Origin: Euzebyales bacterium
GTDB taxonomy: Bacteria; Actinomycetota; Nitriliruptoria; Euzebyales; JAHELV01
Length of the DNA stretch: 35,991 nucleotides
NCBI GenBank assembly: GCA_036374135.1
Contig: DASUUK010000046.1
Location: 1-35,991, forward strand
Direction of reading: 5' to 3'
In this document: piece after piece, positions 1 to 35,991 of the stretch
How positions within the stretch are numbered: position 1 is the first letter of the stretch
How the letters are laid out: each line of letters begins with the position of its first letter
Position numbers and translations under genes: made by a program
The notes under the pieces: generated by a model
Told to the model about the DNA's origin: nothing
The model's input: the letters and a program-made list of their open reading frames with translations, nothing else
Databases searched by the model: none

Positions 1-1
1 C

Positions 2-1324
2 ATCGCATCGGCACTCGCGCTGGGCGCCCTGTTGTCGAGCATCGACATCCCGCCGGACCACCCGATCAGCCGATTCGTGTTCCGCGGCAGCGCGAGCGAC
101 GCGCGCCAACTGCTCGCCACGGTGACCAGCACGATGATCACCGTGACGAGCCTCGTGTTCGTGCTCACGGTCGTCGCGCTGCAGATCGCTTCCACGCAGT
201 TCTCGCCCCGGTTGCTGCGGTCCTTCCTGCGCGACAGCGGCACGCAGCTCGTGCTGTCGACGTTCGTGGGCACGGTGGCCTACAGCCTCGCGGGGTTGCA
301 CACCGTCGGCAGTCGGGTCGACAGCGGTGACGTGTTCGTGCCGCGGCTGGCCGTGTCGGGGTCGCTCGCGCTCGCGCTGATCAGCGTGGCGATGCTCGTC
401 TACTACATCCAGCACATCACCAATGGCATCCGCATCGACACGATCATGAGCGACATCGCGACGGTGACGCTCCACGTCGTGCGGGCGACCATGCCACCCG
501 GTGAGCAGGACCCCGCGCTGCACGAGCCGCCGCCGCGTCCGGCGGGCGCGGAGACATTGCTGGCCCCGTCATCGGGGTACGTCCGCCAGATCGTGTCCGC
601 CGACGTCGCGGCGCTCGCCCGTGACGAGGGCCTCACCATCGTGTACACGGTCATGCCGGGCTTCCACGTGGTCCAGGGGCGCCCGATCGGTTGGCTCGCC
701 GGCTCCAGCCGACTGTCGAGCCACCATCGGACCGCGTCGCGGGCGGTGGTGCTCGAGCAGGAACGCAAGATCGAGTTCGACATCGGGTTCGGCCTCCGCC
801 AGCTGGTCGACATCGCAGGGCGCGGCCTTTCACCATCGCTCAACGACCCCTACTCGGCCGTCCAGGCGATCCACCACGCGACCGAGGTGCTGACCGAGAT
901 GGCGCGCCGCCACATCGAGCCGCTTCGCATCAGCGAACCTGACGGCACGGTCAGGGTGTTCGCGACCGAGATGGACCTGATCCTGCACCTGCAGATGGTG
1001 TGCGGGCACGTCCGCTGGTCGATGGCGCACCGCCCGAACGTGGCGCTCGCGCTGCTGCTGATGCTCCAGAACGTGCGCGGCGAGACCAACAACACCACGC
1101 GCATCGCTGCGGTCGAGCGCGAGATCGATCTGGTGATCGAGGAGGCGGAGCGGCTCGACTGGCACCCGGCCGAGCTCGCGCAGGTCCGCCAGGCCGCGTC
1201 GCGCGCCCGTGGCCGGGACCATACCGAGCACGCCTCCCAGCACCACTGGGTCGAGCAGCTCCGCCTGCGGGAGCGCGGGTCCGGCGGCGGTGGGTCACGC
1301 GACCGGTCGGCGGCGGACGGCTGA
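2..1324 (+). CDS. DUF2254 predicted membrane protein (5' end outside window)
   Basis: The reading frame is open from the first bases, so the true start lies left of the window. About 440 residues are visible. The N-terminal part holds hydrophobic segments (near the start, around the stretch following STMITVTSLVFVLTVVAL, around TFVGTVAYSLAGL, and around SLALALISVAMLVYYIQHI), followed by a long soluble C-terminal region. The TSTMITVTSLVFVLT and QFSPRLLRSFLRD motifs and the later GRGLSPSLNDPYSA motif are typical of DUF2254, an integral membrane family of unknown function common in actinobacteria and proteobacteria. The C-terminal tail is Arg/Gly/Ser rich. No operon partner is visible: the next gene is convergent. 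The family call is by motif recognition; no biochemical role can be assigned. Confidence 0.85.
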   Translation: MASALALGALLSSIDIPPDHPISRFVFRGSASDARQLLATVTSTMITVTSLVFVLTVVALQIASTQFSPRLLRSFLRDSGTQLVLSTFVGTVAYSLAGLHTVGSRVDSGDVFVPRLAVSGSLALALISVAMLVYYIQHITNGIRIDTIMSDIATVTLHVVRATMPPGEQDPALHEPPPRPAGAETLLAPSSGYVRQIVSADVAALARDEGLTIVYTVMPGFHVVQGRPIGWLAGSSRLSSHHRTASRAVVLEQERKIEFDIGFGLRQLVDIAGRGLSPSLNDPYSAVQAIHHATEVLTEMARRHIEPLRISEPDGTVRVFATEMDLILHLQMVCGHVRWSMAHRPNVALALLLMLQNVRGETNNTTRIAAVEREIDLVIEEAERLDWHPAELAQVRQAASRARGRDHTEHASQHHWVEQLRLRERGSGGGGSRDRSAADG

Positions 1325-1434
1325 CGCACGTGACGCGGGCGGGGCGACCGGCGAGCGGATGCTGACGCATCGACCGCGGGCGCACGAGGAAGGTCGGTCA
1401 CGGGACGGCGCGCGACGGCGCGCGCCCGCGACCG

Positions 1435-2130
1435 TCACCAGGGCACGCGCTCGCCGTCCCGGAAGAACCCGCCGGTCGGCCCGTCGTCCGGAAGATCGAC
1501 GGCCCACAAGACCGAGGCGGCGCCGTCGGCCACGGGGCGGCCCCCGCGTCCACCCATGTCGGTCGCCGTCCATCCCGGGCACACGGCGTTGACCAGGACG
1601 TCCTCGGCACGGAGCTCGTGGGCGAGCACCCGGGTCAGCGCATTGAGCGCCGCCTTGGAGACCGAGTACGCGGGTGTGCCACCGCCCATCGACGCCAGCG
1701 ACCCGCTCTCGCTGGACACGTTTACCAGCCGCGGATGCGCGCTGCGTCGCAGCAACGGCAGGAACGCCTGGGCCGCCCGCCACGCGCCGAAGAGGTTGGT
1801 GTCCAGCGCCTCCTGGACGATCCGCAGGTCGGCGTCCACGCCGCGCTGAGCGGTGTCGTAGTGGATCGCCGCGTTGTTGATCAACACGTCGAGGTGGCCA
1901 TGGGCGTTGGCCACGTGCCGCGCCGCCCGCGTGATGCTGGCTGGGTCCGCGACGTCCAGCGGCACGATCTCGACGCGGCCCGCGTTGTCGGCCAGCGCCG
2001 TCGCCACGTCACGGGCGCCCACGATGTTGCGGGCGCCCAGCAGCGCCGTGTCGCCGGCAGCCGACAGCTGCGCGACCAGTTCGCGTCCGATCCCGCGGTT
2101 GCCTCCGGTGACCAGCGCGATGCGTGCCAT
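1435..2130 (-). CDS. Short-chain dehydrogenase/reductase (SDR), classical type
   Basis: A 231-residue Rossmann-fold oxidoreductase. The cofactor loop TGGNRGIG (residues 8-15), the LDVAD segment, NNAA (85-88), an SSESGS stretch with the catalytic serine near 140, and YSVSK (Tyr155, Lys159) are all present, so the classical SDR active site is intact. R/N after the glycine motif suggests NADP(H), but that is inference. Two adjacent ATG codons exist (2133 and 2130); the second is better spaced from an upstream GGAG. The substrate is unknown. It stands alone, convergent to the DUF2254 gene and divergent from the sulfotransferase gene. The C-terminus is short for the family (ends soon after a GFFRDGERVPW segment), as in many single-domain carbonyl reductase-like SDRs. 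Confidence 0.92.
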   Translation of the reverse strand: MARIALVTGGNRGIGRELVAQLSAAGDTALLGARNIVGARDVATALADNAGRVEIVPLDVADPASITRAARHVANAHGHLDVLINNAAIHYDTAQRGVDADLRIVQEALDTNLFGAWRAAQAFLPLLRRSAHPRLVNVSSESGSLASMGGGTPAYSVSKAALNALTRVLAHELRAEDVLVNAVCPGWTATDMGGRGGRPVADGAASVLWAVDLPDDGPTGGFFRDGERVPW

Positions 2131-2397
2131 CATCGGCTCCAGACGTTCGACCCCACAGCCGCGCGTCTCGTCACGCGGTCCGCCGCGTGGAGGATGACAT
2201 GTGCGTCCCCGGCATCCCAGTGACCGGCCCCGGCCGAGCGCCCTACGACCCGTGGCGGGATGGCCGATCGGGGCACCGCCACGGTGGTCACACGGCCGAT
2301 CGCCTCCGGAGCGAAGAGCCTACATTGCGTTATCATGCCGGGCAGCCATCGGCTCTCTCAACTATGCCTGCATCCACGTTTCCCATTGGAGCGACCC

Positions 2398-3528
2398 ATG
2401 ACGATGACGCCGACCACCGACGGTGATGCCGTGGGGCCGGTGACCTCCGCGAGCGACGTCACAGGGCCGCCCGACGACAGCGACCGGACGCGCACCCTGC
2501 TGCTGGTCGTGGGCTCCGGGCGCAGTGGCACCAGCGTGCTCGCAGGCCTGCTGTCGCGGCTGCGGTTCCACGTCCCGCAGCCCGAGGTCGTTCCCGATGT
2601 GACCAACCCGAGGGGCTTCGGCGAGCCGCAGTGGGTCGTCGAGTTCCACACGCGGGTCCTGCGGTCCGCCAAGGTGCAGGTGACGGATGCACGCCCCGGC
2701 GCGTGGGCGCTCGCGGGTCGTCGTTCCTACGAGCAGCGCGACCGCGACACGCTGCGCAAGTGGCTGTCGCACGAGTTCTCCCAGGCCGACAACGTGCTGA
2801 TCAAGGACCCGCGGCTGCTGTGGTTCGTGCCGCTGTGGCGCACGGTCGGCGAGGACCTGGGCGCCAAGGTGCGGTTCGTCACGATGCTGCGCCACCCGGC
2901 GGAGGTCGTGAAGAGCAAGGAGACCTGGTACGACGCGATGTCGAACCCGGCCAACCGGCTGGCGGGCTGGGTCAACACCATGCTCTACACCGAGAGGTCG
3001 ACCCGTGACGACAAGCGGTCGTACGTGCTGTTCGAGGACCTGCTCGAGGACTGGACGCTCAGCGTCGCACGCGCAGGCAAGGAACTCGACCTCGACGTCC
3101 TCAACAAGGCCCGCACGCAGGAGATGCGCGATGCCAGCGAGGTCATCGACCGTAAGCTGCACCGCTCGAAGGCATCGCTGAAGGACATCCCGGCGCCCGA
3201 TGAGCTGCGCAACTTCGCGCAGCGCGTCTGGGACGAACTGGTGCTCCTGGCCGATCAGCACACCAATGACGTGACGGCGGTCCAGCGGCGGCTCGACGAG
3301 ATCCGCGAGGACTACATCGAGTACTACGAGCAGATCGAGGCGGTCGCCTACTCGTCGATCCTGGCGGCGCACCGCTACGGCCTGCGTCGCGCCTTGCGCC
3401 GCACGCAGGAGCAGGACGCCGCGCTGATGATGCGCGCCGTGCGCAAGATCCCGCCGTCGTGGCGGGACATGATCCCGCTGAGCGTGCGACGTCGGATCCT
3501 GCGGACCGTCCGTTCGATCATCAACTGA
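2398..3528 (+). CDS. Sulfotransferase family protein (PAPS-dependent fold)
   Basis: A 376-residue cytosolic protein. The 5'-phosphosulfate-binding loop VVGSGRSGTSVL (Gly39-Ser46) opens the domain, and a 3'-phosphate-binding type segment TMLRHPAEVVKSKETW begins at residue 162; both are signatures of PAPS sulfotransferases. The ATG at 2398 is preceded by GGAG six bases upstream; the frame is open further upstream but without a comparable ribosome site, and the upstream codons read as non-protein. The stop is four bases before the next gene, a glycosyltransferase, so the two are probably cotranscribed. The likely role is sulfation of an exported glycan or glycolipid made with the neighbouring glycosyltransferases. 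The acceptor cannot be told from the sequence. The C-terminal 50 residues are basic. Confidence 0.85.
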   Translation: MTMTPTTDGDAVGPVTSASDVTGPPDDSDRTRTLLLVVGSGRSGTSVLAGLLSRLRFHVPQPEVVPDVTNPRGFGEPQWVVEFHTRVLRSAKVQVTDARPGAWALAGRRSYEQRDRDTLRKWLSHEFSQADNVLIKDPRLLWFVPLWRTVGEDLGAKVRFVTMLRHPAEVVKSKETWYDAMSNPANRLAGWVNTMLYTERSTRDDKRSYVLFEDLLEDWTLSVARAGKELDLDVLNKARTQEMRDASEVIDRKLHRSKASLKDIPAPDELRNFAQRVWDELVLLADQHTNDVTAVQRRLDEIREDYIEYYEQIEAVAYSSILAAHRYGLRRALRRTQEQDAALMMRAVRKIPPSWRDMIPLSVRRRILRTVRSIIN

Positions 3529-3532
3529 CGCA

Positions 3533-4456
3533 GTGGTACGCAGCGAAGCGGTCTCCAACATCGAAGGGCACACGTCCTTCGATGTCGAATGGAGCCGAGA
3601 ACAGGGCAAGCTGCGGCCGGGCTTCACGGCGGTGCTGCGCGTCAAGGACGAGTCGCGCAACCTGCCGCACGTGCTACCGGGCCTGCTGCGCGCGGTCGAC
3701 TCGGTCATCGTCGTCGACAACGGCTCGACCGACGGCACCCCGGAGATCGCCCGCACGGTCGGCGAGCGGATGGGGGCGTCGGACCGGCTGACGGTCACGG
3801 AGTACCCGTTCCGGGTGTCGCGGTGCGGTACCGAGCACCTGCACACGCACCCGGAGTCGGTGCACAGCCTGACCTACTTCTACAACTGGTCGTTCTCGCA
3901 CGTCGACACGCGCTACGCGCTCAAATGGGACGGCGACATGGTGCTCAGCCACGAGGGTGAGCGGACGATCCGCGACCTGTCGTGGCAGCTCGAGGCGTTC
4001 GAGACGGTCATCGTGATCCCGCGCCACTCGCTGTACCTCGCATCGGACCGGCTGGCCTTCATGGACACCGGGTGGCGCAACCGCGAGCAGTGGGCGTGGC
4101 CGAACCGGCCGGGCTTCTCGTTCGGCAAGGGCTTCGAGTGGGAGATCCCGCTCCAGCCGGGCAAGTTCAAGTACACACACCTGCCGCAGTTCATGGTGTT
4201 CGAGCTGAAGTGGCTCGACCTCGACGAGTTCGACCACTGGTCGCCGCACACCTTCGAGCAGAGTGTCCGCACCGGCCGCAAGGGCCGCGAGATGGACGTG
4301 TTCGCCCGCTTGCAGGAGGGTGACGTCGACGGCGACCTCGTGCGCGTCGAGAGCGACGGCGACGAACACGTCGTCGACGTGGTCCGCCGCAGGTCGGTGG
4401 CGGAGTGGGACAGGCTCGTCGTCGGGGCGGGGGTCCCGGCCAGAGGTGTGATGTGA
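3533..4456 (+). CDS. Family 2 glycosyltransferase (GT-A), first of a tandem pair
   Basis: A 307-residue GT2-type enzyme. The start is GTG, four bases after the sulfotransferase stop. The nucleotide-binding first strand (FTAVLRVKDESRNL), the VIVVDNGSTDGT loop (about residues 58-69) and the WDGDMV metal-binding DxD motif (Trp132-Asp135) are clear. No membrane segment is seen, so it acts on a cytoplasmic acceptor or at the inner membrane face. It shares nearly the whole central domain with the next gene, indicating tandem duplication; 53 bases of DNA (3857-3909) are identical to 4783-4835. Its stop overlaps the start of the paralogue by four bases, so translation is probably coupled. Sugar donor and acceptor are unknown; surface glycan synthesis is inferred from the sulfotransferase neighbours. 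Confidence 0.85.
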   Translation: MVRSEAVSNIEGHTSFDVEWSREQGKLRPGFTAVLRVKDESRNLPHVLPGLLRAVDSVIVVDNGSTDGTPEIARTVGERMGASDRLTVTEYPFRVSRCGTEHLHTHPESVHSLTYFYNWSFSHVDTRYALKWDGDMVLSHEGERTIRDLSWQLEAFETVIVIPRHSLYLASDRLAFMDTGWRNREQWAWPNRPGFSFGKGFEWEIPLQPGKFKYTHLPQFMVFELKWLDLDEFDHWSPHTFEQSVRTGRKGREMDVFARLQEGDVDGDLVRVESDGDEHVVDVVRRRSVAEWDRLVVGAGVPARGVM

Positions 4457-5388
4457 CGACGGTCAGCCCGCGTCACGAGCGGAACCTCGAGGGCATCGAG
4501 GACTACGACATCGCCTGGCGATGGTCCGACCGCCAGCGGTCGACCGGGATGACGGCCGTGATGCGCGTCAAGAACGAGGCGCGCAGCCTGCCCTGGGTGC
4601 TGCCTGGCCTGTTGCGGTCTGTCGAGCGGATCGTGTTGATCGACAACGAATCGACGGACGGCACGCCGGACGTGGCCGAGCGGATCGCCAAGGAACTCGA
4701 CCGCGCCGACCGCCTGGACGTGTTCAGCTACCCGTTCGCGGTCTCGCGGTGCGGCAGCGAGCACCTGCACACACCCGCCGACTCGGTGCACAGCCTGACC
4801 TACTTCTACAACTGGTCGTTCTCGCACGTCGACACCCACTACGCGCTCAAGTGGGACGGCGACATGGTGCTGACCTACGAAGGTGAGCGCATCCTGCGCG
4901 ACCTGTCATGGCAGTTCGAGGCAGCCGACGCGGTGATGCCGATCCCCCGCATCCCCGTCTACATCGAGTCGGCCGACGTCGCGTACCTCGACCTCGGCAT
5001 CGAGCACTTCGAGCCGTGCGGCTGGCCGAACACGCCGCGGTACCGGTTCGCGAAGGGCTTCGAGTGGGAGGTGCCGGTGCGTCCGGACAACGTGCCGGTG
5101 CGCATCATGCCGGGCAACATCTGCTTCGAGATGAAGTGGCTCGACGGTGACGAGTTCGCCAACTGGACGGGCAATGACTTCGTGACCAGCGAGCGCGCCA
5201 GCCGCAAGCAGCGCGACTGGCGGCTGTTCACGGCGCTCAACAACGGCGAGCAGCCCGACGAGCTCGAGCGCATCGAGCGCGGCTCGGCGCCGCACGTCAT
5301 CGAGAAGATCCGCGCCACCCGACGCGCGGAGTACGAGACGATGACGGGCTCGTTCTGGGATCGCGTGGGGCTGAGCGACCGGTTCTGA
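4453..5388 (+). CDS. Family 2 glycosyltransferase (GT-A), second of a tandem pair
   Basis: A 311-residue paralogue of the preceding gene. It keeps the TAVMRVKNEARSLPW strand, the IVLIDNESTDGT loop and the DxD motif WDGDMV (Asp135, Asp137). I place the start at GTG 4453, which overlaps the upstream TGA by four bases and has AGAGG at a good distance; the frame is open upstream to 4405 but that stretch overlaps the previous gene and does not look like protein. Compared with its partner the acceptor-side half differs most (for example around the IPRIPVYIESADVAYLD segment), consistent with the two enzymes adding different residues. The next gene is convergent after 17 bases. Confidence 0.85.
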   Translation: MTTVSPRHERNLEGIEDYDIAWRWSDRQRSTGMTAVMRVKNEARSLPWVLPGLLRSVERIVLIDNESTDGTPDVAERIAKELDRADRLDVFSYPFAVSRCGSEHLHTPADSVHSLTYFYNWSFSHVDTHYALKWDGDMVLTYEGERILRDLSWQFEAADAVMPIPRIPVYIESADVAYLDLGIEHFEPCGWPNTPRYRFAKGFEWEVPVRPDNVPVRIMPGNICFEMKWLDGDEFANWTGNDFVTSERASRKQRDWRLFTALNNGEQPDELERIERGSAPHVIEKIRATRRAEYETMTGSFWDRVGLSDRF

Positions 5389-5405
5389 CCCGTCGCCGCG
5401 GGGCG

Positions 5406-6149
5406 TCAGCTGCCGGTGGTCGCCTCCGCCTCGTCACCGGCCAGGCCATTGGCGGCGCCGTTGCGCCCCGCGGCGTCCTGTGCGTCGGCAGCGCCAGCGC
5501 CCGTGTCGGTGCGCGGTGTCCGCTCCTCGATCTTGTGGCCGTCGGCCAGCCGCTCGTAGATGTCGTAGTCCTCCGCCAGGTGCTCGCGCAGACGCGCGCG
5601 CGTGCCGGCGCGCAGCTCGAGATCCGTCCCCGGCGACACGTTCAGCTGATCCAGCGAGATCCGCCGTCCGAGGCGATCGGACATGTACACCACGAACCTC
5701 GGCAGCTCTTCGTACCGGAAGATGCGGTCGACGGCCACCGTGTACTTCGGTGACCGCACGAACCGTGACTGCTGACCAATGGACGTCGCGTACCGCTCGT
5801 GGCCCTCGATGTAGGCGTTGCAGAAGTCGTCGAACGGGATGTCGCCGGTGTAGTTGCGGGCGCGGCCGGCCTGGGCCAGCTCCTTGCGGCCCCGGTACCG
5901 CCACCAGCTGTGCATCCAGCTGACCGGCTCCCGGAACACGCACACCACGTCGTAGCTGTCCGGCTGGAACCCGGCGCGTCGCAGCAGCGGCAGGATCGAC
6001 CGCGAGAAGCCACCGTAGTTCATGTGCTTGAGCCCGGGGTGGTTGCGGGTGACGACGAGGCCGTCCTCCTGCAGTTCCTCTTCGATGGCGGTCGACGCGC
6101 ACTTGGTCATCGCCAGGAACACAAAGCCGTGTTGTGGCGCAGCAATCAC
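5406..6149 (-). CDS. Sulfotransferase family 2-like protein
   Basis: A 247-residue protein starting at GTG 6149, preceded by GGGAG at about eight bases. The N-terminal FVFLAMTKCASTAIEEE segment is a P-loop-like 5'-phosphosulfate-binding motif as in the Sulfotransfer_2 type families, and VCVFREPVSWMHSWW is the 3'-phosphate-binding type motif with the conserved Arg. The last 40 residues are a low-complexity Ala/Gly/Asp tail, probably disordered. It is unrelated in overall sequence to the sulfotransferase at 2398 and is transcribed towards the glycosyltransferase pair. Together they suggest a sulfated surface glycan, but the acceptor is unknown. The 140 bases to the divergent phospholipase D gene must hold promoters for both. 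Confidence 0.8.
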   Translation of the reverse strand: MIAAPQHGFVFLAMTKCASTAIEEELQEDGLVVTRNHPGLKHMNYGGFSRSILPLLRRAGFQPDSYDVVCVFREPVSWMHSWWRYRGRKELAQAGRARNYTGDIPFDDFCNAYIEGHERYATSIGQQSRFVRSPKYTVAVDRIFRYEELPRFVVYMSDRLGRRISLDQLNVSPGTDLELRAGTRARLREHLAEDYDIYERLADGHKIEERTPRTDTGAGAADAQDAAGRNGAANGLAGDEAEATTGS

Positions 6150-6289
6150 TACAGTTCTCCCGGAAAACGGGGCGAGGAGTGTTCGAGCCTCAACCTAGCA
6201 GATCCCGAGGAGGTGCCCCGAGGCCGCCACGTGGGCGCACACGTCCCGACGGACGCGTGCCGGCACGGGTACCACGCCGGTCTGCGGGT

Positions 6290-7543
6290 ATGCCGTCGGT
6301 GATGCAACGAGGTCAGGCACCGGTGGCACGCGATCCTTCACGTCGACCGTCGGGGCTGCCGGACGACATCGACCCGGCACGGTACCGCCACACCCTGGAG
6401 CGGTTGCTCGGCGTACCCGCCGGCGATGGCAACGCGATCGACATCCTGCGCAACGGCGACCAGATCTTCCCGGCGATGCTCGAGGCCATCCGTGCGGCGC
6501 ACACGTGGGTGGACATGCTGACCTACTCGTGGTGGAGCGGGGACATCACCCGCACCTTCGCCGACGCGCTGGCCGAGCGCGCCCGCGCCGGCGTGCGCGT
6601 GCGCCTGATGGTCGACGCGTTGGGCGGCCGGGGCCTGGACCGCGAGATGATCGCGGGCCTGCGTGACGCCGGTGTGCTCGTGCACCTGTTCCGGCCCTAC
6701 ACGAGCCTGAAGATCTGGAACCTCAACCTGCGCAGCCACCGACGGGTGCTGGTGTGCGACGACGAGGTCGCGTTCACCGGCGGCGTCGGCATCGCGCAGG
6801 AGTGGGTCGGCGACGCCCGCGATGCCGGCGAATGGCGGGACACCCACTTCCGCATCCGCGGTCCCGCGATCGACGCCGTGCACGCCGCGTTCCTCGGCAA
6901 CTGGCTGCAGACCACCTACCCCCTGCTCGACGACCGCGACGACTTCCCTCGCCGTCGGGCCGTCGGCGACACACCGGTGCAGACGCTGCGCGCAACATCC
7001 GAGGTCGGCTGGAATGACATCGCGCTGGCGCTGCACGGCATGCTGTGCATCGCCCAGGACCGCGTGCGCATCACGAGCGCCTACTTCCGGCCACCGCAGC
7101 ACTTCGTGGATCTGCTGTGCGCGACGGCGTCGCGGGGCGTCACCGTCGACGTGCTCACCCCGGGTCCCCACACCGAGCCCCTGCCGGCGGCCCGGTGGAT
7201 GAGCCAGCACTACTACGACGAGTTGCTCGCCGGCGGGGTGCGGATCTTCAACTACCAGCGGTCGATGATGCACGCGAAGGTCGTGACCGTCGACGGTGTG
7301 ACCGCCATGGTGGGCACGGCCAACTTCGATTCGCGATCGATCGCACTGAACGAGCAGGTGGCCCTGATCCTGCACGACGCGGACCTGACGGCAACGCTCG
7401 ACGCGCACTTCGACGACGACCTGGTGCTCAGCGAACGCATCGACCCGCGCCGCTGGGCGCGACGACCACTGCGCCAGCGTGCACGCGAGCGCGCCGCCCA
7501 CCTGGCCGCCTACGGCATCCGGGCCGCCGGCGCGGCCCGCTGA
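6290..7543 (+). CDS. Phospholipase D superfamily protein, cardiolipin synthase-like
   Basis: A 417-residue protein with two HKD phosphatidyltransferase motifs. The second is canonical (HAKVVTVDG, His328) and followed by GTANFDSRS. The first reads HRRVLVCDD with His150 but Arg in place of the usual Lys, then AFTGGVGIAQEW. It probably makes cardiolipin from phosphatidylglycerol or a related phosphatidyl transfer at the membrane. No N-terminal transmembrane helices are present, unlike classical bacterial ClsA, which is closer to ClsB-like forms. The frame is open further upstream to 6134 but would overlap the divergent sulfotransferase start; ATG 6290 or ATG 6302 are the plausible starts and neither has a strong ribosome site, so the start is uncertain. 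Confidence 0.85.
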   Translation: MPSVMQRGQAPVARDPSRRPSGLPDDIDPARYRHTLERLLGVPAGDGNAIDILRNGDQIFPAMLEAIRAAHTWVDMLTYSWWSGDITRTFADALAERARAGVRVRLMVDALGGRGLDREMIAGLRDAGVLVHLFRPYTSLKIWNLNLRSHRRVLVCDDEVAFTGGVGIAQEWVGDARDAGEWRDTHFRIRGPAIDAVHAAFLGNWLQTTYPLLDDRDDFPRRRAVGDTPVQTLRATSEVGWNDIALALHGMLCIAQDRVRITSAYFRPPQHFVDLLCATASRGVTVDVLTPGPHTEPLPAARWMSQHYYDELLAGGVRIFNYQRSMMHAKVVTVDGVTAMVGTANFDSRSIALNEQVALILHDADLTATLDAHFDDDLVLSERIDPRRWARRPLRQRARERAAHLAAYGIRAAGAAR

Positions 7544-7658
7544 CAGCGTCCGGCCCCGACCGCCGCCGGTCGGTCGTCCGCGCCCGCGGCCGTCCGCGCC
7601 CGCCCGCGAGCTCTCAGCCGACGGCCGCCCGAGGCCCCACCCCGTCATACTGGATCGT

Positions 7659-8018
7659 GTGGAACCCCTGTTCACCGTCGACGAGGCGCGGTCGGTGCTC
7701 ACCGACGGCCGTGAGGCGATCGACCGCTTCGTGCAGCAGCGGGCCGAGTTCGCCGAGCTGCATTGGGCGCTGGAGCACGAGCGCGCCACCGCTGCGGGCG
7801 GCATCGCCGAGCTCAAGGCACTCGAGGCGCGGCTCGACACGCACCTGGCGACGTTCCGCGATCGCGGCGTGCAGATCAAGGGCTTCGCGCCGCTGCTGCT
7901 CGACTTCCCCGCGATGCTCGACGACCGCAGCGTGCTGCTGTGCTGGCTGGAGGGCGAGCCCGAGCTGGCGTGGTACCACCGCACGGAGCTCGGGCTGATG
8001 GGACGCCGCCGCCTCTGA
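7659..8018 (+). CDS. DUF2203 family protein
   Basis: A 119-residue protein that begins VEPLFTVDEARSVL and continues with a helical segment, then a GVQIKGFAPLLLDFPA strand and CWLEGEPELAWYHR near the end. This order and these motifs match DUF2203, a small family of unknown function found in actinobacteria and other Gram-positives. I choose GTG 7659 because homologous-looking sequence begins there; upstream in-frame codons read as Pro/Arg-rich noise. It follows the phospholipase D gene by 115 bases and is separated from the convergent cold shock gene by a strong hairpin terminator. Confidence 0.82.
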   Translation: MEPLFTVDEARSVLTDGREAIDRFVQQRAEFAELHWALEHERATAAGGIAELKALEARLDTHLATFRDRGVQIKGFAPLLLDFPAMLDDRSVLLCWLEGEPELAWYHRTELGLMGRRRL

Positions 8019-8099
8019 GGCTTCAGCTCGGTCGGGCATCACCTCCCAACCCCGAGGACTTCCACCCCGGAAACAGTCGCCATGCCGGGCGTACACATG

Positions 8100-8127
8100 C
8101 GAAGCCCCGCCGGTCGGCGGGGCTTCG
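8100..8127. terminator. Strong hairpin, probably a bidirectional terminator
   Basis: A perfect 12-bp GC-rich stem (8100-8111 pairing with 8116-8127) with a four-base GGTC loop sits between the convergent DUF2203 and cold shock genes, 43 bases beyond the cold shock stop. No clear T-run follows on either side, which is common in high-GC actinobacteria. Confidence 0.75.
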
Positions 8128-8169
8128 TGATCCTGCGGGCGCGGAACGACCGCGCGGGATGTCCGGGTG

Positions 8170-8373
8170 CTACAGGACCTGCACGTCGCTGGCCTGCGGA
8201 CCCTTCTGGCCCTCGGTCACCGTGTAGGTCACACGCTGCCCGTCGTCGAGGCTCTTGTAGCCCGAGCCCTGGATTGATGAGAAGTGGACGAACAGGTCGC
8301 TGCCGCCGTCATTGGGGCTGATGAAGCCGTAGCCCTTGTCGGCGTTGAACCACTTCACGGTACCTTCTGGCAT
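8170..8373 (-). CDS. Cold shock protein, CspA family
   Basis: A 67-residue cold shock domain protein, the usual length. It starts [18 protein letters not shown] and carries the RNP1-type KGYGFI and RNP2-type DLFVHF motifs that bind single-stranded RNA or DNA. The ATG at 8373 is preceded by AGGA at six bases; further ATG codons upstream (8379 and beyond) lack a ribosome site and are not conserved in the family. Likely role: RNA chaperone at low temperature or constitutively. It is monocistronic, with about 160 bases of leader/promoter space back to the alpha/beta hydrolase stop, and the hairpin at 8100-8127 downstream. Confidence 0.96.
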
Positions 8374-8533
8374 GCTCATTCCTATCGAAACCGCACGCAT
8401 GCCGGGTTACTGCGTTGCAGAGATGGGATGGCCCCGGGTGTGGCGTGCGTGTGCACCACCGTAGCCTCCCACGCCCGACGGTGCGCTGGCTGTCCACAGC
8501 GACGGCACCCGGCGTTCCGTCAAGCGGGCGCGC

Positions 8534-9466
8534 TCACGGGTCCTGGCCGTCGGTCGCGCCGTCCGGATCGCCCACGTCCGCGATGAACGCTCCGACCTCG
8601 CGCACGAAGCGGTCGAACCGGTCGGCGGCGATGTGGTGCCCGCTGCCGGGGAAATGGACGTGCCGGCCGTCCCGCCAGTGGCCGGTCAGCGGGGTCGCGT
8701 CGACCTCGCCACCGGCGCCGGGCAGCATCGGTCGCGCCGTCAGCAGCAGGATCGGACAGTCGATCGCGGCGACCGCGTCGGGCGACGCCGCCAGTGACGC
8801 GCCGTCCGGATCGAGGTGACGGTACACGTCCAGATCGAACCGGGACTGGCCCTCGACGAACGTGACGTAGTCGACCTCGTGCCAGTCGACGTCCACACCC
8901 GGCGGCAGGAGCGTCAGCCCGGCGCGCATGCGCTGGTTGTGGGTCTGGGTGGGCAGTGCCCGCAGTGTCGCGAAGATCGGCGCCAGCCACGGCGGTGGCG
9001 CATCGACGTCGATCACAGGCGACGGCATCGGGACGAGCACGGGGTCGACCAGCACGACGCCCCGCATCCGGCCGCGGGCGGCCAGGAACCCCGCGACCTC
9101 GGCGCCGAGGGAGTGGCCGACCACGACCGGGCATTCGACGTCGGCGGCGTCGAGCACCGTGGTCACATCGTCGACGTGCACGCCGGTCGACGCGGTCGTG
9201 TGCACGCGGCCGGAACGGCCATGGCCGCGCAGGTCGGGCATCACCACCCGGTGGCTTGGAGCGAGCGCCTGCGCCGTGCGCAGCCACGACAGCCCGTCGA
9301 CCTGCAGTCCGTGCAGCAGCACGACCGGCGCGCCGTCGCCGCCGGTGTCGGTCCAGTGCAGTTCGGTTCCGTCGGCCGCGGTGGTGGTCGCGGTGCGCCA
9401 TCCCTCGGGCACCAGATCCACGAGCGGCCGGAACGTCGCGACCGTCTCGGCCTCCAGCTTGGGCAT
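8534..9466 (-). CDS. Alpha/beta hydrolase fold protein
   Basis: A 310-residue hydrolase. The oxyanion HG (residues 52-53 in VLLHGLQ), the nucleophile elbow GHSLGAE (Ser119), a late acidic strand (ILLLTARPM) and the catalytic His in the GSGHHI motif appear in the correct order, so the catalytic triad looks complete. There is no signal peptide. The ATG at 9466 has GAGGA about nine bases upstream and I prefer it to the ATG at 9499. The substrate is unknown; esterase, epoxide hydrolase and C-C hydrolase activities all share this frame. It is monocistronic. Confidence 0.9.
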   Translation of the reverse strand: MPKLEAETVATFRPLVDLVPEGWRTATTTAADGTELHWTDTGGDGAPVVLLHGLQVDGLSWLRTAQALAPSHRVVMPDLRGHGRSGRVHTTASTGVHVDDVTTVLDAADVECPVVVGHSLGAEVAGFLAARGRMRGVVLVDPVLVPMPSPVIDVDAPPPWLAPIFATLRALPTQTHNQRMRAGLTLLPPGVDVDWHEVDYVTFVEGQSRFDLDVYRHLDPDGASLAASPDAVAAIDCPILLLTARPMLPGAGGEVDATPLTGHWRDGRHVHFPGSGHHIAADRFDRFVREVGAFIADVGDPDGATDGQDP

Positions 9467-9895
9467 GATGGTCGTTCCTCGGTCGTTGTCGCGGGGCACG
9501 GTGTGTGCAGACGCCGGCGAACCGACGCGTTTGGCACGCTGGAGTCTCCAGGCTCCGGAAGGTCAAGAGGGACGTGACGACACATCTTGTGGGCGTCGGT
9601 GTCGGCGAGACCGACCAACTCCGATGCATGGCTCGAGCTTCGCCGAACTGCTGGCCGACGGAGGTTGCGCGAGGCCTGCGGCAGCGCAACGCGGGGCACG
9701 GGGCCGATGGGTCGCGGGCGACCGCGCGGGACGTTCGGGGCGGTACCGCACCACGCGTTCGACCGGCTCGTCGAGGCGCTCCGGGCGCGCCGGTCATGAG
9801 CGTAGCACTCGGATGTCGTCGTCGACGTCTTTCCGCGTCGCCTACACGAACGGCGCACCCCGAGACCTTCTGTCAGTGATGTCGGGAGCACGTTG
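9467..9895. other. 429-bp gap without a convincing gene
   Basis: Between the divergent hydrolase and sigma factor genes. Several open frames cross it on both strands but all read as Arg/Ala/Pro-rich noise without ribosome sites or motifs. It presumably holds the promoters of both flanking genes. The only structure I see is a short palindrome at 9539-9551 next to a TTGACC on the minus strand. Confidence 0.5.
9539..9551. promoter_or_regulatory. Palindrome CTGGAGTCTCCAG, possible operator
   Basis: A perfect 6+1+6 inverted repeat lies 73 bases upstream of the hydrolase ATG, ten bases downstream (minus strand) of a TTGACC that could be a -35 element (9566-9561). A dyad placed in the spacer region is reminiscent of MerR-type control. 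No good -10 element follows, so this is weak. Confidence 0.25.
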
Positions 9896-10384
9896 ATGGA
9901 CGAGGAGGAGGGCTATGAACGGTTCTTCGACTCGCACTACGACGCGGTGCGCCGCGCGGTGACGCTGGCGACCGGTGACACGGGCACGGCCGAGGACGCC
10001 ACGGCTGAGGCCTTCGCCCGTGCGTACCGACGCTGGGCACGGGTGTCGGGGATGGACGACCCGCGCGCATGGGTGTACGTCGTCGCGATGAACGTGGCGC
10101 GGCGCACCTACCGGCGGCGGCGCCTGGTGCCGTGGGGCGACCGGGACCGGCGTAGCAGTGTCGACGTCGCCGGCGAGGCCACCGACACGGCGGCCACCAC
10201 GATCCTGCTCGCCGGGCTGACCGACCGCCAGCGCAGCGCCGTCGTGCTGCGCTACCTGGCTGATCTGCCCTACGCGGACGTTGGACGCGCGATGGGGTGC
10301 GCGGAGTCGACCGCCCGCGCGACCGTGCACCAGGCGCTGACGCGCCTGCGAGCCGAGGTGACGGAGGCGACCGATGGATCGTGA
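9896..10384 (+). CDS. ECF-type RNA polymerase sigma factor
   Basis: A 162-residue sigma-70 family protein with only regions 2 and 4. Region 2 spans about residues 11-75 (core-binding and -10 recognition, with TAEDATAEAFARAY and the PRAWVYVVAMNVAR segment), and region 4 about 105-155 is a helix-turn-helix (LTDRQRSAVVLRYLADLPYADVG, then STARATVHQALTRLR). The start ATG 9896 follows GGGAG at seven bases. Its last 11 bases overlap the next gene, a membrane protein with a short cytoplasmic N-terminus, which is the usual arrangement of an ECF sigma factor and its anti-sigma partner. The group resembles actinobacterial SigE-like ECFs of the SigE/M-type family; the regulon is unknown. Confidence 0.93.
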   Translation: MDEEEGYERFFDSHYDAVRRAVTLATGDTGTAEDATAEAFARAYRRWARVSGMDDPRAWVYVVAMNVARRTYRRRRLVPWGDRDRRSSVDVAGEATDTAATTILLAGLTDRQRSAVVLRYLADLPYADVGRAMGCAESTARATVHQALTRLRAEVTEATDGS

Positions 10385-12002
10385 CGAGCTGCGTGCGAGG
10401 CTGCAGCGGGCGGCGGCCGCGCTGCCCGACGGGCCCGACGACGCCCGGGGAGGCGTCGGACGACGGGTGCGCCGGCACCGCCAGACGGCATCGCTGACCA
10501 TCCTCGCGGCCGTGCTGGCGCTCGCCCTGGCGGGCACGGTGCTCGTGCTGCCCGGATCGCAGGACGGCGCGGTCGAGTTCGCCGACTCGGTCCAGCCGTC
10601 ATCGGCGCCGTCCGACGCCGCCGCCGTCACCGATCCGGCGGTCACCGACGACACGGAGACCGCCACGGCGCAGGGCGTGGCCATGCCGTGCCGTCCGGTC
10701 GACGCGCCGCCACAGGACGGGGCGCAACTGGCGCGGGTGTACGTGCCGTGCGGGTCGTCGCAGGTCGGGTCCGCGCCCACCGTGGCCGTGCAGTACCGGT
10801 GGGTCGACGACCGCTCCCCCACCGCGCTCGTCGGTGCCGTGTTCGACTGCCCCGACGACGCCGAGCGCCGAGCGGGGCGGGTGTGCCTGCTCGACGACCC
10901 CGGTCAGAAGCCGGTGTCCGACGTGACGGTCTCCGGCGACGTCGCGCAGGTGACGTTGACCGACGCCATCCGCGAACTGGCGGAGACTGGCGGGACGGAG
11001 CAGATGTTCGACGCCCTGCGCGCGACGATCTTCGCCAACCTGCCCGACGTGGACCGCATCGACTACGCGCTGGCCGACGCGGGTGCGGGTGGCATCTGCG
11101 AGCTCGTCGGTGCCGCCGACGGCTGCGAGGTCGCCACCCGGGACGACTGGGCCAGCCGACCGGACGGATGGCGCCAGGCGTCGGCCGCCGAGCCACTACA
11201 GGTCGGCACGTTCGGTGGGACGCGACCCACCGGGCCGGTGCAGGTCGACGACGTGGTGGTCGAGACCGACGGCTGGAACGGCAGCGAGGTGCGGGCGCTC
11301 GACGCCGGGACCGGCGAGGAGCGCTGGACCCACACGCTGGAGGGGCCGACCAACGACGCGTACGTCGCCGGACAGCACCCCGACGGGCTCGTGCTGGTCG
11401 CGCCGTCGATCGGCGACGTGACCGCGCTCGACGCCTCCACGGGCGAAGTGATGTGGATGTGGTACGAGAAGCCCAAGGACATCGCGCCCGGTCCCCCGGC
11501 GGTCGCCGACGGCGTCGTCTACTTCCTCGGCAGCTTCACCAACGAGGGCAACGACCGGGCGCCGGTGGTCACGGCCGTCGATGGCCAGAGCGGTCGGATC
11601 CTGTGGGAGACCGAGCTGCAGTCGGGCACCGAACTGCAGTGGTCACCCCCGACCGTCGCCGGTGATCTGGTGCTGGTCTCCGACACGACCGGCACGGAGG
11701 GTGGCGAGGCGCACCTGACGGCGCTGCGGCGCGACGACGGCGAGTTCGCCTGGACGGTGCCGTACGCCCGTGGACAGCAGGGCTTCCACAGCGTGCAGCC
11801 ACTGGTGACCGACGGCGTCGCGGTCGCGGCCAACGGCACGTTGCTGTACGGCATCGACGTGGCCCAGGGACGGCAGCTGTGGCGTCGGCAGGCCGGCAGC
11901 GTCGCCATGCTGTTCGGCGTGACCGACGGCGGCGTCCTGGCCGACGCCGGGCGCGGCCTGGAGGTGATCGACGCGGTGACCGGCAGGGGCCGACGTCCAT
12001 GA
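10374..12002 (+). CDS. Putative anti-sigma membrane protein with GerMN-like and PQQ-like propeller domains
   Basis: A 542-residue protein starting within the sigma gene (11-base overlap). A short Arg-rich cytoplasmic N-terminus (1-38) is followed by one transmembrane helix (about 39-60), an acidic Ala/Ser/Pro linker, a GerMN-like domain (about 110-225, with the VTVSGDVAQVTLTDA strand and a FANLPDVDRIDYAL segment), and a C-terminal PQQ/quinoprotein-like beta-propeller. At least five propeller blades are visible as LDAxTGEExW-type repeats (for example LDAGTGEERW, LDASTGEVMW, VDGQSGRILW). The propeller would lie outside the cell. There is no zinc-binding HxxxCxxC anti-sigma motif in the N-terminus, so sigma binding is inferred only from gene order and topology. 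An extracytoplasmic sensor is the simplest reading. Confidence 0.8.
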   Translation: MDRDELRARLQRAAAALPDGPDDARGGVGRRVRRHRQTASLTILAAVLALALAGTVLVLPGSQDGAVEFADSVQPSSAPSDAAAVTDPAVTDDTETATAQGVAMPCRPVDAPPQDGAQLARVYVPCGSSQVGSAPTVAVQYRWVDDRSPTALVGAVFDCPDDAERRAGRVCLLDDPGQKPVSDVTVSGDVAQVTLTDAIRELAETGGTEQMFDALRATIFANLPDVDRIDYALADAGAGGICELVGAADGCEVATRDDWASRPDGWRQASAAEPLQVGTFGGTRPTGPVQVDDVVVETDGWNGSEVRALDAGTGEERWTHTLEGPTNDAYVAGQHPDGLVLVAPSIGDVTALDASTGEVMWMWYEKPKDIAPGPPAVADGVVYFLGSFTNEGNDRAPVVTAVDGQSGRILWETELQSGTELQWSPPTVAGDLVLVSDTTGTEGGEAHLTALRRDDGEFAWTVPYARGQQGFHSVQPLVTDGVAVAANGTLLYGIDVAQGRQLWRRQAGSVAMLFGVTDGGVLADAGRGLEVIDAVTGRGRRP

Positions 12003-12069
12003 CCGGCGGCGTCGGTATGGCAACGTTGCCGGCGCCGACTCCCAACGCGGCGTACGATGCGGCGATCTC

Positions 12070-12654
12070 ATGGCTGACGACGCACACGACCTGCCTGCCG
12101 ACCTGCCACAACCGGTCGACGACGGCGCCGCCGACCATCTCGACGGCGCGGCGCTGCCTGCCACGCGGCTGCTGGCGACCGACGGATCGCACGTCGACCT
12201 GACGCAGGTGGGGGCAGGGTGGACGGTGCTGTACGTCTACCCGCGCACCGGGGTGCCCGGGCAGGCGCTGCCCACCGGGTGGGATCGGATCCCCGGCGCA
12301 CGCGGCTGCACGCCCCAGTCCTGCAGCTTCCGCGACGTCCACGGCGAGCTGACCGAACTGGGCGCGACCGTGTTCGGTCTGAGCACGCAGGCTCACGACG
12401 AACAGGTCGCGTTCGCGGAGCGCGAGCACATCCCGTTCCTGTTGCTGAGCGACCCCGACCGGGCGGTGGGCGCCGCGCTGCGTCTGCCGACGTTCGAGGC
12501 CGATGGAATCGTCGCCTACAAGCGCCTCACGCTGATCGCCCGCGACGGGCTGATCGCCCACGTCCGCTACCCGGTGTTCCCGCCGGAGGACGACGGCGAC
12601 CAGGTCGTCGCGTGGCTGCACCGCGCCGCCGGCGCCGACGCGTCGCCAGGTTGA
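12070..12654 (+). CDS. Peroxiredoxin, BCP/PrxQ-like (AhpC/TSA family)
   Basis: A 194-residue thioredoxin-fold peroxidase. The motif GCTPQSCSFRD places a peroxidatic Cys80 and a second Cys85 with the five-residue spacing of the E. coli Bcp type, suggesting an atypical two-cysteine mechanism. The family's usual YPxxxTPGCT strand is interrupted: YPRTGVPG is separated from GCT by about 15 inserted residues (GQALPTGWDRIPGAR). The remainder (VFGLSTQ, FLLLSDPD, RLTLIARDGLI) is standard. A 35-residue acidic N-terminal extension precedes the domain. It is cytoplasmic and reduces organic or hydrogen peroxide with thioredoxin-like donors. It is 67 bases after the anti-sigma gene and may be co-transcribed with it. 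Confidence 0.9.
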   Translation: MADDAHDLPADLPQPVDDGAADHLDGAALPATRLLATDGSHVDLTQVGAGWTVLYVYPRTGVPGQALPTGWDRIPGARGCTPQSCSFRDVHGELTELGATVFGLSTQAHDEQVAFAEREHIPFLLLSDPDRAVGAALRLPTFEADGIVAYKRLTLIARDGLIAHVRYPVFPPEDDGDQVVAWLHRAAGADASPG

Positions 12655-12727
12655 CCGCGGCGATCGGTGCGGCGCCCGCGCGGCGGGCGGACGTGGGGGT
12701 GCTCGACATGCGGCGACCTCGTCGGCG

Positions 12728-13072
12728 TCAGAGCGGCTCGACGTCGAACGGGCCGTCGAAGATGACCACGAACAGGCACGGCCCGTCACCCGCCGGTTCG
12801 TGACGCATGGGCTCGCCCGCTGGGAAGTGGCAGTAGCCGCCGGGACCGACCGTCTGGTCATTGACGGCCAGCCGTCCGTCCAGGACGACGATCGTGTGGG
12901 CCGCCGTGTGGCGATGCGGCTGCGCGACGAGGCCCGCGGGGTAACGCACGAGGAAGTGCTCCACGCCGGAGGCGGGGTCCCGGTGGAGCGTCCGCAGGCC
13001 GATCGGACGGTCGTAGATCACGGGCTGCGAACTGTCGAGCTCGAGGCCGTGCACGTCGTCGACGATGATCAT
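12728..13072 (-). CDS. Small cupin-domain protein
   Basis: A 114-residue single-domain cupin. The first metal motif reads PHRHTAAHTIVVLDG (two His and a later His in the correct order), and the second motif spans GGYCHFPAGEPMRHEP with a further His. ATG 13072 (MIIVDDVHGLEL) is preceded by AAAGG at eight bases; the frame is open far upstream, across the genes on the other strand, but that is a high-GC shadow. It probably binds a divalent metal and could be an isomerase, dioxygenase or sugar/aroma-compound binding protein; the family is too broad to choose. It is convergent with the peroxiredoxin gene. Confidence 0.88.
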   Translation of the reverse strand: MIIVDDVHGLELDSSQPVIYDRPIGLRTLHRDPASGVEHFLVRYPAGLVAQPHRHTAAHTIVVLDGRLAVNDQTVGPGGYCHFPAGEPMRHEPAGDGPCLFVVIFDGPFDVEPL

Positions 13073-13107
13073 TCGCGGCGCCTTTCGTCGCGATCCAGGA
13101 GGCGCAG

Positions 13108-13428
13108 ATGAACGGGTTTCGAGGAGATCACCGTGTGTGTCGGGCGCGGCGTTGCTCGTCGCTACAAGCGGTTCGTCCGACGGCGGGTCGCCAGGTGGCG
13201 CCACCACAGTGGTGACGCCACGCGGTACGAGATCTACACGGTCTACGTCACGCGCAAGGACAACTACGCCGTGCACACCAAGGTGCGCGGTGACCTGTTG
13301 CCCGGTGGCGACGCGACGCTCGACGTCTACGCCAGCCTGGACGAGCTGACCGCCAACGTCCACCCGAGCTGGCCGAGATCGTCCGCGAAGCCGAGCAGGA
13401 GCCCGAGGTCGAGACCCTGGACATCTGA
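13108..13428 (+). pseudogene. Small gene of unknown function, apparently frameshifted
   Basis: A perfect AGGAGG (13097-13102) precedes ATG 13108, but that frame closes after 35 codons. Protein-like sequence continues in the next frame from about 13119 (EEITVCVGRGVARRYKRF, then RYEIYTVYVTRKDNYAVHTK and GDLLPGGDATLDVYASLDEL) and then switches back at about 13365 into ELAEIVREAEQEPEVETLDI with a TGA at 13426. One base too many in TTT (near 13117-13119) and one G too few near 13365 would restore a single frame of about 106 residues. An alternative start is GTG 13133 after GAGGAG, which leaves only the second shift. I do not recognise the product. Either the gene is decaying or the sequence carries indel errors. 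Confidence 0.5.
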
Positions 13429-13454
13429 CGCGCCAGGGGCGGGTGCCCGACCGT

Positions 13455-13597
13455 TCAGATGGCGCGTCGCCGCACCGTCTGGACGATGTCGACGCGGCGC
13501 AGGGCCCGCAGACCGGGCACCTGCGACAGCAGCGCCGCCACGACGATGCCGCCCGTCGCGCGCTGTCGCAGCGCCGTTCCGCGCCTACCATCGAGGC
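13455..13597 (-). pseudogene. Possible 3' remnant of an unknown gene
   Basis: On the minus strand a stretch ending in TGA (13457-13455) reads like real protein: TGGIVVAALLSQVPGLRAL followed by RRVDIVQTVRRRAI. Third positions are over 90% G/C. No start codon is available before it runs into the start of the yccF-like gene on the other strand, so if real it is a 5'-truncated fragment. It may equally be a chance open frame. Confidence 0.25.
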
Positions 13598-14035
13598 ATG
13601 GCGTTCCTGGGCAATCTGCTGTGGCTGGTGCTCGCCGGATGGTGGGTGGCGCTGGCCTACGTCGTCGCCGGCGTGGTCAACATGATCACGATCATCGGGA
13701 TCCCGTTCGGCATCCAGGCCTTCAAGCTCGCGGGCTATGCCCTGTGGCCATTCGGCCGCGTGGTCGTCACGACCGAGACCGGCTACGGCGCCCTGGCGAT
13801 CATCGGCAACGTGATCTGGCTGGTGTTGACCGGCTGGGAGCTCGCGCTGGCGCATCTGATCGCCGGCGTCCTGCTGTGCCTGACGATCGTCGGGATCCCC
13901 TTGGGCATCGCCAGCTTCAAGATGACCTGGCTCGCGCTCGTGCCGTTCGGCAAGCGCGTCGTGCCCGAGGGTTCGATCAGCCGCGACGTCACCGTCGCCC
14001 ATGGCGGTGTCCCCCAACGCGCCGCTGCGGCATAG
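13598..14035 (+). CDS. YccF (DUF307) domain inner-membrane protein
   Basis: A 145-residue protein made of two YccF repeats. Each has a GNLLWLVLAGWW / GNVIWLVLTGWE segment followed by a membrane helix and a TIIGIPFGIQAFKLA / TIVGIPLGIASFKM motif, then a WPFGR / VPFGK element. Four membrane segments are expected. The internal repeat (about residues 4-60 and 68-124) is characteristic of the family; the function is unknown. The start ATG 13598 is fixed by the family N-terminus (MAFLGNLLWL), although the ribosome site is weak. The last 15 residues are polar. Confidence 0.92.
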   Translation: MAFLGNLLWLVLAGWWVALAYVVAGVVNMITIIGIPFGIQAFKLAGYALWPFGRVVVTTETGYGALAIIGNVIWLVLTGWELALAHLIAGVLLCLTIVGIPLGIASFKMTWLALVPFGKRVVPEGSISRDVTVAHGGVPQRAAAA

Positions 14036-14100
14036 CACCCGCGGTCCGTGAGGCCGAGTACAGATGCGCGAACAGAAGCGACAGCGAGGACTGACCCACC

Positions 14101-14490
14101 GTGGACAACGACGAAGCCCGACGACTGCTGCACGCCGAGCGCGAGCGCCTGCAGGAACTGCTCGGCGACAGCGCTGACGATGTGGTCGGTCAGCTCGACG
14201 CCGACGGCGGCGCCGGCGGCGCAGACGCCGCCAAGGAGATCGTCGACCGGGAGCTGGAGCGCTCGGAGCTGCGCCAGTTGCACGCCGAGTTGCAGGAGGT
14301 GGACGCGGCGCTCGCCCGCGTCGACGAGGGCACCTACGGCCTGTCGGAGGTCAGCGGCGAGCCGATCCCCGACGAGCGCCTGCGCGCGCAGCCGACCGCG
14401 ACGCGGACCGTCGAGGAGCAGGAGGCCGCCGACAAGCTCGGCCGCGCAAGCAGCGCGAGCAACCCCGATCTCCGGAGCCGGCCGCGCTGA
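14101..14490 (+). CDS. DksA/TraR-like protein without zinc-binding cysteines
   Basis: A 129-residue protein starting at GTG 14101. An N-terminal helical hairpin with the LLHAERERLQELL and RELERSELRQLHAELQEVDAALARVDEGTYG segments matches the coiled coil of DksA/TraR zinc-finger proteins. In the family the next part is YGxCxxCGxPIxxxRLxAxPxAxxCxxC; here it reads YGLSEVSGEPIPDERLRAQPTATRTVEEQ, so all four cysteine positions are replaced (Leu-Ser, Val-Ser, Thr and later). The fold and the acidic coiled-coil tip may still enter the RNA polymerase secondary channel, but zinc cannot bind. It is a stand-alone gene after yccF. Confidence 0.82.
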   Translation: MDNDEARRLLHAERERLQELLGDSADDVVGQLDADGGAGGADAAKEIVDRELERSELRQLHAELQEVDAALARVDEGTYGLSEVSGEPIPDERLRAQPTATRTVEEQEAADKLGRASSASNPDLRSRPR

Positions 14491-14705
14491 CGGACGGCTC
14501 GGCCAGACGAGCGATGTATCCGTCGCCTCCGGCTGACGAGCGTTGAGCACACCATCCTCGCGGTACGGGTCGGCGCGGGCGGACCGGGCGCTAGGATCCA
14601 GCGACGCTGAGATCGAGGTCTGGAGCCATCACGACGACGCCGTTCCCGATCCGGCTCGATCACAGCCGAGTCGCGACAGGGATCACGCTGCATGCTGCTG
14701 ACGAC

Positions 14706-15374
14706 GTGCCCGCCGGGTTGGCGGCGCTCGGCCTCGACCCACCGCGACCGGTGATCGTGCTCGTCGGCGGGGCCGGCGGACTCGACGACGACGCCGGCGC
14801 GAACCTGCGCCGGCTGTTCAGCGATGGCCTCGTGGCGACCGCGGTGCGCGCAGGGGCCGTGGCGGTTGACGGTGGGACACGGTCAGGGGTCATGCGTCTG
14901 CTCGGTGAAGCGCATCACGCGGCCGGGGCGCGGACCCCGCTCGTCGGCGTCGCGGCGGTCGGCACCGTCGTCATCCCCGACATGCCGCAACCGAGCGAGG
15001 ACGCGGCGCCCCTCGAGCCGCATCACACCCACTTCGTGCTCGTGCCCGGTGACGAATGGGGCGCGGAGGCACCGTGGATCAGCGACGTGGCCACCGCGCT
15101 CGCCAGTGGTGTGCCGTCGGTCACCGTGCTCGTCAACGGCGGCGAGATCGCGTACGACGATATCGCCCGCAGCATTGACGCTGGCCGCCCCGTGCTCACC
15201 GTCGCGGGCACGGGCCGCACGGCCGACCAGTTGGCGGCGGCGCTCAGGGGCGAGGACGCCGATCCGCGTGCCGTCACATTGGCCCGGTCCGGGATGGTGC
15301 GTGCCGTGCCGCTCGACGATCCGCGGGCAGTCGGGCAGATGCTCGCCGGTCTGCTCGATGCTGGCGCGCCGTAG
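14706..15374 (+). CDS. Prokaryotic TRPM-type SLOG (LSDAT) domain protein
   Basis: A Rossmannoid SLOG-superfamily domain of at least 222 residues. The P-loop-like VIVLVGGAGGLDDD, the AVDGGTRSGVMRLLGEA helix start and the later VLVNGGEI and PVLTVAGTGRTADQL motifs match the LSDAT family, related to the N-terminal domain of animal TRPM channels and thought to sense or process nucleotide-derived ligands. The first standard start codon is GTG 14706, but protein-like in-frame sequence reaches back to 14628 (ITTTPFPIRLDHSRVATGI), where an ATC sits where an ATG would be expected; upstream stop codons (TAG 14592) leave no other ATG or GTG. The start is thus unresolved. There is no membrane segment. It lies next to a protease-rich island. 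Confidence 0.8.
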   Translation: MPAGLAALGLDPPRPVIVLVGGAGGLDDDAGANLRRLFSDGLVATAVRAGAVAVDGGTRSGVMRLLGEAHHAAGARTPLVGVAAVGTVVIPDMPQPSEDAAPLEPHHTHFVLVPGDEWGAEAPWISDVATALASGVPSVTVLVNGGEIAYDDIARSIDAGRPVLTVAGTGRTADQLAAALRGEDADPRAVTLARSGMVRAVPLDDPRAVGQMLAGLLDAGAP

Positions 15375-15398
15375 CGACCATGGGCGATCTGCATCCGC

Positions 15399-15896
15399 TC
15401 AGCCCGGATCATGGCGGCCGACGTGCTCGACAGGCCACCGCCGGCCCCGTGCGGCGACGCAGCGGTCTCTGAGCCGCGTCGCCGTGACATCGGAGCAGTT
15501 GCCTCCGTACGTGTCCAGGTTGGCGCGGAAGAAGCGGGTGGGGGCGTTGTCGCGGACCACGGCGCCGGGAGCGTACTTCTTCGGCAGGCCCGACGGATGC
15601 CCGATGACGTGCACCGCAGCGTTGTCCGGAACCTTCCCGAAGCGCACGTTGGCGAGGGACGCGTCGTTGACGCAGTGCGCCGCCGTCGCGACCAGACTGG
15701 GGTCGACGAGGAAGCCCGTGCAGAACGCGATGGTCGGCTGCTCACGGAACGGCTCGGTGGAGCACAGATCGCGGTCGTCGCCGAACGTCGGTCCCGAGAG
15801 CGTCGAGGTGCCGTCGCCGTTGTCGGTGATGGATCCGGCGGACACCAGCGTGACGACGCGGTGGTCGACCTGCGCTGTTCGTACGTCCGACGCCAT
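15399..15896 (-). pseudogene. Broken trypsin-like serine protease (V8/S1-type)
   Basis: The start ATG 15896 has a good AGGAG ribosome site and the N-terminal half is normal, with the catalytic histidine in VATAAHCV (His74). Then LANVRF joins directly to GKVPDNAAVHVIGHPSG at about residue 86: the 50-70 residues that normally carry the catalytic aspartate are missing, in frame (junction near nt 15640). The distal part runs normally to NLDTYGGN, where the active-site serine motif GGNSGSP should follow, but the frame instead continues into unrelated sequence for 30 codons. Two of three catalytic residues are gone, so the product cannot be an active protease. It lies 3' of the S8-MBL pair on the same strand, with its own ribosome site 178 bases after the MBL stop. 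Confidence 0.72.
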
Positions 15897-16073
15897 TGCG
15901 CTCTCCTGCCTCGTTTCCGACAACCGCGGCCGTGTGACAGGCACCCGGCCCACGGCGCTGCCACCGGTCAGAACGGCAACCGACCGCGTAGATACGCCGC
16001 ACGCGCCAGCGGGGCCGCAGCTGGGCGACCGCCGCGACCATTGACGTCGTCCCCGGGTGGCCCGGGCGAGGCC

Positions 16074-17360
16074 CTACTCGAGGTCCAGCACGAAGCTCGC
16101 GTCCGCGACGAACTCGGCGCGGACGCTCGCAGGATGGTCGCGCTGCCATCCGGAGATGCGCTCGCGTATCTGACGCAGATGCTGTCGGTCGGTCGAGTCG
16201 GCCCCGTCGGTGGAGGCGGTCACCCAGATCGTGAAGGGATCGCCGACCTGCGGCGTCGGAGCGGTCGACGGCCCCTCGCCAACGCGTGATCCGATGATGG
16301 CGTCGATGACCCGGTTGTCGGGGTTGTGATGCGAGCCGTCCGACGGGATGACGTAGTGGTCGGCTGTGATCCGCTCGTAGAACGTGTGATCGCTGTTGTG
16401 CTCCGAACCGTGATGAGGGACCTTGAGGACGTCGACGTGCAGCCCCGCGTCCTGCCTGAGCACGCCCTCCGCCTCGAGTGCGGTCACCACGTCGCCGCCG
16501 AACCCGTCGCCGGTGAGGAGCGCAGTACGCGCACCCTCACGTACCAGGAACATGATGGACGCGAGGTTCGGCACCGTCACGTTGGTCCGGTCGGCGAGCG
16601 CGGCAGCCTGGCCGGCCCGACGAGTGAAGAACACGTCTGCCATCGCGAGTCCGTGTCGATCGGCGTCCAGCAGCAGTGCGTCGACGGCCGCCCGGTTCTC
16701 GGCGACCCATGTCTCCCACTGGGTCTTCAGGGCCTCGAGCTGTTCACGCGTCGGGCCGAGGACCGTGAGAAGCGCATCACCGAGCGCCAGCGGTGCTCCG
16801 CCGGGCTCTGCGACCATCGATCCCCCACCGAACTCCGGGTTGCATGGGATGTCCAGTTGCCCGGGCTCCAACTGGCTGGCCAGCTCGATGCCCTGACTGA
16901 TGCTGGTCGCGATCCCGCCACAGGACTCCGCCGCCTCACGGATCGCCCCGCTGTCCGACGCGGCGAGCACGACCGCGGCCCGCTGCAGCACCCGGATCGG
17001 GGCGCGTCCGTCCATGCCGGTCTGCGCTTCGAAGCCGTTGTGCCAGACCCGGGCGACGTCGGGAGGCCGCCACCGTGAAGGCTCCGGGAACGCGGAGTTG
17101 CCGATCGTGGCGTGGTAGTCGAACACCTTCCAGTCGATCAACAGTTCGAACAGGCCGAGGATGCCCGTGATGTGGTCGGCGTCGATGTGGGAGACGCACA
17201 CCGCATCGAGCCCCTCACCCCGGCGGCGGAGGGCATCCAGACGCGGAAGGACGTTCTCGACGAATGCACCCTTGCGGCCGCCGTCGACCAGGAGGTGCCG
17301 ACCGCCGCTGGACGCCAGGAACGCATCACCATCCGCGGCGTTGAAGAACTCGAGCTTCAT
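16074..17360 (-). CDS. Metallo-beta-lactamase fold hydrolase, ComEC/Rec2-like
   Basis: A 428-residue MBL-fold protein. The metal motif is SHIDADH (His58, Asp60, Asp62, His63), preceded by LLVDGG; a LLTGDG strand and the Rec2-type KVPHHGSEHN motif follow. There are no membrane segments and no signal peptide, so it is a soluble relative of the ComEC nuclease/hydrolase domain. The centre (about residues 100-260) contains a long insertion. ATG 17360 has GAGGAG at seven bases and lies 11 bases after the subtilase stop, so the two genes form an operon. Soluble ComEC-like MBL proteins are recurrent partners of proteases and STAND ATPases in bacterial conflict loci; that role here is inferred. Confidence 0.88.
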   Translation of the reverse strand: MKLEFFNAADGDAFLASSGGRHLLVDGGRKGAFVENVLPRLDALRRRGEGLDAVCVSHIDADHITGILGLFELLIDWKVFDYHATIGNSAFPEPSRWRPPDVARVWHNGFEAQTGMDGRAPIRVLQRAAVVLAASDSGAIREAAESCGGIATSISQGIELASQLEPGQLDIPCNPEFGGGSMVAEPGGAPLALGDALLTVLGPTREQLEALKTQWETWVAENRAAVDALLLDADRHGLAMADVFFTRRAGQAAALADRTNVTVPNLASIMFLVREGARTALLTGDGFGGDVVTALEAEGVLRQDAGLHVDVLKVPHHGSEHNSDHTFYERITADHYVIPSDGSHHNPDNRVIDAIIGSRVGEGPSTAPTPQVGDPFTIWVTASTDGADSTDRQHLRQIRERISGWQRDHPASVRAEFVADASFVLDLE

Positions 17361-17371
17361 GCGCGCGCTCC

Positions 17372-19486
17372 TCAGCCGCGGGGGAGCCCGCTGTACCAAC
17401 GGGTCTCTTCGATGGCGGCCGCGGGATCGATCACGCCGAAGCCGGCGTCCTTGCGCCACTGGTAGTCCGCCCCGGCGAGCGGCCGGGACGTGCGACGCAG
17501 GATCCCGCTGATCTGTGGGGCGGTCAGCCGTGGCTCGATGGCGAGCATGAGGCCCACGACGCCGGCCACCAGAGGACTCGCCATGGACGTCCCGGTCATG
17601 GTGGTCCACCGGTCGGCTGGACCGCGGCGTGCGAATCCGTTCGCGGCGACGATGTCGGTCCCGGGCGCTGCGAGATCCGGCTTCGGCCGTCCGTCGCCGG
17701 TCGGCCCGTCGCTGCTGCTGTTGTTGATCATGCGGTTCGTGTCGTCGTAGTTCGTGACCGACACGACCCGCTGCCCGCACGCCAGCGAGCTGACAGTCGA
17801 TTCGTCGCTGTGCGTGCGCGCCGAGAAGTAGGAGGGGAACCGCCACGCGTTGACGCTGGCGCCGATCGGCCCGAGGCGGCGCGGATCATCGCGTTCGATC
17901 CAGGCGTGGTACCGACCGTCACGGATGTGATGACCTTGCAGGCGGACGAGCCAGGTCCCCGCGCGCACGCCGACCACCTCGCCGCTCGACGCGAAGAATG
18001 GCGCGAGGAACACCGAGATCCGATTCATCCCGTTGGCCGGGTAGTACAGCTCGTTGTAGATGCTGAGCAGCGTGCCGTCGGTGAGCTGGTGGTTCTCGAC
18101 GTGCTCGCCGCCGGTGATCGGGCCCACCCATGGCAGTCCCGGCGGTTTGACCGAGACCTCGACGCGGTCCTGCGACGAGTACCAGACCTCCATCTCGTTC
18201 TCGGACACGTCGGCGACCGTGTTGCCGACGACCTGCCACTCGAGGTCGGACACGAGTCCGGCGGCGGAGATGTGCCCCCGATGGTGGATCGGGCCCGTGA
18301 CGAAGCTGGGGGCCGCGGCGTGCTCCGGGGACACATGACCGGCGTTGCCGGCTGCCACGCAGACGGCACGCCCCGGATATGACAGCGCCGCGTCGATCCA
18401 CCGGCTGACAGCGCTCGTTCCGTCGTGCGCATGGCCGTTGGTCCCGAGGCTGATGTTGATCGACACGGGCAGCGGACGGTCCAGACCGCGCTCTCGGCCC
18501 ATCTCGCCCGCCATGGCGAACAGGTAGTCGACGGCGTGCGCGAGGCGGGTCGAGTCGTAGAACGAGCGGCGGCGGTCCTCGGCGTCGGGATCGAGTGCCA
18601 GCAGCACGGCGGCGATCGGCGCGCGCCGGCACACGCCGTGCGCGCCGGCGGCGATGCTCGCGACGTGCGTCCCGTGCGACCCCGGCACCCGTTGGGACTG
18701 CGGCTCCAGCCGCCACGCCGGCAGACCACCCTGCCGCTCGGACGCGAGCGCGGCGTCGAGCTCGGGTTTGTGGAACTCGGCACCATAGTCCTGGATGCCC
18801 GGCGCCGAGGCGCCTCGTCGCACGGCGGGCGACACCCTGGCCGTGCCGGCCTGGTCCCAGATGCGCGCGAACCTCGTCCCGTGGTCGTCGACGAACTCGG
18901 GGTGCGAGAAGTCGAAACCTTCGACGTCGATGATCCCGATGAGGACGTCCTCGCCGTACCCGTGGACGTCGGCGTCGCCGAAGGCGCGCTCGGCGGACGG
19001 TGGAGCGGTCGACCGATCCACCGATCGGTCCGGTGTCGGAGCCGACAGCGGCTGCCCCGGCTCGATGTAGGCGACCTCGGGTCGCCGTTCGAGCGCCGCG
19101 ACCTGATCGAGTGTCAGCTCAGCGGTCAGTTGGTCGTCTCGCCGCGCCGTCACGGCCCTGCCGCTGCGTGCGGCGACGGTCGAGTCGGTGATCACCGGCG
19201 ACGCGGCGGCGTCCCGCAGGCGCACGAACACCGAGACCTCCACCTCCGGCACCGTTGGCGCACCGCGAGCGTGGACGGTGTCCCGTTCGTCCAACCCGGC
19301 CGCAGTCGTCAGCCGGACCCGGTCACCACGAACGGCTGGCGTCGTCCCGACCTGCGCGTCACTCAGCGCCCGCAGCGCCGCGGCGTGCTCGGCACGGATG
19401 ACGTTGTGCCTCGTGCTGCCGGTCGCCATGAGTTGCAGCTTCGGATCGATGCGACGCACGGATCCGCGAACGTTCGGCGGTCTCAT
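17372..19486 (-). CDS. S8 family subtilisin-like serine peptidase
   Basis: A 704-residue subtilase. An N-terminal region of about 180 residues includes a propeptide-like stretch (LTAELTLDQVAALERRPEVAYIEPG). The catalytic residues are Asp187 (IIDVEGFDF), His271 (SHGTHVASIAAG), the oxyanion Asn381 (VAAGNAGH) and Ser634 (TGTSMASP). Between Asn and Ser a roughly 150-residue beta-rich insertion (EVWYSSQDRVEVSVKPPG onward) resembles the jelly-roll insert of Csp-type subtilases. No signal peptide or transport motif is visible, so an intracellular enzyme is likely. The ATG at 19486 is well spaced from GGAG. It heads the S8-MBL operon; upstream lies a 134-base gap to the TauE-family gene on the same strand. 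Confidence 0.93.
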   Translation of the reverse strand: MRPPNVRGSVRRIDPKLQLMATGSTRHNVIRAEHAAALRALSDAQVGTTPAVRGDRVRLTTAAGLDERDTVHARGAPTVPEVEVSVFVRLRDAAASPVITDSTVAARSGRAVTARRDDQLTAELTLDQVAALERRPEVAYIEPGQPLSAPTPDRSVDRSTAPPSAERAFGDADVHGYGEDVLIGIIDVEGFDFSHPEFVDDHGTRFARIWDQAGTARVSPAVRRGASAPGIQDYGAEFHKPELDAALASERQGGLPAWRLEPQSQRVPGSHGTHVASIAAGAHGVCRRAPIAAVLLALDPDAEDRRRSFYDSTRLAHAVDYLFAMAGEMGRERGLDRPLPVSINISLGTNGHAHDGTSAVSRWIDAALSYPGRAVCVAAGNAGHVSPEHAAAPSFVTGPIHHRGHISAAGLVSDLEWQVVGNTVADVSENEMEVWYSSQDRVEVSVKPPGLPWVGPITGGEHVENHQLTDGTLLSIYNELYYPANGMNRISVFLAPFFASSGEVVGVRAGTWLVRLQGHHIRDGRYHAWIERDDPRRLGPIGASVNAWRFPSYFSARTHSDESTVSSLACGQRVVSVTNYDDTNRMINNSSSDGPTGDGRPKPDLAAPGTDIVAANGFARRGPADRWTTMTGTSMASPLVAGVVGLMLAIEPRLTAPQISGILRRTSRPLAGADYQWRKDAGFGVIDPAAAIEETRWYSGLPRG

Positions 19487-19620
19487 CACAGCTCCGGTCA
19501 GAGGCGGTGTGCGGCGCCACGCGCATCGACCCGATCATCGTGACGACCGCCCGCTGCGCCCCGCGCGTTGGTGTCGCTGAGGCGCACAGTATGGTCGCCA
19601 CATCGGCGCAGTCAAGGCCG

Positions 19621-20337
19621 TCACAGGCGCACGAGCAGTCGCGCCGTGTAGCCCGCCATGACCGCCCAGAACAGCGTCCGGTACCCCCGCTCGCCGAGCT
19701 CGCGGTTGATGTAGCGACCGGATAGCGTGCCGACGATCATCAGCGGGATGGCAGCCACCGCAATGCGCAGATCCGTCGCACTCAACAGGCTGGCCTCGGC
19801 GAACACGGCCGCCTTGGTCGCGTCGCCGGCCAGCGAGGCCAGCGACGCGGCACCGACGAAGTGCCGGCGGTCCATCCGCAGGTTGCGGATGGCGACGCCC
19901 TTCAGCGGCCCGGACGTGCCGGAGAAGCCGGAGGTCGCGCCCGACACGAACGCGAGCGTCGGCGCTCCCACCCGCTGCAGCGCGATCAGGTCATATCGCT
20001 CCGCGAGCAGCGTCCCGACGAACATTGCGATCACCGTGACGGTGACGAGCGAGTCGGGAGCCGCGACGAGGAGGCTGGCGCCGACGGCCGCGCCGAGCGA
20101 GATCACCACAATGACGATCAACGCGCGACGGTACGGCAGTGTCGCGCGGTACGCCGCCACCTTGACGACGTTGTTGGCCGCGAGCAGCAGCGCCGCCAGC
20201 GCGATGCCGTGCTTCGTGCCGATGATCAGCGCCAGCGCCGGCACGAGGATCAACGAGCCTCCCAGGCCGGCCGCCGCCGACACGGTGAACGAGGAGAACA
20301 CGGCCACCAGGGCCAGCACCGCGGCAAGTGGCGTCAT
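19621..20337 (-). CDS. TauE/SafE family sulfite exporter-like membrane protein
   Basis: A 238-residue polytopic membrane protein with about seven hydrophobic segments. The N-terminal AAAGLGGSLILVPAL repeat motif and the second, related SGATSGFSGTSGPLKG motif after the middle mark the two halves of TauE/SafE anion exporters. It may export sulfite, sulfonates or other organic anions, but the substrate cannot be told. It splits the protease cluster and has its own promoter (TTGACA, 17 bases, TAGCGT at 20474-20446), so it may be a bystander. No strong ribosome site precedes ATG 20337. Confidence 0.88.
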   Translation of the reverse strand: MTPLAAVLALVAVFSSFTVSAAAGLGGSLILVPALALIIGTKHGIALAALLLAANNVVKVAAYRATLPYRRALIVIVVISLGAAVGASLLVAAPDSLVTVTVIAMFVGTLLAERYDLIALQRVGAPTLAFVSGATSGFSGTSGPLKGVAIRNLRMDRRHFVGAASLASLAGDATKAAVFAEASLLSATDLRIAVAAIPLMIVGTLSGRYINRELGERGYRTLFWAVMAGYTARLLVRL

Positions 20338-20445
20338 CGGGCGGCTACGCAGGCGATCGGAGGCACGAGGACCACCACAGACGCAATCGCCACCGCCGCG
20401 CCGGTGCGATGGCCGACCGTGACAATCCTCGCCTGAAGTGACGAC

Positions 20446-20474
20446 ACGCTATGGGGTGCAGCAATGTGTGTCAA
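20446..20474 (-). promoter_or_regulatory. Sigma-70-type promoter for the TauE-family gene
   Basis: On the minus strand a perfect -35 TTGACA (20474-20469), a 17-base spacer and a -10 TAGCGT (20451-20446) point towards the gene starting at 20337, leaving a leader of about 100 bases. Confidence 0.6.
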
Positions 20475-20639
20475 TGGCAGCGAAGGCGGCAGAAAGTGGC
20501 GCTGATCAGGCCGTGCCCGCTGACGTCTCGGTCGGCGGGGTCACGACGTCGATGTCCCATCACCGGTATCAGTCCTGCCCACCCGGGCTCTTGATCAGCG
20601 AACGGCACGTCGCGACGGTGACCACTCGATGAATTCAGC

Positions 20640-20668
20640 TTGTGCAATCAGGTACCGGAATGTATGCA
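20640..20668 (+). promoter_or_regulatory. Candidate promoter of the protease run
   Basis: TTGTGC (20640-20645), a 17-base spacer and TATGCA (20663-20668) lie about 75 bases before the start of the EAD-trypsin gene, in locally AT-richer DNA. Both hexamers match the consensus only in part. Confidence 0.35.
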
Positions 20669-20744
20669 TCGTGCCAGCGGTCACGAGCTGCCGGCGTGCG
20701 GGCCGGCGTGAGCGCTCGCTGCATCATTGACGGAGGGCAGCCAC

Positions 20745-22010
20745 GTGACGACGGATTTCTCCGGATATCTGACCGCTGAACAGCTGCGTGTCGTGCACAA
20801 CGCTGCGGTCGCGGCCGGGCTCACCCGCTCAGACGACCATCTCGACGTGTTGCTGGCGGGTCTGCCACGCGACTTCGTTGGATCGCTCCCCGGATCCGGC
20901 GAAGACCCGGCCGCCCGCCTGTCGGCGCAGCTCAGGACGCTCAACACCGTCCACAACCTCAGCGACGGCAACGTGCCGCTGTTGACCTGGCTGCAACAGG
21001 CGACCGCGCTCGCAAGCGACGGCCGGCCGGCGGACGTGTTCGAGGCCGCGATCGACCACGTGAGCCACACGACGGCCGCGGTGCCGCCGGCGGTCGCCGC
21101 GCAGCTGCGCGCGGCGCCACCACGAGCAGGCGCGGGCCCGGACACGCGCGGTGGACCGATCACGCGGGGGACTCCCACCGAGGCGCCGCCGGCCATCAAC
21201 ACCGACGTCCTGCCCGAGGCGTTGGTCGCCGGATCCGATCAGACGGTGGAGATAGCGTTCCTGCAGGGCGCGCTGACCAGCGCCAAGTCGGTGGTCAAGC
21301 TGCTGGTGCACCGGCACGAGGAAGGTGACCCGGTGTTCGAGGCCGGTGACGAGCCATGGCTCATCAACGGCACGGGATGGTTCGTCGGCCCGGATCTCGT
21401 GATCACCAACCACCACGTCATCAATGCCCGCCGCACGGCCCCCGTTGCGGAAGATGACGCGTCACCCGAGGACTTCCGGCTGCAGGCGGAGCACACCACC
21501 GTCATCTTCGACTACCTCGAGGACCAGGTGCCGTCGGTCACGGCCGACACCGGCGACGACGCGCTGCTGGCCGCCGACAAGGAGCTCGACTTCGCGATCC
21601 TGCGCGTTCCTCCCGCCGACCCGCCGCGCGACCCGCTCAACCTGCGGAGGAACCCCATCCGCAAACGTCCACAGCAGGCACTCGGTACCCGGGTCAACGT
21701 CCTGCAGCACCCGAACGGCGACCCGATGCGGCTCGGCTTCCGCGACAACTTCGTCGTGCTCGGCGACAACGACTGGCTCGCGTACCTGACCGACACCCAG
21801 TTCGGCTCGTCCGGTTCACCCGTGTGCGACGACGGTTGGTTCGTCGCCGCGCTGCACTCCGGATCGCGCAGCATCTCGTCCACCGGACTGGAGATCCGCG
21901 GCCAGAGGGTGCGTCGGGAGAACTACGGCATCCCGATCAGCAGGATCCTCACGCACCTCGAGGAGAACCTGCCCGACCTGCACTTGGAGATCCTCGCCGC
22001 CCAACCCTGA
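20745..22010 (+). CDS. Trypsin-like serine protease with N-terminal EAD1-like domain
   Basis: A 421-residue protein; GTG 20745 follows GGAGGG at seven bases. Residues 1-90 form an all-helical domain (LTAEQLRVVHNAAVAAGL, then a run ending VPLLTWLQQATALA) whose pattern resembles effector-associated domain 1, a death-like adaptor found in bacterial conflict systems. After a Pro/Thr-rich linker (about 110-155) comes a V8/trypsin fold with His224 (ITNHHVIN), Asp282 (KELDFAILRV) and Ser356 (QFGSSGSPV); the triad is complete. There is no signal peptide, so it is probably a cytoplasmic effector recruited through its N-terminal domain. It is the first gene of the plus-strand protease run. The EAD assignment is by pattern only and is less certain than the protease call. 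Confidence 0.87.
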   Translation: MTTDFSGYLTAEQLRVVHNAAVAAGLTRSDDHLDVLLAGLPRDFVGSLPGSGEDPAARLSAQLRTLNTVHNLSDGNVPLLTWLQQATALASDGRPADVFEAAIDHVSHTTAAVPPAVAAQLRAAPPRAGAGPDTRGGPITRGTPTEAPPAINTDVLPEALVAGSDQTVEIAFLQGALTSAKSVVKLLVHRHEEGDPVFEAGDEPWLINGTGWFVGPDLVITNHHVINARRTAPVAEDDASPEDFRLQAEHTTVIFDYLEDQVPSVTADTGDDALLAADKELDFAILRVPPADPPRDPLNLRRNPIRKRPQQALGTRVNVLQHPNGDPMRLGFRDNFVVLGDNDWLAYLTDTQFGSSGSPVCDDGWFVAALHSGSRSISSTGLEIRGQRVRRENYGIPISRILTHLEENLPDLHLEILAAQP

Positions 22011-22043
22011 GAGCCCGAACGACCCCCGGAACAGGAGATGACG

Positions 22044-22913
22044 ATGTCAGACATCACGTTCGAACCCCGCCGATGTGCGACCCACGACATCAGCATGGCG
22101 GACCGCTCCCGCCTCGCCGCGCTGGAAGGCCGCTACCTCGACGAGACCCGCATCGCCGAGGCGGACCTCAGAGTTGAGATCGCGGTGGCGTTCATCCACG
22201 TGGTCGACGGCGACGCGGGAACCGTCACGGCCGAGCAGCGGCACAAGCAGATCGAGGTGATGAACGAGGCGTTCGAGTTCATGGGCATCTCGTTCACCTT
22301 CGACGAGAACGACGTCACGGTGGTAGACGACCCGGCCTTCTTCGCGATGGGACACGGCTCGCTGCGTGAGCGCAACTGCAAGTCTCAGAACCAGATGCTG
22401 GATCCGACGCAGGGCTTGAACTTCTACACCGCGGAGCCCGGCGGTGGCCTGCTCGGATGGGCGACGTTCCCCGTTGACATGGAAGGCGACCCCGACATGG
22501 ACGGCGTCGTGATGCTCCATACGACCCTGCCCGACGGCGCCATGGCTCCCTACAACCTCGGGCTGACCGCCGTGCACGAGGTCGGGCACTGGCTGGGCCT
22601 GTACCACACGTTCCAGGACGGCTGCTTCGGCCTCGGCGACGAGGTGAGCGACACACCCGCGCACGGCGGGCCCAACTTCGGCAAGCCCGCGGACGAGGAC
22701 CAGCCCCACAACCTGTGCGAGTCGGCTCCGGCGGGAGCGGACTGCCCCACCCACAACTACATGAACTACGTCGACGACGACTGGATGAACGAGTTCACGC
22801 CAGGACAGAAGGAGCGTGCGTGGGCGCAGATCGGCATGTTCCGGTCCGACCTCCTGGCCGCCGGCGCCGAGGAAGCGGGGTTCAAGGAGGCCGGTCAGGC
22901 GTACGTGTGGTGA
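22044..22913 (+). CDS. M43 (pappalysin/cytophagalysin) zinc metalloprotease
   Basis: A 289-residue metzincin. The extended zinc motif HEVGHWLGLYH (His178, Glu179, His182, His188) and the Met-turn in NYMNYVDDDWMNEFTPGQKERAW (Met240) are diagnostic, with cysteines around NCKSQ, DGCFG, NLCES and ADCPT as in the family. ATG 22044 is best spaced from AGGAG; ATG 22038 directly abuts it. Family members are usually secreted, but the N-terminus here (MSDITFEPRRCATHD) is no signal peptide, which is notable. The 33-base gap to the trypsin gene and the shared strand suggest one operon. Substrate unknown. Confidence 0.92.
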   Translation: MSDITFEPRRCATHDISMADRSRLAALEGRYLDETRIAEADLRVEIAVAFIHVVDGDAGTVTAEQRHKQIEVMNEAFEFMGISFTFDENDVTVVDDPAFFAMGHGSLRERNCKSQNQMLDPTQGLNFYTAEPGGGLLGWATFPVDMEGDPDMDGVVMLHTTLPDGAMAPYNLGLTAVHEVGHWLGLYHTFQDGCFGLGDEVSDTPAHGGPNFGKPADEDQPHNLCESAPAGADCPTHNYMNYVDDDWMNEFTPGQKERAWAQIGMFRSDLLAAGAEEAGFKEAGQAYVW

Positions 22914-22968
22914 CGCCGGGCGCCCTGCACGACACTCCCCTGCCGGAGCCGGCAGGCACGAGGTGACG

Positions 22969-24612
22969 ATGGTCCGGGTGCTGCTGGACGCCGATGGCCT
23001 GCTGCGGAGGTTCGGCCGCCTGGATCCGGACGCCGCTGGGCTCGCCACGGCGTTGACGCGTCTGCAGGAGCGTGTCGCCCGCCGGCCTCGACCGCGAGCC
23101 GCGTCGGCGGCCGAACGGGACCGTCAGCTGATGCTCGGACTTGACGTGGCGGCCGTGCGGTACACCGGCGCCGCAACCGCCTCGGACGGCCACCACGTCG
23201 CCGGCCTGCCGCTCGTCAGCCTGCCGGACGCGGCCGACCTGGGACCCGGCGACCTGTACTTCACCGCTGCCCACACGCGGCTCGCCGCCGCGCTGGGACA
23301 GGGCGCGAGCGGCTACATCGTGGGCCTCGACCCGGCGGTGAGCGATCGCGTCGTCGACGTCTCGACGGTGCCTCGTCTGGTCGAGGAGGCGTTGCGGCTG
23401 CCCACCGCCCGACCTCGATCGGCGGCGACGCGGCGCGGCGGCCTCCTGGCCATCGACGTCCCGTCCCGGGCCCATGCGCGCGCCGAGGTACTCGATGTCA
23501 TCCGTGCCGATCCCAATGCCGACTGGGTGGTCCTGGGAGCGCACCTGCTGCTGTACACCGAGGACCCCGATCTGGAGGATCAACTGGCCGAGCGTCCGGG
23601 CGTCGACCGCCTGTCCTACCGCGTCAGTCGTGACGACCTCCTCGTCTTCCTGCCCGGCGTCGCGGATGGCGACGGCGACGACGGCGGCAGCGGCGGCGGA
23701 GCGGGGCGCAGGGGCGCCGACGACGGGGCGGGGCGCCGGGGCGCCGGACCCGGTGGGCAGCGCGCCACCGACGCCGGGGCGGGCGGCCGCCGTGCGGCGG
23801 GCACACCCACGCCCAGCGGCGATTCGGGCGTGCTGTACGGGCGCGACGGCGTGATCGTGCGGGAGCAGGCGTCTGGTGGACCGCGCTCGGCCGGGGCGGC
23901 ATCGGAGATCTCGGCCGGGAACACGAGCGGGACGTGGTGGAGGTGGCACGACGTGCGACGGCGGTCGTTGGACATCGCCGGTGCCGGGGTAGCGGACGAG
24001 GGTCGACACCTCACGGCGACCGTGGACGACGACGAGGTCGAGACGTTCCGGGCGCGTGTCACCGACCTGGCCGCGACACTGCGTCCACGACTGCGGCCCC
24101 CGATCGGCGAGACGCTCGTGTCGGCGCTGCGGGAACTGGCCGGTCCAGCTGCCGTCGCCGATGCATGGCCGGGGGACGCACTCGGTTCCCCGGAGGACCC
24201 GCCGCGCGACGTCGCGTGGCAGACACCGTATGCCGATGCCGAGTCCGATGAGCTCGTGATCCTGCGCCACGACATGACGGCGGTCGCCGGTGCGCCGGAG
24301 GTTGCTCACGCATCTGACGTCCCAGATCCTGCCGCCCTCGTCCGTCCGGTCGCCGTGGCGCTGGCGACCGCCGAGTTGCTCAGCCGCCGTCCGGCGGCAC
24401 CCGGCGCACTGCACATCCTGCAGCTTCCTGCGTCTGGTGACGGCGGCGCGGGACCGTCACCGGAGGCGCTGTTCCTACTCGCCAGCGAGCGCAACCGTGT
24501 GGGCGCGGTCGCGACGTTCCCGTCGGACGCCGACGACGCGACCGCCCTGCGAACGGTCGCGCGCCTTGCGACGCCGGCATCGTCGCGCGGACGCCCAGGC
24601 GGTGACGCATGA
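22969..24612 (+). CDS. Unrecognised two-part protein of the protease run
   Basis: A 547-residue protein that I cannot place in a family. ATG 22969 (MVRVLLDADGLLRR) follows GAGG closely; GTG 22963 is an alternative. Residues 1-228 look like one alpha/beta region (DLYFTAAHTRLAAALG, then YIVGLDPAVSDRVVDVST, and DWVVLGAHLLLYTEDPDLE). Residues about 231-286 are a low-complexity Gly/Arg/Ala/Asp linker. Residues 287-547 are a second region with a VLYGRDGVIVREQ start, a TWWRWHDVRRRS segment and a C-terminal part ending LHILQLPASG and FLLASERNRVGAVATF. No membrane segment, signal peptide or known catalytic motif is visible. It sits between the M43 and M28 genes (55-base gaps either side), so it is probably cotranscribed with them and may be their substrate, scaffold or inhibitor; that is inference. 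Confidence 0.75.
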   Translation: MVRVLLDADGLLRRFGRLDPDAAGLATALTRLQERVARRPRPRAASAAERDRQLMLGLDVAAVRYTGAATASDGHHVAGLPLVSLPDAADLGPGDLYFTAAHTRLAAALGQGASGYIVGLDPAVSDRVVDVSTVPRLVEEALRLPTARPRSAATRRGGLLAIDVPSRAHARAEVLDVIRADPNADWVVLGAHLLLYTEDPDLEDQLAERPGVDRLSYRVSRDDLLVFLPGVADGDGDDGGSGGGAGRRGADDGAGRRGAGPGGQRATDAGAGGRRAAGTPTPSGDSGVLYGRDGVIVREQASGGPRSAGAASEISAGNTSGTWWRWHDVRRRSLDIAGAGVADEGRHLTATVDDDEVETFRARVTDLAATLRPRLRPPIGETLVSALRELAGPAAVADAWPGDALGSPEDPPRDVAWQTPYADAESDELVILRHDMTAVAGAPEVAHASDVPDPAALVRPVAVALATAELLSRRPAAPGALHILQLPASGDGGAGPSPEALFLLASERNRVGAVATFPSDADDATALRTVARLATPASSRGRPGGDA

Positions 24613-24667
24613 AGCCGCGGGCGACGTCGCCTCCGCGACCGACGGCCACGACATGCGGGAGACCGAC

Positions 24668-25927
24668 ATGCAGTACCTGGTGACCGACGCCGCCGCCGCA
24701 GCACGACGCGGGTCCGGCGACCAGACGGGCGTCCGGTGGACGCGGTTCGACGATCAGACGATCGTCTGGGGCGCCGACCTGCGATCAGCCGCGCGCGAGG
24801 CCTCGCGGGGTGCCGACGGCCGTTCCGAGGACGTCGCGCCATCCGAAGCGGAACAGCTCGCACTGGTGGTCCAGGTCGGACGCGCCTTCCAGGACGCCAA
24901 TCCTGACGTTCCGGTGGTTCTGGACAAGGGGCGGTACCTGGTCATCGACGTCGGTCGAACCGCGCCGGCCACGGACGACACGTGCTGGACGGTGCGCCCA
25001 CTGGTGCCCGACACGGTGGTGCTGGCCCGCCGACCCGCGACGCGGCGTTCGCCGACACCGTGGGTGATCCCGTTGGTCAACGCCGCGTCGGAGGCGTCGT
25101 TCACGACCGCGCTCGAGCACCTGGCCGGGCTGCCGACCCGCCACTCGACGAGCCAGCACTTCGACGACGCTGCTGAGTGGGCGTCCCAGCGACTGCGGGA
25201 CGTCGGCTACGACGTACGCCGCGATCCGGTCACGCTGCCCGACGGCACGCGCTCCTCGAACGTTCTCATGGACCAGCCCGGCGTGGGACCCGAGCCACGC
25301 GATCTCGTGGTCGTCACGGCACACCTCGACTCGGTGAACACGCTTGGCGGGCCGTCCGCCGACGCGCCCGGCGCTGACGACAACGCCAGTGGCGCGGCGG
25401 CTCTGCTCGAGATCGCGTCTGCGTTCGCCGACCACTCCGCTGTGCACGATCTGCGCCTCATCCTGTTCGGCGGCGAGGAGCAGGGACTGCACGGCAGCCG
25501 CCAACACGTCGCTGGGATGTCCGCCGTCGACCGCGCCCGCACGACGGCGGTCATCAACATGGACATGGTCGGCACGTTGAACACGACGGAGCCGACCGTG
25601 CTCCTCGAGGGAGCGACCGTGTCACAGGCACTGATCACCGACCTGGCGAACGCGGCGGCGACGTACACGGCGCTGGCCGTGCAGACGTCGCTCACGCCGT
25701 TCGCAAGCGACCACGTTCCGTTCATCGATGTCGGCGTGCCTGCCGTCCTGACGATCGAGGGCGCTGACCGCTCCAACGCCAACGTGCACACGGTCTCCGA
25801 CACCGTCGAGCACATCCATGCGCCGCTCGCGCTCGACATCATCCGCATGAACGTCGCCGCCGCGGCGACGTACCTGGGCCACGACGACAGTGGCGCGACT
25901 CACGCCACCATCCGCCGAGCAGTCTAA
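24668..25927 (+). CDS. M28 family zinc peptidase
   Basis: A 419-residue protein. A 130-residue N-terminal region of unknown type (FDDQTIVWGADL, then PVVLDKGRYLVIDVG) precedes an M28 aminopeptidase-type domain. The zinc ligands and base are His219 (VTAHLDSV), Asp237 (GADDNASGA), Glu270-Glu271 (FGGEEQGLHGS), Asp299 (NMDMVG) and His374 (NVHTVSD), all present. ATG 24668 has GGGAG at six bases; GTG 24602 and ATG 24653 are alternatives. There is no signal peptide, unlike most M28 peptidases. It closes the plus-strand run and converges with the TIR-STAND gene after 52 bases. Confidence 0.9.
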   Translation: MQYLVTDAAAAARRGSGDQTGVRWTRFDDQTIVWGADLRSAAREASRGADGRSEDVAPSEAEQLALVVQVGRAFQDANPDVPVVLDKGRYLVIDVGRTAPATDDTCWTVRPLVPDTVVLARRPATRRSPTPWVIPLVNAASEASFTTALEHLAGLPTRHSTSQHFDDAAEWASQRLRDVGYDVRRDPVTLPDGTRSSNVLMDQPGVGPEPRDLVVVTAHLDSVNTLGGPSADAPGADDNASGAAALLEIASAFADHSAVHDLRLILFGGEEQGLHGSRQHVAGMSAVDRARTTAVINMDMVGTLNTTEPTVLLEGATVSQALITDLANAAATYTALAVQTSLTPFASDHVPFIDVGVPAVLTIEGADRSNANVHTVSDTVEHIHAPLALDIIRMNVAAAATYLGHDDSGATHATIRRAV

Positions 25928-25979
25928 AGCTCTAGTTCAGATCTAGCCGGCTCGACGCGATGGCAGGATGCTCGAGTGT

Positions 25980-28900
25980 CTACTCGAGGTCGAAGGTCGC
26001 CCGCTCGCTGGATGTCAGGTCGCGCGTCGTACGGTGATCCACCAGATCCACGAGCTCGGCATCGGCCACGCAGAGCCGGCAGCGGAACAGCCACGCGGTC
26101 CCACTCGGGCCGGTGGTCAGCACCAGCTGCCCGGTCCGATCATCGACAGCATCGACGAGGCCGCGTCGGGTCGTGCGTAGCACCGACTGAACCTCACCCG
26201 ACCCGGCGTTCCAGACGCGGGCGCTGCCATCGAGACTGGACGTCAGCACGGTGTCGCCGTCGGCGGTGAACCGGGCGGACACCACGTCATCTCGGTGCCC
26301 GCTCAACGTGGTGAACGCCGCCGTGTCGCCGAGGGTGTAGACCCATGCATCACCCGAGGCCCCTGCGAAGACGGCCTGCGTTCCGTCCGGGCTGACGTCC
26401 ACAGCGTTGATGGTGCCCTGACCAGCCGGGAACGTGCGAACGTGGTGGCCGTCATCCGTCGCCCACATCTGACCGTCGGAGTCGCGACCGACGGCGATGA
26501 GCGCATCCGCCGACGGCGTGAACGCGAGGCCGAGCACCTCGTGTCCGTGCGTGACCTCCAGCCGTCGATGGACCCCCACCCGATCGTCGATGTCCCACAC
26601 GACAACGGTGCCGTCGGCTGTGTCGGTGGCGGTGGCGAGCATGCTTCCATCGGGTGCGAGCCGCGAGAGGACGGTCGGACCGGTCTGGCTGGCCGATAAC
26701 CCGATGCGCCGTCCCGTGTCGGCGTCCCAGGCACCGACCGTGCCGTCTTCGCCGGTCGACACGACGACGCGTCCGTCCGGAGTGAACACCGCATCGCTCA
26801 CTGCGCCCTCGTGACCTGTCAACGCGTGGATCTCTTGCCCGGTGGCCACGTCCCACACCCGAGTGATCCCGTCCAGTCCCCCGGTGACCAGACGGCGGCT
26901 GCGGGAGTCGAACGAGGCGCCCACCAGGGGGCTCGCACCTTCGTCGAGGACGCTGAGCTCACGACCGTCGGATGCGCGCCACACCCGCGCCGTCCCATCG
27001 TTGCCGATCGTTGTCACGAACCGACCGTCCGGACTGAGTGCCGCGGTCCCGACGCCACCCGGCTGTGAGAAGACACGTGCCTCCTCGGACGTCGTGCTCC
27101 AGATGCGCGCGGTGCCGTCAAAGCTCGCAGAGACGACGGTCCGACCATCCGGGCTGAAGCGGCCGCTCGACACCGAATTCCCGTGACCCCGCATCGTCAG
27201 TATCAGGTCGCCGCGCAGCCGCAGCAGACCACTGTCGTCACGCCGACGGCTCATGTCCCAGATCCGCACGGTGGTGTCCGCGCCCGTCGTCGCGAGCCGC
27301 AGCCCATCCGCCGAGAAGTCGGCGTCGCGTACGAAGCCGTCGTGATCAGGCATCTCGCGCACGACCGTGCCGGATCCGACGTCCCACACCCGCACCGTGC
27401 CCTCGGTGCCAGTGGTCACCAGCACGTCCCCACCGGGGCTGAAGACCGCGCGGATGACCCGCCCGACCTGGCCCGGCAGTGCCTCGCGGAGCGCACCGGA
27501 CGGCACCGAGAAGATCCTCGCCGTCCCGTCGTCGCTGACGGTGACCGCGATGGAACCGTCCGGGCTGGCGACCACATCACGCACACGGTCGGTGTGGCCG
27601 TCGAGAGGTGCGAGGACCTCGTCGGACGACCAGCGCCAGATGCGGCCGGTACCGTCGAAGCTCGCGGTCACGACCACGTCTCGACCGGGCACGAACGTCG
27701 CCGCCGCGACCACGTCGCGATGGTCTCGCAGGACGCCGACCCTGACGCCTGTGTCGCTGCGCCATACAGCGGCCGTGCCGTCATCGCTGGCGGTGACGAC
27801 GAGAGAGCCGTCGTCGTTGAACCGCGCGGATCGTAGAGCTGCGCTGTGTCCCCGGAGGACCGCGCGGAGCCTGCCGGTCGCGACGTCCCACACGATGGCC
27901 GTGCCGTCGCTGCCGCCGGTGACCAGCGCCTTCCCATCGGGGCTGAACTCGGCGGCGCGCACCGCACCGTCGTGGCCTGTGAGCTCGCGCTCGGTCTCGC
28001 CGGTGCGTGGGTTCCACAGCCACACGCCACCGTCCTCCGAGGCGGCGACAGCGAGACGTCCCGACGGGTCGAGGTCTGCGACGTTGAGGCGGCTGCCGTC
28101 ACCGGGGAACCGGACGCGCACGTTGGAGGCGATCAGCCCCTCCCGCAGTGTTCGCAGTGCCTCGTCCGTGTGACTGACGTCCCACGCCTCGCGGCCCAGC
28201 AGCAGAGTGAGCTCGGGATCGACGTCGAGCGTCGCCTGTGCCGCCAACGCCAGGCCTCGCGATCGTGCGGTGGCGGAGCGGCGCAGCACGAGCGCGGTCA
28301 AGAACAGCGAGCCCGCGAGGCCGAGCAGCAGGACGACGGCGACCGCGCGGAACAGGCGGGCTGCTTTCCGCTGGCCCTCGGCGATCTGGCGCGCGTCGTC
28401 GAGCTCTCGCTGCCGTTGTTCCTCCGCAGCGCGTCGCTGCTGGTCCCGTACCGCGACGCTGGCGTCGAAGAACGCCGTCTCGGTGTCGCTGAGCGAGACA
28501 TGTCGTGACGCGGTCCACGCCAGCACCTCGTCGAGGCGGGCGCCCCGATACAGCGCACCGTCGTCGTGATCGAGCCGTACCCACTCCTGTGCCGCCTCGG
28601 TCATGCGACGGTGGATCAGCAGGCTCGCGCGGTCCTCCTCGACCCAGGACTTCAACCGCGGCCAGGCGCGGATGAGCGCCTCGTGCGACACGTCGACCCA
28701 GCGGTCCTCAGGGCCCGATCCACTCGTGATGAGCAGCCGCGCGTCCACCAGCTGTGACACGATGTGCTCGAACGCGACCCGATCCGACGCCGCCGAATCG
28801 AGCTCGGCCCATCGAGCGCGGCGCCGCGTGGCCTCGGTCGCGTCGCCAGGCTGGGTGAGCCGGAGGATGGCGTCGCGCATCACCTGCTGCTGTGCCGGGT

Positions 28901-30260
28901 CGAGGGACGCGTAGATGGCGTCGGCCCTGGTGGCGACAGCTCCGCTGACGCCTCCGGTGTCGCGGTACCCCTCCAGCGTCAGCATGTTCCCGAGCCGGCG
29001 CTTCCACAGCTCGAACAGCGCGTGCTCAAGCAACGGCAGCGCGCCGGGTTGTCCGACGACATCTTCGACGATCACATCGACGAGGCCCTCCTCGAACTGC
29101 AGGCCGGCCGTGAGGGCGGGCTGCTCGATCGCCAGCCTCTGGTCGTCGGTGGCCATGGGGCTCACGAGGAACTGGTGGGTCGCGGCGTAGCGGGCCAGCT
29201 CGGGGTACGTCGAGCAGTGGCCGTAGAAGTCCGCGCGCAGGGTCAGCACGATCGTCGCCGATCCGTCTGGCACCGTGCCGGCGTACAGCAGGTTGGCGAC
29301 GAACGCGCTCCGTTCGTCCTCGTTGCTGCAGAGGGTGAAGACCTCTTCGAACTGGTCGACGACCCACAGGACGTGGTCGGTGGCCTCGCGCTCAGCCACC
29401 AGCAATGCGGACGCGAGGCCGAGGCTGCGTGGGTCGTCGGCCAACCCGTCGACGGTGGCCTGCATGCTGCGCGACCCGTCCGCTCTCGCGAGCTCGGCCG
29501 CAAGGGCGGTGAGCGGCGTCGCGCCTGGTCGCAACGTCCGTATGAGCCACCGCTCACTGCGGGGCAGTGCACCCGCACGCAGCGCCGGGATCAGTCCGGC
29601 GCGGACCAGTGACGATTTCCCGCTCCCGGACGAGCCGACGACCGTGAGGAAGTTGGTGGACTTGAGGAGCTCGACGAGGCGCTGGGTCTCGGCATCCCGC
29701 CCGAAGAACACATGCGCATCGTCTTCGTCGAACGGACGGAGCCCGAGGTAGGGCGCCACGTCGGTTGTGCCTCCGGGAACCGCTGTTGCCCCGGCGGGCA
29801 CACCCTTGATGGCACTGGCGAGGGCCTGCAGGCTCTCAGCGTCCAACGCACCGGCGCGGAGGTCGACCCATGTTCGGTTGGTCAGGAACGGTGGCAGCAG
29901 GCCGTCAGGAAGCGGATCGGGCAGGCCGGGCAGCAGAACCGGCACGAGACGGAACCCCGACTCCTTGGCGGCCCTGTCGAGCGCGACGTGCAACTCCTCG
30001 CGGGCCCAGTCGCCGATGCCGTTCGGACCGATGAACATCGCGCACGCGGCCGACCGGAGCAGGCCGTCCTCGAGCGCGGTCTGCCACGGACTCCCAGGAG
30101 CGAGCTCCCAGACGTCCAGCCACGGTCGCAGGCCCATCTCGCGCAGACGGCGGGCTACGCGCTCGACAGCGGCCTTGTCCCGGCTGTTGTGCGACAGGAA
30201 GACATCGAACGCATCGGCGGGTGCTCCCCGCGCGGCGTCAGGATCGGCGGACGCGGTCAC
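25980..30260 (-). CDS. TIR-nSTAND1-TM-WD40 repeat protein (putative immune receptor)
   Basis: A 1426-residue protein if started at GTG 30260, whose bases overlap the upstream TGA as GTGA; the frame continues 22 codons further to 30326. Residues 17-130 are a TIR domain (FDVFLSHNSRDKA, WLDVWEL, DWAREEL with Glu89 at the NADase glutamate position). Residues about 171-560 are an nSTAND1 NTPase (YLGLRPF and FFGRDAE lead-in, Walker A GSSGSGKSS 209-217, Walker B LWVVDQFEE 298-306). A coiled-coil, Gln/Glu/Arg-rich stretch (604-636) and one membrane helix (639-660) lead to about 15-16 WD40 repeats (DGTARIW, DGTAIVWD types), probably two propellers. TIR as NADase or signal generator, STAND as switch and WD40 as sensor is the known logic of such proteins; its trigger is unknown. 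Confidence 0.93.
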   Translation of the reverse strand: MTASADPDAARGAPADAFDVFLSHNSRDKAAVERVARRLREMGLRPWLDVWELAPGSPWQTALEDGLLRSAACAMFIGPNGIGDWAREELHVALDRAAKESGFRLVPVLLPGLPDPLPDGLLPPFLTNRTWVDLRAGALDAESLQALASAIKGVPAGATAVPGGTTDVAPYLGLRPFDEDDAHVFFGRDAETQRLVELLKSTNFLTVVGSSGSGKSSLVRAGLIPALRAGALPRSERWLIRTLRPGATPLTALAAELARADGSRSMQATVDGLADDPRSLGLASALLVAEREATDHVLWVVDQFEEVFTLCSNEDERSAFVANLLYAGTVPDGSATIVLTLRADFYGHCSTYPELARYAATHQFLVSPMATDDQRLAIEQPALTAGLQFEEGLVDVIVEDVVGQPGALPLLEHALFELWKRRLGNMLTLEGYRDTGGVSGAVATRADAIYASLDPAQQQVMRDAILRLTQPGDATEATRRRARWAELDSAASDRVAFEHIVSQLVDARLLITSGSGPEDRWVDVSHEALIRAWPRLKSWVEEDRASLLIHRRMTEAAQEWVRLDHDDGALYRGARLDEVLAWTASRHVSLSDTETAFFDASVAVRDQQRRAAEEQRQRELDDARQIAEGQRKAARLFRAVAVVLLLGLAGSLFLTALVLRRSATARSRGLALAAQATLDVDPELTLLLGREAWDVSHTDEALRTLREGLIASNVRVRFPGDGSRLNVADLDPSGRLAVAASEDGGVWLWNPRTGETERELTGHDGAVRAAEFSPDGKALVTGGSDGTAIVWDVATGRLRAVLRGHSAALRSARFNDDGSLVVTASDDGTAAVWRSDTGVRVGVLRDHRDVVAAATFVPGRDVVVTASFDGTGRIWRWSSDEVLAPLDGHTDRVRDVVASPDGSIAVTVSDDGTARIFSVPSGALREALPGQVGRVIRAVFSPGGDVLVTTGTEGTVRVWDVGSGTVVREMPDHDGFVRDADFSADGLRLATTGADTTVRIWDMSRRRDDSGLLRLRGDLILTMRGHGNSVSSGRFSPDGRTVVSASFDGTARIWSTTSEEARVFSQPGGVGTAALSPDGRFVTTIGNDGTARVWRASDGRELSVLDEGASPLVGASFDSRSRRLVTGGLDGITRVWDVATGQEIHALTGHEGAVSDAVFTPDGRVVVSTGEDGTVGAWDADTGRRIGLSASQTGPTVLSRLAPDGSMLATATDTADGTVVVWDIDDRVGVHRRLEVTHGHEVLGLAFTPSADALIAVGRDSDGQMWATDDGHHVRTFPAGQGTINAVDVSPDGTQAVFAGASGDAWVYTLGDTAAFTTLSGHRDDVVSARFTADGDTVLTSSLDGSARVWNAGSGEVQSVLRTTRRGLVDAVDDRTGQLVLTTGPSGTAWLFRCRLCVADAELVDLVDHRTTRDLTSSERATFDLE

Positions 30261-32212
30261 TGCGCGATCTGGGAGTTCGGTCGGATCGAGCCGATCCGAC
30301 GATGCCCCCTGAGGAGCGCGGTCCACTTGTCGGTGCGCCCTGGCCGCGGTCGGGTCGCCGGCCGATCGCGCAACGGCAGGGTCAGGAATGCCTCAAGACC
30401 ATGGAACAGCACGATCAGGCGGAACGGAATGTAGCCCGCGAGCCACGGCACCGCCCGCCACTGTCCTGCGGCGACGAGCACCACCGCCGCCACGGCGAGG
30501 CGCGCGACGGTCGCCGCTGCGATCAGGTCGAGCGACTCTGCGATCCTGGCGCCGCCCTCGGGCGCGGCCGCAGCGACCATGCCCACCAGGAGCGGGAACA
30601 GCAGGACACGGAGGTGGATCGCGACGATCCCGAGCGGGAAGTACCAGAAACCCATCGGGCCCTCCGCGAACCGGATCAGACCACGGTTGCGCGATGCCAC
30701 ATGATAGCCAGCGCGGGCCCAACGGGTGCGTTGCTCCCGCAACTCGCCGAGGGTCGCCGGCACGGCGGTTCGTGCCCTGACCTGCGGATCCACCACGATG
30801 CGAAGGCCGCTACGCGCGATGCGCAAGGTGATGTCGGTGTCCTCGCCGTTGATTCCCTCCGCGAAACCGTCGAGTTGTGCGAGCAGGTCCCGGCGGTACA
30901 TGGCGACGTTGCCGGGCAGGCACATGACCGACTGCACGGCGTTGTGGGCGACCCGCCTGATCGCGACGTTGAGTTGCACCTCGATCAGGCGCATCCGGCT
31001 GATCCAGGTCGTCGTGCCGTTCGGCAGCGGCAGCCCGCCCGCAGCGCCGACGCCTTCGGCGGCGAAGTGGGCCACCAGCAGCCGGATCGCGTCCTCGTCG
31101 ATGATCGTGTCGGCGTCCACGCGCAGGACGAGGTCCTCGGTGATCTGTAGCAGCCCCATGTTCAGCGCGCGGGACTTGCCGGGCTCGCCGCACATGAGCA
31201 CGTCGCCGCGCAGGGTCGGAGATCGGCGGAGATGGCGCGTCGCAACGGCGACCGTGTCGTCCCGCGAGGTGTTGTCGACGACGACGACGCGGCACCGCCC
31301 CTCGTACCGCACCTCGGCCCGCTCGATGGCGGCCAGGCATGATCCGATGTGCTCGGCCTCGTCGAGCGCGGGAATGAGGATCGCGACCGACGGCAGAGTA
31401 CGCGTGGCGGGCCGCTCCGCCGCACGTCGTCCGAGCCAGTACAGCAGCGGCGTCTGTGCCAACGAGAACGGGAGCATTCCCGTGCTCAGCACGAGGACCG
31501 GCAGGGTGCGGAAGAACAGCGATGGCCTGTCCAACAGCGCGAAGACGACGGCGTACGTCGCGGTGGCGACCACGGCCGTCAGTGCGAACAGGACGACCGA
31601 TGCCCGCCGTTGCGTGTGCACCGACTGGCGGTGGACGGCCACAGCAGGTGGAAGGCGGTAGTGCATGACCACGGAGCCGAGCAGGCCGAGTGCCCCCGCC
31701 ACCAGCGGTTGCAGCATCTGCGTCGCGGGGATGTGCTCGACGGGGCGCAGATGCGACCACCATCCGGCCGCGACATCATGGACCCCGATCAGCACCGTGT
31801 AGACCGCCGCGGCGGTAACAGCTGCCTGCAGTCGACGCCACGACTGCCCGCTGGCCGCTATGGCGAGCAGGGCGACGACGACGGCCACGACGATCCGGGT
31901 GCGTGTTGCAGTGGGCCCGATGTTCGCCACGCCGCCCAGCGCCTGGAGGATCCGCCGGTACGCCGGTGACGGGTCGGGGACGACCCGGTAGATGCCCGCA
32001 GCGACGGCCGCGAAGACAATCAGCAGTGCCGGCGCCGTGCTCGGCCGCCGCACGACGGCATACCGCGCCGGCGTGGAGTCCGCGGTGATCGCCGTGACTG
32101 CCCGTCGGTGAGGCCGCACTCGCGACCCCCGTACGCCGATACTGGACCACGGCGCGCGCCTTCTGAACGTGGGTGCATTCAGACGGCCGTGGTCTACGAG
32201 TGGGGGCGCCAT
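30257..32212 (-). CDS. Membrane-embedded family 2 glycosyltransferase
   Basis: A 651-residue processive-type GT2. An Arg-rich N-terminus is followed by several membrane helices (about residues 60-270), a cytoplasmic GT-A domain (VAILIPALDEAEHIGSCL, VVVVDNTSRDDT, the DxD in RVDADTIID near residue 365, NGEDTDITLR and the QRTRWARAGYH motif of processive synthases), then C-terminal membrane helices. This is the layout of NodC/hyaluronan/poly-GlcNAc type synthases; the polymer is unknown. ATG 32212 has AAAGGA at about eight bases. Its stop overlaps the TIR-STAND start by four bases, so the two are translationally coupled. Confidence 0.88.
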   Translation of the reverse strand: MAPPLVDHGRLNAPTFRRRAPWSSIGVRGSRVRPHRRAVTAITADSTPARYAVVRRPSTAPALLIVFAAVAAGIYRVVPDPSPAYRRILQALGGVANIGPTATRTRIVVAVVVALLAIAASGQSWRRLQAAVTAAAVYTVLIGVHDVAAGWWSHLRPVEHIPATQMLQPLVAGALGLLGSVVMHYRLPPAVAVHRQSVHTQRRASVVLFALTAVVATATYAVVFALLDRPSLFFRTLPVLVLSTGMLPFSLAQTPLLYWLGRRAAERPATRTLPSVAILIPALDEAEHIGSCLAAIERAEVRYEGRCRVVVVDNTSRDDTVAVATRHLRRSPTLRGDVLMCGEPGKSRALNMGLLQITEDLVLRVDADTIIDEDAIRLLVAHFAAEGVGAAGGLPLPNGTTTWISRMRLIEVQLNVAIRRVAHNAVQSVMCLPGNVAMYRRDLLAQLDGFAEGINGEDTDITLRIARSGLRIVVDPQVRARTAVPATLGELREQRTRWARAGYHVASRNRGLIRFAEGPMGFWYFPLGIVAIHLRVLLFPLLVGMVAAAAPEGGARIAESLDLIAAATVARLAVAAVVLVAAGQWRAVPWLAGYIPFRLIVLFHGLEAFLTLPLRDRPATRPRPGRTDKWTALLRGHRRIGSIRPNSQIAQ

Positions 32213-32304
32213 CGTGCCGTCCTTTCGCCCCCGCGCCGGCGACTGGCGGACGTCGTTGGCAAAGTCGATCGGTCATGTGGCCCGACAGGCGACGAGAGGC
32301 ACCG

Positions 32305-32517
32305 GTGACCACGTATCCCAGTGAGGAGGCGGTGACGCAGTCTGATACAATCGGCGGCCTGTCGAGCGAGGACGACGAGACTCCGGGTCGCACCCGGACA
32401 CCCAAGTTCTTCGGTTTTCGGCGCTTCCCACGGTATCTTGATGCGCTCCGTAGTTGCCAGTATTTCTTGAGTTGCGATCGTGAGGAAGATCGGCCGCGCA
32501 CACGCGATGACGCATGA
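32305..32517 (+). CDS. Possible 70-residue protein, unknown
   Basis: A GTG start at 32305 follows GAGAGG at five bases. The product is acidic at first (GGLSSEDDETPG), then has an aromatic/basic stretch (KFFGFRRFPRYLDALRSCQYF) and a charged end. Codon third positions are much less G/C-biased than elsewhere in the window, which argues for horizontal origin or against coding. Its TGA overlaps the ATG of the next small ORF as ATGA. No family recognised. Confidence 0.35.
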   Translation: MTTYPSEEAVTQSDTIGGLSSEDDETPGRTRTPKFFGFRRFPRYLDALRSCQYFLSCDREEDRPRTRDDA

Positions 32518-32669
32518 ACATGACCGAGTCGATCACTCGCGACGGGGACGTAGATGCACTTGTCTCGGCTGCGCCACAGCAGTGCTTCCCATGGTGGTCG
32601 ACGCCGGATGCGGGGTCCTGCGTCACCGAGCCGAATGATGGCAGCCCCATCGTCACCGACCCGACGTAG
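32514..32669 (+). CDS. Possible 51-residue peptide, unknown
   Basis: Starts MNMTESITRDGDVDALV and ends in a Pro/Asp/Thr-rich tail containing CFPWW and SCVTEP, with a TAG at 32667. The ATG overlaps the stop of the 70-residue ORF by four bases, which suggests translational coupling because no ribosome site of its own is present. A leader-like first half and a Cys/Trp-rich second half recall a modified-peptide precursor, but no modification enzyme lies beside it. It may also be a chance frame. Confidence 0.35.
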   Translation: MNMTESITRDGDVDALVSAAPQQCFPWWSTPDAGSCVTEPNDGSPIVTDPT

Positions 32670-32946
32670 TGGACAAGACCGTCCCGACAGCGTCGTCACC
32701 CAGGGGCACTCCGGGACATCAGCCGGGCCGACCGGCATCGGCAGCATGCATCCAGTCGCCGCCGCAACTCGGGCGATCTGGGAGGTGCCGCAGGCGTGCG
32801 ACGGCCAGTTCGACGGTCACGAGCCGCTGCCTACTGCGCCGGGGATCGGGAGGCTGTGACTCGCTGCGGCGCACCTCGAAGAGTGCCCCGTGGTGTGGGC
32901 GTGGAACGACGTGCGAACGCGCCGGACGCGCTACATTGCGGAGACC

Positions 32947-33020
32947 GCCGGGATAGCTCAGCAGGTCAGAGCAACGCTCTTGTAAAGCGAAGGTCGCCGG
33001 TTCGAATCCGGCTCCCGGCT
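32947..33020 (+). tRNA. tRNA-Thr(TGT)
   Basis: Acceptor GCCGGGA pairs with TCCCGGC, discriminator T. The D-arm is TAGCTCAGCAGGTCAGAGC, the anticodon loop CTTGTAA gives anticodon TGT, and the T-arm contains GGTTCGAATCC. CCA is not encoded. The integrase gene on the other strand ends inside this tRNA, which marks its 3' half as the attachment site of an integrative element. Confidence 0.95.
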
Positions 33021-34229
33021 CTGCATTTCCGCTGGTGAGGGCGATTTCGTGGTCTGTTCGTCGGCGCGTGGTCCGTCGGCCGACCACAGATCGACCACAA
33101 CGTCGTCCGAGGGGGCGCCGTCGCCGGGCCCTGAAAGCGAACGTCGCGCGTCCCGCGTCGTCCGGTACGTCGCGTCGAGCGCATCGGCGAACGCGTCGTC
33201 GAGCGACGGGAAAAGGTGCCCGTAGCGGTCGAGTGTGACGGTGATGCTCGAGTGGCCGAGCCGCTGCTGGATCGCCTTCGGGTGTCCGCCCTCGGCGATC
33301 AACAGCGCCGCGTTCGAGTGGCGAAGGTCGTGGAATCGCACGCCGTGGAGGTGCTCGGACAGCGTCCGGCGGACCGTCGGCTTGAAGATGCGTTGGTAGT
33401 AGTTCGAGTGGCGCATCGGCCCGCCCTGCGGAGCGGGGAACACGGGCGTGTCGGGGCTCGCGTCGCCGAGGTGTTCGCGGAGCTGCTCGACGAGGAACGC
33501 CGGCGGCTTGACAGCGCGCCGGGAGCTGTAGGACTTCGGGTCGTGCTCGACCAGGTCGCCGCGAACCTCCGACACAGCCGTCAGCACGACGACCTCGGCG
33601 TCGTCCAGCCGCAGGTGGCGGCGGCGCAGCGCGGCGATCTCGCCTGCGCGTAGCCCGGTGTAGGCGGCGAAGCGGACCATCAGGTCGTACGGCTCGGGCA
33701 TGCCGTCAGCCAGCGTGGCGATCTGGTCGGCGGTCAGGAAGTGCATCTCCTCGTGCGGCATCGGCGGCAGCTTGACGCCGACGCACGGGTTCTTGCGGAT
33801 GGCGCCGAGCTCGACCGCTAGGTCCAGCGTCTGCTTGGGCCTGCCGACCGCCTTGCGCACCTGCGCCGGTGAGACGCCGTCGCCGAGCATGTCGGTGATG
33901 AACCGGCGGACACGACGCTGGTCGATCGCGCCGACCGGCGTCTCCCCCAGCCGCGGCAGCACGTGGTAGCGCAACGTGTTCTCGTAGTTCATCAGCGTCT
34001 TGGGCTTCAGGTGGTACAGCGACGCGACCCACTCCTCGGCGATCGGCCCCAGCGGCCGGCGGGCGTTGTCGGGGCTGACGTACTCGCCGCGCTGCACGTC
34101 GACCGCGACGCGCGCCAGGAACTCATTCGCCGCCTTCTTGGTCGGGAACGCCTTGCCTCGCTGGTGGCCTTCGGGGTCCCGGTAGCGCGCCTCCCAGCTC
34201 CCCGACGCCTTCTGACGGACCGATCCCAT
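32958..34229 (-). CDS. Tyrosine recombinase/integrase (tRNA-Thr integrated element)
   Basis: A 423-residue phage-type integrase. An N-terminal AP2-like DNA-binding part (GSWEARYRDPEGHQRGKAFPTKKAANEFL), a SAM-like core-binding domain (LKPKTLMNYENTLRYHVLPRLGE) and a catalytic domain with Arg in TGLRAGEI, HDLRH, a GHSSIT helix and the Tyr in LDRYGH are complete. ATG 34229 follows GGGAGG at eight bases; an in-frame ATG at 34346 lies inside the IS and is not native. The last 20 or so residues (REPDSNRRPSLYKSVAL) are the antisense reading of tRNA-Thr, the classic sign of integration into the tRNA 3' end. The IS1380 element begins 24 bases upstream of the start, so the native promoter is displaced. 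Confidence 0.93.
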   Translation of the reverse strand: MGSVRQKASGSWEARYRDPEGHQRGKAFPTKKAANEFLARVAVDVQRGEYVSPDNARRPLGPIAEEWVASLYHLKPKTLMNYENTLRYHVLPRLGETPVGAIDQRRVRRFITDMLGDGVSPAQVRKAVGRPKQTLDLAVELGAIRKNPCVGVKLPPMPHEEMHFLTADQIATLADGMPEPYDLMVRFAAYTGLRAGEIAALRRRHLRLDDAEVVVLTAVSEVRGDLVEHDPKSYSSRRAVKPPAFLVEQLREHLGDASPDTPVFPAPQGGPMRHSNYYQRIFKPTVRRTLSEHLHGVRFHDLRHSNAALLIAEGGHPKAIQQRLGHSSITVTLDRYGHLFPSLDDAFADALDATYRTTRDARRSLSGPGDGAPSDDVVVDLWSADGPRADEQTTKSPSPAEMQSREPDSNRRPSLYKSVALTC

Positions 34230-34248
34230 GGCAGACACCTCCCCCCTA

Positions 34249-34253
34249 CTAAG
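34249..34253. repeat. Target site duplication, left copy (CTAAG)
   Basis: CTAAG directly abuts the left inverted repeat and matches the bases directly after the right one (35852-35856). Removing the IS and one copy joins CCCCCCTACTAAG to GGGAATCGAACCCC. Confidence 0.85.
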
Positions 34254-34270
34254 CCTGGATCCACCGTTTC
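34254..34270 (+). repeat. IS left terminal inverted repeat
   Basis: CCTGGATCCACCGTTTC, identical to the reverse complement of 35835-35851. Confidence 0.92.
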
Positions 34271-34373
34271 TGAGCTGAGCGGCTGACGGTGGTTGCACGA
34301 GAAATGCCTCCTGACCAGGGAGGATGCGGGTTACCACACCAAGCATCCACTTGATCCAGGAGGCACTCTCAGG

Positions 34374-35669
34374 ATGCGGTCATCATCGCACATCCTTGAC
34401 CGGCTGACGGTGACGTTCGACGACGACCACGCGGTGGCTGACGCGGGCCTGGTGTTGCCCGCCACGCTGATCGAGCACCTCGACGTCGAGGCGACCGCGG
34501 ACGGGATCGTGTCACGGGGGTACCGACCCGGCCGCAAGATCGTCTCCGTGCTCGCCGGACTACTCGCGGGCGCCGACTGCATCGACGACCTGGCGGTCCT
34601 CCGCGCCGGCGCGACCGCGCGGATCGTGCCAACACAGGTGTTGGCGCCATCCACGATCGGGACGTGGCTGCGGTCGCTTTCGTTCGGCCACGTCCGCCAG
34701 CTCGACCGGCTCACCGAGCTGCTGCTGACCCGCGCCTGGGCGGCCGGCGCCGGCCCCGGCGACGATGACCTCGTCATCGACGTCGACTCCACGATCTGTG
34801 AGGTCCACGGCTACGCCAAGCAAGGCGCGGCGTACGGCTACACCCGCCAGCTCGGCTACCACCCGATCCTGGCGACCCGCGCCGATACCGGCGAGATCCT
34901 GCATACCCGCATGCGGAAGGGGTCGGCGAACACCGCCCGTGGGGCGCAGCGGTTCGTCCGTGAGACCGTCGGGCGGGTCCGCCGTGCCGGCGCGACTGGC
35001 CAACTCGTGCTGCGCGCGGATTCGGGGTTCTGGTCGGCCAAGGTCATCGGCGCCTGCCAAGACCACGATGTGCGCTACTCGATCACCGTGCGGGCCACCA
35101 AGACCGTGGTCGCGGCGATCGACGGCATCGACGACACCGCCTGGACCGACATCGCCTACCCCGACGGCGGCGACGCGCAGGTCGCCGAGACCACCCTCGG
35201 CGGCCGCCGCCTGATCGTGCGCCGCACCCGACTGGTCGGCGCGCAGGCGCAGCTGTTCCCCGACTGGCGGCACCACGCGTTCGTCACCGACCGTCCCGGC
35301 ACCGCCGTCGACCTCGACGCCGACCACCGCCACCACGCGGTGTGCGAACTGGCGATTCGCGACCTCAAGCACGGCGCCGGACTGATCCACTGCCCATCGG
35401 GGGTATTCACCGCCAACGCCGCCTGGGCGGTGCTGGCCACGCTGGCGCACAACCTATGGCGCTGGACCGCGATCCTGGGCGGACTCGTCGCGCCCGGACG
35501 GTTGACCGTCGCCAAGACCCTCCGCCGGCGCTACCTGACCATCCCCGGACGCATCACCCGCTCGGCCCGCCGGCTCACGCTGCACCTGCCCGTCGACTGG
35601 CCCTGGCGCGACGCGTTCATGCAGGCGCTGTCCCGACTACGACGAATCACCATCCCGCAGCCCTGCTGA
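34374..35669 (+). CDS. IS1380-family DDE transposase
   Basis: A 431-residue transposase. The DDE residues are visible as DVDST (Asp136/138) followed by EVHGYAKQGAAYGYTRQLGYHP, LRADSGF (Asp216) and ELAIRDLKHG (Glu325), all IS1380 signatures; a basic C-terminus with ARRLTLHLPVDWPW ends it. ATG 34374 has AGGAGG about ten bases upstream and starts MRSSSHILDRLTVTFDDD; an upstream GTG/ATG-type start at 34293 is open but lies before the ribosome site. Full length, no frameshift. Confidence 0.95.
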   Translation: MRSSSHILDRLTVTFDDDHAVADAGLVLPATLIEHLDVEATADGIVSRGYRPGRKIVSVLAGLLAGADCIDDLAVLRAGATARIVPTQVLAPSTIGTWLRSLSFGHVRQLDRLTELLLTRAWAAGAGPGDDDLVIDVDSTICEVHGYAKQGAAYGYTRQLGYHPILATRADTGEILHTRMRKGSANTARGAQRFVRETVGRVRRAGATGQLVLRADSGFWSAKVIGACQDHDVRYSITVRATKTVVAAIDGIDDTAWTDIAYPDGGDAQVAETTLGGRRLIVRRTRLVGAQAQLFPDWRHHAFVTDRPGTAVDLDADHRHHAVCELAIRDLKHGAGLIHCPSGVFTANAAWAVLATLAHNLWRWTAILGGLVAPGRLTVAKTLRRRYLTIPGRITRSARRLTLHLPVDWPWRDAFMQALSRLRRITIPQPC

Positions 35670-35834
35670 CCGATGGGCAGCCCACCCGCGCCGTCGCCGC
35701 GACGCGTGCGTCATCCATGCCCGCGACCGTCCGCCTGACCGCCAAATCGACCCGCCCCACGGTCACCGAGAACCTCACCAGCCCCACAGCGACCTCACAA
35801 CCAGCGACCCGCCCGCCGGCCTAGCCCGGCACGT

Positions 35835-35851
35835 GAAACGGTGGATCCAGG
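35835..35851 (-). repeat. IS right terminal inverted repeat
   Basis: GAAACGGTGGATCCAGG, the perfect inverted copy of 34254-34270. Confidence 0.92.
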
Positions 35852-35856
35852 CTAAG
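35852..35856. repeat. Target site duplication, right copy (CTAAG)
   Basis: Direct repeat of 34249-34253; also the last bases of the tRNA-Ala-like fragment. Confidence 0.85.
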
Positions 35857-35888
35857 GGGAATCGAACCCCTGACCTCTTCCATGCCAT
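35852..35888 (-). other. 3' fragment of tRNA-Ala(GGC), probable attachment-site scar
   Basis: Read on the minus strand, the segment runs from an anticodon loop ATGGCAT through GGAAGAGGTC and a full T-arm (GGGGTTCGATTCCCC) to CTTAG. It is the 3' half of an alanine tRNA with anticodon GGC; the 5' half is absent because the bases before the loop (reading from 35889 upward) do not form a D-arm or pair with GGAAG. Such fragments starting at the anticodon loop are the usual attR copies left by tRNA-targeted integrases. In that case the element would extend to the right of the window. The IS1380 element landed exactly at its 3' edge. Confidence 0.6.
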
Positions 35889-35991
35889 GCACACGACGAA
35901 CCGTCTCAGCCATCCAGCGGCGTCCCGCGAAGGCCACCCACGTCCGATCGTATCCGACCGCCACACGGCGCAGAAACCGCGCAGGCAAGAC
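35889..35991. other. Window end, no gene seen
   Basis: The last 103 bases hold no recognisable gene; a minus-strand open frame crosses them into the tRNA-Ala fragment and has the look of a recombinase tail or noise. Confidence 0.4.

What the first reader, a model, noticed from the sequence alone, without database searches (positions are those of the whole stretch)
15399..25927. Multi-protease cassette without signal peptides: S8 + MBL facing EAD-trypsin + M43 + unknown + M28
Within 10.5 kb there are four intact peptidases of unrelated classes (S8, trypsin, M43, M28), a ComEC-like metallo-beta-lactamase, a broken trypsin and an unrecognised partner. None of the intact peptidases shows a signal peptide, although M43 and M28 enzymes are usually secreted. 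The trypsin carries an EAD1-like helical adaptor. Established knowledge: EAD-trypsin, MBL and TIR/STAND proteins recur in NTP-dependent bacterial conflict systems. Inference: this is a proteolytic effector module of a defence or programmed-death island, and the mixture of M43 and M28 with EAD-trypsin may be undescribed.
Basis: partly seen in the sequence, partly recalled or inferred. Interest (0 to 1): 0.82.

Follow-up and report, generated by a model that had tools for sequence, protein, structure and literature searches.

The report
Subtilisin-nuclease gene pair beside protease cluster
The window holds two separate things: a two-gene pair, also found in many other bacteria, in which a subtilisin-type protease probably switches on a DNA-cutting enzyme (likely a virus-defence switch), and beside it a row of other proteases that we did not find elsewhere.

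Summary
The listed peptidases, the MBL and the broken trypsin are there; none of the intact ones has a strongly hydrophobic N-terminus. But they are not one cassette. The minus-strand S8 and MBL genes are a conserved two-gene unit: of 61 gated-type MBL relatives with upstream sequence, 56 have an S8 ending within 600 nt upstream on the same strand (50 of 56 within 40 nt; 29 overlap by 4 nt), in records from 10 phyla; 0 of 14 ComEC-type controls do. The MBL belongs to the ComEC-like 'gated' nucleases (Avs1a/HamM/CanC): intact metal motif, two low-confidence insertions absent from ComEC. The S8 is a Csp-like subtilase (best fold match CspA, Z 34.9). Best reading: the S8 opens the MBL pro-nuclease, a two-gene defence switch without fused sensor. 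Activity, defence and trigger are untested. Tuck et al. 2025 describe trypsin and caspase partners and mention 'other diverse families'; their main text names no subtilisin. The plus-strand trypsin carries EAD5, not EAD1; its order with M43, X and M28 was not found elsewhere, X has no convincing homologue, and no second EAD5 was found in the assembly. Verdict: new variant of a known kind; the single 'proteolytic cassette' is not supported.

The parts
17372..19486 (-). S8 subtilase, 704 aa: N-terminal ~80 aa with a motif shared by its relatives, I9-like prodomain, catalytic domain with jelly-roll insertion; Asp187, His271, Ser634 (catalytic by motif) invariant in 33 sequences
   Evidence: Pfam PF00082; alignment A5; model pLDDT 83.7; fold match CspA Z 34.9, CspB Z 33.0
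16074..17360 (-). Gated ComEC-type MBL nuclease (428 aa), 11 nt downstream of the S8 stop; metal motif H58-D60-D62-H63, D285, H316/H317 intact
   Evidence: PADLOC LmuA 1.7e-42 and Avs1a 2.2e-36; alignment A3; model pLDDT 84.6; ComEC 9ic4 Z 22.2; spacing
16902..17030 (-). Insertion 1 of the MBL (about residues 111-153), low model confidence
   Evidence: pLDDT 52-59 for residues 111-150; ComEC 28-31 residues between the same anchors, here 82
16575..16700 (-). Insertion 2 of the MBL (about residues 221-262), low model confidence
   Evidence: pLDDT 38-51 for residues 231-260; ComEC 11-13 residues between the same anchors, here 50
15399..15896 (-). Short open piece of a trypsin-like gene, probably a remnant; not a recurring part of the pair
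   Evidence: Trypsin 29.8 bits over 32 residues; full-length relative of 320 aa in Bradyrhizobium; not found in the stretches held of the other S8-MBL loci
20745..22010 (+). EAD5-trypsin (421 aa), His, Asp and Ser motifs readable by eye
   Evidence: PF19957 2.9e-24 and PF13365 7e-18
22038..22913 (+). M43 metallopeptidase (291 aa), HExxHxxGxxH motif; open frame only 9 codons longer upstream, so no room for a signal peptide
   Evidence: PF05572 46.2 bits; frame length; hydropathy
22969..24612 (+). X, orphan frame of 547 aa, unknown
   Evidence: no family over a cut-off or convincing homologue
24602..25927 (+). M28 peptidase with an N-terminal extension; start unsure (24602, 24653 or 24668)
   Evidence: PF04389 133.9 bits

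Best explanation
The S8 and MBL genes (17372-19486 and 16074-17360, minus strand) are a self-contained two-gene zymogen switch. The MBL is a ComEC-type nuclease kept off by two insertions near its active site. The S8, a cytoplasmic Csp-like subtilase that carries an I9-like prodomain, is held inactive until infection or DNA stress, then cuts one or both MBL insertions; the freed nuclease degrades DNA and stops or kills the cell. Shown by sequence or model: pairing, order, close spacing, intact catalytic motifs, correlated trees, insertions at the Avs1a sites. Inferred: inhibition by insertions and prodomain, cleavage, DNase activity, defence, cytoplasmic location, and that the S8 or its N-terminal segment is the sensor. 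The plus-strand EAD5-trypsin-M43-X-M28 row is a separate, probably lineage-specific block in the same variable region.
For: Pairing: 56 of 61 gated-type MBL loci with at least 300 nt upstream have an S8 frame ending within 600 nt upstream on the same strand; 50 of 56 within 40 nt; 29 overlap by 4 nt; by the listing, 0 of 14 ComEC-type loci do. Records from ten phyla. In 17 plasmid regions that I picked from the MBL hits, partly because S8 was named there: 11 S8 upstream, 2 caspase-hypothetical-MBL, 3 Avs or NACHT type, 1 unannotated. S8 and MBL tree distances correlate, r 0.905 (window plus 49 pairs; highest of 2000 permutations 0.326); r 0.835 among 38 class I rows, window included (highest 0.263). 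Both insertions are long in S8-type MBLs (medians 82 and 52 residues, n 61) and Avs-type ones (77 and 61, n 3), short in ComEC (29.5 and 11, n 4), and are low-confidence parts of the model. S8 fold: CspA Z 34.9 over 514 residues, CspB Z 33.0 over 438. CspB's prodomain stays bound and occludes the site, and CspB activity is essential for efficient cleavage of the SleC hydrolase (PMC3567191, abstract). HamM and Avs1a are activated by cleavage of such insertions (PMC12799240).
Against: No assay. The scan query was built from S8-paired MBLs plus the window, so 56 of 61 is not a rate among all gated MBLs. Near-copies inflate counts (several Cupriavidus, Bradyrhizobium). Six of the 56 have gaps of 146-572 nt, some with split or broken frames (L042, L068, L083, L090, L091, L094). 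Three full-length gated-type MBLs (L072, L079, L081) have no S8 upstream. The tree correlation does not remove shared vertical descent. The Ile of Avs1a's 'PISAKQG' is not conserved at the aligned column; a column two further on is I/V/L/M in 87% of 53 S8-type MBLs, and no cleavage-like conserved site was seen in the middle of insertion 2. Neighbourhoods are mixed; defence-gene enrichment is weak. No relative confirmed in viral contigs. No third gene was seen to recur next to the pair.
Confidence: 0.6

Rival explanations
1. One reading: all genes of 15.4-25.9 kb form one proteolytic effector module recruited through the EAD.
For: Side-by-side position, no signal-like N-termini, no counterpart of the MBL, EAD5 and LSDAT and only a weak one of the glycosyltransferase in three genus mates, TIR-nSTAND1 neighbour.
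Against: S8-MBL recurs without the plus-strand genes in the stretches held; outside the window's genome M43 and M28 matches were not neighbours in 296 genomes; a TauE gene separates the blocks; one EAD5 only found in the genome.
Confidence: 0.06
2. The S8 is the brake, not the switch: it degrades or inactivates the MBL nuclease, as in a toxin-antitoxin pair.
For: Protease first in the operon with translational overlap, as many antitoxins are (recalled).
Against: Related MBLs are activated by cleavage by partner proteases (PMC12799240); the insertions sit at the same places.
Confidence: 0.12
3. The pair serves a cellular process other than defence, for example DNA turnover, programmed lysis or development.
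For: Many neighbours are metabolic genes; no recurring sensor gene seen; ComEC is a DNA-uptake enzyme.
Against: Sporadic presence (6 of 396 phylum genomes with an MBL match at 1e-8, own included; at most 4 candidates per genome scored), frequent on plasmids, defence relatives in the MBL family.
Confidence: 0.17
4. The plus-strand row is a variant of the NucA-trypsin systems in which the nuclease is missing or elsewhere and M43 and M28 act as downstream proteases.
For: Of four plasmid regions opened around related trypsins, two have a NucA-type endonuclease gene next to it; in one of these (L028) EAD5 was confirmed.
Against: No NucA domain listed for the nine proteins of 15.4-30.3 kb that were scanned; order not found elsewhere.
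Confidence: 0.2

Closest known systems
Nuclease-protease pairs of AVAST type 1, Hachiman (HamMAB), Lamassu, DRT (Tuck et al. 2025, PMC12799240)
   Same: ComEC-like MBL with two insertions and a co-encoded protease
   Different: Protease is S8, shows no fused known sensor domain, and lies upstream of the nuclease; in the paper the trypsin is fused to a defence enzyme and the nuclease gene is upstream
Canu, caspase-nuclease (PMC12799240)
   Same: Stand-alone protease gene upstream of a gated MBL nuclease; caspase-hypothetical-MBL rows were seen in this family here too
   Different: Subtilase instead of caspase; no gene between protease and nuclease; the window's MBL falls in an S8-type clade (support 99*)
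Csp germination proteases CspA/CspB/CspC
   Same: Prodomain, subtilase domain, jelly-roll insertion; CspB activity is needed for efficient cleavage of the SleC hydrolase
   Different: 22-25% identity in the structural alignments; extra N-terminal ~80 aa; partner is a predicted nuclease; records from ten phyla
EAD5-trypsins and NucA-trypsin systems (Kaur et al. 2020, PMC7159879)
   Same: EAD5 fused to a trypsin
   Different: No NucA found here; M43, X and M28 follow; no second EAD5 found in the genome

Membership tests
Proteolytically gated MBL nucleases (HamM, Avs1a, CanC) | ComEC-like MBL fold with intact metal motif | tested here: met
Proteolytically gated MBL nucleases (HamM, Avs1a, CanC) | Two insertions relative to ComEC | tested here: met
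   82 and 50 residues against 28-31 and 11-13 in four ComEC domains
Proteolytically gated MBL nucleases (HamM, Avs1a, CanC) | Insertions block the active site | not testable with these tools
   low model confidence there; coordinates not at hand
Proteolytically gated MBL nucleases (HamM, Avs1a, CanC) | Adjacent, co-inherited protease gene | tested here: met
Proteolytically gated MBL nucleases (HamM, Avs1a, CanC) | Conserved cleavage residues in both insertions | tested here: inconclusive
   hydrophobic column near site 1 only
Proteolytically gated MBL nucleases (HamM, Avs1a, CanC) | DNA cleavage only after proteolysis | not testable with these tools
   needs biochemistry
AVAST type 1 | Avs1a over the curated score, with an Avs1b trypsin-STAND partner | tested here: not met
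   142.2 against 420 bits; partner is S8
Canu | Caspase partner, as in the described loci | tested here: not met
   S8 directly before the MBL
Csp-type subtilases | Prodomain plus subtilase plus jelly-roll insertion | tested here: met
   by predicted fold: CspA Z 34.9, rmsd 3.4, 514 aligned, model 83-701
Csp-type subtilases | Curated CspBA family score | tested here: not met
   101.6 against 1250 bits
EAD1 proteins | EAD1 at the trypsin N-terminus | tested here: not met
   EAD5 85.8 bits; EAD1 not listed at E up to 1
EAD5 proteins | EAD5 over the curated cut-off | tested here: met
   85.8 against 27 bits
EAD-recruited conflict systems (Kaur et al. 2020) | Cognate EAD on a core component in the same genome | tested here: not met
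   one EAD5 match, E up to 1, in an assembly of 96% completeness
NucA-trypsin system (System 3) | NucA endonuclease encoded nearby | tested here: not met
   none listed for the nine proteins of 15.4-30.3 kb scanned

The most novel reading that the evidence does not exclude
S8-MBL is an undescribed stand-alone immune system of at least ten phyla in which a Csp-like subtilase is both sensor and activating protease: a signal relieves its prodomain, it cuts two insertions of the nuclease, and the cell's DNA is destroyed. Two genes would then hold a whole two-step zymogen cascade, built on the same subtilase fold that clostridial spores use in germination.
Probability: 0.38. Interest if true: 0.82.

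Novelty: new variant of a known kind. Interest (0 to 1): 0.6.

Why it matters
If true, a third protease class (subtilases, after trypsins and caspases) gates the same nuclease family, and does so without a fused known sensor, so a minimal two-gene system would let the open question of how such proteases are triggered be tested directly. It also suggests that Csp-like subtilases may be more general zymogen activators in bacteria, with spore germination as one use. It shows that a cluster of unrelated peptidases need not be one machine: the recurring unit here is two genes.

Tried and rejected
One cassette: rejected. EAD1: rejected for EAD5. The short trypsin piece as third partner of the pair: not found in the stretches held of the other loci; its relatives opened lie by other genes. 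S8 partnership as ancestral state of the gated nucleases: two trees placed Avs-type and Canu-type MBLs inside the S8-type ones, but holding all S8-type rows, the window and the three rows without S8 together gave a tree 13.97 log units better than the free one (AU p 0.709), so that reading is dropped. Spread in viruses: 43 stretches matched a pattern in viral contigs, none encoded a relative. X: three short matches with stops inside, weak PDB and PHROG matches, not similar to M28. The integrase at 32958-34346 as the element carrying the pair: the 3' end of the tRNA-Thr faces right, so its element more likely lies to the right (inference). PADLOC scan of neighbours: 89 of 157 picked neighbour frames gave 32 models at 1e-10 (24 of the 25 shown were hit by one protein each), against 0 for 52 of 74 control frames; several models describe one family, so this is weak. 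L072, L079, L081 and L095 showed no S8 by profile upstream; looking at their upstream frames by eye named no protease. L096 has an S8 but its MBL is broken and it was counted as a miss. Among the ComEC-type controls L099 has a weak S8 match (43 bits) about 900 nt away on the other strand.

Limits of the searches: the genome search scores only its best first-look candidates per genome (3, 4, 6, 40), so absences there are not proof. Loci hold at most 6 kb on each side.

Papers: PMC12799240: abstract, Results, Discussion and figure legends read and main text searched for 'subtil' and 'peptidase'; supplement and figures not seen, so S8 may be marked in its Fig. 4A or S2. PMC7159879: passages only. 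PMC3567191: abstract and outline only. Nine paper searches ran (listings and abstract starts seen); in the seven aimed at an S8-MBL or subtilisin defence pair no title or abstract start named one.
Full report
WHAT IS THERE. The window (70.3% GC) is contig C46 of a 3.98 Mb assembly of 115 contigs, probably of an actinomycete (inference: the same-phylum locus L014 is nearly identical to L040, a Solirubrobacterales record). In 15.4-25.9 kb I find the open trypsin piece, MBL, S8, a TauE/SafE permease gene, EAD5-trypsin, M43, X and M28, then a convergent TIR-nSTAND1-WD40 gene (25980-30326). The S8 start is best put at 19486, because its relatives share an N-terminal motif that lies upstream of the inner ATG. 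DNA matches to three genus mates end near window position 14.5 kb; only short scattered matches follow up to 32.9 kb (40 candidates per genome scored). LSDAT, MBL and EAD5 have no counterpart in the genus mates, and the glycosyltransferase only a weak one in one of them. So this is a variable region.

TWO BLOCKS, NOT ONE. The minus-strand S8-MBL pair recurs; the plus-strand row does not, as far as tested. X matched only itself in 66 class genomes, and in 396 phylum genomes itself and three short stretches with stops inside. M43 matched in 10 of 296 and M28 in 95 of 296 genomes, own included. Of the nine other genomes with M43, six also have M28 matches, all on other contigs or more than 300 kb away (positions compared by eye; at most 6 M28 candidates per genome scored). 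None of the loci brought in by the MBL scan carries, in the stretch held, a relative of the EAD5-trypsin, M43, X, M28 or the STAND protein at 1e-4.

THE S8-MBL PAIR. A tblastn of the MBL in 72,556 plasmid records gave 42 records; the best are rhizobial plasmids with an S8 gene next to the MBL, and the S8 alone hits many of the same records at 46-52% identity. A scan of one genome for each of 84,980 species with an MBL alignment confirmed 86 relatives, of which the best 80 were kept. By profile score and frame length, 66 are gated-type (L031-L096) and 14 ComEC-type (L097-L110). Of the 66, 5 have under 300 nt upstream; of the other 61, 56 have an S8 frame ending within 600 nt upstream on the same strand. 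Fifty of 56 lie within 40 nt and 29 overlap by 4 nt; the six wider gaps include split or broken frames. The five misses are L072, L079, L081, L095 and L096; L096 has an S8 but a broken MBL. In the listing none of the 14 ComEC-type loci has an S8 there; one has a weak match about 900 nt off on the other strand. The 56 come from records of ten phyla. Counts include near-copies. The query was built from S8-paired MBLs and the window, so this is not a rate for the whole nuclease family. Seventeen plasmid regions that I chose from the MBL hits gave 11 S8, 2 caspase, 3 Avs or NACHT partners and 1 unannotated.

CO-INHERITANCE. Distances on the S8 and MBL trees correlate at r 0.905 for the window and 49 of the 56 pairs (short or broken ones dropped), against a highest value of 0.326 in 2000 permutations; r 0.835 among 38 class I rows (highest 0.263); 23 of 47 splits are shared. 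Common vertical descent is not removed by this.

ANATOMY. MBL: metal-binding residues invariant in 36 sequences; model pLDDT 84.6 with residues 111-150 and 231-260 low; best solved fold ComEC 9ic4, Z 22.2, rmsd 2.8, 242 aligned, tied within 1 by the phosphorylcholine esterase CbpE (21.9). Between fixed anchors the S8-type MBLs hold 82 and 52 residues (medians, n 61), Avs-type 77 and 61 (n 3, one of them placed there by me because it lies next to a NACHT gene), Canu-type 47 and 51 (n 2), three gated-type without S8 73 and 32, ComEC 29.5 and 11 (n 4). HamM and Avs1a carry two gating insertions (PMC12799240), and in the alignment the Avs1a insertions fall at these two places. In the two Avs1a genes compared, 'ISA' occurs at 134/235 and 136/237; the paper's cut residues in another Avs1a are I134 and I234. 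The aligned S8-type column is not conserved, but window residue Ile154, two columns on, is I, V, L or M in 87% of 53 rows. That is a hint, not a cleavage site. S8: Asp187, His271 and Ser634 invariant in 33 sequences (catalytic roles from the subtilisin motifs, recalled); model pLDDT 83.7; fold matches CspA Z 34.9, CspC-CspA Z 34.0, CspB Z 33.0; Csp proteins are also the best sequence matches in the PDB. None of 38 class I S8 proteins over 600 aa has a strongly hydrophobic N-terminus.

MECHANISM. Shown elsewhere: HamM is a proenzyme that becomes a strong DNase when the partner protease cuts it; Avs1a is cut during infection and needs the cut-site residues for defence; CanC becomes a potent nuclease with the caspase complex CanAB (PMC12799240). 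[quoted passage not shown] Inferred here: the S8 is a prodomain-restrained subtilase that opens the MBL. I saw no recurring third gene, so the trigger probably acts on the S8 itself, perhaps through its N-terminal segment. That the purpose is defence is inferred from the MBL's relatives, the sporadic and often plasmid-borne distribution and some defence-type neighbours (a caspase gene; a Shedu-type gene; SIR2 and FRG genes). Other loci sit among metabolic genes, and the PADLOC comparison of neighbours with the control is only weakly in favour.

PLUS-STRAND ROW. EAD5-trypsin is a known layout: L028 and L009 have it. Of four plasmid regions opened around related trypsins, two encode a NucA-type endonuclease beside it. 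Kaur et al. 2020 place EAD5 among the domains that recruit effectors, as a rule with a second copy of the same EAD on the core system (passages); here a second copy was not found. Three of nine M43 relatives from other genomes show a signal-like N-terminus, three could not be resolved and three showed none, so a cytoplasmic M43 is perhaps unusual but the sample is small. X may be a real gene, given its spacing to both neighbours, but its codon signature is weak.

NOVELTY AND VERDICT. The nuclease family and the principle are known. The main text of PMC12799240 names no subtilisin (it says only that other clades go with proteases of 'other diverse families'); its supplement was not open to me. 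I therefore call S8-MBL a new variant of a known kind, strongly supported as a genetic unit and moderately as a mechanism.

Noticed in passing
14706-15374 (+): LSDAT_prok (SLOG domain of TRPM type, PF18171, 7.9e-67), near the left end of the variable region; no match in 8 relatives tested nor in the other S8-MBL stretches held.
   Followed up: partly
25980-30326 (-): TIR-nSTAND1-WD40 protein of 1448 aa, convergent with M28; a self-contained candidate sensor-effector.
   Followed up: no
32947-34346: tRNA-Thr (TGT) overlapping the 3' end of a tyrosine integrase gene, so an integrated element probably extends to the right, off the contig; a DDE transposase follows at 34293-35669.
   Followed up: partly
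L137:2522-6038, L139:2586-6068: Caspase, hypothetical and MBL genes in a row on Streptomyces and Rhizobium plasmids: likely Canu-type loci.
   Followed up: no
L028:6011-10675: Bradyrhizobium plasmid row of trypsin-NucA fusion, EAD5-trypsin and a further trypsin, next to dpdA/dpdB and queC/D/E genes.
   Followed up: no
L023:12017-15478: Beside an S8-MBL pair, another S8 gene next to an ATP-binding protein gene on a Rhizobium plasmid.
   Followed up: no

Follow-up and report, generated by a model that had tools for sequence, protein, structure and literature searches.

A predicted single-pass membrane receptor of TIR-nSTAND1-WD40 architecture and its overlapping glycosyltransferase gene in a genomic island of a Euzebyales bacterium

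Introduction

In a Euzebyales bacterium, the gene for a TIR-nSTAND1-WD40 receptor overlaps the end of a gene for a membrane glycosyltransferase of family GT2, which raises the question of whether the two proteins form one functional module or are neighbours by accident. The window, that is, the whole stretch of DNA analysed (35,991 nucleotides), corresponds to one entire 36-kb contig from a draft MAG of 4.0 Mb in 115 contigs. A preliminary description of this DNA had proposed that the GT2 enzyme is a functional partner of the receptor, and that the receptor monitors an envelope glycan or its disruption. The usual view of bacterial NLR-like STAND proteins is that they detect invaders within the cell. 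In this study, the reading that we favour, with moderate confidence, is that the receptor is a STAND protein that crosses the membrane once, has a TIR NADase as its output and is carried as island cargo, and that the glycosyltransferase is its accidental neighbour.

Results

The receptor gene (25980..30260, minus strand) encodes 1426 residues, in which a TIR domain (residues 20-145), an nSTAND1 NTPase (170-567), a membrane segment (639-659) and WD40 propellers (about 720-1390) follow one another. The domains named in the preliminary description are confirmed by Pfam matches to TIR_2 (29826..30203, minus strand; E 3.9e-25), nSTAND1 (28560..29753, minus strand; E 5.5e-129) and WD40 repeats from about residue 720 onward. 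The nSTAND1 domain is full length, scoring 431.5 bits against a curated cut-off of 27.1 over positions 1-378 of the 379 of PF20703, and it retains both Walker motifs (Walker A, GSSGSGKSS, at residue 209; Walker B, LWVVDQFEE, at 298). The TIR domain scores 89 bits with PF13676 and matches solved TIR NADases, and Glu89, put forward earlier as the catalytic candidate, aligns with a Glu conserved among known TIR NADases, AbTIR included; four related TIRs all share this residue. By its fold and this candidate Glu, the receptor would be a member of the TIR NADase family, and NAD cleavage is predicted. Among the PADLOC models, none for Avs matched the receptor; the only matches, weak ones, were to TIR and a handful of unrelated models. 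The propeller part, when folded alone by structure prediction, was all-beta with repeats, at a mean pLDDT of 59.8 that is too weak for blade counting or a fold search.

The receptor most likely starts with the GTG at 30260-30258, in frame with the 1426 residues ending at 25980. The sole other in-frame start is a GTG at 30326, which would add 22 residues. Because the TIRs of two full-length Caballeronia homologues begin even later, about eleven residues after 30260, 30260 is the better start, and the independent start at 30326 considered earlier is without support. These homologues (WP_213234664 and WP_213234667, of plasmid pNK84 of Caballeronia sp. NK8) are 1447-1466 residues long and share with the receptor the N-terminal TIR (45-46% identical), nSTAND1 (36-39%), a hydrophobic segment, a long C-terminal part and a location near an integrase. 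Unlike the window receptor, they have no glycosyltransferase beside them and adjoin ATP-binding and DUF4231 proteins; both are known from sequence alone.

The topology of the receptor depends first on the segment between the STAND and WD40 parts (AVAVVLLLGLAGSLFLTALVL; 28284..28346, minus strand; residues about 639-659), which has a 19-residue sum of -2.5 on a biological hydrophobicity scale. A strong segment of this kind, with a sum below 2 and at most 160 residues after the STAND domain, was found in 40 of 41 relatives having at least 300 residues beyond STAND. The membrane helix reported in the preliminary description thus stands, and the possibility that it is not membrane-spanning is contradicted. 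It is still conceivable, albeit unlikely, that the receptor is a cytosolic or peripheral STAND defence protein that senses an intracellular phage protein, either with a segment that does not cross the membrane or with its propellers inside. The WD40 repeats of APAF-1 sense inside the cell (PMC7159879), several nSTAND1 sensors are predicted to be cytoplasmic (PMC10907252), and the charges flanking the helix of the window receptor itself are balanced, with four K+R on either side. Besides the regular occurrence of one strong helix, however, three features of the family argue against this alternative. A second helix that could return the chain was seen in the propeller part of only one of the 41 relatives, as a weak candidate. 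The 15 flanking residues hold 6.0 K+R before the helix versus 2.8 after it. The cysteine count is even after the segment in 28 of 30 thinned relatives (p 4e-7 versus a fair coin) and before it in 13 of 30, although these counts come from related proteins that share ancestry and, for the most part, one C-terminal pair.

Paired cysteines are expected in disulfide-bonded outside domains. The propeller part contains two cysteines in the window receptor and an even number in 31 of 33 relatives, in which extra cysteines after the helix mostly come in pairs. The pair of the window receptor, 33 and 30 residues from the end, forms a CxxC, which could also bind a metal such as zinc in the cytosol. The relatives (L057-L120) carry a conserved C-terminal motif in three forms, AC..AGR.LT..EW....C, LT..EC....C and C..C...LT..ER, each with its cysteine pair at a different place.

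Among 44 scanned relatives, the N-terminal outputs were BTAD in 31, protein kinase in 11, cyclase in 6 and TIR in 3; nSTAND1, helix and propellers are kept, and the N-terminal part is exchanged. Since these outputs are cytosolic and the chain crosses once, the propellers would lie outside, and the K+R bias and the even cysteines after the helix agree with this. Outside-facing propellers are thus probably a trait of the nSTAND1-TM-WD40 family. The earlier proposal that the propellers face the envelope holds best at this level; for the window receptor, with its balanced charges, an outside location is inferred from its relatives.

The family is common in the phylum, with nSTAND1 relatives in 25 of 61 genomes, including this one. 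Like the window receptor, its BTAD- and kinase-nSTAND1-TM-WD40 proteins have an nSTAND1 domain (35-50% identical), a membrane segment, propellers and a C-terminal cysteine pair; these actinobacterial-type relatives differ in having SARP/BTAD, protein kinase or cyclase, rather than TIR, as the output. It could be asked whether the receptor, like perhaps its BTAD and kinase relatives, serves signalling rather than defence, with the TIR domain making a signal molecule. The prevalence of DNA-binding outputs in the family (31 of 44) speaks for this, but TIR versions are rare among phylum members, with one weak other match in 396 genomes, the nearest full-length TIR homologues lie beside the integrase of the Caballeronia plasmid, and the receptor sits in an island with conflict-type genes; we regard a signalling role as improbable. 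A match in genome G285 (L106) that starts at query residue 80 was rejected as a TIR homologue, as it gave no TIR match on checking. In viral contigs, no TIR relatives were confirmed, and none of three nSTAND1 matches in phage records covered the TIR domain.

The island is a lineage-specific insert of 19.5 kb (13431..32920) between a decayed gene (13084-13430) and a tRNA-Thr gene (TGT; 32947..33021, plus strand), and it is absent at this site in two genomes of the same genus, G001 and G002. In both, a block homologous to 12.0-13.4 kb of the window directly adjoins tRNA-Thr, and the match resumes at window positions 32921-32945; the decayed gene is shortened and frameshifted relative to its intact counterpart, which adjoins tRNA-Thr in G001. 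A tyrosine integrase gene (32958-34229, minus strand) overlaps tRNA-Thr with its 3' end, on the opposite strand and on the side away from the insert. G002 keeps a stretch similar to the integrase region (32947-34229). Beyond the integrase lies an IS1380 element (34249-35991) with 22-bp inverted ends, and the final 140 bases of the contig have matches at many sites in genomes of the same genus.

Within the insert, a conflict-type cluster (14706-25927) comprises genes for SLOG-in-TRPM (14706-15374), a metallo-beta-lactamase-fold protein with an adjoining subtilisin, TauE, EAD5-trypsin, M43, a 547-residue protein (22969-24612) and an M28 peptidase. The metallo-beta-lactamase-fold gene matches the LmuA and Avs1a models, and EAD5 has been described as recruiting the effectors of conflict systems (PMC7159879). 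The 547-residue protein, encoded between the EAD5-trypsin/M43 and M28 genes, could be placed in no family of Pfam or PADLOC, and 60 relatives yielded no homologue of it. A tRNA-Arg was called at 25029-25127, within the M28 gene and antisense to it. As read from the sequence, the insert is a young island of accessory and conflict genes at a tRNA hot spot for insertion, which would bring unrelated genes together.

The glycosyltransferase gene (30257..32212, minus strand) encodes 651 residues or a shorter form, with DAD and QRTRW motifs, and its GT2 domain is confirmed by a match to PF13641 (E 3e-30, 106 bits). The GT2 domain and the QxxRW motif of processive enzymes fit membrane polysaccharide synthases in the wide sense, and the protein is NodC/PgaC-like but far under the equivalog cut-offs (114.8 of 550 bits for NodC and 109.4 of 422 for PgaC). 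A protein search of 60 relatives gave identities of at most 35%, the best match being 30% identical (E 1.6e-25), and at E <= 1e-30 only one other match was found among the 396 phylum genomes sampled. The nearest homologues are encoded on a Rhodococcus qingshengii plasmid (WP_209448822, 40% identical over residues 260-543) and in genome G134 (37% in the catalytic part). Both are of similar size and adjoin a nucleotide-sugar-epimerase-like gene and an envelope-type gene, neighbours that in our own reading may be labelled SQD1-like, BcsB-like and HlyD-like; in contrast to the window enzyme, neither has STAND or TIR nearby. Six distant relatives in GTDB contigs were likewise not near STAND or TIR, no relatives were confirmed in viral contigs, and no remnants of the usual partner genes were found in the window. 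The most fitting reading is of an enzyme carried as independent cargo, an orphan resembling polysaccharide synthases.

The overlap itself is read directly from the DNA, as described before: GTGA at 30257..30260 (minus strand) joins the glycosyltransferase TGA (30259-30257) to the receptor GTG. No Shine-Dalgarno-like stretch was seen by eye upstream of this GTG, so re-initiation after the glycosyltransferase is plausible. A promoter scan of 25700-33100 gave no sigma-70-like site, the scan being uninformative for a GC-rich genome. In a survey of about 400 kb of the same genome plus the window, made with a home-made gene caller and based on stop positions, exact four-base overlaps were possible in 32 of 136 close same-strand gene pairs (24%), GTGA being the commonest type (18 of 32). 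The overlap is thus ordinary for this genome, is not above chance, and by itself says only that the two genes may be co-transcribed. A second GTGA overlap lies at 4453-4456 of the window, within a tandem pair of related genes at 3533-5388 that are about 80% identical over 269 nt.

We also asked whether the pair is kept elsewhere. No GT2 gene was found in 45 loci of nSTAND1-WD40 relatives (602 kb; GT2 profile from about ten sequences), and no STAND or TIR gene near glycosyltransferase relatives in 12 loci (STAND and TIR queries). The genes upstream of the nSTAND1 relatives do not recur and are unrelated to the glycosyltransferase and to each other. As far as surveyed, therefore, the pair is private to this genome, which rules out the glycosyltransferase as a conserved receptor partner and answers in the negative whether the two genes are adjacent in other genomes. 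That the two genes form one module whose propellers monitor the polymer or its disruption would accord with an overlap lacking a Shine-Dalgarno-like stretch, with propellers that probably face the envelope and with glycosyltransferases among conflict-system effectors (PMC7159879; GT4 in PMC8195603), but it is very improbable given a pair seen nowhere else in the loci surveyed, an enzyme so rare in the phylum, an overlap so common in this genome and homologues that keep other partners. The evidence that the receptor senses the glycan made by this enzyme is positional, and we consider that claim more improbable still.

Discussion

In the reading that we favour, namely a membrane receptor with a TIR output beside an accidental neighbour, the TIR and nSTAND1 domains would lie in the cytosol, one helix would cross the membrane, and about 14 WD40 blades would be outside. 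The propellers would bind a surface ligand, perhaps a product of a phage or of a rival, or damage to the envelope; nSTAND1 would then assemble in an ATP-dependent manner and bring the TIR domains together, so that NAD would be cleaved and the cell would stop growing or die. The ligand, the assembly, the NADase activity and the cell death are all proposed, and the sequence of steps is modelled on that of APAF-1 and further STANDs (PMC7159879, PMC13174449). The receptor gene would have arrived as cargo of the 19.5-kb island beside tRNA-Thr, with the GT2 gene as a separate cargo gene upstream. The four-base overlap probably gives co-transcription of the two genes and perhaps translational re-initiation of the receptor.

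The effector-NTPase-WD40 order is shared with APAF-1 and TEP1, the latter having a TIR-like NADase beside NACHT and WD40 (PMC13174449). However, these proteins are intracellular, belong to another STAND clade and have no described membrane helix between NTPase and propeller, so the likeness is one of working only. The nSTAND1 domain received its name in PMC8195603, and DGR-diversified nSTAND1 sensors are discussed in PMC10907252. Their conflict systems likewise have nSTAND1 between an effector, such as TIR or trypsin, and a sensor, but the sensors are FGS/C-type-lectin-like or other domains, several of them predicted to be cytoplasmic, and no description of membrane-spanning propellers was found in the passages considered. 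No experimentally tested nSTAND1-WD40 defence protein was found in the literature searched, and within the openly accessible literature considered, the outside-in topology of the nSTAND1-TM-WD40 family may be unreported.

In summary, this case warns that a four-base overlap in a GC-rich genome is not to be taken as a functional link. Beyond this locus, we lean slightly towards the view that a large STAND family, common in this phylum, senses from the outside in through extracytoplasmic WD40 propellers and has swappable cytosolic outputs, the output here being a death NADase, which would make this receptor a surface counterpart of cytosolic NLR-like defence. If the propellers do lie outside, bacteria would have STAND receptors that relay events at the surface straight to transcription, kinase, cyclase or TIR outputs.
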